From NCBI GenBank assembly GCA_000965745.1, contig CP009479.1, forward strand, positions 1,250,457-1,314,456: 64,000 bases of DNA. The letters run 5' to 3'. Shown here one piece after another: positions 1 through 64,000 of this stretch (position 1 is the stretch's first letter; the number at the start of each line of letters is the position of its first letter). The notes below the pieces were generated by a model. That model ran no database searches, was not told the DNA's origin, and saw nothing but the letters and a program-made list of their open reading frames with translations. The stretch comes from an uncultured archaeon (lineage in GTDB: Archaea; Thermoplasmatota; Thermoplasmata; Thermoplasmatales; Thermoplasmataceae). The position numbers were made by a program, and so were the translations under genes.

Positions 1-420
1 TCCACGCATCCCTGCGGGATGCGACTATTACACCTGTTCAACAACTAATAGTGTATAAGTTTCAATCCACGCATCCCTGCGGGATGCGACTTTTTTCATT
101 GTACATGTAGTACTGACACACATAGTTTCAATCCACGCATCCCTGCGGGATGCGACGACCTGACCTTGTGATCGAAGGTGAGAGTAACAAAGTTTCAATC
201 CACGCATCCCTGCGGGATGCGACATTCGGAAAGACGCAGCAGAGTGCAAGATACAGGTTTCAATCCACGCATCCCTGCGGGATGCGACGTGGTATGGGAA
301 GGAGTGTGTTCTTGACCTCATGGTTTCAATCCACGCATCCCTGCGGGATGCGACTTGACGCTATCAGCGGTATCACGAGTTCTATCAGGTTTCAATCCAC
401 GCATCCCGCAGGGATGCGAC
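1..420 (-). CRISPR. Type I-C CRISPR array, 7 repeats (first cut by window edge)
   Basis: Six full 32-bp repeats lie at 59-90, 125-156, 192-223, 257-288, 323-354 and 389-420, and a 25-bp partial one at 1-25. Six spacers of 33-35 bp separate them. On the plus strand the repeat reads GTTTCAATCCAC, then a hairpin GCATCCC-TGC-GGGATGC, then GAC. The reverse complement ends in GTGGATTGAAAC, the usual crRNA 5' handle of type I-C, so the array is taken as transcribed on the minus strand from the cas side. The array continues beyond the left edge. The repeat at 389-420 has the loop GCA instead of TGC. Confidence 0.97.
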
Positions 421-589
421 TGCAAGATATGCAAAACGCATAGCGTCTAAGTTGATAAAATCATTTTCCGCGAAAGGGTGATGGAACTGATTTCGAAAAA
501 CAAAAAACCTCATGCAAGCAAGGCCTTTAGGCAGTATAGGTGAGGACCCGCGGAAACACCATAGGTGGAATGTTCGCTTGTGGTTCGCG
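421..589 (-). promoter_or_regulatory. Probable CRISPR leader
   Basis: This 169-bp non-coding stretch lies between the cas2 stop and the nearest repeat, on the side from which the array should be transcribed if the type I-C handle orientation holds. It includes A/T-rich tracts and, next to cas2, the minus-strand stretch GCGCGAACCACAAGCGAAC. I assign it as leader from position and orientation, not from a proven promoter. Confidence 0.6.
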
Positions 590-877
590 CTAAAAAATAA
601 TGGTCCCCTCTGGATCATACCCTTTCTGGGTTCCAAAGTGATCAACTCGCTTCTTCCAGTTCTTGCCAAGGAAATAGTATCTGAGGCTGTCTTTGCCTGA
701 GTCGACAATATTCTCAAGTCTATGGCGCAACTCAGTAAACTGGTGCGGTTCCACCAAGCACTCAAACACTGAGTTCTGAACCCTCTGCCCATAGTTAAGG
801 CATTCTCTTGCAACGTACCTCAAGCGTTTTGCACCATCTGGATCAGATGTATTAACGTCATATGCTATAACTACCAT
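590..877 (-). CDS. cas2: CRISPR-associated endonuclease Cas2 (type I-C)
   Basis: Cas2 is the dimeric scaffold of the Cas1-Cas2 integrase that inserts new spacers. The protein has the family start MVVIAYDVNT with the conserved Asp, and about 95 residues is normal length. I prefer ATG at 877 because this places the Cas2 motif at the N terminus and leaves GGTGAT as a ribosome site upstream; a GTG at 895, directly after the cas1 stop, would add six residues. It is the last gene of the cas operon and its stop borders the leader. Confidence 0.95.
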   Translation of the reverse strand: MVVIAYDVNTSDPDGAKRLRYVARECLNYGQRVQNSVFECLVEPHQFTELRHRLENIVDSGKDSLRYYFLGKNWKKRVDHFGTQKGYDPEGTIIF

Positions 878-895
878 CAATTCAGTTATCACCAC

Positions 896-1927
896 TCATT
901 TCCACAGGAATGGAGGATAGTCGGATAAGTCACCTCTCAAATTTCTCGCTAGAAGCATGGACTGAACGTATGGGATAAGGCCTATGGGGATCTTCTCATT
1001 CAGAAATGGATGCACTATCTCCTCCCTCTTCCTATTCTGCCATGCCATTATTACTTCTTTCCTCGTGGCATCATCCATCAGAACAGTTCCATTCTCTCGC
1101 TTAATAAACCCAGAACCTACTACTTGCTTTCTATTTATAATTGTCAGTACAAGCCTGTCAGCAACATACGGTCTTAGTTCCTCCATCAAATCCAGGGCAA
1201 GACTTTCCCTGCCTGGTCTGTCAGTGTGCAAAAAACCAACTTGCGAATCCAGTCCCACGGATTCCAGAGCGGAGGAACAATCATGGGCAAGGAGTGTGTA
1301 GACAAAGGAAAGTAATGCATTCACAGGATCGGTCGGTGGGCGCCGGACTCTTCTCTGGAAATTAAACTGATCCTTCTGGTTCAGTATCATACTGTCGAAG
1401 TTGGAGAAGTAGAGGGTCGCAGCCTCTCCTTCAATGCCCCTTACCGAATCGACTGAGTCTGAATTGTCTATTCTGGAAATCATTTCCTTTAATCTCCCGA
1501 TAGCAAGCGGTAATCCATTGTCCACTGTGTTAGAATCATGCTCTCTCACCAATCTCTGTATGACCCTTCTGGAGTTGTGTATTTTTGCGGTAACGAATCG
1601 CTTTGTAAGTCTAAGCCTCTCATCATCACTATCCGCCCACCTGAACTGCTTCCTTCTCAGGAGTACATTACCTGAAGACCTGCCCGTCACTCTCGCCTGG
1701 AAACGCCCGTTAGGTGTAAGGAAAGAGAGCCCCACTCCTCTTTCAGCGCAAAGCTGCATAGCAGAAGGGCTGGCTCCCATGTGCCCGAAACAGATTACGC
1801 TATCAAGATTGTGGACCGGGATACGGAATTTAATTTCATCCTTTACCTTAATGAGGAGGTTTTCTCCCTGTTTTGTTAGGTATGAGTCAGGAGTTGTAAT
1901 AAAAAGTGTGTTTAGAAGCCTTTTCAT
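896..1927 (-). CDS. cas1: CRISPR-associated endonuclease Cas1 (type I-C)
   Basis: Catalytic integrase of spacer acquisition, working with Cas2 and, in this subtype, Cas4. At 343 residues it is full length. The metal-binding residues are visible: Glu166 in GIEGEAATLYF, His234 in FLHTDRPGRESL, and acidic residues Asp246 and Glu249 in LALDLMEELRP. The start overlaps the cas4 stop by 4 bp, so the two are translationally coupled. Everything seen is consistent with an active enzyme. Confidence 0.97.
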   Translation of the reverse strand: MKRLLNTLFITTPDSYLTKQGENLLIKVKDEIKFRIPVHNLDSVICFGHMGASPSAMQLCAERGVGLSFLTPNGRFQARVTGRSSGNVLLRRKQFRWADSDDERLRLTKRFVTAKIHNSRRVIQRLVREHDSNTVDNGLPLAIGRLKEMISRIDNSDSVDSVRGIEGEAATLYFSNFDSMILNQKDQFNFQRRVRRPPTDPVNALLSFVYTLLAHDCSSALESVGLDSQVGFLHTDRPGRESLALDLMEELRPYVADRLVLTIINRKQVVGSGFIKRENGTVLMDDATRKEVIMAWQNRKREEIVHPFLNEKIPIGLIPYVQSMLLARNLRGDLSDYPPFLWK

Positions 1928-2637
1928 CCCGCACCATCATACCTGTCGGATAAATGCGACTTAAGGTAATTCTCTACGCTTCTGTCTGCTGTAGTCCACC
2001 CAGGCTGGCACACATCATAGAGAGAACAGCTGTTGCAATAGGATTTCTTGATCGCCCGGGGAACCACTCCATTGCCAATCATCTCGTGCATCCTGCGTGA
2101 AAGCAGCTCCACCCTACTCCTGAGATTGTCATCGAAATCAACCTTCACTCTTCTCTTTATTGAATTGTAATAGAGATACCCGTTTTTTATGCTTATTTTG
2201 AGCATTTCCTCTAAACAGATGGCCTGGGCGCACAACTGTACCTCATCAGCGTCATTGGGCTTTGGCCTGCCTCGCTTATACTCAATGGGAGAAACCCCCC
2301 ACTTTCCATTCTTTCCACTTATGTGCAAAGACTCGTTGGCTGGAAGATCATCGTCTCTGGTATACTCTACGACATCGGCTATACCGCGCAGCCCTAGTCT
2401 GACCGATTCCACTGGCACACTCCGTGTTATCCTAAGATCTCCTCTGGTATCGTTCTCAAAAGGATCGTCTGCATGCTCATGCACGTGCCTTCCCTGGACA
2501 GTCAGGCTGTTCTCCGCCCATTGCCGCTCTAAATGTATGAGGGCAAATTGCCGCTCACAGAATGCAATATGCTGTATCCCTGACAGCATAAGGAAATCTT
2601 CTTCTGGGTATCCCGATGGCATATCAGACCCTTTCAA
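1924..2637 (-). CDS. cas4: CRISPR-associated exonuclease Cas4
   Basis: RecB-family nuclease that trims and selects PAM-bearing prespacers for Cas1-Cas2. The 237-residue protein has the N-terminal Cys of the iron-sulfur cluster in AFCERQFALIHLE, and the C-terminal cluster cysteines in YCNSCSLYDVCQPGW. PD-(D/E)XK core residues are suggested by PIEYKRGRPK. The start at 2637 overlaps cas7 by 14 bp; an internal Met at 2622 would begin just after the cas7 stop and is equally possible. Confidence 0.95.
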   Translation of the reverse strand: MKGSDMPSGYPEEDFLMLSGIQHIAFCERQFALIHLERQWAENSLTVQGRHVHEHADDPFENDTRGDLRITRSVPVESVRLGLRGIADVVEYTRDDDLPANESLHISGKNGKWGVSPIEYKRGRPKPNDADEVQLCAQAICLEEMLKISIKNGYLYYNSIKRRVKVDFDDNLRSRVELLSRRMHEMIGNGVVPRAIKKSYCNSCSLYDVCQPGWTTADRSVENYLKSHLSDRYDGAG

Positions 2638-3526
2638 CCAGGGTTACACCGTCAGGTATTTCCTCTCTGGAAATTGACACATCATAGTCAGAGAAATTTC
2701 TGGGAATGATATCGAGGCTCTTCTTACTGATATGAACAGTGTCGAACAGTACCTGGGCGGGTGCGTTTCCAAGTTTTGACGAATGTTTGAACACGATGAG
2801 TTTTCTTGTGCTCATCATTCCTCGAGATGCAGAGCGATCGTTTTCGAACATATTCTCCAAGGCTGTCCACAGCAATTCAAGATCATCATCGTTGAACCCA
2901 GTCTGGTTTGCCAGCGGTGCAGACACAAATCCATGGGCCTTATACAATCCATATGGAACTGTGTACTTTCTCCCCATTGTCCTGTTATCCCCATCCTGTT
3001 CCTTGGAATCCTTCTCCGTTGTTACTGCCATTCTTGTAATGCTGTGTTCAAGAGCTACAACCGGATCGACAGATCTCCCGAATGTTAGCTGCACCGGGCC
3101 TCTAACCTGTCCTGCATTAGCCCCTGTGGTCATTACAGCACCAAATGTTCTTATGTCGAAGTAATTGGCACACAGGTATTTTTTGGCCTCTTCACGTTTT
3201 TCAGAGTTCACCTGCTTACTCTTTTCGTTTTCGTTCTTCACAGGCTTGAACTCCACTCCAAGCTTTGAGTATACCAGATCAATAGTTCTGTTAAGAACTG
3301 ATTTTTCCTTTATGAATATGGCATATGGTTCTTTTCCTTCCTTTGCAACTTCCACATAGTTCCGGACTTTTCTCTTGAGGCTGACGTCAGTAACTATTCC
3401 ATGGCCGGTTTCTGCATCCAGTCTCGGAAGGTTGCCTGCATCCGGGTCTCCGTTGGGATTCCCATCCTTTACATCAAACAAAATCACAAAATCATACCTG
3501 TTCTCTATATTGTCTGTCACGTTCAA
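2624..3526 (-). CDS. cas7: Type I-C Cascade backbone protein Cas7 (Csd2)
   Basis: Cas7 polymerises along the crRNA spacer to form the helical backbone of the type I-C effector. The protein has 300 residues, the expected length, and carries the Csd2 N-terminal signature FDVKDGNPNGDPDAGNLPR and the middle motif GAVMTTGANAGQVRGPVQL. Its start overlaps the cas8c stop by 4 bp. Operon position between cas8c and cas4 is canonical for I-C. Confidence 0.97.
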   Translation of the reverse strand: MNVTDNIENRYDFVILFDVKDGNPNGDPDAGNLPRLDAETGHGIVTDVSLKRKVRNYVEVAKEGKEPYAIFIKEKSVLNRTIDLVYSKLGVEFKPVKNENEKSKQVNSEKREEAKKYLCANYFDIRTFGAVMTTGANAGQVRGPVQLTFGRSVDPVVALEHSITRMAVTTEKDSKEQDGDNRTMGRKYTVPYGLYKAHGFVSAPLANQTGFNDDDLELLWTALENMFENDRSASRGMMSTRKLIVFKHSSKLGNAPAQVLFDTVHISKKSLDIIPRNFSDYDVSISREEIPDGVTLVERV

Positions 3527-5301
3527 TCACTCCTTGTCTCTTCCTTCATTTCATGTTCGGGGGCAGCAGCATTTCCACTATAGAAGTTCTGCCTCTGGTG
3601 ATAATATCCTATAGCAAACATTCCCTGCTCATGCAGATCCATGTGATTAGGGAATGAACCAATGTTGCTCAATATCTCACCAATGGTTTTTTCAAACCAT
3701 ATTACCATCCCTTTGGAATCAATTTTGGCAAGATGGTGGTTTTTCAGGCGCAATAATGTGGGGAAAACGCTCTCGGGGGAAGTGCAAGCAGCTCCATAGT
3801 ATCTCTGTCTGATGGTTGCATTTAAATTTGGACTGGCCTTTTCCTGAATTCTCTCAAGAGTAGCAAACAATCTCCCTACATGATATCCAGTTGACTGCTG
3901 GTCTTTGTCAAGTGCCATTTTTATCTCCTCGAATCTTCTGTCAGGATTGAACTCGTAGTATCTATTTAAATATGCCTTTATTGTTGCTGCTCGAACTCTT
4001 TTAACTCTGTAATCTGTGTCAGCACGGATTCTGTTCAGTGCGAGCTGCAGAAGCATGGACGGGTAAGCAGTGCCGCCGAGTATGGATCTCATAAGATCTC
4101 CTGCCACAGATGGTGGCAATCTATCTTTATCGTCCCTTGGTGAAATGTATTTTAGTATGGATTGCAATGAATAGTATTCCGGATCTTTAGGTCCGCCGAT
4201 TATAGCGAAGTCATCGAAATACTGCTTTATTCTTTGTGAGAACACCGAAACTTTCCCCGGCTCCCAAAAGCGAACAGCAATTCTGGCAGCGTTAGGGGAA
4301 AGTCCCAGAACATAGAAATTGGGATCTTCGCTTTCTTTTATGTACGCTCCTGATTTCACGGAATCAAAAAGCTCGCGAACAACACTTGCACCGGAATCAG
4401 GGTCTAACCTCTCCGGTTCCTGGAAAAATGATGCAAGATTATGTTCTAGATTGCTCTCTTTGCTCGCCCAGAATACAGTGTGGGAATCACCGACAAGCAT
4501 TCTCTGATTTCCCGATTTCAATAGCATATTCAGGGCGGTTGTGTACGCAAATTCTGTGGATCTGATTATCGGGGCATTTGCCCCCTGCTGCTTACCATAG
4601 GAGTCATAGCCCTGCCCTTTCTGAAAGCTTATGAGAACCCTGGAATCCTTGGTTATTGGGGTACTGCCGTGTATTCTGGCAATAGGCCCCTCCTCGCCTG
4701 TTACGAGGCAGGTTACAACATCTTCGTTAGAACCATTTCCATCCATGCTCATTTGGCGCATTATGTATTCTCTAGCAGTGGTGCTCGATGGTATAGGCAC
4801 AGTTTCACTCTTCAGCCTGAATGTAATGTTGCATCCTGGGATTTTCTGGCATTCAACAAATTCTGAAGTTGATTTAACGCTGGAAACACCGTTTCTTTCG
4901 TAGAACTTCAGAATGGCTTCGATATAAGCCCCATCGCCCACTTTCCCCTTTAGCTGTCTTAATCCGGCCAACCAGGATTCATGCTGCTTCGCAGCCAGTT
5001 CTTTATCCTTCTGGCTATTATCACGCGGCTCACCTAATACATACCCGATGTGATCCCAAAGGAAGTTTGTTTTTTCATAGCTCCTCTTTCCGGATCTTGC
5101 AACCGATCTCGGAAGAAGGAATCTCTTAGCTTTAAGGCTCTTTCCATGAGTTTCTCTGGTATCCTCCAGATTTATGAAGTTACCCCGGCGGTCAATTACG
5201 ATCAGGAAAGGCAGATCCTTCCACTCAAAACCATTTAATGGAACCTCACTTCCCTCCTCAGCTTTTCGGTCATAATACTGTTTCAACGCCTGTAATATCA
5301 T
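3523..5301 (-). CDS. cas8c: Type I-C Cascade large subunit Cas8c (Csd1)
   Basis: Large subunit of the type I-C effector, which in this family recognises the PAM and helps recruit Cas3. It has 592 residues, normal for Csd1. Recognition is by overall similarity (for example the N-terminal MILQALKQYYDRKAEE and the region VLGLSPNAARIAVRFWEPG) and by its fixed place between cas5c and cas7. The gene overlaps both neighbours by 4 bp, showing a tightly coupled operon. Confidence 0.95.
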   Translation of the reverse strand: MILQALKQYYDRKAEEGSEVPLNGFEWKDLPFLIVIDRRGNFINLEDTRETHGKSLKAKRFLLPRSVARSGKRSYEKTNFLWDHIGYVLGEPRDNSQKDKELAAKQHESWLAGLRQLKGKVGDGAYIEAILKFYERNGVSSVKSTSEFVECQKIPGCNITFRLKSETVPIPSSTTAREYIMRQMSMDGNGSNEDVVTCLVTGEEGPIARIHGSTPITKDSRVLISFQKGQGYDSYGKQQGANAPIIRSTEFAYTTALNMLLKSGNQRMLVGDSHTVFWASKESNLEHNLASFFQEPERLDPDSGASVVRELFDSVKSGAYIKESEDPNFYVLGLSPNAARIAVRFWEPGKVSVFSQRIKQYFDDFAIIGGPKDPEYYSLQSILKYISPRDDKDRLPPSVAGDLMRSILGGTAYPSMLLQLALNRIRADTDYRVKRVRAATIKAYLNRYYEFNPDRRFEEIKMALDKDQQSTGYHVGRLFATLERIQEKASPNLNATIRQRYYGAACTSPESVFPTLLRLKNHHLAKIDSKGMVIWFEKTIGEILSNIGSFPNHMDLHEQGMFAIGYYHQRQNFYSGNAAAPEHEMKEETRSD

Positions 5302-6017
5302 CCTATGACCTGCACTCCCCGTCTATCGGTATTTATAATTCCCTTCTCCATGACCGCCCTGAAGAATAGGGGAGGAGGAGATTCCCGATTCTGCTCAAAA
5401 TTCATGTCGTAAAGCATGAAACCCAGATCCCTGTACTCATTTATGGGTGTAGAAGGATCAACTTCCGGATCTACAAGCCTGAAATAACATGAAAATTCGC
5501 GTGTGCCCAGGTAAGGCCTGTGGAAGCACTGCCCTTTACTTGCTCGCCTTTCAAACATGGCAGCATACTTCTCCTCACTTTCATCGTTTCTCACTGAAGA
5601 CTCGTCTGATTTTGCCTCTGCAGTTTCTGTTGATTTCGTTTGGCCTTCTTCAGGGAGAAAGTCAAAATATCCATGTATACGGTATTTCACATCCTTAAGG
5701 CAGAGGGATGCACGCTGCTGGCGTGCCTCTTCTATATATATACCATCAGGAATACCAACCTCGCCACGTATCTGTCTGGCAGTGGGAGGCGAAATAGTCT
5801 TTCCAACTTCGTTTCTCCTGATCGATACAAATTTTATTGGGTTCAGTACTTCTATCTTCGTTATATTCCATTTAATTGAGGGTTTCCATAGGACAGCTTC
5901 AAATATTGCTCTTGCCGCTGATGGAGTGATCACATCATAGCTCACCCTCTCTACCTTCATCTCAGGTCTTGTGAAACAGGCGTAATCCCCCCAAATCTCA
6001 AGACACCAGTCTTTCAT
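5298..6017 (-). CDS. cas5: Type I-C Cas5c (Cas5d), crRNA-processing subunit
   Basis: In type I-C systems, which lack Cas6, Cas5c cleaves the pre-crRNA at the base of the repeat hairpin and caps the 5' handle. No cas6 is present here, so this protein should do that job. It has 239 residues and the family start with WGDYACFTRPEMKVERVSYD followed by TPSAARAIFEAVLWKP. A stretch rich in Glu, Ser and Thr near residues 125-150 may be a flexible loop. It starts 10 bp after cas3. Confidence 0.96.
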   Translation of the reverse strand: MKDWCLEIWGDYACFTRPEMKVERVSYDVITPSAARAIFEAVLWKPSIKWNITKIEVLNPIKFVSIRRNEVGKTISPPTARQIRGEVGIPDGIYIEEARQQRASLCLKDVKYRIHGYFDFLPEEGQTKSTETAEAKSDESSVRNDESEEKYAAMFERRASKGQCFHRPYLGTREFSCYFRLVDPEVDPSTPINEYRDLGFMLYDMNFEQNRESPPPLFFRAVMEKGIINTDRRGVQVIG

Positions 6018-6027
6018 CGTTCAGCTC

Positions 6028-8316
6028 CTACTGGAGAATATACCTTTCAACATCATATAAAACTTCTTCAACCATCAATCCCAAATTCTCATCATAATCA
6101 AAGCTGGAGGTGAGAGCAAATATACCGGGTTGGACCTCCTCCACTGAACCTTTGGCTAATAACTTCTCGAATTCAGGATTGTATATATTTACGGTATAAC
6201 GTTGAAGTCTTCTTATCAGCTTTCTGTCTGCTCCATTCATTTTCAGCTCTTCTACTAAATCATCACTCTCCCCATATCTGACTATCACGGTTTTTTGAAC
6301 AGAGTCATCTATTATGTGAAACATATTCGAGGCAGTTCTGAAAGAAATTCCAAACTCGGGCCTATCCGGTGAAAGCAAATTCATAATCCCTCTATCATCA
6401 AATGAATTGACTTTCCAGTATAACTCAGAAAAGAAACGATTGAATGCTTCAGGGACCAGGGGATTCTCCTTTATATCGGAAACAAATTCTAAAGTCGTAC
6501 TCTCAGCTTTCCTGAGTATGCCGGCAGGCGGATGCCTTGGGCCATTGAAAACTACAACCTTGCCCGCCTCATTCATAAGGCCTTCTCTATTGCACCTCCC
6601 TGCTGCCTGTGCTATTGAATCCAGTCCAGACATTGCCCTGTAAACAACCGGAAAATCGACATCAACTCCCGCTTCTATCAGTTGCGTACTTATGACCCTG
6701 ACTCGTTCACCCTCCCTTAGCCTATCTTTTATTTCTGCTATTTTCCTGCTCCTATGTTCACCACACATAAGGGCCGAAAGGTGGTAGGTTCCTTCTGGCA
6801 TGAGCCTGTACAATTCCCGGCAACTCTTCCTGTCGGAGACAATGCACAACACCTGTTCGTGAAGTTTCAACTCATATGAAATTTCCTCCCAGGTCTTCTT
6901 TGAATGAAGGTCATCGGGTAAACTGACATCCACTCTCCTGATCTTTTCAAAGATTTCAGAGACTTCTCCACCCATTATTTCAGTGATGCCTTTAAACCCT
7001 GGAAAGAGTCCGTTGGTGGATTCGTGCTCTACCAAAGCAGGCTGGGTTGCAGTTGATAATAGTATAGTTACACCGTAGTGCTCCACAAGAAGTTTTAAAG
7101 TAGCCATTATGGGCCCAAGAAGCTGGATAGGCAATAACTGGGCCTCGTCAAAAATTACAACTGAGTTGACAATATTATGCAACTTTCTGCATTTGCTGGA
7201 TTTGTGGGAGAACAATGATTCGAAAAACTGGACGGATGTGGTAATTACAAACGGGGCATCCCAATTTTCCGTTGCCAGCCTGGCTTTAGGGGTTGTGTCT
7301 TCTTCGGATATGTTTGAGTGATGTTCAATAACGTTGTCATCACCCAGTACTCTGCGGAAAACCCCTGCATTCTGCTCAATTATGCTGGTGAACGGGATTA
7401 CATATATTACGCGGTCCATCTTGTTAATTTCCGCATGATTGAGGGCAAAAGCAAGGCTGGAAAGCGTTTTTCCGCCACCAGTGGGGACTGTAAGTGAGAA
7501 AACCCCGCGGGGCATATTTGCAGCCTCTGCGCAGCGCTGCCTGACACATTTTCTGATACGGTTAACTGCTCTATCCTTTGCGCCAGCCTCAAATTCCTCC
7601 ATGTAGTTGTTGTATTTAACAAGCAAAGCTTCGAGACTGGCGCTCCCGCCTCTAATTTCTGATTTTAAACTATCCATGTATGATTCTGTATCAAGAAAAT
7701 CCGCGTCTACTAAACTGGAAAACAGCATTCTGATCCATAATGACAGATCAAGTTTATTGTCAAAGGCCCACCCGGGTCGTGGAAGTTCTGGCAGATCGAG
7801 GCTGTGGAGCAGATCTTTGTCCAAACCGTCAATAGTAAGCGATTTCTCTAACTGATACTTTAATGAGGAGGCGGCACTGAGTGATGTGGACCAGTCGGGA
7901 AGGCCGGTGTGGTGACCCGCAATGCCGTATGAAATGAGCCTTCCTTCGAATGGGTATTTTTGCTCAGCGTAAACCGCCCCGTATATGGCATGTGGTATTT
8001 TGCCATTCTTACCCTCCAAATGGGCTTCAGGTTCAAATCCACTTTTTGTCCTCAAATAGTTTTGCCACTCGGCGCGACTCTTTCCTAAATCGTGCAATAA
8101 ACCCATGGCCTCAGCCCAAGGCCCAGAGCCAAATTTATCTGCGAAAGTCCCAGCCAGTCTTCCAGTTCCGACTAGGTGTTCTATCAATGGATGCGGACTA
8201 TCCCATAACCCGTCACCTTTCTGATGCACATGTGCTATCAATCTTTCTTTATTAATCCCAGAATCTCCACCAACAAAACTCATCTGAAAGACCCCTGTAG
8301 ACCTGAGTATAGGCAC
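6028..8316 (-). CDS. cas3: CRISPR-associated helicase-nuclease Cas3 (HD plus SF2 helicase)
   Basis: Cas3 is recruited to the Cascade R-loop and degrades the target DNA. The 762-residue protein has an N-terminal HD nuclease domain (His75-Asp76 in MGLLHDLGKSRAEW), then SF2 helicase motifs: Walker A PTGGGKTLSSLAF near residue 280, DEAQ near 390 and STATQPAL. QAAGRCNREG marks motif VI. It is the first gene of the cas operon. A TATA-like TTTAAA at 8340-8345 lies about 25 bases ahead of the ATG at 8316, suggesting a leaderless mRNA. A later Met (residue 12) is an alternative start. Confidence 0.96.
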   Translation of the reverse strand: MPILRSTGVFQMSFVGGDSGINKERLIAHVHQKGDGLWDSPHPLIEHLVGTGRLAGTFADKFGSGPWAEAMGLLHDLGKSRAEWQNYLRTKSGFEPEAHLEGKNGKIPHAIYGAVYAEQKYPFEGRLISYGIAGHHTGLPDWSTSLSAASSLKYQLEKSLTIDGLDKDLLHSLDLPELPRPGWAFDNKLDLSLWIRMLFSSLVDADFLDTESYMDSLKSEIRGGSASLEALLVKYNNYMEEFEAGAKDRAVNRIRKCVRQRCAEAANMPRGVFSLTVPTGGGKTLSSLAFALNHAEINKMDRVIYVIPFTSIIEQNAGVFRRVLGDDNVIEHHSNISEEDTTPKARLATENWDAPFVITTSVQFFESLFSHKSSKCRKLHNIVNSVVIFDEAQLLPIQLLGPIMATLKLLVEHYGVTILLSTATQPALVEHESTNGLFPGFKGITEIMGGEVSEIFEKIRRVDVSLPDDLHSKKTWEEISYELKLHEQVLCIVSDRKSCRELYRLMPEGTYHLSALMCGEHRSRKIAEIKDRLREGERVRVISTQLIEAGVDVDFPVVYRAMSGLDSIAQAAGRCNREGLMNEAGKVVVFNGPRHPPAGILRKAESTTLEFVSDIKENPLVPEAFNRFFSELYWKVNSFDDRGIMNLLSPDRPEFGISFRTASNMFHIIDDSVQKTVIVRYGESDDLVEELKMNGADRKLIRRLQRYTVNIYNPEFEKLLAKGSVEEVQPGIFALTSSFDYDENLGLMVEEVLYDVERYILQ

Positions 8317-8339
8317 TTGAAAGTCTTTTAAGGTTACGG

Positions 8340-8345
8340 TTTAAA
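8340..8345 (-). promoter_or_regulatory. TATA box for the cas operon
   Basis: On the minus strand ACATTTAAACC sits 24-29 bases upstream of the cas3 start codon, the standard archaeal TATA-to-start distance. It is the only good TATA candidate before the seven-gene operon. Confidence 0.5.
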
Positions 8346-8410
8346 TGTCACGTTGAAATTTCGATGAGAATTAGCGTTAATGTGCAGATATTGCTTCTAT
8401 GAAAGAAGTC

Positions 8411-8626
8411 CTACAGATCCTGCAAACCCTCCATTCTCAAATACTTTCTTTTCGTGATCCATTCCTCATTCATGTCCATCAATATCGCTCCAGCAAGCCT
8501 AATAAAAGAATTCCATGATGGAAATTCGTTTACTCTCATTGCTCTTCTCATGGTCTCATAATTCAAGCCCCAACTCATGTTTGTTGCCTGCGTCCTAATC
8601 AGTGCTAATTGCATACTGTCATTCAC
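8411..8626 (-). pseudogene. IS256/mutator-type transposase C-terminal remnant
   Basis: An open frame of 71 codons whose second half, IRLAGAILMDMNEEWITKRK followed by YLRMEGL, matches the extreme C terminus of IS256 (mutator) family transposases. The catalytic DDE domain is absent and no IS ends are seen, so this is a relic. The first half of the frame is not clearly transposase and may be only partly derived from it. It lies between the cas operon promoter and tRNA-Leu. Confidence 0.6.
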
Positions 8627-8944
8627 ATCATCAACATTCTACGAAGTAATTATTTTGAGGATCTTGTATGGGATGCTCTTCAGGATCGTCTGCATAATCA
8701 GACTTCAACAATTCATATGGAAATCAGTAGAATTTCGGATTTTGTCCTTATCATGATATTTAATGACTAAATCATAACAGAACCCAGACTTCTATGCTTA
8801 TTCGCGAGTCCTTATGATAAACATAGGGCAAAATCTACCCACAGTAAAGTGAAGAGAGCCATCTTTTAAAAACCTAGTAAGGTGTCTTATTTTTCAATGT
8901 GGGTAGAATTAGTATTAATATTGTATTCGAATAGAAAAACATAG
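8627..8944. other. Gene-free stretch with a 10-bp inverted repeat
   Basis: No convincing gene is seen in these 318 AT-rich bases. The only structure is a perfect inverted repeat, TCTACCCACA at 8834-8843 and TGTGGGTAGA at 8898-8907, with 54 bases between. It could be a tiny mobile relic or a regulatory stem. Together with the transposase remnant to its left, it suggests decayed insertion DNA. Confidence 0.4.
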
Positions 8945-9029
8945 TGCGGAGGGCCGGATTTGAACCGGCGTATCCCTTCGGAAACAGATCTTGAGTCTGT
9001 CGCATTTGACCTAGCTCTGCTACCTCCGC
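8945..9029 (-). tRNA. tRNA-Leu (anticodon CAA)
   Basis: The minus strand folds into a class II tRNA of 85 nt. Acceptor GCGGAGG pairs with CCTCCGC and is followed by discriminator A. The anticodon loop CTCAAGA has anticodon CAA (reads UUG), followed by a long variable arm, and the T-arm contains GGTTCAAATCC. The 3' CCA is not encoded. No intron is evident. Confidence 0.95.
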
Positions 9030-9089
9030 CTGCAACGTTTATTGGGTTGTGATTAATTTTATTTTGCTTCTCTGCCTACTCTGACATTG

Positions 9090-9332
9090 GTGAAGGATTC
9101 AAAGAAAGGAAAAATAGAGTTCGACCTTTCAGTCGATGTTGATCCTGAAACATGCGAGATGATACGAAAATCGCTCAATCCAGATAACGACCCAAATATA
9201 ACTATGGTATGTTCAGGGGGAAAACTGAGCGTTAATGTAAGAAACCTCAAAATTAGTTCCCTGTACAATATAACGGACGATATTCTAAGATGCTATGAAA
9301 CTTCAAAAAAAATAGTAGATGGAAGGATTTAG
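9090..9332 (+). CDS. pcc1: KEOPS complex subunit Pcc1-like protein
   Basis: Small (80-residue) protein matching the CTAG/Pcc1 family, the dimerising subunit of KEOPS, which makes t6A37 on tRNAs. The characteristic shape is seen: N-terminal beta strand ([10 protein letters not shown]), then [16 protein letters not shown], a beta hairpin and the C-terminal helix [21 protein letters not shown] at 9090 is chosen; a TTG at 9087 precedes it. It is divergent from tRNA-Leu and its end overlaps the convergent tfb gene by 4 bp. Confidence 0.75.
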
Positions 9333-10291
9333 GCTTCCAGTTCCTGTTCCACTTTCAGGTCGAGCTTTTCTGTAAGCTCTTTGTATCTGTTTCTTATGGT
9401 CACTTCAGTAACGCCCGCGACTTCAGCAACAGCGCGCTGTGTCCTTCTCTCTTCTGTGAGAAGTGACGCGATATATATCGCAGCAGCAGCCACCCCTGTA
9501 GGACCTTTTCCAGATGTCAGATCAGAGTCTTCAGCCATCTTCAGGATCTCAGATGCCTTTTTCCTGGCATCCATTGAAAGCTTCAGCTTGCTGCAGAACC
9601 TGTTGACGTAATCTTCAGGCTTTGAAGGCATAATGTTAAGCTTCAGATACCTGCTCATTATCCTGTAGGTTCTACCTATCTCCTTCTTCTTAACTCTTGT
9701 AACAGCAGCGATCTCGTCAAGTGTTCTCGGAACGTTCGTTATTCTGCACGCAGCGTATATTGCACCTGCTACGACTCCCTCGATGCTCCTTCCTCTTATC
9801 ATGTTCTGCTTCACTGCTTTCCTGTAAATTACAGCTGCAGTCTCACGGACATCATTGGGTATGCTAAGGTTGGATGCCATTCTCTCAAGCTCCTGAAGGG
9901 CCTGAGAAAGGTTCCTCTCAGCGGCATTGGATACCTTGATCCTCTTCTGCCATTTCCTAAGCCTGTAAAGCTGGGCTCTGTTTCTGGTCGGGATGGATTT
10001 CCCGTATGAGTCTTTGTTCTTCCATGATATATCTGTCGACAATCCCTTGTCGTGGATTGTGAAAGTCATAGGAGATCCCGCTCTTGCCCTGCTCTCATTC
10101 TGCTCGGAATCGAAAGCTCTCCACTCGGGTCCCTGATCGATATAGCTTTCGTCGATAACTATACCGCAGTTGTTACATATGAGCTCACCTCGCTCATAGT
10201 CTCTTACGAGTTGGGTAGAACTGCATTCTGGGCATCTGGTTATTTCATCAATATTTTCTTTTTTCTTCTTCTCTGTTTCTGTCATACTCAA
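9329..10291 (-). CDS. tfb: Transcription initiation factor TFB (paralogue 1)
   Basis: Archaeal TFIIB homologue that bridges TBP on the TATA/BRE DNA and RNA polymerase. It has 320 residues: zinc ribbon with Cys20, Cys23, Cys39 and Cys42; B-reader region ([14 protein letters not shown]); two cyclin repeats, including [17 protein letters not shown] and [13 protein letters not shown], and a C-terminal HTH ([16 protein letters not shown]). It sits 7 bp after gar1, likely one operon. A second TFB is encoded divergently at 10868-11803. Confidence 0.97.
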
Positions 10292-10298
10292 CCACCAT

Positions 10299-10511
10299 TC
10301 ACCTCGTATACACTTCTTCGACGTCCCTCATAGACGGGGCGTCCAGTTTAACCACACCATAGGGTTCGGCTACAGGTCCAAGAATCCGTACAACTTTCCC
10401 TATCTTCTTTCCGCTTGAGTCATAAACCTTCTCGTACATCTTTAGCATTTCTGGAATTCGCACGAGAATTTCGTTAGTAAATCTATTAACGACGACGCAG
10501 CGGTTCTTCAT
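10299..10511 (-). CDS. gar1: H/ACA RNP component Gar1
   Basis: Gar1 is part of the H/ACA box ribonucleoprotein that pseudouridylates rRNA with Cbf5, Nop10 and L7Ae. The 70-residue protein has the Gar1 beta-barrel signature [20 protein letters not shown], and a length typical of the small archaeal form without GR-rich tails. It is first in a two-gene unit with tfb. A TATA-like ACTTAAATA (plus-strand TATTTAAGT near 10536) lies about 30 bases before the ATG. Confidence 0.9.
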
Positions 10512-10867
10512 GGTATTACCTATATTTGGTCTAGGTATTTAAGTATTTCGAAAAAATATTATGATGTTCTGGAATCATATTAAAGCATTATTACATATAA
10601 TTGTTTGATTTGAGAAATGCTTCTCTTCCATCTCTATCAACATTTAGCCATCCTTGCATTGGCATGAAGCTATGTCATCAGGGGTGGAACTATTTTACTA
10701 ACTAATTGGTTATAATAAAACGCTTATTTAATAGTTTCTTTCGCATTGAAAAAATAACTATCGCAATTACAAAAGGAAGCGCGCTATATACACTAACAGA
10801 AAATCAAAAAGGTTTAATATTTACTTTAATGTAGTTGAGAAGTAAGCTTGCTGTTGTAGGTGTTCAA
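10512..10867. promoter_or_regulatory. Divergent promoter region between gar1-tfb and the second tfb
   Basis: No gene is seen. On the minus side an A/T-rich TATA candidate near 10536-10546 serves gar1. On the plus side TTTAATATTTA at 10813-10823 lies about 45-55 bases before the ATG at 10868, so transcription should begin near 10842 with a short leader carrying the ribosome site AGGTG. A further TATA-like tract is near 10724-10733. The size of the region leaves room for regulation of both TFB genes. Confidence 0.5.
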
Positions 10868-11803
10868 ATGGAATCTGAAAGTGGAGATAGTATTCAAAAG
10901 CGATGCTCAGAGTGTAATTCTGAGCATCTAGTTAGGGATTATGAAAGAGGAGAGTTGCTTTGTAATGATTGTGGAATGGTTCTTGAGGACTCCTTTATAG
11001 ACCAGGGACCGGAATGGCGTGCATTTGATTCTGAACAGGACGACAGAAGGGCCAGGACAGGGTCCCCGATGACATTTTTGAGCCATGACAAGGGTCTGGC
11101 CACAGAAATATCCTGGTCAAACAAGGATTATTATGGAAAGAGAATTCCACATAAGAACAGGGCACAGATATACCGAGTAAGAAAGTGGCATCAGAGAATA
11201 AGGGTAAGCAATGCAGCGGAGAGAAATCTTTCACTGGCGCTGCAGATGCTTAACGACAACGGTGCCAAACTTGGAATACCGAAGGACATAAAAGAAACTG
11301 CCGCGCTGATATACAGGAAGGCAGTTGAAAAGAATCTCATCAGGGGAAGAAGCATAGAGAGTATTGTTTGTGCTTCTGTATATGCTGCATGCAGAAAGGT
11401 CAACCTCCCAAGGACGCTTGACGAAATATCAAAGGCCTCTGAAGTAAACAAGAAGAAGATTGGAAAAGCCTATAGGCACCTCGCAAAAGAGCTAAACCTG
11501 AACCTCAAGCCAACAACACCATACTCTTACGTTGCTCAGTTCTGCAGCAAGCTTGAACTTGACAAACAGGCAATCGTACTGAGCGAGGACATTGTCAGGA
11601 AATCCATTGAACTTGGAATATCTTCTGGCAAAGGGCCAACCGGTGTCGCAGCCGCATCCATATATATAGCTTCGGTAGTGGTGGGCAAACCCAGGACCCA
11701 GAAAGAAATCGCGAGGGTCTCGGGAGTAACTGAAGTTACCATCAGGAATCGTTATAAAGAAATTAGCAAGGCCTTGGGCTTGCCCGGAATAGACACGTCC
11801 TGA
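10868..11803 (+). CDS. tfb: Transcription initiation factor TFB (paralogue 2)
   Basis: Second TFIIB homologue. From ATG 10868 it has 311 residues with zinc ribbon Cys13, Cys16, Cys32 and Cys35, the B-reader segment [13 protein letters not shown], two cyclin repeats (GRSIESIVCASVYAACR and [13 protein letters not shown]) and terminal [18 protein letters not shown]. The frame is open upstream to a TTG at 10835, but the TATA position and the AGGTG site favour 10868. Likely co-transcribed with guaA (6 bp gap). Multiple TFBs allow promoter selectivity in archaea. Confidence 0.96.
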   Translation: MESESGDSIQKRCSECNSEHLVRDYERGELLCNDCGMVLEDSFIDQGPEWRAFDSEQDDRRARTGSPMTFLSHDKGLATEISWSNKDYYGKRIPHKNRAQIYRVRKWHQRIRVSNAAERNLSLALQMLNDNGAKLGIPKDIKETAALIYRKAVEKNLIRGRSIESIVCASVYAACRKVNLPRTLDEISKASEVNKKKIGKAYRHLAKELNLNLKPTTPYSYVAQFCSKLELDKQAIVLSEDIVRKSIELGISSGKGPTGVAAASIYIASVVVGKPRTQKEIARVSGVTEVTIRNRYKEISKALGLPGIDTS

Positions 11804-11809
11804 GGCCGA

Positions 11810-12385
11810 ATGAAGATTTACGTAATAGACAACGGGGGACAATGGACTCACAGGGAATGGAGGGTTCTCAGAAACCTTGGCGTGGACTCCAAGATTGTCC
11901 CCAACACCACACCTGCAGAAGAGCTGAAGGAGCTTGACGGCCTGGTCCTTTCTGGAGGGGCCCCAAGCATAGTTTCTGAACTCGATAAACTGGGAAACGT
12001 AAAAGAATACCTTTCAACGCTGGACTATCCTATCTTTGGAATCTGCGTGGGAGCACAATTCATAGCACTAAACTTCGATGGAGACGTAGGGCCGGGGGAA
12101 ACTCCTGAATTCGGCCGGACCGAGGTATTCTTTGATGATACCGGGGGAATCTTCACAGGGCTCCCACAAATGATTGTAGCATGGGAAAACCACAACGATG
12201 AAATCAAGAATCTCAATGATGAATTCATTATTGCTGGTTACTCCAAAACGTGCAAAATCCAGGCTTTTTACCATAAAACAAGGCCCATATACGGCGTTCA
12301 GTTCCATCCGGAGGTCAGCAACACAGAATTCGGCGAGGAAATCTTCAAGAATTTTGTGCAAGAATGCAAGTCCCGGAAGATCTGA
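11810..12385 (+). CDS. guaA: GMP synthase, glutamine amidotransferase subunit
   Basis: Class I glutaminase subunit of the two-subunit archaeal GMP synthase; it delivers ammonia to the separately encoded ATP-pyrophosphatase subunit that converts XMP to GMP. At 191 residues it has the catalytic triad Cys79 (GICVGAQ), His166 and Glu168 (VQFHPEVS), plus the oxyanion segment LSGGAPS. The synthetase subunit is not in this window. Confidence 0.93.
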   Translation: MKIYVIDNGGQWTHREWRVLRNLGVDSKIVPNTTPAEELKELDGLVLSGGAPSIVSELDKLGNVKEYLSTLDYPIFGICVGAQFIALNFDGDVGPGETPEFGRTEVFFDDTGGIFTGLPQMIVAWENHNDEIKNLNDEFIIAGYSKTCKIQAFYHKTRPIYGVQFHPEVSNTEFGEEIFKNFVQECKSRKI

Positions 12386-12394
12386 ATCTTCCCA

Positions 12395-12412
12395 AGATTT
12401 ATATTTAAATAT
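12395..12412 (+). promoter_or_regulatory. TATA box for the PRC-barrel gene
   Basis: A strong A/T tract, TTTATATTTAAATATAA, ends about 15-20 bases ahead of the ATG at 12428. Distance fits a leaderless or near-leaderless transcript. Confidence 0.5.
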
Positions 12413-12427
12413 AATTTTACTGTGTGA

Positions 12428-12685
12428 ATGGAAATGTTGGCCGAGGTAACAGAACTGCTGGGAACTGAAGTTTACAGCGACAAGGGCATTCTTGTGGGGA
12501 CTATCACCGATATAATCCTTGACATGGAGACGCAGTTCATACACGGTCTCTTCATAGAACGATCAAACCCCTCCCTTGTGGAAGGCGGCGCATCAATTTC
12601 CGTGCCTTACAGGTGGATAAAGGCCATAGGGGAAATAATACTTCTGAAAAAGTTTCCCGAATTCGTGAAGATTGGAACCGAGTGA
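12428..12685 (+). CDS. PRC-barrel domain protein
   Basis: 85 residues forming one PRC-barrel: VTELLGTEVYSDKGILVGTI and VPYRWIKAIGEIILLKK are typical strands. In archaea, single-domain PRC-barrel proteins include small cell-division partners, but function here is not shown by sequence. It has its own TATA box and converges on gltX, with 2 bp between the stops. Confidence 0.8.
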   Translation: MEMLAEVTELLGTEVYSDKGILVGTITDIILDMETQFIHGLFIERSNPSLVEGGASISVPYRWIKAIGEIILLKKFPEFVKIGTE

Positions 12686-12687
12686 CC

Positions 12688-14346
12688 TTATCTGTGAAGG
12701 AAGTAAGCGGTTCCGCTTCCATCAACTATGTTAACGTAACCATACCTTTCCAGCTGGACGACGCCCTTGGCTTCCTTGATGAGGGGTTCAGCAACCCCGT
12801 GATCTACGCTTCCGTCGGGTTTCAGGACTGCAAAATCCCCGGAATCATGGGGCGCCCACTGAATTATCTTGGTTTTTGATGGTGGCAGATTGGTTTCCTG
12901 GCAATTGGCATAGTTCCCGTTCTTGACAACAGCAGCAAGATCCTTCAGCCTGATCAGGGAACCATTATCCTGGCTGCCCCAATCCTCGGACGGAACATAA
13001 ACAACAGGGTCCCGGCCAAGGGTGTATTCCCTTCTTCCCATCTCCGGATTTGAGGGGTGGTAGAGCATGCTCCCCTTCAGCCCTGATTTGCAGGATATAT
13101 TCACTTCAACCGGGTCGGGAACGAAGAAGAACCTTCTGGCACCGGGATCCACAATCTCCTTGTTCATCGAATTGAAAATATCCCATGAAAACTCTGCATC
13201 ACTTTCCCTTAGTCCAGACTCAATCCAGTACCTGCGAAAAGTGTCCTTCGAATAGCCCCTTTTCCTCAGTGCACGTATTGTGCCAAGCCTTATGTCATCC
13301 CATCCGGTATATTCGCCTCTGCTTATCCCCTGTTTTATTATCGAGGTCTTGAGAACAACATCAGGCATATTGACCATTCCATAATGGTAGTATTCAGGAA
13401 CTGCCCAGCCGTTATAGTCGAAAATATACTTCTGCTTGTCCGTATTGGTCAGCTGATCCTTGCCCCTCAGGACATGGGTGAGTCCAAGGTAGTGATCATC
13501 GACCGCCACGCTGAAGCTCATCATTGGATACACCCTGAACCTGTCGGCAGTTCTGGGGTGCGGCGCCTCAGAGATCCTGAATGCGATCCAGTCCCTGATG
13601 GATGGATTGGGATGCTTCAGGTCCGTTTTGACAACAGCTACCGCTTCACCCTGGCCGTAAGTACCATCTATCATCTTCCCGAACCTTTCCATGGATTCTT
13701 CCGATGGGACATCTCTGTCCGGGCATGCCTTCGACTCAAGCTTGAATTTCCTGAATTTTTCCTGCGGGCAGAGGCAGACATAAATCTGTCCCGCTTCTAT
13801 CAGTTTCCTTGCCTCATTATAGTAAAGATCCATCCGGTCAGTCTGGGGAACGATCTTTGTAACGTTGACCCCGAGCCACTCAAGATCTTCAGGGATCATG
13901 GTATAGGCGTCGGGATCCACGTTCGCGGGATTTGTATCTTCCAGTCTGAGAATGAGTTCTCCACCATACCTTTTGACATACTCGTCGTTAAGGATGGCCA
14001 TCCTCGAATGCCCAAGGTGAAGTGGCCCTGATGGTGAAGGCGCTAGCCTCATTACCACTTCACCTTTCACATTTCTAAGGTCCGGAAGCCTGTGCTCCTG
14101 CACCTTCCTCTCAACTTCAAGGAACTCAGGGAACTGGGATTTGACAATATCATCCAATTTCTCCTTTCCGAGGGCGTTGACCTCGTCAACCACGTCCTTT
14201 ATGGAAGGTATAAGCGATTTTATCTGCTTCCTGGCTTCAGGAAATTCTCCGATTACTTTGCTGATCACCGAACCCTGATCAGCCTTTCCGTCATGCATGA
14301 AGGCATTTTTCAGGGCATGCTTCCTTATTGATTCCCTATCGACCAT
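12688..14346 (-). CDS. gltX: Glutamyl-tRNA synthetase (archaeal type)
   Basis: Charges tRNA-Glu, and in most archaea also tRNA-Gln before amidation. At 552 residues it has the class I HIGH-like motif PSGPLHLGHS near residue 110 and a KMSKS-like KTSIIKQG. The archaeal/eukaryal-type beta-barrel anticodon-binding C-terminal half is present. The start at 14346 overlaps the upstream GTPase gene by 22 bp. A tRNA-Gln(CUG) gene is in this window; whether this enzyme is non-discriminating is inference. Confidence 0.95.
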   Translation of the reverse strand: MVDRESIRKHALKNAFMHDGKADQGSVISKVIGEFPEARKQIKSLIPSIKDVVDEVNALGKEKLDDIVKSQFPEFLEVERKVQEHRLPDLRNVKGEVVMRLAPSPSGPLHLGHSRMAILNDEYVKRYGGELILRLEDTNPANVDPDAYTMIPEDLEWLGVNVTKIVPQTDRMDLYYNEARKLIEAGQIYVCLCPQEKFRKFKLESKACPDRDVPSEESMERFGKMIDGTYGQGEAVAVVKTDLKHPNPSIRDWIAFRISEAPHPRTADRFRVYPMMSFSVAVDDHYLGLTHVLRGKDQLTNTDKQKYIFDYNGWAVPEYYHYGMVNMPDVVLKTSIIKQGISRGEYTGWDDIRLGTIRALRKRGYSKDTFRRYWIESGLRESDAEFSWDIFNSMNKEIVDPGARRFFFVPDPVEVNISCKSGLKGSMLYHPSNPEMGRREYTLGRDPVVYVPSEDWGSQDNGSLIRLKDLAAVVKNGNYANCQETNLPPSKTKIIQWAPHDSGDFAVLKPDGSVDHGVAEPLIKEAKGVVQLERYGYVNIVDGSGTAYFLHR

Positions 14347-15305
14347 GGCATATCACGCTGCAGTTTTTCGTACAGTATTTTTTTCAGATTGTCCAGCGTC
14401 TCTTCCATCCCCACTGACACTGTTATATCCTCCCTGACTTCCTGCTCAATATCTATCTTGCTCTGCAACCTTATTATGGGTTTCCTCAGTATCTCACTTA
14501 TTTCGCTGAAAAGCCTTTCCTGGGAGTTGTAAGAGTATCCGGACTGGCCAGTGCCGTCAAATATGAACAACACCGACCCCGCTATATCTTTAAGGGCCAG
14601 AAGGGCTTTCTTCTCCATCTCATTCCTTTCCTCAGCAGGCCGGTCAAGGATCCCGGGGGTATCTATCAGCTGTATCTTCCTGTTGTTCACAGTAAGATAC
14701 CCTATGTGTATGGACTGGGTCGTAAACGGATAGGGCGCAACCTTAACCTCATTTCCAGTAAGGGCCACAATCAGGGAGCTTTTTCCAACATTCGGCATTC
14801 CTGCAACAATGAATGTGGGGATTTCTGTATCAACCTCGGGGATTTTTCTCATGGAATCCCTGCAGTTTCCAAGGAAGAGCAGAGCATCACTGGCATCATT
14901 TATGAGGGAAGAGACGCGTCCGTAGTACTCCTTCATTATCTTGTTCATGTGGTAGATTTCAGACTCCTGCTTGAGCCTCTTTATGTAGTAGGTGCTAAGA
15001 CTCTCAATCTTCTCTGAAATCCACTGTATCTTTCCAAGGCTCTTCTTATACTCATCCACGTCAAAAAGAAGATCTACTAGATCTTCATAGAAAGGGTGTA
15101 TTTTTTCTATCGTGGGAAACTTCTTGATTAACTTCTTGAAATAGGAACAGGCAATGCCCTCTATTGTGGAAATCCTGTCTATGACTTCCTTGCGGACCTT
15201 GTCCGCTTTGTTAGGGAAGTAGGGCTCCTCTATCTTAGAGGCCTTTGAGAAGCATTTGTCAAGTATCTCCTGGCTTCTCAGTACGGTTGGAATGCGAGTA
15301 AACAC
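14325..15305 (-). CDS. Nog1-like GTPase
   Basis: TRAFAC-class GTPase of the Nog1/Obg group, in eukaryotes a large-subunit ribosome assembly factor. In 326 residues there is an N-terminal helical domain (1-160) and then a G domain: P-loop GMPNVGKSSL at 169-178, the switch region YPFTTQSIHIGYL, DTPG at 215-218 and a degenerate G4 motif SKID. It lacks the long C-terminal extension of eukaryotic Nog1, as is usual in archaea. Probable operon with gltX. Confidence 0.85.
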   Translation of the reverse strand: MFTRIPTVLRSQEILDKCFSKASKIEEPYFPNKADKVRKEVIDRISTIEGIACSYFKKLIKKFPTIEKIHPFYEDLVDLLFDVDEYKKSLGKIQWISEKIESLSTYYIKRLKQESEIYHMNKIMKEYYGRVSSLINDASDALLFLGNCRDSMRKIPEVDTEIPTFIVAGMPNVGKSSLIVALTGNEVKVAPYPFTTQSIHIGYLTVNNRKIQLIDTPGILDRPAEERNEMEKKALLALKDIAGSVLFIFDGTGQSGYSYNSQERLFSEISEILRKPIIRLQSKIDIEQEVREDITVSVGMEETLDNLKKILYEKLQRDMPWSIGNQ

Positions 15306-15362
15306 AACGGGGTATTAAAAGGCAAGTTATTACTTTATTGATTCTTTCTGCTTCTGAAGAGA

Positions 15363-15548
15363 TTAATCTACTTCTTTAACGACCTTGTCCACTTTCTCTT
15401 TCAGTTCGTCGGTGAAGTCGTAAAACCCGTGTGCATATTTTGCGTGCATTCTCACATTGGAGAATATCTCATTTCTCGTTCCAACGTTGATTTCATAGCT
15501 GCAGTCCTGGTTGCCGATATCCTTGCACTTGAATGTATAACGAGTCAT
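15363..15548 (-). CDS. DUF1059 small putative metal-binding protein
   Basis: From ATG 15548 the protein has 61 residues: MTRYTFKCKDIGNQDCSYEI followed by a helix with MHAKYAHGFYDFTDELKEKV. This is the DUF1059 layout (Cys, Asp-x-Cys, His-x-x-x-x-His). The frame is open further upstream to 15638, but the domain begins at 15548 and an ATAAATAATTA box lies shortly upstream. Function unknown; metal binding is a family prediction. Confidence 0.8.
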   Translation of the reverse strand: MTRYTFKCKDIGNQDCSYEINVGTRNEIFSNVRMHAKYAHGFYDFTDELKEKVDKVVKEVD

Positions 15549-15653
15549 CCTCCCATCAATGTTAGAGATCGATAAATAATTATTGCAGTCATGAAGAAGA
15601 ATATCGGCTTTTCTCCGTTGCAGACCAAGTCTTGACAAAGTCTAATAGTGAAA

Positions 15654-15920
15654 ATGCAATGTAGATCTATGCTCGTTGAAGATCACAGATACATATCTTG
15701 TGGAGGCGATCCATTCAATTACATAAAGAGCACGATGAAAGGGCTTTACTTTCAGCTAGACCCTGGCCAGGATGCTCAGATACTGCTTCTGAAGGAGAAA
15801 TTCCCCTATGACCGGAAGACCTTCGAAGGGGTGGCAAGAACATCGAAGCTTACGCTGTTTGATTTCAAAGAGGAAAAGGAGGAACTATCCCTCTTCGTGA
15901 GAAGGACAAATGAAAAGTGA
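15654..15920 (+). CDS. Hypothetical small protein
   Basis: I do not recognise this gene. About 88 residues, rich in charged residues towards the C terminus, without membrane segments or Cys motifs. GTG 15648, ATG 15654 or ATG 15669 could start it. It is divergent from the DUF1059 gene and followed by a 145-bp gap before gyrB. Codon use looks normal for the region, which is the main reason to keep it. Confidence 0.5.
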   Translation: MQCRSMLVEDHRYISCGGDPFNYIKSTMKGLYFQLDPGQDAQILLLKEKFPYDRKTFEGVARTSKLTLFDFKEEKEELSLFVRRTNEK

Positions 15921-16026
15921 ATATAATCTAGACACGGTGTTAGAGCGTTATTTTAAGGCGAAATTTCTAGATTGAAAAGGAAAAGTTATAATAATCATGC
16001 GAATTGTTGGAGTGCTTTGTACATAA

Positions 16027-18006
<1,980 letters not shown>

Positions 18007-18015
18007 GGTGGATAA

Positions 18016-20393
18016 ATGGAAAAGAAATCAATAGAGGAAGAGATTAAAAAATCCTATCTGGAATACGCCATGAGCGTAATTGTAGGCCGGGCACTGCCAG
18101 ATGTCAGGGACGGGCTAAAACCTGTCCAGAGGAGGATACTTTACGCAATGCATGAACTGGGGTTCACGCATGACAAACCTTACAAGAAGTCAGCAAGGAT
18201 TGTGGGAGAGACAATGGGTAAATACCATCCACATGGGGACACTGCCATATACGACACACTTGTCAGGATGGCCCAGAATTTCTCCTTCAGGTATCCGCTC
18301 ATAGACGGCCAGGGAAATTTTGGGTCTATTGATGGCGACTCCCCTGCTGCCATGAGATACACTGAAGCCAGGATGACACAGCTTTCTGAGGAAATGCTGG
18401 AAGACATCAAGAAGGATACTGTAACATACCACCTGAATTTTGACGGCTCACTCGAGGAACCTGATTTCCTCCCTGGAAAAGTGCCGCAGCTGCTCGTGAA
18501 CGGTGCCTCCGGAATTGCTGTCGGAATGGCAACCAACATGCTCCCACATAACCTCAACGAGGTTTCGGATGCCATTATCCATGAAATAGACAACCCGGGC
18601 GCTTCAGTTGAAGACCTGCTTAATCACGTAAAGGCACCCGATTTTCCGGGGGCTGGTATTGTATTTTATACGCCTGAACTTGTAAATTCATACAAAACCG
18701 GAAGGGGCAAAGCAATCGTTCAGGGTGAAGTGGACCTCAACGAAAGCAGAAATATAATAATAACAAGCCTTCCCTACGGCGTCAACAAGGCACTTTTCAT
18801 AGAAAATGTCGCAAACCAGGCAAAGCAGGAAGTTCTTAAGGGAATCACCGACATCAGGGATGAAAGTGACAGGGACGGGATGAGGGTAGTCATCAAGGTC
18901 AGGGATGACGACATGAAGTCCCTGGTACTGAACCAGCTTTATGAACATACTCAGCTCGAGACTTCAATAGGGATCATAAACCTGGCTCTGGTAAATAATG
19001 AGCCCAAGGTCCTGACGCTCAAGTCGATGGTGGAAATCTTCATAGACCATCGGCTCGAAATGATTCTGAAGAGATCGGAATACGATCTCGGGAAGCTCAA
19101 GCAGAGGGAGCATATCCTTCTCGGACTGAAAATTGCCCTCGACAACCTGGACGACGTGATCGCATTAATAAAGGGCTCCAAAGACACTCCTGCCGCCAGA
19201 AAAGGTCTCATGGAGAGATTCGAGCTCACAGAGGAGCAGTCAAATGCAATTCTTGAGATGAGGCTCCAGAGAATAACAGCCCTGGAGACTGAAAAGGTTC
19301 TGAAGGAGCTACAGGAGGTCAGAAAGGATATATCCAGGCTGGAGAAGATAGTCGAGAGCGACAGGGAGAGAAGAAAGATCCTCAAGAAAGAGCTCGAGTA
19401 CCTGAAGAAAAAATACGGAGACGCAAGAAGGACAAAAATATCATTCAGGGAGATCAAGGACAGATCGGTGGAGGACCTTATCCCTAAGGAAGAGGCACTG
19501 GTCGTCCTGAGTGAAGGTGGCCTTCTCAAGAGGCTTTCCCCGGAAGAATACAGGGCTCAGAGAAGGGGCGGAAAAGGAATAATCACTTCAAGCAGAAAAG
19601 AGGATTTCACAAAGACTGTAATAGCCTGCCCACCCATGATTCCGTTTATTTCTTCACCAACACTGGAAGGGTTCTAAAGACGAAAGCTTACGAGATACCA
19701 AAGAAAACAAGGAAAACAGTTGGAACAGTTGCAGAAGCCATAATACCTTTGATGGAGAGCGAAAAAGTAACACAGGTAATGAAGGCCCCTGAAAAGAAGG
19801 GGGAACACCTTATAATGCTCACAAAGAACGGTTTTATAAAGAAGACTCCCGCAAAGCACCTCTTTGAAATGAGGGTGTCCGGCCTAAAGATCATCACTCT
19901 TGGCGAGGACGACGAGCTTATTGCCGTTGAGCACACCGAGAAACCCGCAAAGATGTTCGTCGTTTCCAGCGCCGGCAAAGCATCACTGTTTGATACAAAC
20001 GAAGTGAGGAGCACCGGCAGGACTTCCAGGGGCGTGAAGGCAATAAGGCTCAAGAACCACGACTACACAATTTCCGGTTTCCTGGTCACACTGGAGTCCA
20101 GTGTCCTGAGCGTTTCAGAGAAAGGCATCGGGAAGAGAACAAAGGCAAAGGAGTTCCCAATGCACCATAGGGGAACCACCGGAGTCTATGTTTTCAAGGA
20201 AAGCACAAGGACAGGCCGCCTTGTCAAGGCACTTCCGGTGAGTGAAGAGGATGAAATTCTCATAGTTTCGAGGCTGGAAAAGACAATAAGGCTCAGGGTG
20301 AGCGACATAAGGGAGCAGTCCCGCCTCACTTCGGGAGTAATATTGATTGACCTTTCAGAGGGAGACAGCGTCATAGCGGCAACTGTCCTCTGA
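18016..20393 (+). CDS. gyrA: DNA gyrase subunit A, frame broken by one missing base
   Basis: DNA-cleaving subunit of gyrase. The first frame (to 19677) gives the cleavage domain with catalytic Tyr115 in [20 protein letters not shown], and a GyrA box QRRGGKG. It then shifts at the C run 19629-19631: adding one C restores [20 protein letters not shown] and continues to the stop at 20393, giving about 792 residues with the beta-pinwheel C-terminal domain. Both parts are well conserved and gyrase should be essential, so a sequence error is the simplest explanation. A true mutation is not excluded. Confidence 0.92.
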
Positions 20394-20432
20394 GGCCAAC
20401 AATTATTATATTTTACATCCAAATCAGATTCC

Positions 20433-21437
20433 GTGAACATCTCTTTAATCGGAATTGGCAACGTTGGAAAAAGGGTCCTTGAGATAATACGCGACGCTCA
20501 GTCCGGACTCAGGGAGCGGTCCGGCGAATCAATAAAAGTGATATCGGCAAGCGATTCCAGGCATACGGTATATTCGGAAAATGGAATGGACGTCAGCAGG
20601 GTTCTTGAGGCAAAGTCCCGGGGAGACATAAGGAAATCCGGGTACAGGGAGCTTGTATTCGATGAAATTTTTTCACTGAAAACGGAAGCGATTGTTGATG
20701 TGGCTTCAGCCACTCCGGACGGCATTGCAGGGAGGGACCTCTACCTCAAGGCTTTCGGGGCAGGCAAGGATATTGTTACCGCAAACAAGTCACCACTGGC
20801 CCTTCACTGGGAACAGATAATGGACGAATGCAAGCAGGCAGGGAGAAGGATAAGGTTCGAGTCAACAGTCGCTGGCGGGGTGCCTCTTTTTAACCTGAGG
20901 GACTTCTCAATAATCCCGTCAGAGGTTCTCCAGTTCAGGGGTGTTGTGAGCTCTTCCGTGAATATTATTCTTAACGACATAATAAATGGCAGGAGCTTCG
21001 AATCATCAGTTGAATACGCCATAAAACAGGGAATTGCAGAGACCAACTACCATGACGACACCTTGGGCCTTGATGCCGCAAGAAAGACGGTTATACTTGC
21101 AAACGCACTCTTTGGCACCAATCTCACATTAAACGACATACAGTATGAAGGTGTTGAGGGGAATATGGACAAGGTCAGTTCACTAAAGGGCAAAGGGGGC
21201 CTGTACAGGGTCGTTTCCAGCATAAGGAAGGAAGGCTCACGCACTTCAGTATTCTCAGGGATTGAGGAAATCGGGGAAAAGGATCCTCTTAGAGCCCTGG
21301 GAAACGAATCGCTGGGCTATACCATGCGCACAGACATGAATGGGGAAGTACTGGTGGTTGGCCTGGAAGACACACCGCTGGAGACTGCATCCGGAGTTGT
21401 CAATGATATTGCACTTCTGGCAAAAACCAGGGCGTGA
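20433..21437 (+). CDS. hom: Homoserine dehydrogenase
   Basis: Reduces aspartate semialdehyde to homoserine on the way to threonine and methionine. The 334-residue protein has a Rossmann motif GIGNVGKRV at residues 7-15, substrate-site segment TVAGGVPLFNLRDF and the catalytic-region motif DTLGLDAARKTVILA. There is no aspartokinase fusion or ACT domain. Start is GTG at 20433, with a TATA-like TTATATTTTA about 25 bases upstream, so probably leaderless and separate from gyrA. Confidence 0.93.
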   Translation: MNISLIGIGNVGKRVLEIIRDAQSGLRERSGESIKVISASDSRHTVYSENGMDVSRVLEAKSRGDIRKSGYRELVFDEIFSLKTEAIVDVASATPDGIAGRDLYLKAFGAGKDIVTANKSPLALHWEQIMDECKQAGRRIRFESTVAGGVPLFNLRDFSIIPSEVLQFRGVVSSSVNIILNDIINGRSFESSVEYAIKQGIAETNYHDDTLGLDAARKTVILANALFGTNLTLNDIQYEGVEGNMDKVSSLKGKGGLYRVVSSIRKEGSRTSVFSGIEEIGEKDPLRALGNESLGYTMRTDMNGEVLVVGLEDTPLETASGVVNDIALLAKTRA

Positions 21438-21663
21438 CATCATTAATCATTTGCAGATGTTCCAATGAAACAGTAAAATAGTATGCCGGGATTAATACTC
21501 GATGTTCTGTTGTTTCAGTAACACACACAGGCAGAATGGCCACACAGGGAAGAAAAATACAGTGAGTAGGACTTGTATCATTCGATTGACATAAGAAAGC
21601 AAGGGGCGATAATTTCTGGACGTTTACAATAAGGCACAAGAGAGTCTGTCCAGCCATACATCA

Positions 21664-22614
21664 GTGAGATCTTATGAGATTCCCATAAGAATCCGGGCGC
21701 TTAAAACAGCCAACATATATGTGGTTGAGACAGAAAGCAGGAAAATACTTGTAGACTCGGGCATGGGGCCGGAAGTTGACAATTTTCTGAAATTCTCCGG
21801 CGAAGATGCAAAGACATTCGATCTGATTATTCTGAGTCATTTGCATATAGACCATATCGGGGGTGCAGTTCACCTCAGATCCAAGTACGGCATTCCGGTC
21901 GGTATGGGTGCTGGAGACATAGACCTGATGAACAGGATAAAGGGCGATCCAAACTGGTTTGAGAAGAGCTATACCGGGCAGCTCAAAGAAAACGGCATGC
22001 CGGAAGCCCTGCTGAACAAATACACGAGGGAGACCCCAATCATGAGGGAGATCGACTACTACCAGAATTTTGAAGTTGACGAGAGGCTTGACGGCAATTA
22101 CAGTCTTGGCACGAAAACCGGAATAAAGCTCATAGATGTTCCCGGGCACTCTCCCGGCTCAATATGTGTGTATCTGCCCAATGAGAAGACAATCTTCACG
22201 GGAGACCATGTTCTCCGGAATATAAGCCCGAACATCAGCAAATATGTCGGGATAAGGGACTCACTTGGCAGTTACCTGTCCAGCCTGGAGAAACTTGCAG
22301 ATCTTGAGACAGAATATGTCCTCCCGGGCCATGGAATGCCATTCAATTCTCTTCATGACAGGGTTTCTGACCTGATATCCCACCACAGGGCAAGGCTGGA
22401 TGAGATAATTGAGATTGACAGAGACTGGTATTCCGCATACGAAATTGCAGGAAGAATGAAATGGAGCAAGGGCAGGAGCATGGATTCTATGAACACGATG
22501 GAGACAATATTCGCCGTTGGTGAAGCCACTTCGCACCTCGAAAGGCTGGAAGAAGAGGGGAAAGTAAAGGCCACTGACAGAGATGGAGTGAAACTTTACA
22601 AGACCTCCACCTGA
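21664..22614 (+). CDS. Metallo-beta-lactamase fold hydrolase
   Basis: 316-residue MBL-superfamily protein with the metal motif SHLHIDHIGG (His59, His61, Asp63, His64), a later VPGHSPGSICVYL and TGDHVL, and PGHGMPF. The C-terminal part (DEIIEIDRDWYSAYEIAGRM onward) is a small helical domain found in hydrolases of the LACTB2/CPSF-distant group. Substrate cannot be told from sequence. GTG start at 21664. The 226 bp upstream hold no gene that I can see. Confidence 0.85.
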   Translation: MRSYEIPIRIRALKTANIYVVETESRKILVDSGMGPEVDNFLKFSGEDAKTFDLIILSHLHIDHIGGAVHLRSKYGIPVGMGAGDIDLMNRIKGDPNWFEKSYTGQLKENGMPEALLNKYTRETPIMREIDYYQNFEVDERLDGNYSLGTKTGIKLIDVPGHSPGSICVYLPNEKTIFTGDHVLRNISPNISKYVGIRDSLGSYLSSLEKLADLETEYVLPGHGMPFNSLHDRVSDLISHHRARLDEIIEIDRDWYSAYEIAGRMKWSKGRSMDSMNTMETIFAVGEATSHLERLEEEGKVKATDRDGVKLYKTST

Positions 22615-22619
22615 ATAAT

Positions 22620-23417
22620 TTATTCCTTCAACATTCCATAATCATGATCCGAAAGCTCAAATTCCATTGCTTCCACAAATTGCATTATATGCTCTTTACT
22701 GGAGGATTTTGGTATGGGTATTGAACGTTTCATCAGGTAGTTGAGTGCAACGGAAACAGGGCTGTGACTGATATTCTCAGCTAATCTGTTGAGGGATTTC
22801 AAACTCTTCAGGTTCCCCCGGTTGATTGGTGAATAAGCAATTATCCTCACATTGTTCTCTTCGCAGTACGGGATTATGTCTGATTCACACTTCCTCTTCA
22901 CGATGCTGTATTCAATCTGGTTGGCAACTATTTCATGGCGGGATGCATTTTCCATGGCTTCCTGAACCTCATTCACGTCAAAGTTGCTTACTCCTATATT
23001 CTTTACAAGGCCCTGGTCCACGAGCTCTTCCATGGCTCCCAGGGTTTCCCTCAGAGGCACGGACCTGTTGGGCCAGTGGATCAGGTAAAGGTCAATATAT
23101 GGTGTATCGAGCCTCGACAGGCTCCCTCTTGCAGCCTTTATGACTTCGTCGTGCCTGAGATGATTGTGCCAGACCTTGGTCGTAACGAAAACATCTTCCC
23201 TTGGAACGTCTCTTATCGCCTTTCCCACAAGCTCCTCGGAATGCCCGGCTGAATATACTTCCGCCGTATCTATGAACGTGATGCCCTGGTCAATTGCGAA
23301 TTTCAAAGCCTCGATGTGTTCCCTGTCGTGCCTGTTATCCGCTGCGCTTGTGCCGCCAATGCCCCAGGTGCCAATTCCAACAGGCGATACCTTGCGCCCT
23401 GCAATTTCACGAATCAT
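22620..23417 (-). CDS. Aldo/keto reductase
   Basis: NAD(P)H-dependent carbonyl reductase of the AKR superfamily (265 residues, TIM barrel). The catalytic tetrad is complete: Asp50 (FIDTAEVYS), Tyr55, Lys81 (TTKVWH) and His114 (LIHWPN). Cofactor region IPIPKSSSKEHIMQF is present. It converges with the MBL gene, 5 bp apart. Substrate unknown. Confidence 0.92.
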   Translation of the reverse strand: MIREIAGRKVSPVGIGTWGIGGTSAADNRHDREHIEALKFAIDQGITFIDTAEVYSAGHSEELVGKAIRDVPREDVFVTTKVWHNHLRHDEVIKAARGSLSRLDTPYIDLYLIHWPNRSVPLRETLGAMEELVDQGLVKNIGVSNFDVNEVQEAMENASRHEIVANQIEYSIVKRKCESDIIPYCEENNVRIIAYSPINRGNLKSLKSLNRLAENISHSPVSVALNYLMKRSIPIPKSSSKEHIMQFVEAMEFELSDHDYGMLKE

Positions 23418-23524
23418 GATGGGATAGCATGTGAAGGCTGATATTTCAATTTAGGCTATATTCTCATTTTTCATCAGGTTAATGAACCTCCCGGCCCTAC
23501 CATCATGGCACAGGTGCAAGATAT

Positions 23525-25909
23525 ATGGCCAGGGCATTCGGAAAGCCAGGAATTGAACCAAAATGGACTCATGGAAACAAGGACGGCATAGGGACTGCAT
23601 ACCATTCAAGCAGCCAGATCTGGTTTACCATATGGAATGGAATTCTAACTGAGATATACTACCCGACAGTGGACAAACCACAGGTGAGAGACCTGCAATA
23701 CCTCATCTCTGATGGGAAGGGACTGTTCCACGAAGAGAAGGTCGACCTGGTGCACAGGATTGAAAAGATCCATATGGACGGCCTCGCATACAGGATCACA
23801 AACACAGATCCAGACGGAAGGTATGAGATCAGGAAGGAAATAATATCCGACCCGCACTCTTCTGTTATTCTCCAGCATACGTCCATAGACGGCAAGGAGG
23901 ACTTTCTCAGAAGAATGAGCCTCTACGTCCTGTGTGCACCCCACCTGGACGTTGGCGGCTGGTCAAACAACGGCAGCACTGTAAGGATAAACGGCAGGGA
24001 TGTGCTTCTGGCGGAGAAGAACGGGACTTACCTTGCGATATCCGCATCGGTGCCGTTCAAAAAGGTATCCTGCGGATACGTCGGACAAAGCGATGGCTGG
24101 ACAGACATATCGCAGAACCACCGCATGACATACGAGTTCAACTCCTCGGAGGATGGAAACATTGCCCTTACGGGGGAGATTGACCTGTCAGCATCCAGGG
24201 AATTTGTACTGGGAGCATCACTTGGAGACAGCATGCACAGTGCAGTGACAAGGCTTTTCCAGGCATTGTCCATGGATTTCAAAGAAAGCAGGAAAAGATA
24301 TTTCCAGCAATGGGAAAGGGGCCTGAGCAGGGTGGTGCCGCTTGAGGAATTATCCTCTGACGGAGGGAAGCTTTACAGGTCCTCGTACAGCATACTCCTT
24401 GCACATGAAGACAAGACCTACGAAGGGTCGGTCATCGCATCATTGTCAATTCCATGGGGCGAGGTGGCAGGAGACAACGACAGAGGGGGCTACCACCTTG
24501 TCTGGACAAGAGACCTGTACAACAGTGCTACTGCCGCTCTTGCGGCGGGAAACAGGGAGCTTCCATTGAGGGCTCTCATATATCTTTCAGTATCCCAGCT
24601 TGACGATGGCGGATTCGCACAGAATTTCTGGATAGACGGAACTCCATACTGGCACGGCGTCCAGCTTGACGAAGCTGCTTTTCCCATAATACTTGCGTGG
24701 AAACTGAGGTCTGAGAACGCACTGAGGACTTTTGATCCATACACAATGGTCCTGGAAGCCGCTGCCTTTATCGTGAAGAATGGGCCGGCTACACAGCAGG
24801 AGAGATGGGAGGAGGCATCAGGATACTCACCATCCACAATAGCATCAAACATTGCAGCTTTAGTATGTGCCGCATCGTTTGCCAGGGATGGTGGGGACCA
24901 GGCCACCGCAACATACCTGGAAGAATACGCAGACTTTCTGGAGTGCCACATTGAATCCTGGACTGTTACAACACAAGGGACCCTTGTCCCGGGAATACCG
25001 CGCCATTTCATCAGGATACGGCCGGCAAGTGTTCCCGACGGGGTTCCGGATGAGGACCCAAACACCGGCACTCTCCACATCAACAATATCTCGCCAGAGG
25101 AAACTTCCGACTTTTCTTCAAAGGACATTGTCGACGGCGGATTCCTGGAATTTGTCAGATACGGCATCCGAAAGGCTGATGACACTGTAATCCTCGACTC
25201 AATAAAGGTCATAGACAATATTCTGAAGGTCGACACGCCATACGGTCCGGTATGGCACAGGTACAACCATGACGGCTACGGCCAGAGAGACGACGGCTCA
25301 GCCTATCAGGGTTGGGGAAGGGGCAGGGCATGGCCTCTGTTGACAGGCGAGAGGGGGCATTATGAAATTTCGGCCGGGAACTCCCCTGACAGTTTTATCA
25401 AGGCCATGGAGAATTTTGCATCGCATACCATGATGATTCCGGAACAGGTGTGGGACAAGCCGGATTTTACCGAAAGGCACTTGCATCTCGGAAGGGCAAC
25501 CGGGTCCGCCAGGCCTCTTGTGTGGGCTCATGCAGAGTACATCAAGCTTCTGAGGTCCGCAAGGGAGGGGAAACCGTACGACAGGATCGACATTGTTGAA
25601 AACAGGTACATCACGGATCGTTCAGCATGCAGGAAATTTGAGGTGTGGAAACACAATAGAAGAATCGGAAAAATAGGTGAAGGCCTCACTCTGAGGATAC
25701 AGGCTGACAGGCCCTTTACCCTCCACTGGTCAAACGACAGCTGGAAAACGCAGAACGATTCGGATTCCAATGCAACAGGGCTTTCAGTGTATTACACGGA
25801 TATACAGCCCGCGGACCTTGAAGCAGGATCAGTAAAATTCACGTTCAGATGGTCCGATGACGGGAGCTGGGAAGGGCATGACCATGAAATACTTGTCAAC
25901 AAGGATTGA
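23525..25909 (+). CDS. GH15 glucoamylase (glucan 1,4-alpha-glucosidase)
   Basis: Exo-acting alpha-glucosidase releasing glucose from starch- or glycogen-like chains. The 794-residue chain has an N-terminal beta-sandwich (to about 270), an (alpha/alpha)6 barrel with WTRDLYNSATAALAAGN, the acid region QLDEAAFP near residue 382 and the base region GRAWPLLTGERGHYE near 600-610, and a C-terminal glucodextranase-like beta domain (about 690-794). No signal peptide is visible, so it is probably cytosolic and acts on stored glycogen or imported dextrins. Confidence 0.93.
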   Translation: MARAFGKPGIEPKWTHGNKDGIGTAYHSSSQIWFTIWNGILTEIYYPTVDKPQVRDLQYLISDGKGLFHEEKVDLVHRIEKIHMDGLAYRITNTDPDGRYEIRKEIISDPHSSVILQHTSIDGKEDFLRRMSLYVLCAPHLDVGGWSNNGSTVRINGRDVLLAEKNGTYLAISASVPFKKVSCGYVGQSDGWTDISQNHRMTYEFNSSEDGNIALTGEIDLSASREFVLGASLGDSMHSAVTRLFQALSMDFKESRKRYFQQWERGLSRVVPLEELSSDGGKLYRSSYSILLAHEDKTYEGSVIASLSIPWGEVAGDNDRGGYHLVWTRDLYNSATAALAAGNRELPLRALIYLSVSQLDDGGFAQNFWIDGTPYWHGVQLDEAAFPIILAWKLRSENALRTFDPYTMVLEAAAFIVKNGPATQQERWEEASGYSPSTIASNIAALVCAASFARDGGDQATATYLEEYADFLECHIESWTVTTQGTLVPGIPRHFIRIRPASVPDGVPDEDPNTGTLHINNISPEETSDFSSKDIVDGGFLEFVRYGIRKADDTVILDSIKVIDNILKVDTPYGPVWHRYNHDGYGQRDDGSAYQGWGRGRAWPLLTGERGHYEISAGNSPDSFIKAMENFASHTMMIPEQVWDKPDFTERHLHLGRATGSARPLVWAHAEYIKLLRSAREGKPYDRIDIVENRYITDRSACRKFEVWKHNRRIGKIGEGLTLRIQADRPFTLHWSNDSWKTQNDSDSNATGLSVYYTDIQPADLEAGSVKFTFRWSDDGSWEGHDHEILVNKD

Positions 25910-25947
25910 AGCAGAAACAGCATGTCGGTGGAAAAGAGTATTGTGCA

Positions 25948-27426
25948 CTAATCCGTCGTCTCTGATGTATTTGTGAACAGGAAAGCATTCACCGGAATTT
26001 TGTTCCTGGTAAACCTGTCAGCATTAAGTGAGATGTTGGTGCTGAGCCACATAACCGGCAGGGTGAATCCCCAGAGGAGGAGGCTGAACTGAAGCTGCTG
26101 CCCCATCCCGAATTCCGGCCATATAACGGTAAGCCCTATGGCGCTAATGTAGAATACCACTATCGCCAGCATGCTGAACATCATCGTGATGAATTCAAGA
26201 TAAAGCATCCTGACCTCATTTTCATTGCCTTTGAATACCATCCCGGAAAGGATTCCGGAAGCCACAGAAACTACTCCCATCACCGAGAATACGAGGGAAC
26301 TGTTGACAGTGGGCAGTGTTATCTGCGGAACATACCATATGAACATGCCTATGGATGATAGCGCCACAAGGAGATAGGTGAGCACGACGGGCATTTTCCT
26401 TTTCACAGGCAGGACCCGGTTTACAAGATACACAACAAATATGCCGTAAACAAACATCAATATATTGACGCTGGAAAATACGGCCAGATTACTCTGCAGC
26501 GACAGGTAAACGACATAGGTGCTGTATACGGGTACGGCAATCAGTGATATTATCATGGAAAACATGAACCAGCCGCTTTCGGTAACCTTCCATATTGAAT
26601 CAAGAAGCCTGACCCTCTTGCCCTTGAGGTAGAACTTGATCAGCAGGATATCGGTCAGAAGAAGGAACACAATGCTCTCACTTATAAGCGGTATTATCGC
26701 AGTGAACAGAATTGCAGCTATTGCGGAAGGGAAGGAGGCGGTTATGCCTTCACACTGGCAGCTGAGAACAGTAACTGCATTGCTGACCGTCTTCCTGACG
26801 CTACCAGAGCCCTTGAAGCTCAGGAGCTTGAAAATCAGGTAGTAATTTTCAGTAAGCACCACGGAGAGCACAGTGAAAAGGGTTACAATGGGAACACTTA
26901 CAGAGAGTATGAAGTACCGGGAATAGAAGACTATTCCATCCGTGAACATCAGGGGAACTCCGCCGGGAAGGACATCATCATATATGGATCCAAAGGCCAT
27001 TGCGTAACTCGGTGGACCTGTATCCATTCTCAGGGAACTCCCGAGAATGAACATCGCAAATATCACGCCTATGAACGCAGCAAGCTTGGAAACTGTCCTC
27101 CTGCTGAAACCCACGGTTCTGGAAAAGTATGCAAGTGATGAAATCAAGGATACTGCTGAAAAGGGAAGTAGTGAGAAATAGGGGATTGTTGCAACAAAAA
27201 GCAGGGAATACACGGTGATCAGGACTCCGATTATGTAAATCTCAGCCTCCCTGTACACGGTAAGGAAAATTGAGGCAACTGTAAGCAGAGCAATTATGAT
27301 CGGAGGAACATACATCTGGGAAGCGAGTATTGGGTCAACGTAAACGAGCCCAAGTTTAATCCCGAAGAAGAAAAGCATCAGGTATGAAGCGAGGGATACG
27401 ACAGCATAGAACAAGGAGCTCTTCAT
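25948..27426 (-). CDS. Polytopic membrane protein with LSCQCE motif (paralogue A)
   Basis: A 492-residue integral membrane protein with about 13 hydrophobic segments; I do not know its function. It is a paralogue of the protein at 40280-41761: both share LTENY, then AVTxLSCQCE (here Cys223 and Cys225) followed by a hydrophobic helix, and near the C terminus LEFITMM, VVFYIS and IWPEFG. Cys-Gln-Cys inside or at the edge of a membrane helix suggests metal or thiol chemistry. It stands alone here, convergent with the glucoamylase and divergent from cyclophilin. Confidence 0.85.
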   Translation of the reverse strand: MKSSLFYAVVSLASYLMLFFFGIKLGLVYVDPILASQMYVPPIIIALLTVASIFLTVYREAEIYIIGVLITVYSLLFVATIPYFSLLPFSAVSLISSLAYFSRTVGFSRRTVSKLAAFIGVIFAMFILGSSLRMDTGPPSYAMAFGSIYDDVLPGGVPLMFTDGIVFYSRYFILSVSVPIVTLFTVLSVVLTENYYLIFKLLSFKGSGSVRKTVSNAVTVLSCQCEGITASFPSAIAAILFTAIIPLISESIVFLLLTDILLIKFYLKGKRVRLLDSIWKVTESGWFMFSMIISLIAVPVYSTYVVYLSLQSNLAVFSSVNILMFVYGIFVVYLVNRVLPVKRKMPVVLTYLLVALSSIGMFIWYVPQITLPTVNSSLVFSVMGVVSVASGILSGMVFKGNENEVRMLYLEFITMMFSMLAIVVFYISAIGLTVIWPEFGMGQQLQFSLLLWGFTLPVMWLSTNISLNADRFTRNKIPVNAFLFTNTSETTD

Positions 27427-27492
27427 TGAACGCTACTTGATTTTCTGAAGTTATAAGTACGTTGCTGAATCCGGTCCTGGATCAAGTTCTTA

Positions 27493-27972
27493 ATGGAAGC
27501 AACATTCACATTACCCATGTCACGCGTTTTACTGGAAACAAATTCGGGCGATATCGAGGTTGAGCTTTTCGAGGACACAATGCCTGTCACAGCAGGCAAC
27601 TTCAGGAAACTGGTTGAAAAAGGATTCTACAACGGCGTAATATTTCACAGGGTGATCCCCGGTTTTGTAATTCAGGGGGGTGATCCCACAGGTACAGGCA
27701 TGGGCGGTCCGGGTTACTCAATAAAGGATGAATTCACAAAAAATAACAAGAATGACAGGGGGACCCTTTCAATGGCAAATGCAGGGCCGAACACAGGAGG
27801 GAGCCAGTTCTTCATAAACCTTGCCAACAACAATTTCCTTGACGACAAGCACCCTGTCTTCGGAAAGGTGACCAGGGGACTGGACGTTGTCGACAGCATA
27901 GCAAAAACCCAGACCGACAGAAACGACAAGCCCAAGGAAAAGATGTTCATCAAGGAAGCAAGGATGCTGTGA
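27493..27972 (+). CDS. Cyclophilin-type peptidyl-prolyl cis-trans isomerase
   Basis: Catalyses prolyl isomerisation during folding. The 159-residue protein contains [38 protein letters not shown] and [15 protein letters not shown], all active-site motifs of single-domain cyclophilins. No signal peptide, so cytosolic. ATG 27517 ([15 protein letters not shown]) is an alternative start close to the usual N terminus. It is divergent from the Cys-Gln-Cys membrane protein gene with a 66-bp gap. Confidence 0.95.
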
Positions 27973-28077
27973 GGGATCCTCCATTACTCATACTTTCCCT
28001 TAACCTTATGGATTTCCGGATTGGCTCTTATCGAGCACATAATAAAATTAATAAGACAGGTTCAACTAGAATTCCCG

Positions 28078-29718
28078 ATGAAAAACCTTTTTTCTGAACT
28101 TTTTCTCTCAAAGGGAGTAAATTATTTTACAGGGGACAAGCCGCTCAAGTCAATTCTTGACTTCTTCGGCCTGGGCGATAAGCTGGATCTTGCGGAAATG
28201 GGGAAGTATGTGTCAGAAGAATTGATCGAGCTTCTGGATTTCATAGACCATAGTGCCAAGCCGATGCTGCACACCTGGAGTGCATTGGGTGAAAGGATCG
28301 ATTACGTGCGCCTGTCTCCAGATCATTACAACGCCCTTATAGAGCTGCAGAAAATGGGCGTTATTGGAAGCATGTTTTCCCCCTCAAACTCCCTGATGCA
28401 GCATTTTCTCTCGGGTTACATAATTTCGGATTCAGGGATATTCTGTACATTGACCCTTACAGCCCAGACTGCATACGCAGTTGACAAGTATGCAGATGAG
28501 CCGATAAGAAGCAAGTTCATGAAGCTGTTCCTCGATGAGAACAACCCTTGGTTTGGCGCCACTTTTTACACCGAGACACAGGGTGGAAGCGACCTTGGTG
28601 CAAACCTGACCGTCGCTTCCCGGAAGGATGGCTGGTATTACCTTTCTGGAACAGACAAATATTTCGCGAGCAACGCCGGAGTTGCCGACCTTGCCGTCGT
28701 AACAGCACGTGTAGAGGGTTCCCACGAGGGGGCGAAGGGAATATCCGTTTTTCTTGTCCCCGCGTATCTCGATGATGGAAGCCAGAACTACAGGATCAGG
28801 AGAATAAAGGACAAGTTGGGTACTACAGCAGTTCCTACTGGTGAAGTCGAATTTGAAAACTCGAAAGCCTACCTACTGGGCGATTCTCCTGAAGGCATCT
28901 ATATTGCAATGGAGATCCTTACAATATCCAGAATAGACGACGCAATTGCCGCAGTGGGAATGGCGAGAAAAGCTCTGTGGGAGGCAGTAAGGTTTGCAGA
29001 CAGAAGAACTGCTTTCGGAAAGAGGGTTATAGAGCAACCCCTGATGATCAAGGATCTGGCAGAGCGTGAAGCTGAACTTGAGGCAGCCCTTGTTGTATCA
29101 CTTCTGTCCGCCCTGAAATTCAACTCAGCAAAGGGCAGGAAACCTCCGTACGATGATGAATATCAGTATGCGAGGCTCCTCAGCAGCATGGCCAAGAACA
29201 TGGCCTCAGACACCAGTGCGGAAATCACCAGATATGCAATGGAAATAGAAGGCGGGATAGGTTTTCTCGAGGAATTTCCAATGGCCAAGTTCCACAGGGA
29301 TTCCATCGTTACCTCAATATGGGAAGGGACCAGCAATATTCAGGCACTGGAATTCCTTGAGGTATTGGCGAGGAAGAACGGCTCACAGCTCTTATTCTCC
29401 GATCTGGAGCGGAACATCGGGGCAATCAGGGACAGCAACGCGTCCGAAGTGCTGAACGAGCAACTTCTGAGACTAAAGGGAAGGGTGAAGCAGATGCTCT
29501 CATCAGACAACCCTCAGTTCTTCTCGAAGGACGTCCTCAGGGAATCCGGTTTACTGCTGGCTGCGGTATACATGTTCCGGATAGGTGAATCGGGGACTGG
29601 TGATTCAGCACTGATGTTGAAAAGTGCCGAAATTTTTGCGAGGCGCCATTTCAGGCCGGATGACCCCGAGCTTGAGAATCTCATAATGTTGTCAGGATTG
29701 TTTGACTGGATGAGGTGA
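28078..29718 (+). CDS. Acyl-CoA dehydrogenase family flavoprotein (AidB-like)
   Basis: FAD-dependent acyl-CoA dehydrogenase. It shows TETQGGSDLGANLTVA (FAD/substrate loop), GTDKYFASNAGVADLAVV, the C-terminal helical domain FADRRTAFGKRVIEQP, and SIWEGTSNIQALEF. The length (546) and the motifs are nearest to the AidB-like branch with an extended N-terminal domain. I start at ATG 28078 because a TATA-like AATAAAATTAATAAG at about 28040 lies 25-35 bases upstream; TTG 28021 would add 19 residues. Substrate unknown; no clear beta-oxidation operon is adjacent. Confidence 0.88.
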   Translation: MKNLFSELFLSKGVNYFTGDKPLKSILDFFGLGDKLDLAEMGKYVSEELIELLDFIDHSAKPMLHTWSALGERIDYVRLSPDHYNALIELQKMGVIGSMFSPSNSLMQHFLSGYIISDSGIFCTLTLTAQTAYAVDKYADEPIRSKFMKLFLDENNPWFGATFYTETQGGSDLGANLTVASRKDGWYYLSGTDKYFASNAGVADLAVVTARVEGSHEGAKGISVFLVPAYLDDGSQNYRIRRIKDKLGTTAVPTGEVEFENSKAYLLGDSPEGIYIAMEILTISRIDDAIAAVGMARKALWEAVRFADRRTAFGKRVIEQPLMIKDLAEREAELEAALVVSLLSALKFNSAKGRKPPYDDEYQYARLLSSMAKNMASDTSAEITRYAMEIEGGIGFLEEFPMAKFHRDSIVTSIWEGTSNIQALEFLEVLARKNGSQLLFSDLERNIGAIRDSNASEVLNEQLLRLKGRVKQMLSSDNPQFFSKDVLRESGLLLAAVYMFRIGESGTGDSALMLKSAEIFARRHFRPDDPELENLIMLSGLFDWMR

Positions 29719-29741
29719 CCCGCCTCAACAGTGTTCACATA

Positions 29742-30125
29742 TTATCGGAGCCTCAGATTCAGGTATGGCTCCAGGGACATCAGCAGCTTGTTCCCGGCCT
29801 TGTTTATGTGCTCCTGCATGGTGGACTTCGAAACTCCATGGATCGTTGCAGCCATTCTGATGGTTGAGTTTCTGACAGAACACATGCACCCCATCATTAC
29901 AGTGAGCCTCCCTCCATGGAGATTCCTGTGGGTCAGGCTGCTGTGAAGCTCATCTGCAAGCTGTCTTATCTTTTCTTCCGCCCGGGAAAGAACATGATCG
30001 CGGCCGTATATTTCAAGATAGCCGACTAGCGAACTGCACCACCTGTAAATTCTCAATTCCGGAAACATCGAGGACAGTTCTGCAAACGGAAGCCTGTTCG
30101 AAAGTCTCATCTCAAGTTCGTACAT
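29742..30125 (-). CDS. Small helical DNA-binding protein, possible single-cyclin-fold TFB relative
   Basis: 127 residues, basic and helical, ending in AATIHGVSKSTMQEHINKAG, a good helix-turn-helix. The segment GGRLTVMMGCMCSVRNSTIR then AATIHGVSKSTMQ runs parallel to the second half of a TFB cyclin repeat (GRSIEG...AACR...[15 protein letters not shown]). There is no zinc ribbon and only one such repeat. I infer a mini-TFB-like or HTH regulator; the resemblance is weak. A perfect 16-bp palindrome lies 6 bp upstream of its ATG. Confidence 0.5.
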   Translation of the reverse strand: MYELEMRLSNRLPFAELSSMFPELRIYRWCSSLVGYLEIYGRDHVLSRAEEKIRQLADELHSSLTHRNLHGGRLTVMMGCMCSVRNSTIRMAATIHGVSKSTMQEHINKAGNKLLMSLEPYLNLRLR

Positions 30126-30131
30126 GGTTGA

Positions 30132-30147
30132 ACCGTTCTAGAACGGT
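30132..30147. promoter_or_regulatory. 16-bp perfect palindrome upstream of the HTH gene
   Basis: ACCGTTCTAGAACGGT is its own reverse complement and ends 6 bp before the ATG (minus strand) of the small regulator. Its position suggests an autoregulatory operator; it might instead be the end of the decayed IS605-type element that follows. Confidence 0.45.
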
Positions 30148-30220
30148 ATCAAGTATTTCTCCAAGGAGCCGCAAGAAAGCCTCTTGAGTGAGCGGAGGGG
30201 AGGAATTGCGGCAAGATTAG

Positions 30221-30550
30221 ATGTTGAGTAACAACATCAATACCGTGTACAACACCCTTAAGGTAAATCTTCTCCCCGATGAGAAACAGACAGATGCACT
30301 CATTGACACTTTCGTGAAATTCAACGAAGCGTGCAATTTTGTGGCCCGTCTTGCATTCGAGAGAAAGCTGTACAATATGATTCAAGGGCCTTGTCATGGT
30401 AAGACTCAATACGGTGAGAGGGAGGTGAAAGTTCCAATAACAACAGGAAAATACAGGTAACTGCCTCTTGACTATTGTAGCGGGTGCTATTTTTGATCAG
30501 TCTTTGATTCCCCAGCGACAAGCCCCATCCCTAAGGGTGGGGTAGTTGAC
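30221..30550 (+). mobile_element. Internally deleted IS605-type element: TnpB N-terminal fragment plus right-end hairpin
   Basis: The frame 30221-30460 begins like TnpB: TLKVNLLPDEKQTDALIDTF, NEACNFVARLAFERKLYN, then diverges and stops after 79 codons. The RuvC and zinc-ribbon parts are gone. About 60 bases later a hairpin CCCCATCC-CTAA-GGGTGGGG (30523-30542) followed by TAGTTGAC has the classic right-end structure of IS200/IS605 elements, which also forms the 3' part of omega RNA. No tnpA is present. I read it as a decayed or MITE-like copy. Confidence 0.7.
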
Positions 30551-30601
30551 ACAACCTATATCAGGCTGATTGGATTCTGTGATATATAATCCATAAAGGA
30601 A

Positions 30602-31213
30602 GTGCGCCGATTGGAACAAAACCTGTACCTCAAGGGGGAAGAGAAATTCGGCCGGTTGACATCCGGGCTTTATTCAAAGTTTTCAGGGGTATCCTCAAAC
30701 ATGGCGTACGGACTGATTAGGACGACCATAGTAAATGCCAACCCCTCGGCACTGCTGGATGTCGGTTGCGGCCCGGGCGATATTCTCGCCAGGGTGGCAC
30801 TGGAAAACAGCGAAATGAAGCTCTATGGAACAGATCCTTCGCCCCATATGGTGGAAATAGCAAACAGGAGGATATCCAGGTCTGGAATGAATAACCGTGT
30901 GTCAGTGAGGCTGGGAAGCAGTAGAAACCTTCCCTTCGACAGGAAGTTTGACATGATCATCTCTTCTTTTTCATTCCATCACTGGAAGGGTCAGAAAGAA
31001 AGTCTTGAACTTCTTCTGGCAGCGCTTAACCCTTCCGGGAAGCTTGCCATGTTCGAATTGAACTCACGAAGCTTTCCGGGGAGGTTCCCGTTCGTAAAAA
31101 GTCATGCCATGTCAAAGGAATATGCCATGAGCTTCAACTTCCCTGGTTACGTTTCCAGGGTGGAATTTTCGGACAATTTCAAAATCATCTCCCTTGTTAT
31201 AGAAAAGCGCTGA
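30602..31213 (+). CDS. Class I SAM-dependent methyltransferase
   Basis: 203 residues with the SAM-binding motif LLDVGCGPGDILARV (motif I), YGTDPSPHMVEIANRR (motif II) and MIISSFSFHHWKG (post-II), so a Rossmann-type methyltransferase of the Methyltransf_11 group. The C-terminal half is short and gives no clue about the acceptor. Start is GTG 30602 or TTG 30611, after the ribosome site AAAGGAAG. Confidence 0.85.
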   Translation: MRRLEQNLYLKGEEKFGRLTSGLYSKFSGVSSNMAYGLIRTTIVNANPSALLDVGCGPGDILARVALENSEMKLYGTDPSPHMVEIANRRISRSGMNNRVSVRLGSSRNLPFDRKFDMIISSFSFHHWKGQKESLELLLAALNPSGKLAMFELNSRSFPGRFPFVKSHAMSKEYAMSFNFPGYVSRVEFSDNFKIISLVIEKR

Positions 31214-31540
31214 TCACGGATCAAACTGTTTTTGCGCTCTTTTAAACGGGAAAATGTGATTTCTAGCAATATTTTTAGAGCAAACAGTCGCGTTTTCTTT
31301 AGGTATATTGCCGCTTCGCACACATATTTCACACTGAGGATAAAGCCGGTTAGACAAATGACGAAACATCTACAGGAAAAGTATAAATATTATTTCGTAA
31401 GGGAGCTTTAAGTATATCAACCTGCCACACTATCTCACAGATGCTCTAAAAATAACTATTATTTGAATATTATCATACTCGTCATATATCGAATTCCCAA
31501 CTCCTAAACTTTAAATATTGTTATCAAGTACAGACTTTCG
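31214..31540 (+). promoter_or_regulatory. Promoter region of the oxidase operon with a 13-bp inverted repeat
   Basis: No gene is seen. The TATA box CTTTAAATATT at 31508-31518 lies about 25-30 bases before the ATG at 31541, so the oxidase transcript is probably leaderless. A perfect 13-bp inverted repeat, TATTTTTAGAGCA (31270-31282) and TGCTCTAAAAATA (31442-31454), encloses 159 bases that contain other TATA-like tracts (for example near 31380 and 31408). Confidence 0.55.
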
Positions 31541-33997
31541 ATGGACATTCATGGAAGTGGATCTGGATATTCCAACCCCAGTGAAGCAAGGCCTGAGTCC
31601 TGGGTAAGAGACTGGCTGTTTACAACAGACCATAAGAAAATAGGAATATGGTACTTTGCCACAGCATTTTTCTTCTTTCTGCTTGCAGGCTCAATAGCTC
31701 TTATGATCAGGACTCAGCTCATCCTGCCAAACATGCATTTTCTGGATGCGGCCCAGTACAGTGAGGCCTTCAGCCTCCATGGTTTCACGATGATGTTATT
31801 CTTCCTGACTCCATGGAACTTTGCGTTTGGCAACTATTTTGTTCCGCTTCAGGTTGGAACCAAAAGGCTTGCTTTTCCGAAGCTGGAGTCTCTCGCATAC
31901 TGGCTGTATCTGCTGGGAGGCATTCTCCTTTTCACTGGACTGTACTACCCGGGAGGAGCTTTGAATCTTGGCTGGACACTGTACGCGCCGTTGAATCAAG
32001 ACGTATTCTTCCCGAATGTAGGTGACACAATTGCACTGTTTGCCCTGATGATGGAGCTCGTAAGCCTGATCATTGCGGCCCTGAACTTCATAGTTACAAT
32101 AGTTGGAAGAAGGGCCAAAGGAATGAGGATGGTAGAGGTGCCCCTGTTCACATGGGCCATACTGTTTGTTAGTGTGCTTCTATGGTTCTCGGCACCCGAG
32201 CTTCTGGGGCTTGACACTACGCTTATTCTTGATCGTGTATTCCATTTCAGCACTCTGCTCTCTCCAGCAGGAGGGGCTCTGCTGTGGGAACTTGAATGGT
32301 GGTATTTCGGCCATCCCGAAGTTTACGTACTGGTCTTACCTGCTGCGGGTGCGATAGCTGATATGACCAGTACTTTTGCCAAACGGCCTGTATGGGGCAA
32401 GAAGATGGTGATAGGAGCCTTCGGGTTTGTGCTCTTCATGAGCATACTTGTCTTCTTCCATCACATGTTTATGACCGGCATCCTCATGCCAATGCTTCAG
32501 AACGCTTCCGTCTGGACCGAGACCATCTCGATACCGGTGGGAGTTATCTGGCTGGCCATAGTGGGAACAGTTGTGGGAGGCAAGATCAACGCCAAGAACC
32601 CCGCCATGCTATTCATAATCGGGGCAGGAATCAATGTCCTTGTCGGAGGAACTTCGGGGGAGCTCCTGTCAGCCATTGGAATGGACGTCGGGGTTCACGG
32701 GACATTCTTCGTAGTTGGCCACTTCCACTATTTTGTTGTTGGCCTTGGAGTATTTGGGCTCATTGCAGCAACCTACTACTGGTTCCCAAAGATGACAGGG
32801 TTCATGCTGAACAGAAAACTGGGGGTGATTCATTTCATCATATCCTATATCGGCATCAACCTGCTTTACGGCCCGATGTTCTTCCTTTACAACATGCCCA
32901 GAAGGTGGGCATTATACCCGCCCGGGCTTGGATTTACGACACCAAACTTCATGGCCTCAATTGGAGCCTACATATTCGGAGGGGCACAGGTTATACTCCT
33001 GGTGAATATGATCTACACCCTTTACAGACAGGGGCCAAAAGCCCCGGACAACCCATGGGGCGGATACCAGCCGGAGTGGCTCACCACATCCCCGCCACCA
33101 GAACACAACTTTGACGGCCTGATGAACGTAAAGCACACAAAGGAAGCCATCAAGATTACGTTCGAGCCTCTGAAGAAGATCTACAAGCCTGAACTCTCAC
33201 CATATCCACTGATTATCTCCGTGGGCGCGTTCATATTCTTCACGGGAGTTGCACTCTACGTGATGTATTATCCGCCGATAGTCTGGATGGTTGGAGCTGC
33301 CATAGTGGCATACGGATTCATAGGCTGGATGTACCAGTCTGCCAGGCTTAGAGACTACCTTGGCGAAGATGTGCATGAGAGGAACATGAAAGGGTTCTCA
33401 GGAATAAATCTGACAGACTTCGGAATGTTCGGGTTTATAACAGGATTTGTCCTGTTCTTCAGTTCCTTCCTGGGAACAGGCGTATTCGGCTACCTGCAGA
33501 CAAAGGCGTTCTCCATACTGGGCGCTTTCCCGTTTTCGAACGACCCGCCACTTGCCTTGGGTTCAATAATGCCTCACTATCAGATGGCGGCTGCCACTAT
33601 CCTGGCAATCGTTTCGACGGTGGGATTGGGAGTTGCCTATGAAGGAGCAAAGTTGAGAAAATACACGGCAATAAATTCGGGCCTCGGGGCAGCTGCTGTG
33701 ATGATCATAGCTGTTGTTGTGATGTATCTTTCCAGTTTTGCCATAATGGGAACGGACGGATACGGCTTCGCAGCAGCGCACAACAGCATGCTTCTGTCAA
33801 CGTTCTATGACAACTTCATACCTCTGACCGCATTCTTTGTGGCTTCGGCAGCAGTTGCCATTTACATGATGATGAACGCTCTGAGGAAGAAGATCACGAT
33901 GACTCCGAGAATAACGAGCATGAGGGCATTGCTGATCTTCAACACCTTCACAACAGCATTTGCAGTGATCGCGTACATTGTAGTTGGGGCGCTATAA
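31541..33997 (+). CDS. Heme-copper terminal oxidase, subunit I/III fusion
   Basis: Catalytic subunit reducing oxygen to water. The first 520 residues are subunit I: low-spin heme ligands His80 and His396, high-spin heme ligand His394 (VGHFHYF), CuB ligands His258, His307 and His308, and the His-Tyr pair plus Glu260 in FGHPEVY. Residues about 560-818 form a subunit III-like domain with seven hydrophobic segments. GHPEVY places it with A-type oxidases, yet canonical proton-channel residues differ (see findings). Followed by the ribosome site AAGGAGGTGATC of the next gene. Confidence 0.95.
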   Translation: MDIHGSGSGYSNPSEARPESWVRDWLFTTDHKKIGIWYFATAFFFFLLAGSIALMIRTQLILPNMHFLDAAQYSEAFSLHGFTMMLFFLTPWNFAFGNYFVPLQVGTKRLAFPKLESLAYWLYLLGGILLFTGLYYPGGALNLGWTLYAPLNQDVFFPNVGDTIALFALMMELVSLIIAALNFIVTIVGRRAKGMRMVEVPLFTWAILFVSVLLWFSAPELLGLDTTLILDRVFHFSTLLSPAGGALLWELEWWYFGHPEVYVLVLPAAGAIADMTSTFAKRPVWGKKMVIGAFGFVLFMSILVFFHHMFMTGILMPMLQNASVWTETISIPVGVIWLAIVGTVVGGKINAKNPAMLFIIGAGINVLVGGTSGELLSAIGMDVGVHGTFFVVGHFHYFVVGLGVFGLIAATYYWFPKMTGFMLNRKLGVIHFIISYIGINLLYGPMFFLYNMPRRWALYPPGLGFTTPNFMASIGAYIFGGAQVILLVNMIYTLYRQGPKAPDNPWGGYQPEWLTTSPPPEHNFDGLMNVKHTKEAIKITFEPLKKIYKPELSPYPLIISVGAFIFFTGVALYVMYYPPIVWMVGAAIVAYGFIGWMYQSARLRDYLGEDVHERNMKGFSGINLTDFGMFGFITGFVLFFSSFLGTGVFGYLQTKAFSILGAFPFSNDPPLALGSIMPHYQMAAATILAIVSTVGLGVAYEGAKLRKYTAINSGLGAAAVMIIAVVVMYLSSFAIMGTDGYGFAAAHNSMLLSTFYDNFIPLTAFFVASAAVAIYMMMNALRKKITMTPRITSMRALLIFNTFTTAFAVIAYIVVGAL

Positions 33998-34014
33998 GGA
34001 GGTGATCTTTGATA

Positions 34015-34278
34015 ATGGAAAATAATGAAAATATGAAAAAGAAAATGGAAACTCCGGTGAAGGAACCAACTACGCCGAAACCGGAGGAAAAATACTTCGA
34101 AGAGGAGGAGGAATATGAGGAGGCAAAGGAGCCTGTTGACGATCCTTACATCGAGGACGCCGGCACGACAAAAGGAGGCCCTTACTTCGCCTTCTTTGCA
34201 GCATTGATAGTCATGTCGCTGATGCTCGCTGTATGGCTCTTCTCAGCCCTGTACTTCGGGAGGTGGAACCTGATATGA
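34015..34278 (+). CDS. Small acidic single-span membrane protein of the oxidase cluster
   Basis: About 87 residues: a strongly charged N-terminal half (EEKYFEEEEEYEEAKEPVDD) and one membrane helix near the C terminus (FFAALIVMSLMLAVWLFSAL). It is embedded between the oxidase subunit I/III and sulfocyanin genes, with an unusually perfect ribosome site (33998-34008), and overlaps the next start codon by 4 bp. It is likely a small accessory oxidase subunit. No family is recognised. ATG 34015 preferred over TTG 34009 for spacing. Confidence 0.75.
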   Translation: MENNENMKKKMETPVKEPTTPKPEEKYFEEEEEYEEAKEPVDDPYIEDAGTTKGGPYFAFFAALIVMSLMLAVWLFSALYFGRWNLI

Positions 34279-34964
34279 ATACGAAAAGGGCAGCAATGAT
34301 CGCTGGTGGGCTGTTTCTAGCAGTCTTTCTGGCGGCAGCTGATTTCACGATTGCGGTTCACCAGCCCACATGGCAGGACGTAGTCCCGGTGCAGCCGCAG
34401 CTTCAGCCACATTATCTCCCATGGTCCAACAACACTACCATGGGGACTGATAACGGGACAATAGCTATTCATATGAGTGCAGACCCTGGAACGCAGCCAT
34501 ACAACTTCAACGGCACATCCTGGGGGCGCCTGAACTACTATCTGCCTGCGCATGTGAACATCTGGCTCACTTTCACCAATAACATGAACATCTCGCACAG
34601 CGACCACCTGTTCAGGGCTCCTTCGTCCTGGAACGGACAGGAGCGCATACCGCAGGTTGCTGACCCCGGAGCGGCCGGATGGACTCAGATAGGTCCGGCA
34701 ATTGGTTCGCTGCTGCCGACAACAGCTCAGTACAACAATGAAACCGGACTGATTTCCAACACATCAGGGTACAATTCCCATTCAAATACAGTCTTCATCC
34801 CCGGGGAAAACCTGACCTCCGGGCTCTACCTGTTCATATGCGGAGTCCCGGGGCATGGTGAGGACGGGATGTATGCCTATGTCCACGTGAGCAACTCCAT
34901 ACAGAACCCTTACTATGTTGTTATCAACAAGGGCCTGACCTCGGGCCAGCTAGGAGGAAGATAG
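34275..34964 (+). CDS. Sulfocyanin-like blue copper protein
   Basis: Membrane-anchored type 1 copper protein that carries electrons to the terminal oxidase in acidophilic archaea. After an N-terminal membrane anchor (residues 5-27), the cupredoxin domain has ligands His108 or His111 in NISHSDHLF and Cys189, His194 and Met199 in FICGVPGHGEDGMYAY. This Cys-x4-His-x4-Met loop is the sulfocyanin form. I start at ATG 34275, which overlaps the preceding stop, rather than at an in-frame upstream codon. It lies between subunit I/III and subunit II. Confidence 0.9.
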   Translation: MNTKRAAMIAGGLFLAVFLAAADFTIAVHQPTWQDVVPVQPQLQPHYLPWSNNTTMGTDNGTIAIHMSADPGTQPYNFNGTSWGRLNYYLPAHVNIWLTFTNNMNISHSDHLFRAPSSWNGQERIPQVADPGAAGWTQIGPAIGSLLPTTAQYNNETGLISNTSGYNSHSNTVFIPGENLTSGLYLFICGVPGHGEDGMYAYVHVSNSIQNPYYVVINKGLTSGQLGGR

Positions 34965-34965
34965 G

Positions 34966-35895
34966 ATGGATGTAATAAGTATAGTTAACACGGTATTTGG
35001 ATACAACCCGTCGTCCTTCACGAGGTCAAACTTCTGGTTTGACTTCATGAGGTACCTCATAATCGGGTTTGTAGTATCCGTAGGATTCGCCATATGGTTC
35101 TACATTGTGCACAGGAACGCGGCAAGAAGAAAGGAGGATCCAAAGGATGCAGTGAAGCCGGGCAGGATACCTTCGCCAAATGCAAGGACATACAAGAAAG
35201 TCTGGCTTGTATTCATCCTGCTGGTAATGCTGATGTTCTACAGCCTTATCGTTGCGTCTCTCCCGAATGATGCAAATGTCAGGACTCCGCCCGCATCCGT
35301 GCAGTCGCAGTACCAGCACAGCCTTAACGTATATGTCTACGGCCAGCAGTGGCAGTGGCAGTACTACATTCCGAAGTACCACCTGTGGTACCTCTACCAG
35401 ACGAACCTTCCGGCCAACACGATAATCTACTTCCATGTCACGAGCCGGGACGTCATGCATGACTTTGCCGTCCCGGCTTTCAAGATAAAGGTGGATGCAT
35501 TCCCGAGCCATTGGAATACAGTCTGGACAGAGGTGTCCACCCCGGGAACCTATATGGCCGAATGCATGGAATACTGCGGAATAGCTCATTATCTGATGAG
35601 ATCGCCGCTGACAGTGATGACTTACGGAAACTTCACAACATGGGCACAGAACCATGCAGGCCAGAAACTGATCGGAGCCTACGGGCCATACGTTCAGGAG
35701 TCTGGCCTTCAGCCGCACACACTTCAGCACAACAACCAGGCACTTGCAAACCAGACAGCGGGCCTCCTTGGTTCGAAGAATGTAAACAGCCAGAGCAACA
35801 ACACGTTCAGCGTACTTACAAAGAACCTGAACAAAGACACGCATACGGTAATGAGGCACATAATGGAGGACGGGTCCAGGCTATTCGAACTCTAA
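34966..35895 (+). CDS. Heme-copper oxidase subunit II (CuA)
   Basis: Carries the CuA centre that receives electrons. Two membrane helices (about 28-48 and 78-98) precede the cupredoxin domain. The aromatic patch is GQQWQWQYYI, and the CuA ligands are His165, Cys200, Glu202, Cys204, His208 and Met211 (CMEYCGIAHYLM). After residue 225 there is a tail of about 85 residues rich in Asn and Gln with no known domain, longer than usual. It follows the sulfocyanin gene by 1 bp. Confidence 0.95.
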   Translation: MDVISIVNTVFGYNPSSFTRSNFWFDFMRYLIIGFVVSVGFAIWFYIVHRNAARRKEDPKDAVKPGRIPSPNARTYKKVWLVFILLVMLMFYSLIVASLPNDANVRTPPASVQSQYQHSLNVYVYGQQWQWQYYIPKYHLWYLYQTNLPANTIIYFHVTSRDVMHDFAVPAFKIKVDAFPSHWNTVWTEVSTPGTYMAECMEYCGIAHYLMRSPLTVMTYGNFTTWAQNHAGQKLIGAYGPYVQESGLQPHTLQHNNQALANQTAGLLGSKNVNSQSNNTFSVLTKNLNKDTHTVMRHIMEDGSRLFEL

Positions 35896-35932
35896 AATGA
35901 CCGTCTCAGAAATTAACTATTTTTATTTTTTT

Positions 35933-37234
35933 GGTTCTTCCTAGTTTTGTGTGGGCTCATGGATAAAGCTCCAGATTTCCGCATTTGAAATATATTGCTG
36001 TCTTGAGATGGCCTCTGTTCCTGAATCCATACGCCATCTTCTCTATCAGCGCGATCTTTGAATTGATTCCCTCTGCCTTTGCGTTTGTTATCCTGTGGAT
36101 GAAATAGTTCAGTATCTTGTCGATGTGCATTCGCATCATCTTCGCCACCTTCTTCATTGCATCAATCGAGGAGTGCACGATCCAGGAGTGCCATCTCTTC
36201 CAGTAATCCATTGCATCCTCCATTGAGGGGAGATTCCACAGGTTCCTTATGTTCTCCTTCATGGAGTACGCCTTGCCCGTCCTTAGATCTGAATTCCTTA
36301 GCTCATTGTACCGCTCCCTGTACCTTTCGGGAAGGCGATCGCCGGAATAGAGCCATATGTACCTTGATCCTTTGAGGTCCATGATACCCTTCTTCACCAG
36401 TTCACGATTCTCCTCCTTCCTCACCGCATCAACCGCTTCATTCACATGGCGCATGACATGAAACCTGTCGAAGACGATCTTTGAATGAGCCTGTGGTACA
36501 TGCTCAAGCGTGGATGATATGTACGGATCCCACATGTCCATTGATACCGCATCTATGCGAGATAATTCATCATCACTCATCGTTTTGTAATACTCATCGA
36601 GTGATGATTTCCTCCTGTCCATGGAGATGAACTCAACACCGCTGTTCTCCATGTCCATCACCAGCGTGATGTACTTGTGCCCCTTCCTGTACGATTTGTC
36701 ATCAACGCCTATGATCCTTGGCCTTGATGTTTTCCTTGACAGTCCTCTCTTAACCGCATGATCGATGATGTTCCATGCCCGGCTCCAGGAAATGTCCATT
36801 ACCCGGGTGAAATTCTCAACATCCATGTTCTGGAGCATCCTTATGGATCTTGATTCGAATCTGAGAGTGAACCTTGATCTCTTCTCGGAGAGGGGCATGA
36901 CCGCCTCTCTTATGCCATGCTCCGGACACTGTATCCTTGGTGATCTGGCATGAATGAATGTCTTGAACCCTATGCTGTCAAGATCCCTCCAGACCCTTTC
37001 CCTCAGATGATCGTAGACCATGCACTCCCTCCTGCACTCGGGACATGGGAGCTTAGCTCCCCTGTCGTGTGCTATGAAGACTTCAACAACCTTGTCATTT
37101 GAATCAAGTGAAACACTCTCAACCCTCCAGGGGTTCTTGAGCCCTAAGAGCTCGGAGTACAACTGTTCAGCATCCTGCATGGCAAATATAATGAAAAGAA
37201 GGATAAAAATACCCACACATTTCTAGGATGAACC
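35933..37234 (-). mobile_element. Complete ISL3-type insertion sequence with 8-bp target duplication
   Basis: A 1302-bp element. The ends are imperfect 23-bp inverted repeats: GGTTCTTCCTAG (left, 35933) and GGTTCATCCTAG (right, on the minus strand), both continuing to TGTGTGGG with three mismatches between. They are flanked by identical 8-bp ATTTTTTT at 35925-35932 and 37235-37242, the target duplication expected for ISL3. It holds one intact transposase on the minus strand. It sits between the CuA subunit gene and the heme O synthase gene, right at the latter's start. Confidence 0.93.
35957..37180 (-). CDS. ISL3 family transposase
   Basis: 407 residues and intact. The N-terminal zinc-binding region (LPCPECRRECMVYDH and IQCPEHGIREAV) is followed by an HTH. 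The DDE-type catalytic domain includes IIGVDDKSYRKGHKY, DAVSMDMWDPYISS, and a C-terminal IHRITNAKAEGINSKIALIE with the conserved Glu. All are ISL3 marks. Start is ATG 37180; the frame extends 12 codons further upstream without a family match. The element looks recently active. Confidence 0.93.
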   Translation of the reverse strand: MQDAEQLYSELLGLKNPWRVESVSLDSNDKVVEVFIAHDRGAKLPCPECRRECMVYDHLRERVWRDLDSIGFKTFIHARSPRIQCPEHGIREAVMPLSEKRSRFTLRFESRSIRMLQNMDVENFTRVMDISWSRAWNIIDHAVKRGLSRKTSRPRIIGVDDKSYRKGHKYITLVMDMENSGVEFISMDRRKSSLDEYYKTMSDDELSRIDAVSMDMWDPYISSTLEHVPQAHSKIVFDRFHVMRHVNEAVDAVRKEENRELVKKGIMDLKGSRYIWLYSGDRLPERYRERYNELRNSDLRTGKAYSMKENIRNLWNLPSMEDAMDYWKRWHSWIVHSSIDAMKKVAKMMRMHIDKILNYFIHRITNAKAEGINSKIALIEKMAYGFRNRGHLKTAIYFKCGNLELYP

Positions 37235-37247
37235 ATTTTTTTGAAAG

Positions 37248-38999
37248 GTGATAAGAATCTTCAGTGAACAGCCCAACAGCAGAAGCTACCCGATGCGAAG
37301 CAACGCTTCAGGGAAACAGGGACTGAAATTTGTAGCCGTCGGCATACTGTTCTCACTCGCGCTCATGTCATACTGGTACTTTGTCCAGGACGGCGTGGCG
37401 TTCATGCAGCCAGGAAAGGTTGAAAGGCTGATGATTCTCTTCTACATTATTTTGTCATCTTCTATTTTCATGGTCGTCCACGGCTTGAGAAAATTCTACC
37501 GCCAATATATTGAAGAAACGGCTGAAGTCCAGAAAATCGTCAGGTTTCTCACAGTATTGTACAGCATATTCTATCTCTATTTCTCCGGGATCGTAGCGTG
37601 GCAGCCGAAAATTGACTTCACAAGAGTATACGGGGTCACACACGCAACTATTATCGGCTTCCCGGCGTCCGGTTCATTCGGCCAATATCCCTCTGTAAAC
37701 ATTTTCGCCCCTCCATCCTGGCATCTGGGGGCGGAGGTGCTTCCCCTTGATCTCATTCTGATGTCGGTGATTATTCCCATGGTGGCGCTCAATTTCGGGA
37801 TAATCCTGACAACACTGCGCAGGCACAGGCGCATGAGCAACGCACCACTAAACAGCACAGGTGTCGCCGCAACCATATTCACTTCGTGTCCCACCTGCGC
37901 GGTGAGTGCGATAGCTTTTGGTGTCAGTGGCATAGGGGCCGCCTCATGGTATGCAACGCTCGCGTCATACCAGTACCTCTTTGTGGCCATAGTTGTCCCC
38001 CTGCTTCTGGCTCTGCCCTTCATCAATGAACCAGCATTGAAAGGTGTATGTAAAATGACTAGTTTAAGTGATAAAGGTGTTAAAAGACCGTTTCTGTCAC
38101 CTGGTTATGAAGATAAGAAAATCAGGAGCGGCGTTTCAGCAAAGGATTATATCAGCCTGATGAAGCCGGGTATATCATTCCTGCTCATAGTGGAGGCTGT
38201 ATCATCCTATCTAATAGCAGATTCTCTTGCAGTGGGGATTGTGACCCTGCTGTCGCTGATAGCTGCGGGCTTCCTCTCTTCTGGAGGGTCAGCTGCCATC
38301 AATAACTTTCTGGAGAAAGACAGGGATTCCCGGATGGAAAGAACATCTCGGAGGCCGGTCGCATCAGAAAGGATCTCACCAGGGAAGGCTCTGGTATTCG
38401 GCATTCTGTCCATATCATTTTCCCTGGCTATTTCCGCGATATTGATCAACCTGTTTACAGCAGTTATGATCTCCTTTGGGGCAATCTCATACATATTCCT
38501 CTACACTCTGTTTCTCAAACCCAGGACCGAGATGAACATCGTAATTGGAGGGATAGCGGGAGTCTTTCCAGCCCTGGCGGGTTGGTCAGCGGCAACAGGG
38601 TCTATCGGACCACTCGCATTTCTCATAGGGGCAATAGTTTTTCTCTGGACTCCACCACACTTCTGGGGGCTCGCGACAAAATACAGGGATGACTACAGGC
38701 TTGCAGGTTATCCTATGCTCCCAGTGAGCAGGGACATAAAAGGAACCGTGAGGGCAATAACAATCTGGTCTGTTCCGATGCTTGTTGCGCCATTTGTTCC
38801 ACTGATAATTCCCCAGATAGGCACTCTTGGCATTATGTATTATGGGGCTGCAGCAGTGGTTACAGCCATATTTGTCAAGATCGATGTGGACATGCTCAGG
38901 GAGCCGACGGAGAAGAACGCTTTCAGGGCGTTTACCTTTTCCATACCGTACCTGTTTGTGATACTCCTGGCAATGATCGCGGGAACAATCACACTTTAG
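37248..38999 (+). CDS. ctaB: Heme O synthase (CtaB) fused to an N-terminal membrane domain with SCPTC motif
   Basis: The C-terminal 285 residues are a UbiA-type protoheme IX farnesyltransferase: INNFLEKDRDSRMERTSRRP at 351-370 and TPPHFWGLATKYRDDYRLAG. It makes heme O for the neighbouring oxidase. The first 270 residues form an additional membrane domain of about six helices. It bears Cys214 and Cys217 in TSCPTCAVSAIAF; I recognise no family for it. Total 583 residues is about twice a normal CtaB. Start could be GTG 37248 or ATG 37293. The ISL3 element ends just 13 bp upstream of the GTG. Confidence 0.9.
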   Translation: MIRIFSEQPNSRSYPMRSNASGKQGLKFVAVGILFSLALMSYWYFVQDGVAFMQPGKVERLMILFYIILSSSIFMVVHGLRKFYRQYIEETAEVQKIVRFLTVLYSIFYLYFSGIVAWQPKIDFTRVYGVTHATIIGFPASGSFGQYPSVNIFAPPSWHLGAEVLPLDLILMSVIIPMVALNFGIILTTLRRHRRMSNAPLNSTGVAATIFTSCPTCAVSAIAFGVSGIGAASWYATLASYQYLFVAIVVPLLLALPFINEPALKGVCKMTSLSDKGVKRPFLSPGYEDKKIRSGVSAKDYISLMKPGISFLLIVEAVSSYLIADSLAVGIVTLLSLIAAGFLSSGGSAAINNFLEKDRDSRMERTSRRPVASERISPGKALVFGILSISFSLAISAILINLFTAVMISFGAISYIFLYTLFLKPRTEMNIVIGGIAGVFPALAGWSAATGSIGPLAFLIGAIVFLWTPPHFWGLATKYRDDYRLAGYPMLPVSRDIKGTVRAITIWSVPMLVAPFVPLIIPQIGTLGIMYYGAAAVVTAIFVKIDVDMLREPTEKNAFRAFTFSIPYLFVILLAMIAGTITL

Positions 39000-39008
39000 T
39001 GATCTGAA

Positions 39009-39794
39009 ATGTTAGTGTATTCACTTTCCATTGCAGAAGCAATATTCGCGGGCTCCATCATAGTCATAGGAGGGATGGTTGAGGGAACCGGAAAAGGCCT
39101 CTCTCTGGGTACAAAATGGCCTTATACCAGGAACATGCCGGGGCTTGCACTGAAGCTGGATTCAGAGGTCTGGCACAGAGTCGTTGCCACTATTCTGGGA
39201 TTGAATGCGGTGGCAATACTGATACTTGGAAGGGGGGAACTTGAGATAGTGGGATTTCTCCTTGTTGCAGCTACGGCCCTCCTTGGGCTTGGGACCCTGT
39301 ACACACAGGCAGGAAAAGCCCCGTCACTTATTCAGGGGACTCATGACATTCTTGCTTACCTGACCCTGTTGACATATCTCCTGCTTGCTGTAAGCGACCC
39401 TGTCAACTTCGGCTCATTCCTCCTGCATGCCATCCCGCTTCATTCATTCCTTCTGGTCGCATTCATGGGGGGTGTAACTGCAGGCCAGAGAGGTTTTGGA
39501 AAAGCAATAGGGCAGTTTGTGGTTCCGAAGACATTTGCACAATGGGCATGGGTTGTTCATATGCTTTCTGTCCTGATCTTTATCCTGACGCTGGCGTATT
39601 TCTTCCCGAACTATGACGTGGCCTTTATCCTGACACTTGTCCAGATGGGGGTTGGTCTTTTTTCATACCAGTCGGTCAACAAAAACCCAAAGAGGCCTGG
39701 AATGCTCATACCGACACATCAGCTTTTCTCTGTGCTGATAGTGGTATCTATATTCTTCGGCTTGTCTATAAACGTACCATTTCTTATGAAATAA
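39009..39794 (+). CDS. ctaA: Heme A synthase-like protein (CtaA/COX15)
   Basis: Membrane protein of 261 residues and about seven or eight helices. It fits CtaA by the Glu-x2-His motif EVWHRVVATILGL, a second His in GTHDILAYLTLL, and later His residues in WVVHMLSVL and IPTHQLFSVL that would bind heme. CtaA oxidises heme O to heme A, which matches the gene order directly after heme O synthase and the A-type oxidase upstream. Sequence is divergent, so the call rests on both motifs and context. Confidence 0.75.
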   Translation: MLVYSLSIAEAIFAGSIIVIGGMVEGTGKGLSLGTKWPYTRNMPGLALKLDSEVWHRVVATILGLNAVAILILGRGELEIVGFLLVAATALLGLGTLYTQAGKAPSLIQGTHDILAYLTLLTYLLLAVSDPVNFGSFLLHAIPLHSFLLVAFMGGVTAGQRGFGKAIGQFVVPKTFAQWAWVVHMLSVLIFILTLAYFFPNYDVAFILTLVQMGVGLFSYQSVNKNPKRPGMLIPTHQLFSVLIVVSIFFGLSINVPFLMK

Positions 39795-39885
39795 ATCAAT
39801 CTTTAATTAATATTAATTTACCTAAATTATATCTTCCTGTTTTTACCTTCATCTTCTCCCTTTTTGGGAAATAGTTAAGTAAATT

Positions 39886-40083
39886 ATGGCCATGGTTAGG
39901 TATATGAATAAACTGATGGTGGTCGCAGGTTTCGCGCTTATCGCCTTTGGGGTATTCTACATGCCATTCTCCAGATTTGCAGCCTGGGACCTTTACCTGG
40001 AGGCCGCCGCCTCTATGATCTTTATAGCAGGCGCACTTTTTTTCGAGAAAGATGAAGACTTCATAGATGAGGATGAAGAGTAA
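39886..40083 (+). CDS. Small two-helix membrane protein
   Basis: 65 residues (or 59 from the internal Met at 39904) with two hydrophobic helices (MVVAGFALIAFGVFYM and AASMIFIAGALFF) and a very acidic tail (EKDEDFIDEDEE). No family recognised. It follows ctaA with a 91-bp gap on the same strand and may belong to the oxidase biogenesis set. Separate promoter possible. Confidence 0.55.
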   Translation: MAMVRYMNKLMVVAGFALIAFGVFYMPFSRFAAWDLYLEAAASMIFIAGALFFEKDEDFIDEDEE

Positions 40084-40279
40084 TCCCGGATGGGGCAAAA
40101 TGCAAGACGTTACATTATCTTTTAATACTATTACATAGATGAAAATTTTAAAAGTGATGCTACAATTACGACATAAAATATTGGGTTTGCAACTGAGCAA
40201 CCCACAGGAAAGTAGATAAGCTCAGATATGGTATAATCCAATATGTTCAACGGGCATCGAGCCCTATGGAGACTTTAGA

Positions 40280-41761
40280 ATGGCCGCAAGAAACATCCTG
40301 GCAGGAGGAATATCATCTTTCTTCATACTCCTGTATATGGTGGTAGTGCTTAACGTCGGTTATGTCTACATCGATCAGTTTGCACGCCAGGAAGTCATCA
40401 TGGCATTCATCGTTGCCATGGCTCTCCCTGTACTTGCAATGATCCCGTCCAGAAGGCTTGGGAAGGCTCAATTTTACCTGGAGCTTGTAGTGCTCCTGTA
40501 CACATACGGAATGGCAATGCTGGCGATACAGAAGCCCGTTCTTCTGTTCATCGCATTGGTCCCGTTTATAATCAACCTGCTTCTCTTCCAGTCAAGGTTT
40601 CTCACGACGGGCAGGCAGAAGTACAAAGCGGTCACATTTGTTGCACTCCTCGTTTTTATGTACTTCGTATCAAGCGTTATCAAGGTTGAAATTCCCGGTG
40701 TCAGGGGATACGAATTTGCCATTGCCCTTTATGACGACAACATCTCGCCACAGGGAATACAGTTCATAATGACAGGGGCCATAACCCTTTTCACAAAGCT
40801 GTTTGTAATCGATCTGAGTGTCGGGGATTTTCTCCTTTTCATCACCATATCTGCAATTCTCACTGAAAACTACAGCATGATATTCACTTATCTGAAGAGC
40901 AGGAACAAGGGAATGGTGAACACCACGCTTTCAGGCGCGGTGACTGCACTCAGCTGCCAGTGTGAAAGCCTTGCCGCGGCCTTTCCAACAGTGATAGTGC
41001 TCCTCCTGTCCGTGATAATAGTGCCACTCATGGTTGAAACTGTCGGCAGCATCATACTTACGTCATTCCTTCTCTCGAGGCTGTATCTTAGAGGGAGAGG
41101 CTGGGGATTCGTACACCGCGTGGAAGAATGGTCAAGGGGAAACGGATTTCTCAAGGTGATGATCCTCCCTTACCTTGTCGTGCCGCTGTTCGAGACGTTT
41201 GGGATCTTCCTGGGTTTTCTGAACATATTCATGTTCTTTGCCGGAATAAATTTCCTGATGTTCTTCACAGGTATTTCAATCCCGGTTGTAATCAAAAGAG
41301 TTGTGGGGTTCAGGGGATTCAGCAGCCGTCTGCCCCTGATAGGCCTTACCGCTCTTTCCGCTTTTCTAATGTACGTATGGTTCTTGCCTTCTCTGACCCT
41401 TGTTGCATACACTTCTCCCGCCTATTTTGCAGTGATGAACCTCTCCGCTGTCGCCTCTGGATTTCTTTCGGGTGTTGCATATGCATCCACCCGCAGCCAT
41501 GAAAACAGGAGGCTTCTGCTCGAGTTCATCACGATGATGGAGAGCATGTTTGCAATAATTGTGTTCTATATTTCTGTGGTAGGCAGGTATACAATATGGC
41601 CCGAGTTCGGCCTTCTCCAGGCCACCGAATTTGCAATTGCAATGTTTGGAGTGACTCTCCCATTCATGTGGATGAGCACCCACATGACCCTATCGGATTA
41701 TGCTGTTGATGATACTCCCACGAAGGTTAGAAGTGGAAGAAACGACGCCGTAAAGGCCTGA
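40280..41761 (+). CDS. Polytopic membrane protein with LSCQCE motif (paralogue B)
   Basis: 493 residues, about 13 hydrophobic segments, function unknown. It shares with the protein at 25948-27426: LTENY, AVTALSCQCE (Cys226, Cys228, Glu229), LEFITMM, IVFYIS and IWPEFG, and the same length. This copy closes the cytochrome oxidase and heme synthesis block, so a role in metal delivery, heme handling or assembly of the oxidase is plausible. That role is inference from context and from the Cys pair only. Confidence 0.85.
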   Translation: MAARNILAGGISSFFILLYMVVVLNVGYVYIDQFARQEVIMAFIVAMALPVLAMIPSRRLGKAQFYLELVVLLYTYGMAMLAIQKPVLLFIALVPFIINLLLFQSRFLTTGRQKYKAVTFVALLVFMYFVSSVIKVEIPGVRGYEFAIALYDDNISPQGIQFIMTGAITLFTKLFVIDLSVGDFLLFITISAILTENYSMIFTYLKSRNKGMVNTTLSGAVTALSCQCESLAAAFPTVIVLLLSVIIVPLMVETVGSIILTSFLLSRLYLRGRGWGFVHRVEEWSRGNGFLKVMILPYLVVPLFETFGIFLGFLNIFMFFAGINFLMFFTGISIPVVIKRVVGFRGFSSRLPLIGLTALSAFLMYVWFLPSLTLVAYTSPAYFAVMNLSAVASGFLSGVAYASTRSHENRRLLLEFITMMESMFAIIVFYISVVGRYTIWPEFGLLQATEFAIAMFGVTLPFMWMSTHMTLSDYAVDDTPTKVRSGRNDAVKA

Positions 41762-41777
41762 CATTGGTGGCAGGCTT

Positions 41778-42437
41778 TTATGTCGGGCCCATAAGGTATG
41801 AGATTATATTGACATACCATGGTACAATGGGGAGCGCCATAAGCAACAGGCTGAGATGAATCGACATGGAAATGTAAACACTTTTCCTCAGGTAATATAC
41901 AACTCCGTAGATCAACCCGATCGACATCATCGAGAATATGAAGATAACGGACAGGAATACGTTCGGCCACGTCCCCTGGTAGAAAAGTTCGTAATATGCA
42001 TACCAGATCCCGAAAAGGATGCCCTGTATTATTACCGCTTTCTCCCTGCTGAGCGCGTTCCCCAAATATTCTATCAGTACAAACCTGAAATTCACTTCTT
42101 CAAGCAGCACAGGGGCATAGAGTGCAAAAAGGACCTGCTCCCTGCCGAAGCCGTAGAAGGCATACAGAAAGAACCAGAATGAAATTGTGCCTACGAGCAC
42201 GAGAAAGTCAGTGGAAATGAACGCTCTTCTAGCTGACTCTGCCAATCTGTGGTCGAGAAGTATCATGGCTGATAGAACTGCTGGCATACCTATCAAGTAG
42301 AGCAAGTACGTGTCGTAGCTGACAACAATGGTGAACAGGTAGTATATCGCAAATATTATGGCCTCAAGGAATATGAACAGGACCGGCCCAATGTTTCTAG
42401 ATCCCGCCGTCTCACGTGCATTTTCAAATGATACCAT
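41778..42437 (-). CDS. CPBP-like intramembrane protease family protein
   Basis: 219 residues, about seven helices, with the family motif LLEEVNFRF (Glu113, Glu114, Arg118). The second family motif (Phe-x3-His) appears as FGIWY, with Tyr where the metal-binding His is expected; a His is present later in SIHLSLLL. It may be an altered protease or a non-catalytic relative. The stop lies 16 bp from the convergent Cys-Gln-Cys gene. Probably co-transcribed with the polyferredoxin gene upstream. Confidence 0.65.
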   Translation of the reverse strand: MVSFENARETAGSRNIGPVLFIFLEAIIFAIYYLFTIVVSYDTYLLYLIGMPAVLSAMILLDHRLAESARRAFISTDFLVLVGTISFWFFLYAFYGFGREQVLFALYAPVLLEEVNFRFVLIEYLGNALSREKAVIIQGILFGIWYAYYELFYQGTWPNVFLSVIFIFSMMSIGLIYGVVYYLRKSVYISMSIHLSLLLMALPIVPWYVNIISYLMGPT

Positions 42438-42460
42438 CCTATTCCGGCCTCCCCTTTGAT

Positions 42461-44533
42461 TCAGTCCTTTGGATTTGCATCACCCCTATTCCTGTCCTTT
42501 CTGATTTCAGTGACATAATCCCTGACATCATAGAAGTAGATGTTATCGTACGGGCATGCCTGGAGGCATGACCCGGACCCCACGCATTTTGAGCTCTTGA
42601 AGTACCCCTGTTTTATGAACTGTGAAGCAAGGTCGCCCAGACCAACCTCACAGTTCGTCACACAATCCTTAGTGGGGCATGTGACGCATGTCTGTGGACT
42701 CCTGACCTTGAGCTTGAACAGCCCTATCCTGCTGAAGAAACCCACGAACGTGCCCGTGGAACACCACCCATAACGCCTGCACGGGCTCATTCCGACGAAG
42801 GGGATGGAAACGAAGAATATGTACCAGAGGAAGTTCCATATGAACAGGGTGTAAAAAACAGTGGTGTCAATGCCGTATATGGTCAATCCTGAAGTGCCAG
42901 TAACAGAATAATATGAAATAACAGAGAACAGTATCGCAATGATCCATGAATTGTATGCTACCGTGAGCACAGAATCCTTGTACCTGCTTCCAATGTGTTT
43001 CCTGCTGAACTTGGACTCATAATTGTACGATATCATGCTCTGCCCGAGAGTGCCCCCGTACATCACTGCAGAAGGGCACAATGTGCTGCAGTAGCTTCTC
43101 CTCCCGAAAAGGAGCGCCAGGACCGCGAATATCACGTAGCTGAATACTATGCCTATGGCAAATGCGGGATAGAAGGCCCCAAGCTCACCAACATTGGGCC
43201 AGAACGGAAGAGCGTATGCCGACTTCCCGAAAAGAGAGGTCCACCATTCGCTCTGGAACCACACAGTCCATATCCAGAAGGCAGACAGTGCGAGGGCGAG
43301 ATTCCAGCGTTTCCCTTTCCATTGGGTGCTGCGCATCCTGAAGACAACCAGAAAACTCATTTCCAGACCCATTATGGTCCAGAACCAGGGGCTGTCAGTA
43401 ACTATTCCTATCAGGTATAGTGAGTCCAGAACCGATGATGCAGGGTTGAAAGCTGATACGCCGGAAAGCATATTTGAGAAAGCCGTGAAGTCAGTCATGC
43501 CGCCGCCGAAATTTATCGCAGGGACAATGGAGTACGGTGTACCGGCATTTTGAACCATTAAGGCTGCGGAAATGAACCACTCGGAAACAAACGATGCCAG
43601 TAAAACGGTAAAAAGGAAAAGCGGGTTCCTGATCCACCCGGTTCTTGACTTTTTATGGACGTCTGCCTCAACAGGCCTGATTACGCTGTTGAAGTAGACC
43701 CCCATCGTGACGGACATCCCTCCTGCATAGAACAGCCAAGCGATAAGGAAAGGACTCCGGAACACAGTACCAAAGAAAATTCCGAATGACATGAATGCGA
43801 AGGAAATGAACAGCCATCTCAACTGGTTCTTATCTTCCGGCTTCATCGTGTTCCTGCTGTGTGAGATGCGCTCGAAAAGAAGTACCATGAACAGAATCAT
43901 CGCTGCTGTAGTCAGCAAAGTCCCCATTCGCAAAAACCCATAATTTCCGAGGATAGTCGGCGAGAACAGAGCCATGCTGAGAAGGGAAAGCAGAATATAC
44001 AGATGAAGCCCCCTGGCTTTTGTTAACAGGAGCACAATTACCATTTCGGCGGACATTGGGGCAACAAACAGGTATGAGTTCACGCCAGCACTGAACATGT
44101 AGAGGATGTATGATGCCCCCCCTAAAACACCAGGAAGTGCTGAAATTCCTCCAGAACCAAATCCGAGTGAATAAGCGAGTACTCCAAGCGAGACTTCATT
44201 CCAGACAATCATCCCCACGATGAGCCTTGTCACGGAAGCCGTCAGCCCGGTAAACGGCCTTCCAATGGCGAAATAGATGAGGTAAAGGATTGTGCCCCCC
44301 ATTATGAACATGACGTAAACCATTGCAAGGAACAGATTTGCAAAGGAGGGGCCCATGTCAACGTAGAAGGATATGGCGTTGAACATGCTAGCCATCATTG
44401 TCAGGACAATAAACACAATGGCACCATGTTTAAGCGTAAAATCATACCGGTTCCTGAGTATGAGCAGCAGCAGGTAAGTTAGGACTATCGGCATCCCGGC
44501 TTCTATCAGAAGTATAAGCCCAAGGTATCGCAA
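42461..44533 (-). CDS. Large membrane polyferredoxin (NapH/CcoG-like C-terminal module)
   Basis: 690 residues with about 13-15 membrane helices, then a C-terminal iron-sulfur module. Cysteine motifs are YCSTLCPSAVMYG, PCRRYGWCSTG, TCVTCPTKDCVTNCEVG and KCVGSGSCLQACPYDN, enough for about two to three 4Fe-4S clusters in the manner of NapH, CcoG or RdxA. The N-terminal 400 residues match nothing I know. A membrane electron-transfer role next to the oxidase cluster is inferred. The start codon is TTG at 44533. Confidence 0.8.
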   Translation of the reverse strand: MRYLGLILLIEAGMPIVLTYLLLLILRNRYDFTLKHGAIVFIVLTMMASMFNAISFYVDMGPSFANLFLAMVYVMFIMGGTILYLIYFAIGRPFTGLTASVTRLIVGMIVWNEVSLGVLAYSLGFGSGGISALPGVLGGASYILYMFSAGVNSYLFVAPMSAEMVIVLLLTKARGLHLYILLSLLSMALFSPTILGNYGFLRMGTLLTTAAMILFMVLLFERISHSRNTMKPEDKNQLRWLFISFAFMSFGIFFGTVFRSPFLIAWLFYAGGMSVTMGVYFNSVIRPVEADVHKKSRTGWIRNPLFLFTVLLASFVSEWFISAALMVQNAGTPYSIVPAINFGGGMTDFTAFSNMLSGVSAFNPASSVLDSLYLIGIVTDSPWFWTIMGLEMSFLVVFRMRSTQWKGKRWNLALALSAFWIWTVWFQSEWWTSLFGKSAYALPFWPNVGELGAFYPAFAIGIVFSYVIFAVLALLFGRRSYCSTLCPSAVMYGGTLGQSMISYNYESKFSRKHIGSRYKDSVLTVAYNSWIIAILFSVISYYSVTGTSGLTIYGIDTTVFYTLFIWNFLWYIFFVSIPFVGMSPCRRYGWCSTGTFVGFFSRIGLFKLKVRSPQTCVTCPTKDCVTNCEVGLGDLASQFIKQGYFKSSKCVGSGSCLQACPYDNIYFYDVRDYVTEIRKDRNRGDANPKD

Positions 44534-44814
44534 TACAGATCACACGATTCCCGAATTTAGTATTAAAATATAACTATTACCGATACAGTTCAAAATATCT
44601 AGGTGGCACTCAGGTTTTCGTATTCTAAAGGCATGTTTTTGGAATGAGTTCAGTATATAACCAGTCATAGGCTGCTGCCAGGTTAAATTACAATATATGA
44701 TAGTATTATAACTTAACTGTTATTATAAAATAAGCAAATCCTCATAGAATAATGTTAAATATCTATCATGATTTTTGGAAACATAACACATAATAACATA
44801 ATAAACTGATTGAA

Positions 44815-45273
44815 ATGCTTAAACGGAGAGAATGGGACAGGACCGTTATAAAGGTAATCTTTGTCATGGTCAGGGTACTTCTTCTCGTTGCAATAGTTAT
44901 CGAGATCTATTTCACGGGGCAGCTCCTTTATCAGAAGATACCTGAGGGGGCTTCAGCAGTGACCCAGGATCTGGCAAACCTTGTGTCTGGAAGCCTGCTC
45001 GCACTCGCCATCATGGACATCTATCTTTCCGTTGGGGTCTATTCAAGGGGCGACATAAAGAACCTGGTGTACATCATCGACGCTGCGGTCTTCTTCGTGG
45101 TAAGGGACATCGTCATTCAACTTTTCAACGGTGAAAGCATTCCTCAGTATAACGTATACATTTACAGGGTGGGAATTCTCGGGGCAGTGGTTCTCGCACT
45201 GGTTGCAGCACGATTTGTGGCAATCCTGTCTTCTGAAAAGGCAATGCAGGTTAACAGGGATGAACTTTCGTAG
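44815..45273 (+). CDS. PsiE-like membrane protein
   Basis: 152 residues with four predicted helices. Segments such as RVLLLVAIVIEIYF, ALAIMDIYLSVGVY and VVRDIVIQLFNG fit the phosphate-starvation-inducible PsiE family, whose biochemical function is unknown. The 281 bp upstream are very AT-rich and hold several TATA-like tracts but no gene. It converges with the ABC permease gene, 19 bp apart. Confidence 0.65.
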   Translation: MLKRREWDRTVIKVIFVMVRVLLLVAIVIEIYFTGQLLYQKIPEGASAVTQDLANLVSGSLLALAIMDIYLSVGVYSRGDIKNLVYIIDAAVFFVVRDIVIQLFNGESIPQYNVYIYRVGILGAVVLALVAARFVAILSSEKAMQVNRDELS

Positions 45274-45292
45274 CTTACCTTCAGCATCGTTC

Positions 45293-46081
45293 TCATCTCC
45301 AGTGTCCCTTTCCAATAAAAAAAGCTATGACAAAAACAACGACACCGGATATTACCACCAAGGGTCCTGCCGGAACGCCTGAAAAGTATGAAATAACGAC
45401 TCCAATCACCGCGCTGAACCCGCCGAAAAATGCACTGAAAAGGGCATAATTCCTCAGATTTCTGCTTATGTTCCTCGCAGCAGCCGCAGGCACTATTACG
45501 ACCGCTCCCACGAGAATAGTCCCAACCTCCTTTATGCCGATTGCCACAACCGTCGCTACAAGGATAAGGTAGATGAGATTTATTCTCTCCACTTTCACAC
45601 CCATCGAGAGGGCCATTTCCTTTGAAATCATGGACATGGCCATATCTCTGTAGATCAACCTGGTTACGAGCACGGTGAAAAATGCTATAACGCCTGTAAT
45701 GGCAGTATCCAGGGGTGTAATCGTACTGATATCACCGAAAAGGGCATGCAGAAGCTCCGTCTCAGGGGTTATCAGCAGTCCCACCGCGAGTGCCAGGACG
45801 AACAGCACGCCTATGATGGTTTCAATAGGAAGGACTGTGGACTTTTGGAGGTACCAGGTAGCAATCATAACTGCTACAAGAAAGCTGAATGCTCCAATAA
45901 ACGGGTTGAAATTCAGAAGCAGGCCTATGGCAAGACCAGGGAGGGCAACATGCGACAGGGCATCTCCAACGAGGGCCATTCTTTTTGAGATCATGATGGA
46001 TCCAAGGTACCCTGCGGTAGGGCCTACGAAAATACCGACGATGATAGGCAGAAGCAATGCGTATTGCAAGGTGTCAGTCAC
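45293..46081 (-). CDS. ABC-3 family metal transporter permease (ZnuB/MntB-like)
   Basis: 262 residues and about eight helices. Typical segments are ISKRMALVGDALSHVALPGL and GTILVGAVVIVPAAAARNIS. The family imports zinc or manganese (sometimes iron). The start GTG 46081 overlaps the ATPase gene by 8 bp. No solute-binding protein gene is nearby, so the full transporter must draw it from elsewhere. Metal specificity cannot be told. Confidence 0.9.
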   Translation of the reverse strand: MTDTLQYALLLPIIVGIFVGPTAGYLGSIMISKRMALVGDALSHVALPGLAIGLLLNFNPFIGAFSFLVAVMIATWYLQKSTVLPIETIIGVLFVLALAVGLLITPETELLHALFGDISTITPLDTAITGVIAFFTVLVTRLIYRDMAMSMISKEMALSMGVKVERINLIYLILVATVVAIGIKEVGTILVGAVVIVPAAAARNISRNLRNYALFSAFFGGFSAVIGVVISYFSGVPAGPLVVISGVVVFVIAFFIGKGHWR

Positions 46082-46772
46082 CCTCCCCCTCTGATATACC
46101 CGCCATAAGCTTTATGAGATCATGATGGGGGATTGTTCTGGTTTTCCCAAAATAAAACTGCTTCCGGTTAATGGCAAGCAGGAAGTCTGAATAATGGGAA
46201 ATCACATGAAGATTGTGAGAGATGAGGAGAATTGTGGTCCCGTGCCTTTCCTTCATGGCAAGTATTCTTTCATAAATCGGCTCTTCGGCACCTATGTCTA
46301 CTAGTGATGTCGGCTCATCAAATAGAAGAATGTCAGGGTTATCTGCGATTGCCCAGCCAAGCAGAACTCTCTGAAGCTCACCTCCTGATAGCTCAGAAAG
46401 GCTCTCCTTTAACATCCCCTGATTGAGCCCGACAGATTCCATGCACTCTTTGTGATCTGATATGCTCTTCAGACCCAGAAACTCTTCGACCGATACAGGC
46501 AGGTCTGTGGAAACAAGTGTCTGCGGAACGTATCCGATCCTCGCCCGCCCTGACCATTCGACCGTTCCAGTGTAAGGTATCAAGTTCATGAGAACTCTGA
46601 ATAGCGTTGTTTTTCCCGCTCCGTTTGGGCCCACAATGGCTAGTGTTGTGCCTCTTTCAACGCTAAAGTTAATGTCTTCCAGAATTGGTCTTCCTCTCTC
46701 TTCAACGTAAAGGTTTGAAACTCTAAGGATCAACCCCCCACTTCTGTACTCCCTTTCACTCACAATGATCAC
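46074..46772 (-). CDS. ABC transporter ATPase, metal-type (ZnuC/MntA-like)
   Basis: 232 residues with Walker A GPNGAGKTTLF, Q-loop IGYVPQ, signature LSGGELQRVLLGWA, Walker B ILLFDEPTS and the His switch LISHNLH. Order, overlap and the ABC-3 partner make it the ATPase of a metal importer. GTG 46772 is the outermost start; the ABC domain proper begins at LRVSNLYVEE, so a later start is possible. Confidence 0.9.
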   Translation of the reverse strand: MIIVSEREYRSGGLILRVSNLYVEERGRPILEDINFSVERGTTLAIVGPNGAGKTTLFRVLMNLIPYTGTVEWSGRARIGYVPQTLVSTDLPVSVEEFLGLKSISDHKECMESVGLNQGMLKESLSELSGGELQRVLLGWAIADNPDILLFDEPTSLVDIGAEEPIYERILAMKERHGTTILLISHNLHVISHYSDFLLAINRKQFYFGKTRTIPHHDLIKLMAGISEGEGD

Positions 46773-46966
46773 TATTCATATCCAGAGAGAATTTTTGCCC
46801 TTGTCGGGGACGCCTCAGGCCATAAATCAGTCCCTGCAATTCTTTTTCGGTTATTATCGACAGGGTCAAGATAACAATGATGCCGAACTATTGAGAGACC
46901 ATTATGCCAAGGGTCCTGCATTTCAGGGAAGGAAAATGTTTAACAGAACCACAACGATAATCGCAA

Positions 46967-47473
46967 GTGCGGAAAGAAAGTTTAGAGGAAGCGCAGGGAT
47001 ATTTTACTACAACAGTTGCACTAGTAACATCGCAGAAAGGCTCTGACATAAACGTGATGTCGGCAGAGTGGTCGCTCAGAGTGTCGTTGGAACCTTTCCT
47101 TATGTCTGTGTTTGTAGGCTATGAAAGGGCTACTTATGACAAGATAAGTGATTCAGGGGAATTCGGCCTGAGTTATTGCTCAGACGAACAGGCACACCTT
47201 GCACACATCGCGGGCAATTTTTCCTTCAGGGAGCACGACAAGTTCAAGCTGGCGGACTTCCGGACATTCCAGTCCAGGCACATCAGGCCTCCTCTTATCG
47301 ACGGCGCAATTTCTAAGTTTGAGTGCGAAGTCATAGATGAATTCAAGGTAGGGGACCACGCAGCTTTCATTGGCAAGGTAAGGGCAGCTTATTTCGACGA
47401 AGCCAGGAAGCCTCTTGTTTTCCACAATGGTAAATTCTGGAAATCCGGGGCAAGGATTCCCAAGGGAAGCTGA
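46967..47473 (+). CDS. Flavin reductase-like FMN-binding split-barrel protein
   Basis: 168 residues of the flavin reductase domain family: GYFTTTVALVTSQKGSDINV, SVFVGYERATYDKI, and FSFREHDKFKLADF are typical. Such proteins bind FMN and use NAD(P)H or pass electrons to partners. A flavodoxin gene follows on the same strand after 104 bp. GTG start at 46967 with ATP-like upstream AT tract; substrate unknown. Confidence 0.85.
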   Translation: MRKESLEEAQGYFTTTVALVTSQKGSDINVMSAEWSLRVSLEPFLMSVFVGYERATYDKISDSGEFGLSYCSDEQAHLAHIAGNFSFREHDKFKLADFRTFQSRHIRPPLIDGAISKFECEVIDEFKVGDHAAFIGKVRAAYFDEARKPLVFHNGKFWKSGARIPKGS

Positions 47474-47577
47474 CCCCAGTCATATTTTCTGCAATTCACA
47501 CAATAATTATCCATACCCTTAGAGGTATGGCGCCTGACTTTAATCACCTCATGGAAGTACAAAGGTGAGGTGGAAAG

Positions 47578-48102
47578 ATGAAAGTTATTGTTGTTTACGA
47601 CTCGATGTACGGTAATACGAGAAAGATTGCCGAATCAATCTCGAGTGCGTTTGATGGAACAGAGTGTATAAAAACGCTTCATGTTGAAAAGGCAACACCA
47701 GAGGATCTGAAAGGCTTTAGTCTCATTATCATTGGCTCTCCGACCCATGGTGGGAGGCCAACGCCAGCTGTACATAAATTCATGGATAACCTGCCGGGCG
47801 CAGTCAAGAACGATGTCCATTTCGCATCCTTTGACACCAGATTCTCGGTTAAGGAACAGGGAGCTGGACTCAGATTCCTAATGAGATTGATCGGATACGC
47901 TGCAGAGAAAATTGACAGGAAAATGTCAGAAAAGGGGTACAAACCAGTGGTAAAGCCTGAAGCGTTTATAGTTGTTGATAAGGAAGGCCCTCTCAGGGAA
48001 GGAGAGGAAGAAAGAGCCAGAAACTGGGGAAAAATAATAGAGGGTAAGATTGCACTACACAAAGGGGAAAATGTGACGGAACAGACACCACTCCATGGGT
48101 AG
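47578..48102 (+). CDS. Flavodoxin
   Basis: Soluble FMN electron carrier. The 174-residue protein shows the phosphate-binding loop YDSMYGNTRKIAESI and the isoalloxazine loop GSPTHGGRPTPAVH. A ribosome site AGGTGAGGTGGA precedes the ATG. Located after the flavin reductase gene, it may take part in the same redox step. It is the last chromosomal gene before the integrated element. Confidence 0.93.
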   Translation: MKVIVVYDSMYGNTRKIAESISSAFDGTECIKTLHVEKATPEDLKGFSLIIIGSPTHGGRPTPAVHKFMDNLPGAVKNDVHFASFDTRFSVKEQGAGLRFLMRLIGYAAEKIDRKMSEKGYKPVVKPEAFIVVDKEGPLREGEEERARNWGKIIEGKIALHKGENVTEQTPLHG

Positions 48103-48224
48103 GTTGCCAACCCGTTTAAGGAGAAACATTTTTCACCGTCGATTTATAGAAAAAATCTGCCATGCCACCGGATACGGGACTTTTGGAAAAAAGAGAAGGG
48201 TCAATGAACACCGAAATCTGATTA

Positions 48225-48240
48225 ATGGGGCTGACCGGGT
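48225..48240. repeat. attL, left copy of the 16-bp attachment core
   Basis: Identical to 56842-56857. Here it is followed by element DNA, not by the rest of a tRNA gene. It lies 123 bp past the flavodoxin stop. Confidence 0.85.
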
Positions 48241-48276
48241 ACGTCATTCAGGGTTCATTCCCGGAGGTGATGCCTG

Positions 48277-48435
48277 TTGCAGCCTGATCTGCACAACGTT
48301 AATCACATTTTTGAAGAAGGGTACAGAAGAGGGTTCAGGAAATCCGACCTGAACGAGCTCATTGAAGAATACCGGCTTGAGTACAGGGATGAGCCAAAAA
48401 CTCTGCTGCAACTTCTTCTGGGGGTGGTATCCTGA
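48277..48435 (+). CDS. Small hypothetical protein of the integrated element (ORF1)
   Basis: TTG-initiated frame of 52 codons, preceded by a strong ribosome site GGAGGTGA at 48263-48270, six bases before the start. The product is charged and helical (HIFEEGYRRGFRKSDLNELI, then LLQLLLGV). It overlaps the next frame at its stop codon. No family recognised; size and position are typical of small plasmid or virus proteins. Confidence 0.6.
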   Translation: MQPDLHNVNHIFEEGYRRGFRKSDLNELIEEYRLEYRDEPKTLLQLLLGVVS

Positions 48436-48695
48436 TCATAAGGGATTTCAACGATCAGGTTGCATACCACAGAGAAAGGGCCTTAACAGCCGTCTCCAAT
48501 GACTTCAGGAACGCGACTAGCGAGTTGTGGACCTACATCAAGCTGAGCGGGAAGGCTACCCACGAGGAGCTGATGTATGTCACCACTGAAGAGAAGTCTC
48601 AGGAATATCTGAAAAAGGTGGTGAAATCATACCAGGGCTCCTGGCCTATTTACAATTCTAACGTGAAGGGCTTGATCCAGGAGGTGCGTGGATGA
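48432..48695 (+). CDS. Small hypothetical protein of the integrated element (ORF2)
   Basis: An open frame of up to 87 codons that begins over the ORF1 stop and ends over the helicase start (ATGA). No ATG, GTG or TTG is available at its beginning; a CTG at 48432, right after GGGGGTGG, is the only start that uses most of the frame. The product is helical and charged (HRERALTAVSNDFRNAT, VTTEEKSQEYLKKVVKSY). Unusual start makes this less certain, but tight packing supports it. Confidence 0.45.
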   Translation: MIIRDFNDQVAYHRERALTAVSNDFRNATSELWTYIKLSGKATHEELMYVTTEEKSQEYLKKVVKSYQGSWPIYNSNVKGLIQEVRG

Positions 48696-49168
48696 GCGAT
48701 ATCACAGGCAGTCTGCTACACAGGGGCTCCTCAATCACTCCGGTTGAGATCGAGCCGGGGAAAATAAAATTATCCGATCTCGAACAGAGGAACATTATAA
48801 TTGGCCGGCCTGGCACAGGGAAGACCACAACCTTGAAGGAAATCATCGGGGAGTTCCTGAACAGGGGGAACTCACCATCCGAGCTTCTTTACCTCACATA
48901 CAGCAGGGCAATGGCCTCAGACGCGAGAGAGAAAATCGGGCTGAAAAGGCACCAGGCAGGGACCATACATTCTATTTTTTCCATAAAGCTGGGCTGGAGG
49001 CACTCAAAGAACCCGAACAAATCCGCGTTTCTTTCTGACAAAGATATGAGCGATTTCGCAGAGGAATACGGGATCAGGAAAAAATTCAAGGCAAGGCCCA
49101 GGGAAGAGCACGGAAACACTCATCAAGGAGCTCAACGTCCTCGTAAGAAGATGGACAGACTACTTTAA
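48692..49168 (+). pseudogene. SF1 (UvrD/Rep-like) helicase, truncated by a group II intron fragment
   Basis: The first about 134 codons form the N terminus of a superfamily 1 helicase: Walker A GRPGTGKTTTLKE, then LLYLTYSRAMASDAREKIG and GTIHSIFSIKLGW (motifs Ia-Ib area). From about 49095 the DNA is intron maturase sequence in another frame, and the helicase frame runs on only to a chance stop. The remaining three quarters of a helicase are missing. A good ribosome site (GGAGGTG) precedes the ATG. Probably the former replication helicase of the element. Confidence 0.75.
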
Positions 49169-49425
49169 TCATGCGACAAGGCAGTACGAGAGCCTCCAAA
49201 ACTTTGTCCGCTGGAAGGTCTCAAAATTTTACTGCGACTTGCACAAGATTCCACGAGTCTCTAAAAGAAAGGAGTACGTAGGTATTGCGGCTACCTCCGG
49301 TTTAATAAGAATGGCAAGTAGGAGATCCTATCCATACACCGCATGGTGAAGCACACCGGAAAGGCGTATTCGGAAAAATCGACCGTACGGTTTGGCACGC
49401 CGAGGAATACATATAATCAACCAAT
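49100..49425 (+). mobile_element. Group II intron remnant: maturase C-terminus and domain V
   Basis: A frame ending at 49349 encodes TLIKELNVLVRRWTDYFNHA and FVRWKVSKFYCDLHKI, the thumb/maturase end of a group II intron reverse transcriptase. RT domains are missing. It is followed by a domain V-like hairpin at about 49362-49393 (GGCGTATTCGG - AAAAA - TCGACCGTACGGTTT). So only the 3' end of an intron is left, joined to the helicase gene on the left and abutting another intron on the right. Confidence 0.75.
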
Positions 49426-49954
49426 GTAAGTTTGGTACTGGAAATTGCTGGTTTATCCAGTTAGCTACCAACGCAGTTAGTGGGGTGATCTACTGGCTGA
49501 AGTTGTTGGGATGCGAACCTGCAAGCCGTAGCGAGAGCGAACACGATGTAGCACCGAGAGGTGTAGGAGGGAAGGCCGAAGATGTCGAACCGGCCTGAAG
49601 GCTATCATCGCATGGGAAGAGAACCAGAGGGCCATGCGGCTTCCCCGGTGTTTCAGTGGCGGCGGGCAGCGAAGGCCATGTGGGATAACTCGGGAGAACA
49701 CACGGCGTCCTACCGTATTCATGGGGAGAGAATAGAGAGCTCTAATGCGAGCCAATATTCGGGATACGAGCAGGTAGCCGGACCTATAACCCAAAAGGGA
49801 AATGGAGGCAATGCGCCGTGTGTAGTCGGAGTGGTTCATAGTACTTATGACAGTGGGGACAGCATAACCTCACCAGAGGGAAGGGACCATACTCGGAACA
49901 CGATCGTTCACAACCCGGGAGAGACCCATTCCCGAAAGGGTAGGAGGTCATAGC

Positions 49955-51258
49955 ATGCTCGAAGGGTTGCAGGACGGTCTCTACCGGAGGGCTAAGGAAA
50001 ACAAGGATGCTAGATTCAACACGCTCCATGACAAGATATACAGAATGGACGTGCTGCAAGAGGCATGGAGACTGGTATGGGAAAACAGGGGATCGGAAGG
50101 TGTAGACAACCAGACGCTTGATGACATAAGAGAAGAAGGGATAGAACAACTGCTTGAACAGATACAGCATGAACTCAAAACAGGCACCTACAGGGCATCA
50201 TGTGTCAGGAGGGTATTCATCCCGAAATCAAGCGGAAAACTCAGGCCGCTCGGTATACCAACAGTCAAGGATCGCATAGTGCAGCAGGCAGTTAAGTTGA
50301 TCATTGAGCCCATATTCGAAGCAGATTTCTTGGAATTCAGCTACGGATACAGGCCAAACAGATCGGCAAAAGACGCCTCTCTAGAAATATACAAGTGGCT
50401 CAACTACGGTCTCACCAACATAGTAGACGTCGATATAGAAGGCTTCTTCGACCACATAGATCATGAGCTTCTCCTCAAATTCGTGAAGGAAAGGGTCACG
50501 GACGGATACATACTTTCACTCATAAAACAGTGGCTCAAGGCGGGCATAGTATACGGAAAATCTGTGACAAATCCAACGGAAGGCACGCCTCAGGGGGTGT
50601 CATTTCTCCGTTGATTGCAAACACATATCTCAACAAGCTTGACCACGCATGGGCTGAGATGAACATGGACAGCAATACAGGGCACAATGCGCACCTGATC
50701 AGATACGCGGATGATATTCTGGTGTTGACAGACGATGCACGCTCCTTCACCTTCAGTGGAAAGAATCACGCAAGGAACGTCATGAAGATCCTCTGGATGC
50801 TCGTAGGGAAGCTGAAGCTCAAATTGAGTGAAAGCAAATCCCGTATAACAACCGCAGAGGAAGGTTTTGATTTCCTTGGGTTCCACTTCCTCAGGAGGTA
50901 CTGGGAGAGATACGGAAAATGTGTATCCAGATTCTTCCCGTCGAAGAAATCTGAACTTAATTACAAGGCAAAGGTGAGTGAGATCACATCAAGACGACAC
51001 GCGCACACAAAGAGCGAGGATGACGTAATCAGGGAATTGGACCAGCTCACAATAGGCTGGACAAACTACTATAACCACAGCCATGCATCGGAAACGTACG
51101 CAAAGCTCTGGAATTTCCTCTGCTGGAGACTAACGCAGTTCATCAGGTACAGGCACAAGCGCCGTAGCCTCGCTGTGGATTACGTCAGGCTGCGATCCTA
51201 TGGCCTCATGCCCCCATACGGAAGAATAAGGCATAATTATACCGTGTGCCCACGGTGA
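49955..51258 (+). pseudogene. ltrA: Group II intron reverse transcriptase/maturase, one-base frameshift
   Basis: Start ATG at 49955 after AGGAGGTCATAGC. The first frame gives RT motifs (IPKSSGKLRPLGIPTVKDR, VDVDIEGFFDHIDHELLL) and breaks at the G run 50593-50597. One extra G restores GTPQGGVISPLIANTYLNKL, then RYADDILVL (catalytic Asp pair), GFDFLGFHFL and the maturase end IGWTNYYNHSHASETYAKLW. With that base the protein is about 434 residues and complete; without it, it is broken at the start of RT motif 4. Sequence error or a dead intron. Confidence 0.9.
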
Positions 51259-51270
51259 AGTTCCCCGGAT

Positions 51271-51301
51271 AGCCGGATTCGGGAAAACTGACAGTCCGGT
51301 T
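51271..51301 (+). ncRNA. Group II intron domain V hairpin
   Basis: AGCCGGATTCGGGAAAAC and TGACAGTCCGGTT form a two-part stem with the AGC catalytic triad at the 5' side and a GNAA-like cap. It lies 12 bp after the RT stop, as expected. A similar hairpin near 49362-49393 belongs to the neighbouring intron remnant. Confidence 0.65.
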
Positions 51302-51427
51302 AGAGGCGGAAGGGTCAGGAGAAATCCTGATCTTTACCCCACGGGAACTGGAAATGGAGTCAGAGGATAACCGCAATGACTGGTTGTCATGGTATTGTTA
51401 GGAAACTCTGTGACCACTGCACTTGCT

Positions 51428-52871
51428 CTATACTCGACTGACCGCACACATAACTGACCTATTACGGTTGTAACCCCATATGAAACCCAACGTTGTTGTG
51501 TCACTTCCGCCATATAGTGACCCAGTGTCAGAACGAGGCTGAAATTGGCCTCCTGTAGACATCCAAATAGTTACAGTGTATGTAAACGACTCGTATGTTG
51601 ACTGGCTTGGTTGGAAGTTGAATTGATCCGAACTTGATTGCATTCCGAAAATATAAGCGTTCTTAAAAGTCGGGATAAAGCCCCACTTAAGGTAAGTGGA
51701 TCCAATCAAATTGTAACCATATCCAGTAGCGGAGGTCCACTGACCTGCATCTTGATTGAATATCCAAGAGTTATAATAGATCGTATCCACAGACCCTGCA
51801 CTTACGACACCAAACGGGCTTATCAAAGGTACGTCGTAATAGGTTGCCACCGCAGAAATAGCTGCCCAAACAAGATCTGCAACTATCAGGGAGAGGGCAC
51901 TCGAATTACCATGCTCCTGCATATCAACATTTGTCACATGAATCTTTAGCCCTTGTGGTTTGTTGCTTGGATTGTTTCCTAAAGTGTCCCCCGTCCATTT
52001 GTAAGCTTGGTTTATTTGGTTTACTCCGAAGGATGTTTGTATAGGCTGTATCGTAGTAGCTGCTTCTAAAGCAAAATTATTGTCTTCCCACTCATAATCC
52101 GAAGGTACTCTTGCGCTAAGCATAAACTTCGCTATCAGGTTCCCAGAGCTGTCGTATATCGGAGTTTTGCCAGTAGTAAACTTGTATTGACCAATTGTAG
52201 GATCAATAGTATAGGTCGCATTTCCCGGAATTTTGATGGGCGCAAAAACAAGTGTGATGTAATTTGCACCACTTGCCATAATAACGGACCCGGCAACAAA
52301 ATTTGACTCCGCCCCGAGCCACGATAGAAACAACCCATTAGACCCGATCATGTAACTACCATGTGATATAGCGTAAGTTTTGCTTTGGTGTTTTCCGTTG
52401 AAATCAAATTGACCAGAGCTATTAAACCTCTTGACTGCAATAGTATTTGAAGCAGGCATCTTTATATGTTCTACGACAATAAATGTGCTATTATGTGGTT
52501 CCTTGTTTGTTATTATAAGACTCTGCTCTAAGTCTGCCATGGTGACAGAGTTCACTGTTCCGATCTTTGCAGTGGAGTAATTAGCACTTCTATAGATGTA
52601 GGTATGACCCTTCGGACCTTTTATTTGGGGATGCCCCAAGTTCATGGGTAGCAAATGTTTTCCTCCGGCGACCATCTGATATACGGACCAAGATTGCTTG
52701 ACATGCGATGTTCCTAGGCTAAATGAATTTTGGGACGATGTAAACGTTAGAGTCGCAGGACCTTCTGGATAGCCGTGCGTGGTGGCATCAACGGCTAAAA
52801 ATGTCAACCCACCTGTCACCATAATTACGGGCACAGCTAATGCAAGAAATTTTTTTTGTGTTCCCTATCAT
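51428..52871 (-). CDS. Exported Thr/Ser/Asn-rich protein; signal peptide split by a poly-A run
   Basis: The main frame (to 52834) lacks a full signal peptide. An ATG at 52871, which follows a TATA-like CTATAAAG, reads MIGNTKK and then leaves frame at a run of eight A (52841-52850 area on the minus strand). With seven A the protein starts MIGNTKKFLALAVPVIMVTG, a clear signal peptide or anchor. The rest, about 460 residues, is rich in Ser, Thr, Asn and aromatic residues with N-glycosylation sequons, as in surface proteins of acidophiles. No family recognised. It lies inside the integrated element, divergent from another exported protein. Confidence 0.7.
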
Positions 52872-52989
52872 TTCTTTCAATACACCACGCAATAACTTTA
52901 TAGAAATCTTTTTCTATACCATCACTTAGTATTAAAACTCTCCACAAAACTTAACTTCGATAGTTTATTAACTTGATTTGGGTACGTTT

Positions 52990-53586
52990 ATGCGTGCAAA
53001 AAGAAAGAATAGCGTGAAAATATTGATAGCTATAATTCTTGCCGTTGCGGTGATAGCCCTATCAAATATTATAACGGCGCCACCAAACCTGCACCCCTCG
53101 AAAGTTTCCATATCTACTCCTTTGAATCAAGTGAATGTCTCCAAATATAGTATATTCATGGATCCCATGGGCAGTAATACTACCTTTCAGATTGGTGGGC
53201 CTCATGCTTCCTCTAGTTATATTGCTTGGATAAATGGCCCTACAAATTACGTAGGGTCAGGAAATAATTTTGGTGTGCAAGTCTATTTGATGCAAACCTC
53301 ACAAAATGTTACATCCTTATTCACAGGCAGCTCAATAAATGTTATCCATGCAAGGTATATTCCTAATCGAGGCAATACGGTAACTTCCTATTCCGAAACT
53401 GCATACCCTGGTAGTGTGGGAGATTCCGGCATAACGATCTCCTTTAACGATCTAAGCAACGTTAACACCACGTCAACAGCAACTGTTAATATAACATTAG
53501 TTGAAGAGTCGATAATTGGCCCCTTTCATATATGGGGGCAGCAAAAGAATATTTCTTTGTCTTTAGAATTCAATATGACAAGGTAG
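52990..53586 (+). CDS. Small exported or membrane-anchored protein
   Basis: 198 residues: basic N terminus MRAKRKNSVK, a hydrophobic anchor (ILIAIILAVAVIALSNII), then an extracellular part rich in Ser, Thr, Asn and Gly with several N-x-S/T sequons. No domain recognised; beta-rich. ATG 52990 lies about 25-30 bases after AGTTTATTAAC, so likely leaderless; TTG 52978 would add four residues. Divergent from the exported protein at 51428-52871, sharing the intergenic promoter region. Confidence 0.75.
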   Translation: MRAKRKNSVKILIAIILAVAVIALSNIITAPPNLHPSKVSISTPLNQVNVSKYSIFMDPMGSNTTFQIGGPHASSSYIAWINGPTNYVGSGNNFGVQVYLMQTSQNVTSLFTGSSINVIHARYIPNRGNTVTSYSETAYPGSVGDSGITISFNDLSNVNTTSTATVNITLVEESIIGPFHIWGQQKNISLSLEFNMTR

Positions 53587-53611
53587 GGATAACATTACTT
53601 GCAAATACCCA

Positions 53612-54094
53612 CCTTAAGGTCTTTTTATCTTCTCCGGGCTCTTCACGCTTCTCATGCCCCGGATCTGAAACGATGAATGTTGCATCCTGTGCCGGTCCTC
53701 GCTTCACCTAGATGCCCTTTGCTTCCAACTGCCTCTGGAGCTCGTTCCATATGACACGATCCTTTCCCGTTTCCGATAATCTCTCCCTGAAGTACAATAT
53801 TGTGCGTGCATCCGGCTTCTCAGTGGTAAAATCAAGGAAATTCATGAAAGATATTCTGTCGTGAATCTCCTTCTCGGCCTTTTCGTCAGTGAGGTTGTAC
53901 AGGTTCTGCAGATACAGCACCTTGACCATTGTTATGATGGGAATATTCGGCCTTACTCCATTCTCTGTTTCATTGTGATACAGATCCTTGAGGAGTGGAG
54001 GGAATCTGGACCAGTCAATTGATTCCTTGGCGAATTCCAGGTGATCATTGGCAAATATTGCTTGTACTTCCCCCTTAGAGCTGTGTAATGAGGG
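53612..54094 (-). pseudogene. IS5/IS1182-type transposase remnant with in-frame amber stop
   Basis: A continuous minus-strand frame encodes FAKESIDWSRFPPLLKDLYH, then VKVLYLQNLYNLTDEKAEKE, ISFMNFLDF, PDARTILYFRERL and QRQLEAKGI. TAG at 53708-53710 follows, and the same frame goes on with VKRGPAQDATFIVSDPGHEK and GEDKKTLR, still transposase. The catalytic core beyond DKKTLR is missing. So this is a truncated copy with a nonsense mutation. Start codon and IS ends are not seen. Confidence 0.75.
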
Positions 54095-54421
54095 TCACTC
54101 ATACAGTAACATGGCTGATTCATGAATAAAGATGACTGTTACTGGACCTGTTAATCTTGGGATGTTTTTGGAAATTCTCACGAGTCTCAAGCCATAGCAG
54201 ACTTACAATTTTTCGTTGCGAGATGTTATCCATATTTTTGACAATGCCCCCTTTAAAACAATGTTACCTACAGAGCAGCAGTCAAGGCAAGCCTGAAAGG
54301 GTTATCCCAGCCAGTTTCAACTACTCTTTACTTTTTCTTCATTAACATTTTAGATGGATAGTTACGGTTTGAACTGTATTTGACTGAAACTCTAACGTTA
54401 TTGATATGCCCGCACTAAACT
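54095..54421. other. Gene-free stretch between two transposase regions
   Basis: No frame, tRNA or repeat that I can support in these 327 AT-rich bases, apart from a short inverted pair CAGTAAC/GTTACTG about 30 bases apart near its left end. Probably decayed insertion DNA. Confidence 0.4.
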
Positions 54422-55896
54422 AATGACCTGACTTTCTCCTATCTTTTATACACTAGGTTCCTGATCTCCTCCTGTTTCTTTGACAGTTCAACATTTGCAC
54501 CCCACTCCATGCCGGATTCAGAATCTTTCAGCTCAACCCTGTACCCATGGCTAAGGATGTCAAGTGCATCCGATCCGGAGATTCCTGTCTTTTCTATCCT
54601 GTACTGCAGTGTCGCAAGGATGGCGTACGAGAGATAGCAGATCTTTATGTGCGCATTCACGTGGGAGAGCATCCAGAACCTCACTGGCCTTAGGGACAGT
54701 ATGCCCTTCATCTGTTTGAACGCCCTCTCCACCACATTCTTGGCATAGTATTTTTTCACAACATCCGCATCTTCCATGCCTGTGTTGTGATATATGAGCG
54801 AATATCCCAACAGGGACGCGATTTCCTCATCCTCAGAGTGATCGTAATAATGCTCCCTCCTGATGGATTCAAGATACGGATTGTACACAACAATGAGTTT
54901 TCCGGACAGGAAGTCCATGGATTGCGTATAGACATGCGTGTTTCGCAGCTCGATGCGATTTCCCTTCCTGTATACCCTGCTTTTGTCGATCTTGAGCAGA
55001 ATGTCCCTGAAACTCTTATTCTTCACGACGCCGCATATTATCTTCATGCGAAGCTCAAGTGCATCATCTATATTCTTCCGGGAATAGAAGCCACGGTCCA
55101 GGATGACTGCTGAATAGCCCTTCTCCTTCAGCAGTGAGATCATCTCCCTGTACATTCGTTTTCCGGAGATATTTCCTCCGTGCGTGCGGTGGAAGAGCGG
55201 AAAACCATGATCCTCTGTGACAGCAAGGGCGATCTGCACCAGCTTCTTCACCTTCTCCTCCTTGCCCCTGCGTGCCTTGCCTTCAATGCTGTCACCTTCG
55301 AAATATGTGTCTGTTACATCGATTATGACTGCATTCCTGTCATCAATGGACGAGAAGATTCCTGACAGTGATTCCTCCATCCTGGAGAAATCCATCTCAT
55401 TCAGGGTGTCCAGGGAATCGTAAAGCCTTGCTGTACTTGTGGCTTTGATGCCAAGGATATCAAGCATGTCCGTGTATGAGAGCCACTCCTCCATCCTGTT
55501 GATCGACGGACGATCAAGAAGCTGCGAATACACAAGGATCAGGATCTCACTGTCGAGACTGGTGATTCCCAGATCAGAGGCGATCCTGTGGATTATTTCA
55601 ATGTCAAGATGCTTCCGGACTGCCTGTACCTGTACGGAAGAGGACATGATCCTCCTGACCACCTCTCCCTCAACGTCCTTGCCTATGTACCTGATGACCT
55701 TCTGCCTGGTTCTGCCATTCTCCCACACAGATTCCACCTCGGCAAGATATGTCCCTGAAGGCTTCTTGATCTTCCGTATGAAGGACATGATGTATAAGAT
55801 ATACATCATGCAGTTATTAAAGCTATCTACAATAAAGCAGTGAATAACAAGGTCACAAAGCATGATGTATAAAATGGGTCAAAAACTTAGGTAATG
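54422..55896 (-). mobile_element. IS1634-type insertion sequence
   Basis: The transposase is bounded by matching termini: on the left AATGACCTGACTTT...TTTTATACA, and on the right (minus strand) CATTACCTAAGTTT...TTTTATACA, about 32 bases with some 20 identities. I found no target duplication, so the copy may have been rearranged or the limits are off by a few bases. Its right end lies about 30 bp before the open part of the integrase frame, which appears to have lost its N terminus to this insertion. Confidence 0.75.
54439..55788 (-). CDS. IS1634 (IS4-group) transposase
   Basis: 449 residues from ATG 55788, intact. The N-terminal start MSFIRKIKKPSGTYLAEVES is typical of IS1634. DDE residues: first Asp in VIIDVTDTYFEGDS, second in AVILDRGFYSRKN, and Glu in VVERAFKQMKGILSLRPV. 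The frame extends 25 codons upstream through the promoter repeats, without family support. An inverted repeat CATGATGTATA - AGA - TATACATCATG (55786-55810) overlaps the start codon. Confidence 0.92.
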   Translation of the reverse strand: MSFIRKIKKPSGTYLAEVESVWENGRTRQKVIRYIGKDVEGEVVRRIMSSSVQVQAVRKHLDIEIIHRIASDLGITSLDSEILILVYSQLLDRPSINRMEEWLSYTDMLDILGIKATSTARLYDSLDTLNEMDFSRMEESLSGIFSSIDDRNAVIIDVTDTYFEGDSIEGKARRGKEEKVKKLVQIALAVTEDHGFPLFHRTHGGNISGKRMYREMISLLKEKGYSAVILDRGFYSRKNIDDALELRMKIICGVVKNKSFRDILLKIDKSRVYRKGNRIELRNTHVYTQSMDFLSGKLIVVYNPYLESIRREHYYDHSEDEEIASLLGYSLIYHNTGMEDADVVKKYYAKNVVERAFKQMKGILSLRPVRFWMLSHVNAHIKICYLSYAILATLQYRIEKTGISGSDALDILSHGYRVELKDSESGMEWGANVELSKKQEEIRNLVYKR

Positions 55897-55926
55897 AGAC
55901 CTCATAGTATCAAGTTATTCCGATAA

Positions 55927-56883
55927 CGAACACGAACAAGGTCGAGAACCGGTTGCCCAAGAGACAACAGGGCAGCGAGAAGAGTAGCTTCACTGACGAG
56001 GCACATCGACGTGCTGAATCCAAAACAGGGAGAGGTCAACACATACTTCCAGAAGAGGATAAGAGACACATCACTTTCAAAGACCACGATCATAGCTGAA
56101 GTGAATGATCTCAGACTGTTCTGGAATGGATACCTTGAGCTAGGAATAAAGCTCCTTCCGTTAAAGACACCTCCAGAGAAGGACGTATGGATACCAACTG
56201 ACCAGGAGGTTATCAGGATAATGAAGGCAGCGGAGCATTCAAGCGCTGACAAGGGAATAGCGCTCAGGAATTCACTGATCACCAGGATGTTCTTCCTCGG
56301 CTGCATGAGAGTTGGGGAAATGATGAGGATCCGCTTAAACGACGTAGATTTTGAGTTGGGCGGTGTCAATATCAGGTCAGAAAAGGGTGAAGCTGATCGT
56401 TTTGTCGGTTTCCATCCGGACATCTTGAAAGACCTGAAAACTTAATTGAATGTTTACAGACCCCGCACTACATTCACTCAGCTCTGGATCGCGACGAAAA
56501 AGGGAAAAACCCAGAGTTCTGTGGAGCCTATCACCTACGCTGGGCTTCGGAAGCTATCCAAGGTCATGGGGCTTTCCGCAGGCGTGACCCAATTCCATTG
56601 GCATGCTGCGAGGCACTGGGGCGCAACAGCCTATCTATATGGGCGTCTGGGAGTACCACCGTTGGGAATCAGATCGGTTCAAAAACTTCTCGGTCATGTG
56701 TCATTAAAGACGACTCAGAGGTATACTCACGTCACAGACAGGGACGTTGCAAAAGAGGTGATATCCGCGCAAAGAAAATTATTTCGCGGGCATGAAAAAA
56801 ATGAGGGATTAAGGGGCGTGAAAGCCCCTATACCGAACCCTATGGGGCTGACCGGGTTTGAACCGATGACCACCTGGTTATGA
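55927..56883 (+). pseudogene. Tyrosine recombinase (integrase) of the element, N-terminally cut and with in-frame TAA
   Basis: XerA-like integrase. The open frame runs from 55927 with a core-binding part (LNPKQGEVNTYFQKRI), catalytic Arg in GCMRVGEMMRI, a Lys hairpin (NIRSEKGEADRFVGF), then TAA at 56443-56445. The same frame goes on with HAARHWGATAYL (His-x2-Arg), LLGHVSLKTTQRYTHVT (His and Tyr nucleophile). Its last codons run through the attachment core into the tRNA gene and stop at 56883. The N terminus seems lost to the IS1634-type insertion; GTG 56011 could start a short product. Confidence 0.85.
56842..56857. repeat. attR, right copy of the 16-bp attachment core
   Basis: ATGGGGCTGACCGGGT, identical to 48225-48240. 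It covers the last 15 nucleotides of the tRNA gene (minus strand) plus one base and is also read as codons by the integrase frame (MGLTG). Confidence 0.85.
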
Positions 56884-56916
56884 GCCAGGCGCTCTACCTA
56901 GCTGAGCTACAGCCCC
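56843..56916 (-). tRNA. tRNA with anticodon CAU (elongator Met or Ile2)
   Basis: 74 nt on the minus strand: acceptor GGGGCTG pairs with CAGCCCC, discriminator A, D-arm TAGCTCAGC, anticodon stem CCTGG/CCAGG with loop CTCATAA (anticodon CAT), T-arm with GGTTCAAACC. Archaeal elongator Met and the Ile2 tRNA that carries agmatidine both show CAT; I cannot separate them here. It is not an initiator by its A-T/G pattern. It is the integration target of the element to its left. Confidence 0.92.
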
Positions 56917-56918
56917 AG

Positions 56919-56991
56919 CGCCGCTGGTCGGATTCGAACCGACGACCGCTCGGTTAACAGCCGAGTGCTCTACCAGCTAAGCTACAACGGC
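56919..56991 (-). tRNA. tRNA-Asn (anticodon GUU)
   Basis: 73 nt: acceptor GCCGTTG pairs with CAGCGGC with one G-T pair, discriminator G, anticodon stem CTCGG/CCGAG with loop CTGTTAA (anticodon GTT), T-arm GGTTCGAATCC. It lies only 2 bp upstream of the tRNA(CAU) gene on the same strand, so both are probably one transcript. Confidence 0.95.
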
Positions 56992-57020
56992 AATGTAACA
57001 CGGAAAGGTCTCAAAACTCT

Positions 57021-58085
<1,065 letters not shown>

Positions 58086-58100
58086 TTACCGGTAAAAATG

Positions 58101-58604
58101 TCAGATCCCACTGACAAGCTCGATTTTGTATCCCTTGATCTGGAGTATGTTTGAGCGCTTTACAATTCCTCTAAGCAGAGTTTGTGAAATGGACAGCTTT
58201 TCGGCAACATCTCCAACAAACACCCCCTTCTCGGCGCCCATCATCTCCTTGATCTGGCCTTCGTAGTCCACAAGCTGCTCTTCCTTGAGTGTCGTAGCAT
58301 ATATGATATCTGCCAGGTCGCTCATGGATCCGATTAAGTTGATCTGGACACTAGTGTAGTATGTGTGATAAGCCTTTTCGGGACCTTTTTCTCCTGTCAT
58401 CCACTGACTCTCTATGAGCTTTATCTTGTCCAGGTACAGAAGGGCCCTCTTGCCTTCCACTCCGTATTTTTCCTCAATCTTTGGCATAGTGACCCAATTT
58501 GTGGAAAGATCTAGCATAAGTCTCCTCTTAACATCAGTATCGGCCGCATGAAAAATTGAGACAAGCTCTCCAACGTCATTAACTACTTTTATACGGCTTA
58601 CCAT
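58101..58604 (-). CDS. ArsR-like winged-helix regulator
   Basis: 167 residues from ATG 58604: MVSRIKVVNDVGELVSIFHA, then VKRRLMLDLSTNWVTMPKIE, a winged-helix region common in archaeal ArsR-type proteins, followed by a C-terminal helical domain with a second HTH-like part (VAEKLSISQTLLRGIVKRSN). The upstream open frame to 58703 lacks family support, and a TATA-like TTTTTAATATC lies right before the ATG 58604. Likely co-transcribed with trm56. Target unknown. Confidence 0.7.
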   Translation of the reverse strand: MVSRIKVVNDVGELVSIFHAADTDVKRRLMLDLSTNWVTMPKIEEKYGVEGKRALLYLDKIKLIESQWMTGEKGPEKAYHTYYTSVQINLIGSMSDLADIIYATTLKEEQLVDYEGQIKEMMGAEKGVFVGDVAEKLSISQTLLRGIVKRSNILQIKGYKIELVSGI

Positions 58605-58827
58605 TCTAACGATATTAAAAGATGAAATATAATTATTTCCAACGTTAGAGATATTTTTGCTTCTCACGTTCCGCGCTAGCTTGTAGCTAGGCAGAGACAA
58701 CATTATTGATCCTAACTGATCAAGTCTTCTTTCAGGACCAGCCCCTGACTACTCCTTGAACTTTACCTTAGGCGTCTGAACAGGTTGGACCAGAAAACTC
58801 TGAACATATTTTCCCCGACATAGGGGC

Positions 58828-58971
58828 TTATGCAGCAAAAATTGCCGGGAATAAAATCTCAGACATTCTGGTGAATATTGCTACAAGAACGATCGGCATA
58901 AAGACAGCAAGGCTTAGGACAATGTCCTTTATCAATCCACCAATGTCTTTCTTGCAGGCTACTTTTGGCAC
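58828..58971 (-). CDS. Candidate small single-span membrane protein (47 residues)
   Basis: A GTG-started frame with GAGG eight bases upstream encodes MPKVACKKDIGGLIKDIVLS and then one hydrophobic helix (LAVFMPIVLVAIF) and RMSEILFPAIFAA. It is the only coding candidate in the 546 bases between the regulator (58604) and the CBS gene (59151); the remainder shows nothing that I can support. The sensible signal-anchor pattern supports it; homologues would be needed to be sure. Confidence 0.4.
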   Translation of the reverse strand: MPKVACKKDIGGLIKDIVLSLAVFMPIVLVAIFTRMSEILFPAIFAA

Positions 58972-59150
58972 TCGATTTCCTCATTGATAATATTCTGTCT
59001 TAAACCACATTTTCTTGAATATAACTTTGTACCGATACGCAACAGAAGCCTTCATTCTCATCAGTGAATACAGCTTTCACCTGCGCTTAAGGAATCTTGC
59101 TATGCGGAATCACAACATGTTGACTGGATACTGTGACGTCAATCTTACAC

Positions 59151-59648
59151 TTACTCGGGCTCATCTTTCTGCATTATCTTAAAAATGCTGTCCAAGACAT
59201 CTTTCCTGCTTATGACTCCGACAATCTTCCCGTCGTCGACCACAGGCATCCTGTTTATCCTGTATTTGGAGAGGTAATGGAGCGCCACTTCTATGTTGTC
59301 ATCTGATTTTACAGTTATGACCTTCTTCCACATGACATCCTTCACGGGCGTTTCCCCTATCTTTTTCGCCTCAGCCTCAAATTTGCCGGCGTCGCTTCCG
59401 GTTGGTTCATAGAGGAACACTGCATCAAAGAGGGAGAGGTGGAGGGGGAGCCCAGAAGAAGCAAAATTTTCCTTGATTTTACTGATTATGTCCCTCTCTG
59501 TAACGAAGCCTGTCAGGTTGTTGTCCCGGTCAACTACCGGAGCTCCGGATACTGAATTGGACAGAAGGACTTTGGTCGCTTCCTGTAGTGTCATATCCTC
59601 ACTGAGAACTATCACATCAGTACTCATGAAATCCTGAACAAGAGCCAT
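59151..59648 (-). CDS. Tandem CBS-domain protein
   Basis: 165 residues made of two CBS domains: VQDFMSTDVIVLSEDMTLQE to VTERDIISKI (about 5-57) and VKDVMWKKVITVKSDDNIEV to GVISRKDVLDSI (about 102-158). A 40-residue insert between them (LPLHLSLFDAVFLYEP) is common in archaeal stand-alone CBS pairs. Such proteins bind adenine nucleotides and regulate partners. Partner unknown; it follows a hypothetical gene by 9 bp. Confidence 0.92.
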   Translation of the reverse strand: MALVQDFMSTDVIVLSEDMTLQEATKVLLSNSVSGAPVVDRDNNLTGFVTERDIISKIKENFASSGLPLHLSLFDAVFLYEPTGSDAGKFEAEAKKIGETPVKDVMWKKVITVKSDDNIEVALHYLSKYRINRMPVVDDGKIVGVISRKDVLDSIFKIMQKDEPE

Positions 59649-59657
59649 GTTAAACCC

Positions 59658-60044
59658 TTACTTCTTTCTTCTCTTCACGTCGTAGAGGAACATTTTGTCA
59701 TATTCCACGGAAACCTTGATCTTCTTTGCCTTCAGGATTTTGGCCATCCTTTCTGTTATGTCCTTGATATCCTCGGACATCAGTCCCCTGTAGATGATCA
59801 TTTCCCTGTTCCCGAGGGGAAAAACCATCCTGAATTTGGCCCCTTCCTTTGTATAGCCAATTGGCTTCTTGTTCTTCCCAATCTCTTCCTTGTTCAATTC
59901 GAGGTAAAGGGAATCATACTGAGCCTCCTCCTGGTTCTGCTTAGTTTCTTTTGTTATTGCATCCCACATATCAGGGAATGCTTTATCGAGGTTTTTCCAC
60001 TCGAAACCTTCATCAAAATATATATGGCCACTCCAGTTTTTCAC
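59658..60044 (-). CDS. Hypothetical cytosolic protein
   Basis: I do not recognise a family. 128 residues, strongly charged, with a Lys-rich end (ILKAKKIKVSVEYDKMFLYD, then VKRRKK). Trp- and Tyr-rich start (MKNWSGHIYFDEGFEWKNLD). No membrane segments. It precedes the CBS gene closely, so the two are probably an operon. Confidence 0.75.
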   Translation of the reverse strand: MKNWSGHIYFDEGFEWKNLDKAFPDMWDAITKETKQNQEEAQYDSLYLELNKEEIGKNKKPIGYTKEGAKFRMVFPLGNREMIIYRGLMSEDIKDITERMAKILKAKKIKVSVEYDKMFLYDVKRRKK

Positions 60045-60205
60045 AACATTTCATATTAAAATCATTATTTAATCTTGCCCTCTCCACATAGGACCTTAAA
60101 GGCATGCTTAATTGACACCACATGTCATGGTGTTCGTTGCAAGCGCTCTGTCATGAGATGACGGCGAAACCATTAAAAGTCTGATGATTATAATCTGTGC
60201 ACAAT

Positions 60206-60278
60206 AGCTCCGTGGTGTAGTGGCCAAGCATTACGGGCTCTGGACCCGTCGACGGCAGTTCGAATCTGCCCGGAGCTA
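60206..60278 (+). tRNA. tRNA-Gln (anticodon CUG)
   Basis: 73 nt: acceptor AGCTCCG pairs with CGGAGCT, discriminator A, D-arm GGTGTAGTGGCCAAGC, anticodon stem ACGGG/CCCGT with loop CTCTGGA (anticodon CTG), T-arm GGCAGTTCGAATCTGCC. CCA is not encoded. ATTAAAAG near 60170 could be its TATA box. Confidence 0.95.
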
Positions 60279-60396
60279 TCTCACAGAATACATTGAAAGA
60301 CAGCATGCAGGTGCATTCAACACCTCAACATTGTTTCGCAGTTGTCGCTCCCCGATTAAGGAAAATAATATACTTATCGGACATTTACCAGTTCTT

Positions 60397-60882
60397 ATGA
60401 GCATGCCGGACCGAGAGGAAGAGGACTACACCTCAGACTACTGCGAAATCACAGACTCAACAATTCCAAGATCACACATTTTCTTCAGGTATGATGCTGA
60501 AATGAAGCTCGCTCTTGCATCTCTGGGACTTGCCGTATCCCAGGGGGAAAGAATCCAAGCTACAAGGGAAATTCTCGACATGCTGGACACGCTCTACAAC
60601 AACATGATCGACCCGGACTCAGCCCTTCCGGACAGGCAGAGAAAAAATCTCAACCACGCAGACAGCGTTTGGCTCGACCTGAAAGAGAAACTCAGCCAGG
60701 GCAGTTCAAGGACAGCACACCTGTTTGCAGCCCATTCTCATATGCAACTTGCCTTGTCATACCTTATCGGACTTAAGAATGAAAAGGAGTTCTCGGAGCA
60801 CATCAGCGATTATCTTATCAAGTACCTTGGAAAACTGAGTGTATTCACTTACAGGGAAGCGATTGGGCACGTTATGCTTTGA
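60397..60882 (+). CDS. Hypothetical protein, mostly helical
   Basis: 161 residues from ATG 60397 (or 60403); the frame is open back into the tRNA-Gln gene but this part is not coding. Acidic start (MPDREEEDYTSDYCEITDS), then long helices (MKLALASLGLAVSQGERIQA, REILDMLDTLYNNMI, LSYLIGLKNEKEFSEHISDY). Might form a helical bundle. No family recognised. Its end overlaps the convergent SDR gene by 11 bp. Confidence 0.7.
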   Translation: MSMPDREEEDYTSDYCEITDSTIPRSHIFFRYDAEMKLALASLGLAVSQGERIQATREILDMLDTLYNNMIDPDSALPDRQRKNLNHADSVWLDLKEKLSQGSSRTAHLFAAHSHMQLALSYLIGLKNEKEFSEHISDYLIKYLGKLSVFTYREAIGHVML

Positions 60883-61708
60883 GCATTTCGTCGAGATATT
60901 TTGAGTAGGTCATTGGCTCCTTGACCCACCTGTTCAGCTGTGAGGTCTCTCTGTAGTAATCAAGGAGAAGCATTTTTACCCTTTCAGCAGAAATTATTCC
61001 AGTACCGTCTATACCTTCTACCGCTTTCTTGATTCCTCCGGGCCTGTTCTTTATTGCAAATGGTTTCTTTCCTCTCTTTTCCCTTATCATGTTCACCATG
61101 TCCGCAAAGCTGATCTTCTCAAATGAATTCAGGTAAACTGCACCGTTTATGCTCCCTGAGTTTTCAATCACTTTGACAAAGTCGTCTATGTAAACTGGAG
61201 CAAGGCTCTTGCCAAACGGAAGCTTGATCTTCTCATTGGAAAGTTTTACAAGCATATCTGTGAGTGGGTCTCCCCTGCCATAAACGATGGATGTTCTTAC
61301 ATTAAGGTGGTTCTTGTACAAGTCTACATTGTCTTCGGCTATTCTTCTTGTCCTGAAGTATTCAAAGGAACCGTAATGAACATTTATGGCAGAGATGAAA
61401 ATCAGCCTCTGATCTGTATCGTTCTTTTTCATGGCGTTTACGACGTTCTTTGTTCCGGTTACTGTGACATCATAATGCTTCTGCTCCTTCTCATCCCAGA
61501 CACCTGAGGCGTTGACTACCATGTCATAGTCCTTCACTGCAGAAGCCACTTTTTCCTCGTCCAGGATATCTCCTTCATACCATTTGAATCCAGATTTCTC
61601 AAGTTCTCCAGACTTATGCCTGGAATAGTATGCCACTTCGTCGGCATTGACGAGCTTGACAATATTGCTTCCAATGTATCCGGAACCACCAAAGACGATA
61701 ACTTTCAT
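60872..61708 (-). CDS. NAD(P)-dependent epimerase/dehydratase family protein (extended SDR)
   Basis: 278 residues with N-terminal Rossmann motif VFGGSGYIGSNIV, VVNASGVWD, FISAINVHYGS and a downstream YFRTRRIAED in which the catalytic Tyr-x3-Lys is changed (Tyr-Phe-Arg-Thr-Arg-Arg). This is the pattern of atypical SDRs of the NDUFA9-like group, which may bind NADPH without classic catalysis. Substrate unknown. Confidence 0.85.
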   Translation of the reverse strand: MKVIVFGGSGYIGSNIVKLVNADEVAYYSRHKSGELEKSGFKWYEGDILDEEKVASAVKDYDMVVNASGVWDEKEQKHYDVTVTGTKNVVNAMKKNDTDQRLIFISAINVHYGSFEYFRTRRIAEDNVDLYKNHLNVRTSIVYGRGDPLTDMLVKLSNEKIKLPFGKSLAPVYIDDFVKVIENSGSINGAVYLNSFEKISFADMVNMIREKRGKKPFAIKNRPGGIKKAVEGIDGTGIISAERVKMLLLDYYRETSQLNRWVKEPMTYSKYLDEMLKA

Positions 61709-61828
61709 CTTATGGTTAATCTGCCTAGTTTATTTAAAAAATGGTATCTGCTTTAATCCAAAATAAGGCTTAAGGTGTGATATTCATATTCATTCCAGAA
61801 TTTTAATAAGATCAATTCCCATTGAACC

Positions 61829-63097
61829 ATGGTTTTTATGAAGCACGAGGGAAAAAAAGTTTACATGGTGTCGGGAGGGGTTACCAAATTTGCTAAATCC
61901 ACGCCTGACATGGACTTCAGGCTGAGGGTCAAGAAAGCTTTTGACTACGCAATGAAGGACGCAGGCATGAAGCTGACCGACATAGATGGTTCGGTAGCAT
62001 CGTATTTCTCGGACCATTTCCAGAGGCAGCTTATGTCGGGAATCATGGCACAGGATTATCTGGGCCTAACACCAAAGCCAAGCAAGAGAGTCGAAGGCGG
62101 AGGCGCGACAGGAGGTTTGGCATTCCAGGCCGGGTTTGAGGAAATTGCATCGGGCAGGATGGACACTTGTGCGGTTTATGGTTTTGAGACCATGTCCCAC
62201 GTAAACACCTGGAAGGGGAATGAATTCATCGCCTTGGCGAGTGATACAAATTTCGACTATCCCGTTGGTGGATTTTACACAGGATATTACGCAATGATGG
62301 CGGTCAGGCATATGCACGAATTTGGGACAACGCCTGAACAGCTCGCAAAGGTATCAATCAAGAATCACGGAAACGCCATCAATAATCCATATTCGCAGAG
62401 CCCAATGAAACTCACTGTGGAAGATGTCAGGAATTCCCCGATGGTGTCTTACCCACTGACAAGGCTTGATGTCTGTGCAATGTCGGACGGTGCAGCGGTG
62501 TCAATTCTCGCTTCGGAAGAGAAAGCTTTCGAGCTTTCAGACCACCCTGTCCTCGTAAAGAGCATAGGGACAGGGACTGATACAATGAGGCTGGCAGACA
62601 GGCCATTCGGAAAAGTTCCTCTATTGCATAATGAGACGGAGGCTGACTATGCAAAGCTCCAGTACCCGGGAATACATTCGTTCAGGGCTGGAAGGAGTGC
62701 CGCAAAAGAAGCATACGAGGCTGCAGGCATAACCGATCCACTTAACGAGCTGGACATCGTGGAGCTTCACGACGCATACACTTCATCAGAAGTGCAGACT
62801 TACGAAGACCTCGGACTGTGCAAGTACGGTGAAGGCGGACAGTTCGTAGAGGAAGGGAAAGCCGATCTTAACGGAAAAGTCGCGGTAAATCCGTCGGGAG
62901 GTCTTCTCGCCTGCGGGCACCCGGTTGGAGCAACGGGAATAATGCAGTCAGTTTTCATGTTCTGGCAGCTTCAGCACAGCATAAAGAAACATTTTGGAAA
63001 CGACAAGCTCCAGGTGCCGAATGCAAAAAGGGGACTGATACACAGCCATGCCGGAACCGGTACATATGTTACAGCATCGATAATGGAGGCGGTATAA
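61829..63097 (+). CDS. Thiolase-superfamily protein (SCP2-like), usual nucleophile Cys absent
   Basis: 422 residues of the archaeal thiolase type that pairs with a DUF35 protein. Motifs: NNPYSQSPMKLTVEDV, CAMSDGAAVSILASE, LHDAYTSSEVQTYEDLG, and the C-terminal GLLACGHPVGATG with the base Cys. Where thiolases have Cys in ACASGG, it reads VEGGGATGG: Gly92 replaces the acyl-binding Cys. So it may not form the normal acyl-enzyme. A TTTTAATAAG box about 25 bases before ATG 61829 supports this start. Confidence 0.88.
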   Translation: MVFMKHEGKKVYMVSGGVTKFAKSTPDMDFRLRVKKAFDYAMKDAGMKLTDIDGSVASYFSDHFQRQLMSGIMAQDYLGLTPKPSKRVEGGGATGGLAFQAGFEEIASGRMDTCAVYGFETMSHVNTWKGNEFIALASDTNFDYPVGGFYTGYYAMMAVRHMHEFGTTPEQLAKVSIKNHGNAINNPYSQSPMKLTVEDVRNSPMVSYPLTRLDVCAMSDGAAVSILASEEKAFELSDHPVLVKSIGTGTDTMRLADRPFGKVPLLHNETEADYAKLQYPGIHSFRAGRSAAKEAYEAAGITDPLNELDIVELHDAYTSSEVQTYEDLGLCKYGEGGQFVEEGKADLNGKVAVNPSGGLLACGHPVGATGIMQSVFMFWQLQHSIKKHFGNDKLQVPNAKRGLIHSHAGTGTYVTASIMEAV

Positions 63098-63595
63098 ATG
63101 GTGTTAAACCCGGACGCTAAAATTCCTGAAACACAGGATGGAACAGAAGTGTACAACGTAGATCCGCTGATAGTCAAGTCAAGCTATTCCATCGACTATA
63201 TACACAGCTATGCCCAGGATTCTGAATTCTTCAGGGCCCTTGGCAGGAAAAAGCTACTTGGAAGCAAGTGCAAGGAATGCGGGTACAAATATGCAACCCC
63301 GAGAGGTCATTGCATGATGTGCGGTGCAGAGACAGAATGGGTCGAAATTCCCAATGAAGGAAAGGTCCACTCATACACTACGTGTTACTTCGGAAGTGAA
63401 GCATTCCTGCCTGAGACTCCGTTTAACCTGGTCATGGTTGAGTTTGAGGGTTTTGACTCACTGTTTCTTGCAAGGCTTATCGGAGCGGACCAGGAAGACC
63501 TTTACGTCGGAATGCCAATAAGGGCAAGGTTCAAGAGAAACCTGAAGTTCAGCCCGACGGATGTATATTTTGTGCCGATAGTGGACAAGAAGTAA
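63098..63595 (+). CDS. DUF35 OB-fold/zinc-ribbon acyl-CoA-associated protein
   Basis: 165 residues: zinc ribbon with CKECGYKYATPRGHCMMCG, then an OB-fold (EIPNEGKVHSYTTCYFGSEA, LARLIGADQEDLYVGMPIRA). In archaea such proteins bridge thiolase and HMG-CoA synthase and bind CoA. It starts directly after the thiolase stop, so the two are translated together and likely form a complex. Confidence 0.92.
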   Translation: MVLNPDAKIPETQDGTEVYNVDPLIVKSSYSIDYIHSYAQDSEFFRALGRKKLLGSKCKECGYKYATPRGHCMMCGAETEWVEIPNEGKVHSYTTCYFGSEAFLPETPFNLVMVEFEGFDSLFLARLIGADQEDLYVGMPIRARFKRNLKFSPTDVYFVPIVDKK

Positions 63596-63671
63596 GACTC
63601 ATCCCCGGCACCACTTTCTTTTTTCTTTTCCGACCGCAAAAAAATCTATAGATCGAATAGGATACGGTTCT

Positions 63672-64000
63672 GTGTCTCAGTTCTCAAACGAAAATGATGA
63701 CGTTTTCCTGATCAAACTCCAGAGGATGATTGACAGGGGAGCACTTATTTCAAGGTACAGCAGGACATCAAACCCTGACATTCGGGACCTTTACAGGAAG
63801 GAATTCGAAAAGGACGAATCCCGGGGTGCAGACTTCTACAAGCGCGTATTCCTGGAATACGGAGACGAATCAGTCGCAGAACTTGTTACAGCACAGGTCG
63901 GGCTTCAGAACGTCACGAACATTGCAACCAAAGTTCTCGAGGAGGGGAGGATCGGCCTGTCCTTCATCGAAAAATCTTCCAGGTACGTCAGGTACGACAA
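63672..64000 (+). CDS. ThyX-like (FAD-dependent thymidylate synthase family) protein, 5' part
   Basis: GTG-started frame open to the window edge, 109 codons seen. EYGDESVAELVTAQV resembles the ThyX segment HESVLEH, and LSFIEKSSRYVRYDK resembles the ThyX end of SxxxxSxRYVxY. The RHR of the ThyX motif is not exact here (EEGRIGLS), so this is likely the divergent archaeal ThyX-like group rather than a standard enzyme. The 3' part is outside the window. Confidence 0.7.
   Translation, partial: MSQFSNENDDVFLIKLQRMIDRGALISRYSRTSNPDIRDLYRKEFEKDESRGADFYKRVFLEYGDESVAELVTAQVGLQNVTNIATKVLEEGRIGLSFIEKSSRYVRYD

Follow-up and report, generated by a model that had tools for sequence, protein, structure and literature searches.

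A predicted membrane domain with an invariant Cys-Pro-x-Cys site, joined in frame to heme O synthase in the deposited oxidase operon of a Thermoplasmataceae archaeon

The analysed window, a stretch of 64,000 nucleotides from an uncultured archaeon of the Thermoplasmataceae, contains an oxidase operon whose order along the plus strand is CoxA, a small protein, sulfocyanin, CoxB, (an ISL3 element), the fusion gene, a CtaA-like gene and an LSCQCE gene. The following features are discussed here, with coordinates given as positions in the window:

25948..27426 (-): second LSCQCE paralogue
31541..33997 (+): CoxA, oxidase subunit I, 818 aa
34233..34964 (+): sulfocyanin-like copper protein, PF06525
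34966..35895 (+): CoxB, oxidase subunit II
35933..37234 (-): insertion element of the ISL3 type, separating coxB from the fusion gene; transposase at 35957-37216
37248..38999 (+): CPxC-family domain joined in frame to CtaB, 583 aa
37248..38054 (+): CPxC-family domain at the N-terminus, with six predicted TM helices (from homologues and topology)
37887..37898 (+): codons of Cys-Pro-Thr-Cys (residues 214-217) in predicted TM5, C-P-x-C invariant in the family
38039..38046 (+): internal Shine-Dalgarno-like GAAAGGTG, 8 nt before ATG 38055
38047..38060 (+): fusion junction, GTATGTAAAATGAC
38127..38981 (+): residues 294-578, heme O synthase (CtaB) domain by profile match
39009..39794 (+): CtaA-like protein (heme A synthase type) lacking Cys pairs; begins 10 nt downstream of the fusion gene
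40280..41761 (+): membrane protein of the LSCQCE type, remotely homologous to the N-terminal domain by profile comparison

The C-terminal part of CoxA is probably subunit III. The ISL3 element is flanked by an 8-bp target duplication, ATTTTTTT (35925-35932 and 37235-37242), and has three further near-identical copies in the genome. In the CtaA-like protein a GGxVxGxGxGL...HR motif was recognized by eye, and a weak match (E 2e-5) links it to a CtaA-like protein in entry L135. Sco (PF02630) and Caa3_CtaG (PF09678) were not found by profile in this genome. Apart from the operon, a set of genes resembling type I-C CRISPR-Cas (Cas1, Cas4, Cas7, Cas8c, Cas5, Cas3) was noticed by eye at 896-8316.

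The fusion ORF starts with GTG 37248, ends with its stop at 38999 and comprises 583 codons, stop-free inside; ATG 37293 is an alternative start. Its C-terminal half is a full member of the CtaB/CyoE/Cox10 family (TIGR01473) above the curated cut-off, matching over residues 299-577 with 277.4 bits against a cut-off of 210.3 (E 1.7e-82). UbiA PF01040 matches residues 317-563, and the Asp-rich prenyl-diphosphate motif (NNFLEKDRDSRMERT / NNFLEKDRDSRMERTSRRP) and TPPHFWGLA (PPHFW) are intact. Whereas such proteins are normally free and ~290 aa long, here a 270-residue membrane domain is added in front. As deposited, the ORF with a complete CtaB after an extra domain is therefore real, and the earlier description of this extra domain as having roughly six helices agrees with hydropathy. 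A second full-score ctaB is located at genome position 1370712 (genome of 2.23 Mb, one contig). In the tree, the CtaB half of the fusion sits on a long branch that falls outside the clades of both families, for which an origin from another lineage was considered, and a search of the class with this half slightly favoured other families.

In regard to the N-terminal domain, residues 1-270 matched no Pfam or NCBIfam family, COX15/CtaA included, and the fusion ORF gave no match to the Sco or Caa3_CtaG profiles. Hydropathy places helices at residues 22-48, 56-83, 97-120, 157-193, ~204-230 and ~234-268, the fifth of which holds Cys 214 and 217 of TSCPTCAVSAIAF (residues 212-224). The AlphaFold2 model of the domain (pLDDT 76) agrees with six helices and shows helix 5 broken at the motif. 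A PDB fold search with this domain and with LSCQCE returned no match at E <= 1e-3, and comparison of sequence profiles with the PDB gave nothing credible. The basic loops and both termini of the domain are predicted to lie inside. CtaB, as a protein of the UbiA superfamily, has a cytoplasmic N-terminus, and since the C-terminus of the domain is likewise predicted to face the cytoplasm, topology allows the join.

Homologues of the domain were not found by single-sequence search in 60 relatives at E <= 1e-3. The same type of search in the phylum recovered stand-alone proteins of ~280 aa from another family of the class (E 3e-5 and weaker), which align over the second half of the domain and carry N/T-C-P-x-C-G, while phmmer matched entry L130 (motif S-C-P-T-C-A) with an E of 1.9e-9. 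Profile search added L131-L136, with C-P-A-C-A, and four stand-alone proteins of ~250 aa from the window's own family (L271, L272, L274, L275), with V-C-P-A-C-A. Free homologues of ~250-290 aa, which the earlier note had suggested looking for, are thus present in three families of the class, the window's own and two others. In the 17-row alignment A5 the only invariant positions are two Pro and C-P-x-C (17/17), so the Cys pair is conserved. The A5 rows include the window, and its own profile scores are therefore not independent; the single-sequence matches to other proteins, by contrast, are independent, as they were obtained without the window in the model. In the outer loop the f7 members and L130 carry a CCG motif, which is not family-wide, because the window has ASG there and CCG is also missing from the f66 members located by coxB and from the window's own family. 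As a profile, the multi-family alignment A1 proved too diverse, and a narrower alignment matched eight Thermoplasmata MAGs; the GTDB contig scan with the N-terminal domain alone gave none. The extra domain belongs to an unnamed archaeal family of membrane proteins of ~250-290 aa, with six helices and an invariant C-P-x-C. Next to CPxC genes, L122 has a divergently oriented gene for a Cys-rich membrane protein (9067-10302; GACCCTSCLTT, Gly-rich helix), and in L125 a gene for a 542-aa protein (6291-7919) overlaps the start of the CPxC gene, with a similar one in L127.

Just as the fusion gene lies within an oxidase operon, several of its CPxC relatives adjoin oxidase, copper or heme genes, as the earlier note had led one to ask. 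In f66 (L131-L136), CPxC genes precede CoxB-CoxA, with CoxB, and mostly also CoxA, in five genomes; in L136 the oxidase genes are outside the fetched stretch. CoxB and cupredoxins lie beside the CPxC gene in L124, Cu P-type ATPase/YHS genes adjoin it in L129 and L130, and in L120 its neighbours are radical-SAM TIGR04053, protoporphyrinogen oxidase (hemY) and ferrochelatase (hemH). No adjacent oxidase, copper or heme gene was found in L125, L127, L128, L276 and L278, nor, within the window's family, for the homologues g9 and g18.

The resemblance of the Cys motif to the LSCQCE site, remarked on earlier, is upheld, because profile comparison gives remote homology: hhalign of CPxC against LSCQCE yielded E 1.7e-4 (A2) and 2.3e-6 (A5), while unrelated controls gave at least 0.017. 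The alignment spans ~119 columns and brings the Cys sites within a few columns of each other; the CPxC domain is remotely homologous to the two LSCQCE proteins of the window. The two share a Cys site at a nearly equal place and ctaB as a neighbour, but the LSCQCE family of Thermoplasmatales has ~490 aa and C-Q-C-E where the N-terminal domain has C-P-x-C, so the latter is a remote homologue and not a member. In relatives, the LSCQCE gene comes directly after ctaB, often overlapping it (L024, L025, L026, L028, L029, L031, L035, L142, L143, L147, L148; some of these entries are the same genome). Coupling of a CPxC-like protein to ctaB is therefore recurrent, and in the window it takes the form of a fusion. 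One LSCQCE member is weakly like DUF1404. In L145 and L146 a Rieske protein and a cytochrome b-like gene precede the LSCQCE genes, a position reminiscent of the CbsB/SoxN clusters of Sulfolobales, and in L146 the LSCQCE gene also adjoins a Cu P-type ATPase.

The fusion itself did not turn out to be conserved in Thermoplasmatales, which the earlier note had raised: it was found in this genome, the only one of its genus in the sample, and in no other sampled genome. In the sister genera with the same oxidase (L138-L141), the order CoxA, (a small protein), sulfocyanin, CoxB continues with a free CtaB of ~288 aa that lacks the extra domain. GC-rich relatives with a long-frame CtaB (e.g., L192) were considered as fusions and rejected, as their N-terminal parts are low-complexity, GC-rich and unmatched by the CPxC profile. 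Fusions of CtaA with CtaB (HAS-HOS) have been described in bacteria and archaea (PMC8239418, PMC12808453) and provide a precedent for coupling, as a membrane assembly protein is fused to CtaB there too. However, their partner is CtaA, while the window ORF has the CPxC domain as partner and a separate CtaA-like gene at 39009. No fusion of CtaB to a CPxC domain came up in the papers searched, which represent a small fraction of the literature.

Whether one chain or two products are formed depends on the junction, as the fusion rests on the deposited sequence of a single junction, 38047-38060. Cys268 (TGT), near the end point of the stand-alone members, is followed by AAA and ATG 38055, and the GAAAGGTG 8-mer preceding this ATG also occurs at 37243-37250. 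It could therefore be argued that there is no fused protein, and that overlapping genes give two proteins, either because of a one-base sequencing or assembly error or by bypass via ATG 38055. The perfect Shine-Dalgarno sequence and ATG at the junction favour this, with a P of about 1% for an internal ATG: AGGTG is found upstream of 1.0% of internal ATGs versus 8.2% of ORF starts (400 kb of genome). So does the effect of a single A inserted or deleted ahead of ATG 38055: the N-terminal ORF then stops immediately (with GVCKND* or GVCK*, near the ends of stand-alone members), and CtaB keeps its own ATG. The free CtaB of the sister genera points the same way, as do two frameshifts in the window. 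One splits gyrA at 19620-19680 into ORFs 18016-19677 and 19749-20393, by one base at a C run (CCC), while gyrA is intact in relatives; whether this shift is real or a sequencing error, it affects how far the assembly can be trusted. The other lies at a G run (PQGGV motif) in a group II intron-type reverse transcriptase (49955-51258), the sole copy in 400 kb of genome. The audit of conserved genes, in contrast, covered about 151 kb of this genome and found a single frameshift there (108 kb of G008 had none, 171 kb of G010 one weak case), so an error exactly at the junction is unlikely a priori, and as deposited a ribosome starting at the 5′ end yields the fusion. On balance, we lean towards the fused chain truly being made, with two separate products as a serious but somewhat less probable outcome. 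A tyrosine recombinase at 56011-56883 is likewise present as two ORFs, in one frame and split by a stop codon.

According to the explanation that we prefer, with a probability of roughly 0.45, the CPxC/CQC archaeal polytopic membrane proteins help to build the heme-copper oxidase, and here one of them is joined to ctaB. A stand-alone CPxC gene would have come between coxB and ctaB in this lineage, and would then have been joined in frame to ctaB. The Pro-kinked Cys pair in its helix may bind Cu(I) or relay thiol electrons while the CtaB half makes heme O, and metal and heme would thereby reach subunit I together; CtaB alone is probably also made from ATG 38055. The copper or redox control by the fusion, as proposed earlier, would be plausible. 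Some CPxC homologues without an oxidase, copper or heme neighbour, the single fused genome, the lack of the outer-loop CCG in the window, the gyrA indel in the assembly and the absence of a matching solved fold all count against this explanation.

It could alternatively be that the domain is a thiol-disulfide carrier, CcdA-like in role, that keeps metal-site residues of CoxB or sulfocyanin ready for copper. An invariant C-P-x-C in a kinked helix and the proximity of coxB in several genomes would suit such a carrier, but no similarity to CcdA, DsbB or VKOR was found in sequence or fold, the C-x-C of LSCQCE is unusual for a disulfide relay, and the Cu ATPase neighbours point to copper, making it rather improbable. 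We judge equally doubtful that the domain handles heme rather than copper, passing heme B to CtaB or heme O from it. Although the fusion to CtaB, the ctaB-LSCQCE gene pairs and the hemH/hemY/radical-SAM cluster at L120 speak for heme, the invariant residues are Cys and Pro, there is no conserved His pair, and copper ATPases stand beside L129 and L130.

Related to the preferred role in oxidase assembly, Sco and Caa3_CtaG would be comparable in their possible role, the Cys- or membrane-based supply of copper to the oxidase, but neither is similar in sequence to the CPxC domain, and this genome has neither. A broader proposal, which we regard as speculative and unlikely, is that CPxC and LSCQCE belong to a single, so far unrecognised superfamily of archaeal proteins with an intramembrane Cys site. 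Where Sco and CtaG are missing, these proteins would load copper (or pass heme) into heme-copper oxidases, and CPxC-CtaB would act as a single-chain machine in which the handling of copper is coupled to the synthesis of heme O. For the delivery of copper to the oxidases of acidophilic archaea that lack Sco or CtaG, the fusion marks the conserved but unnamed CPxC family, with its invariant Cys site, as a candidate, and the members of this family represent a concrete list of genes for deletion tests.
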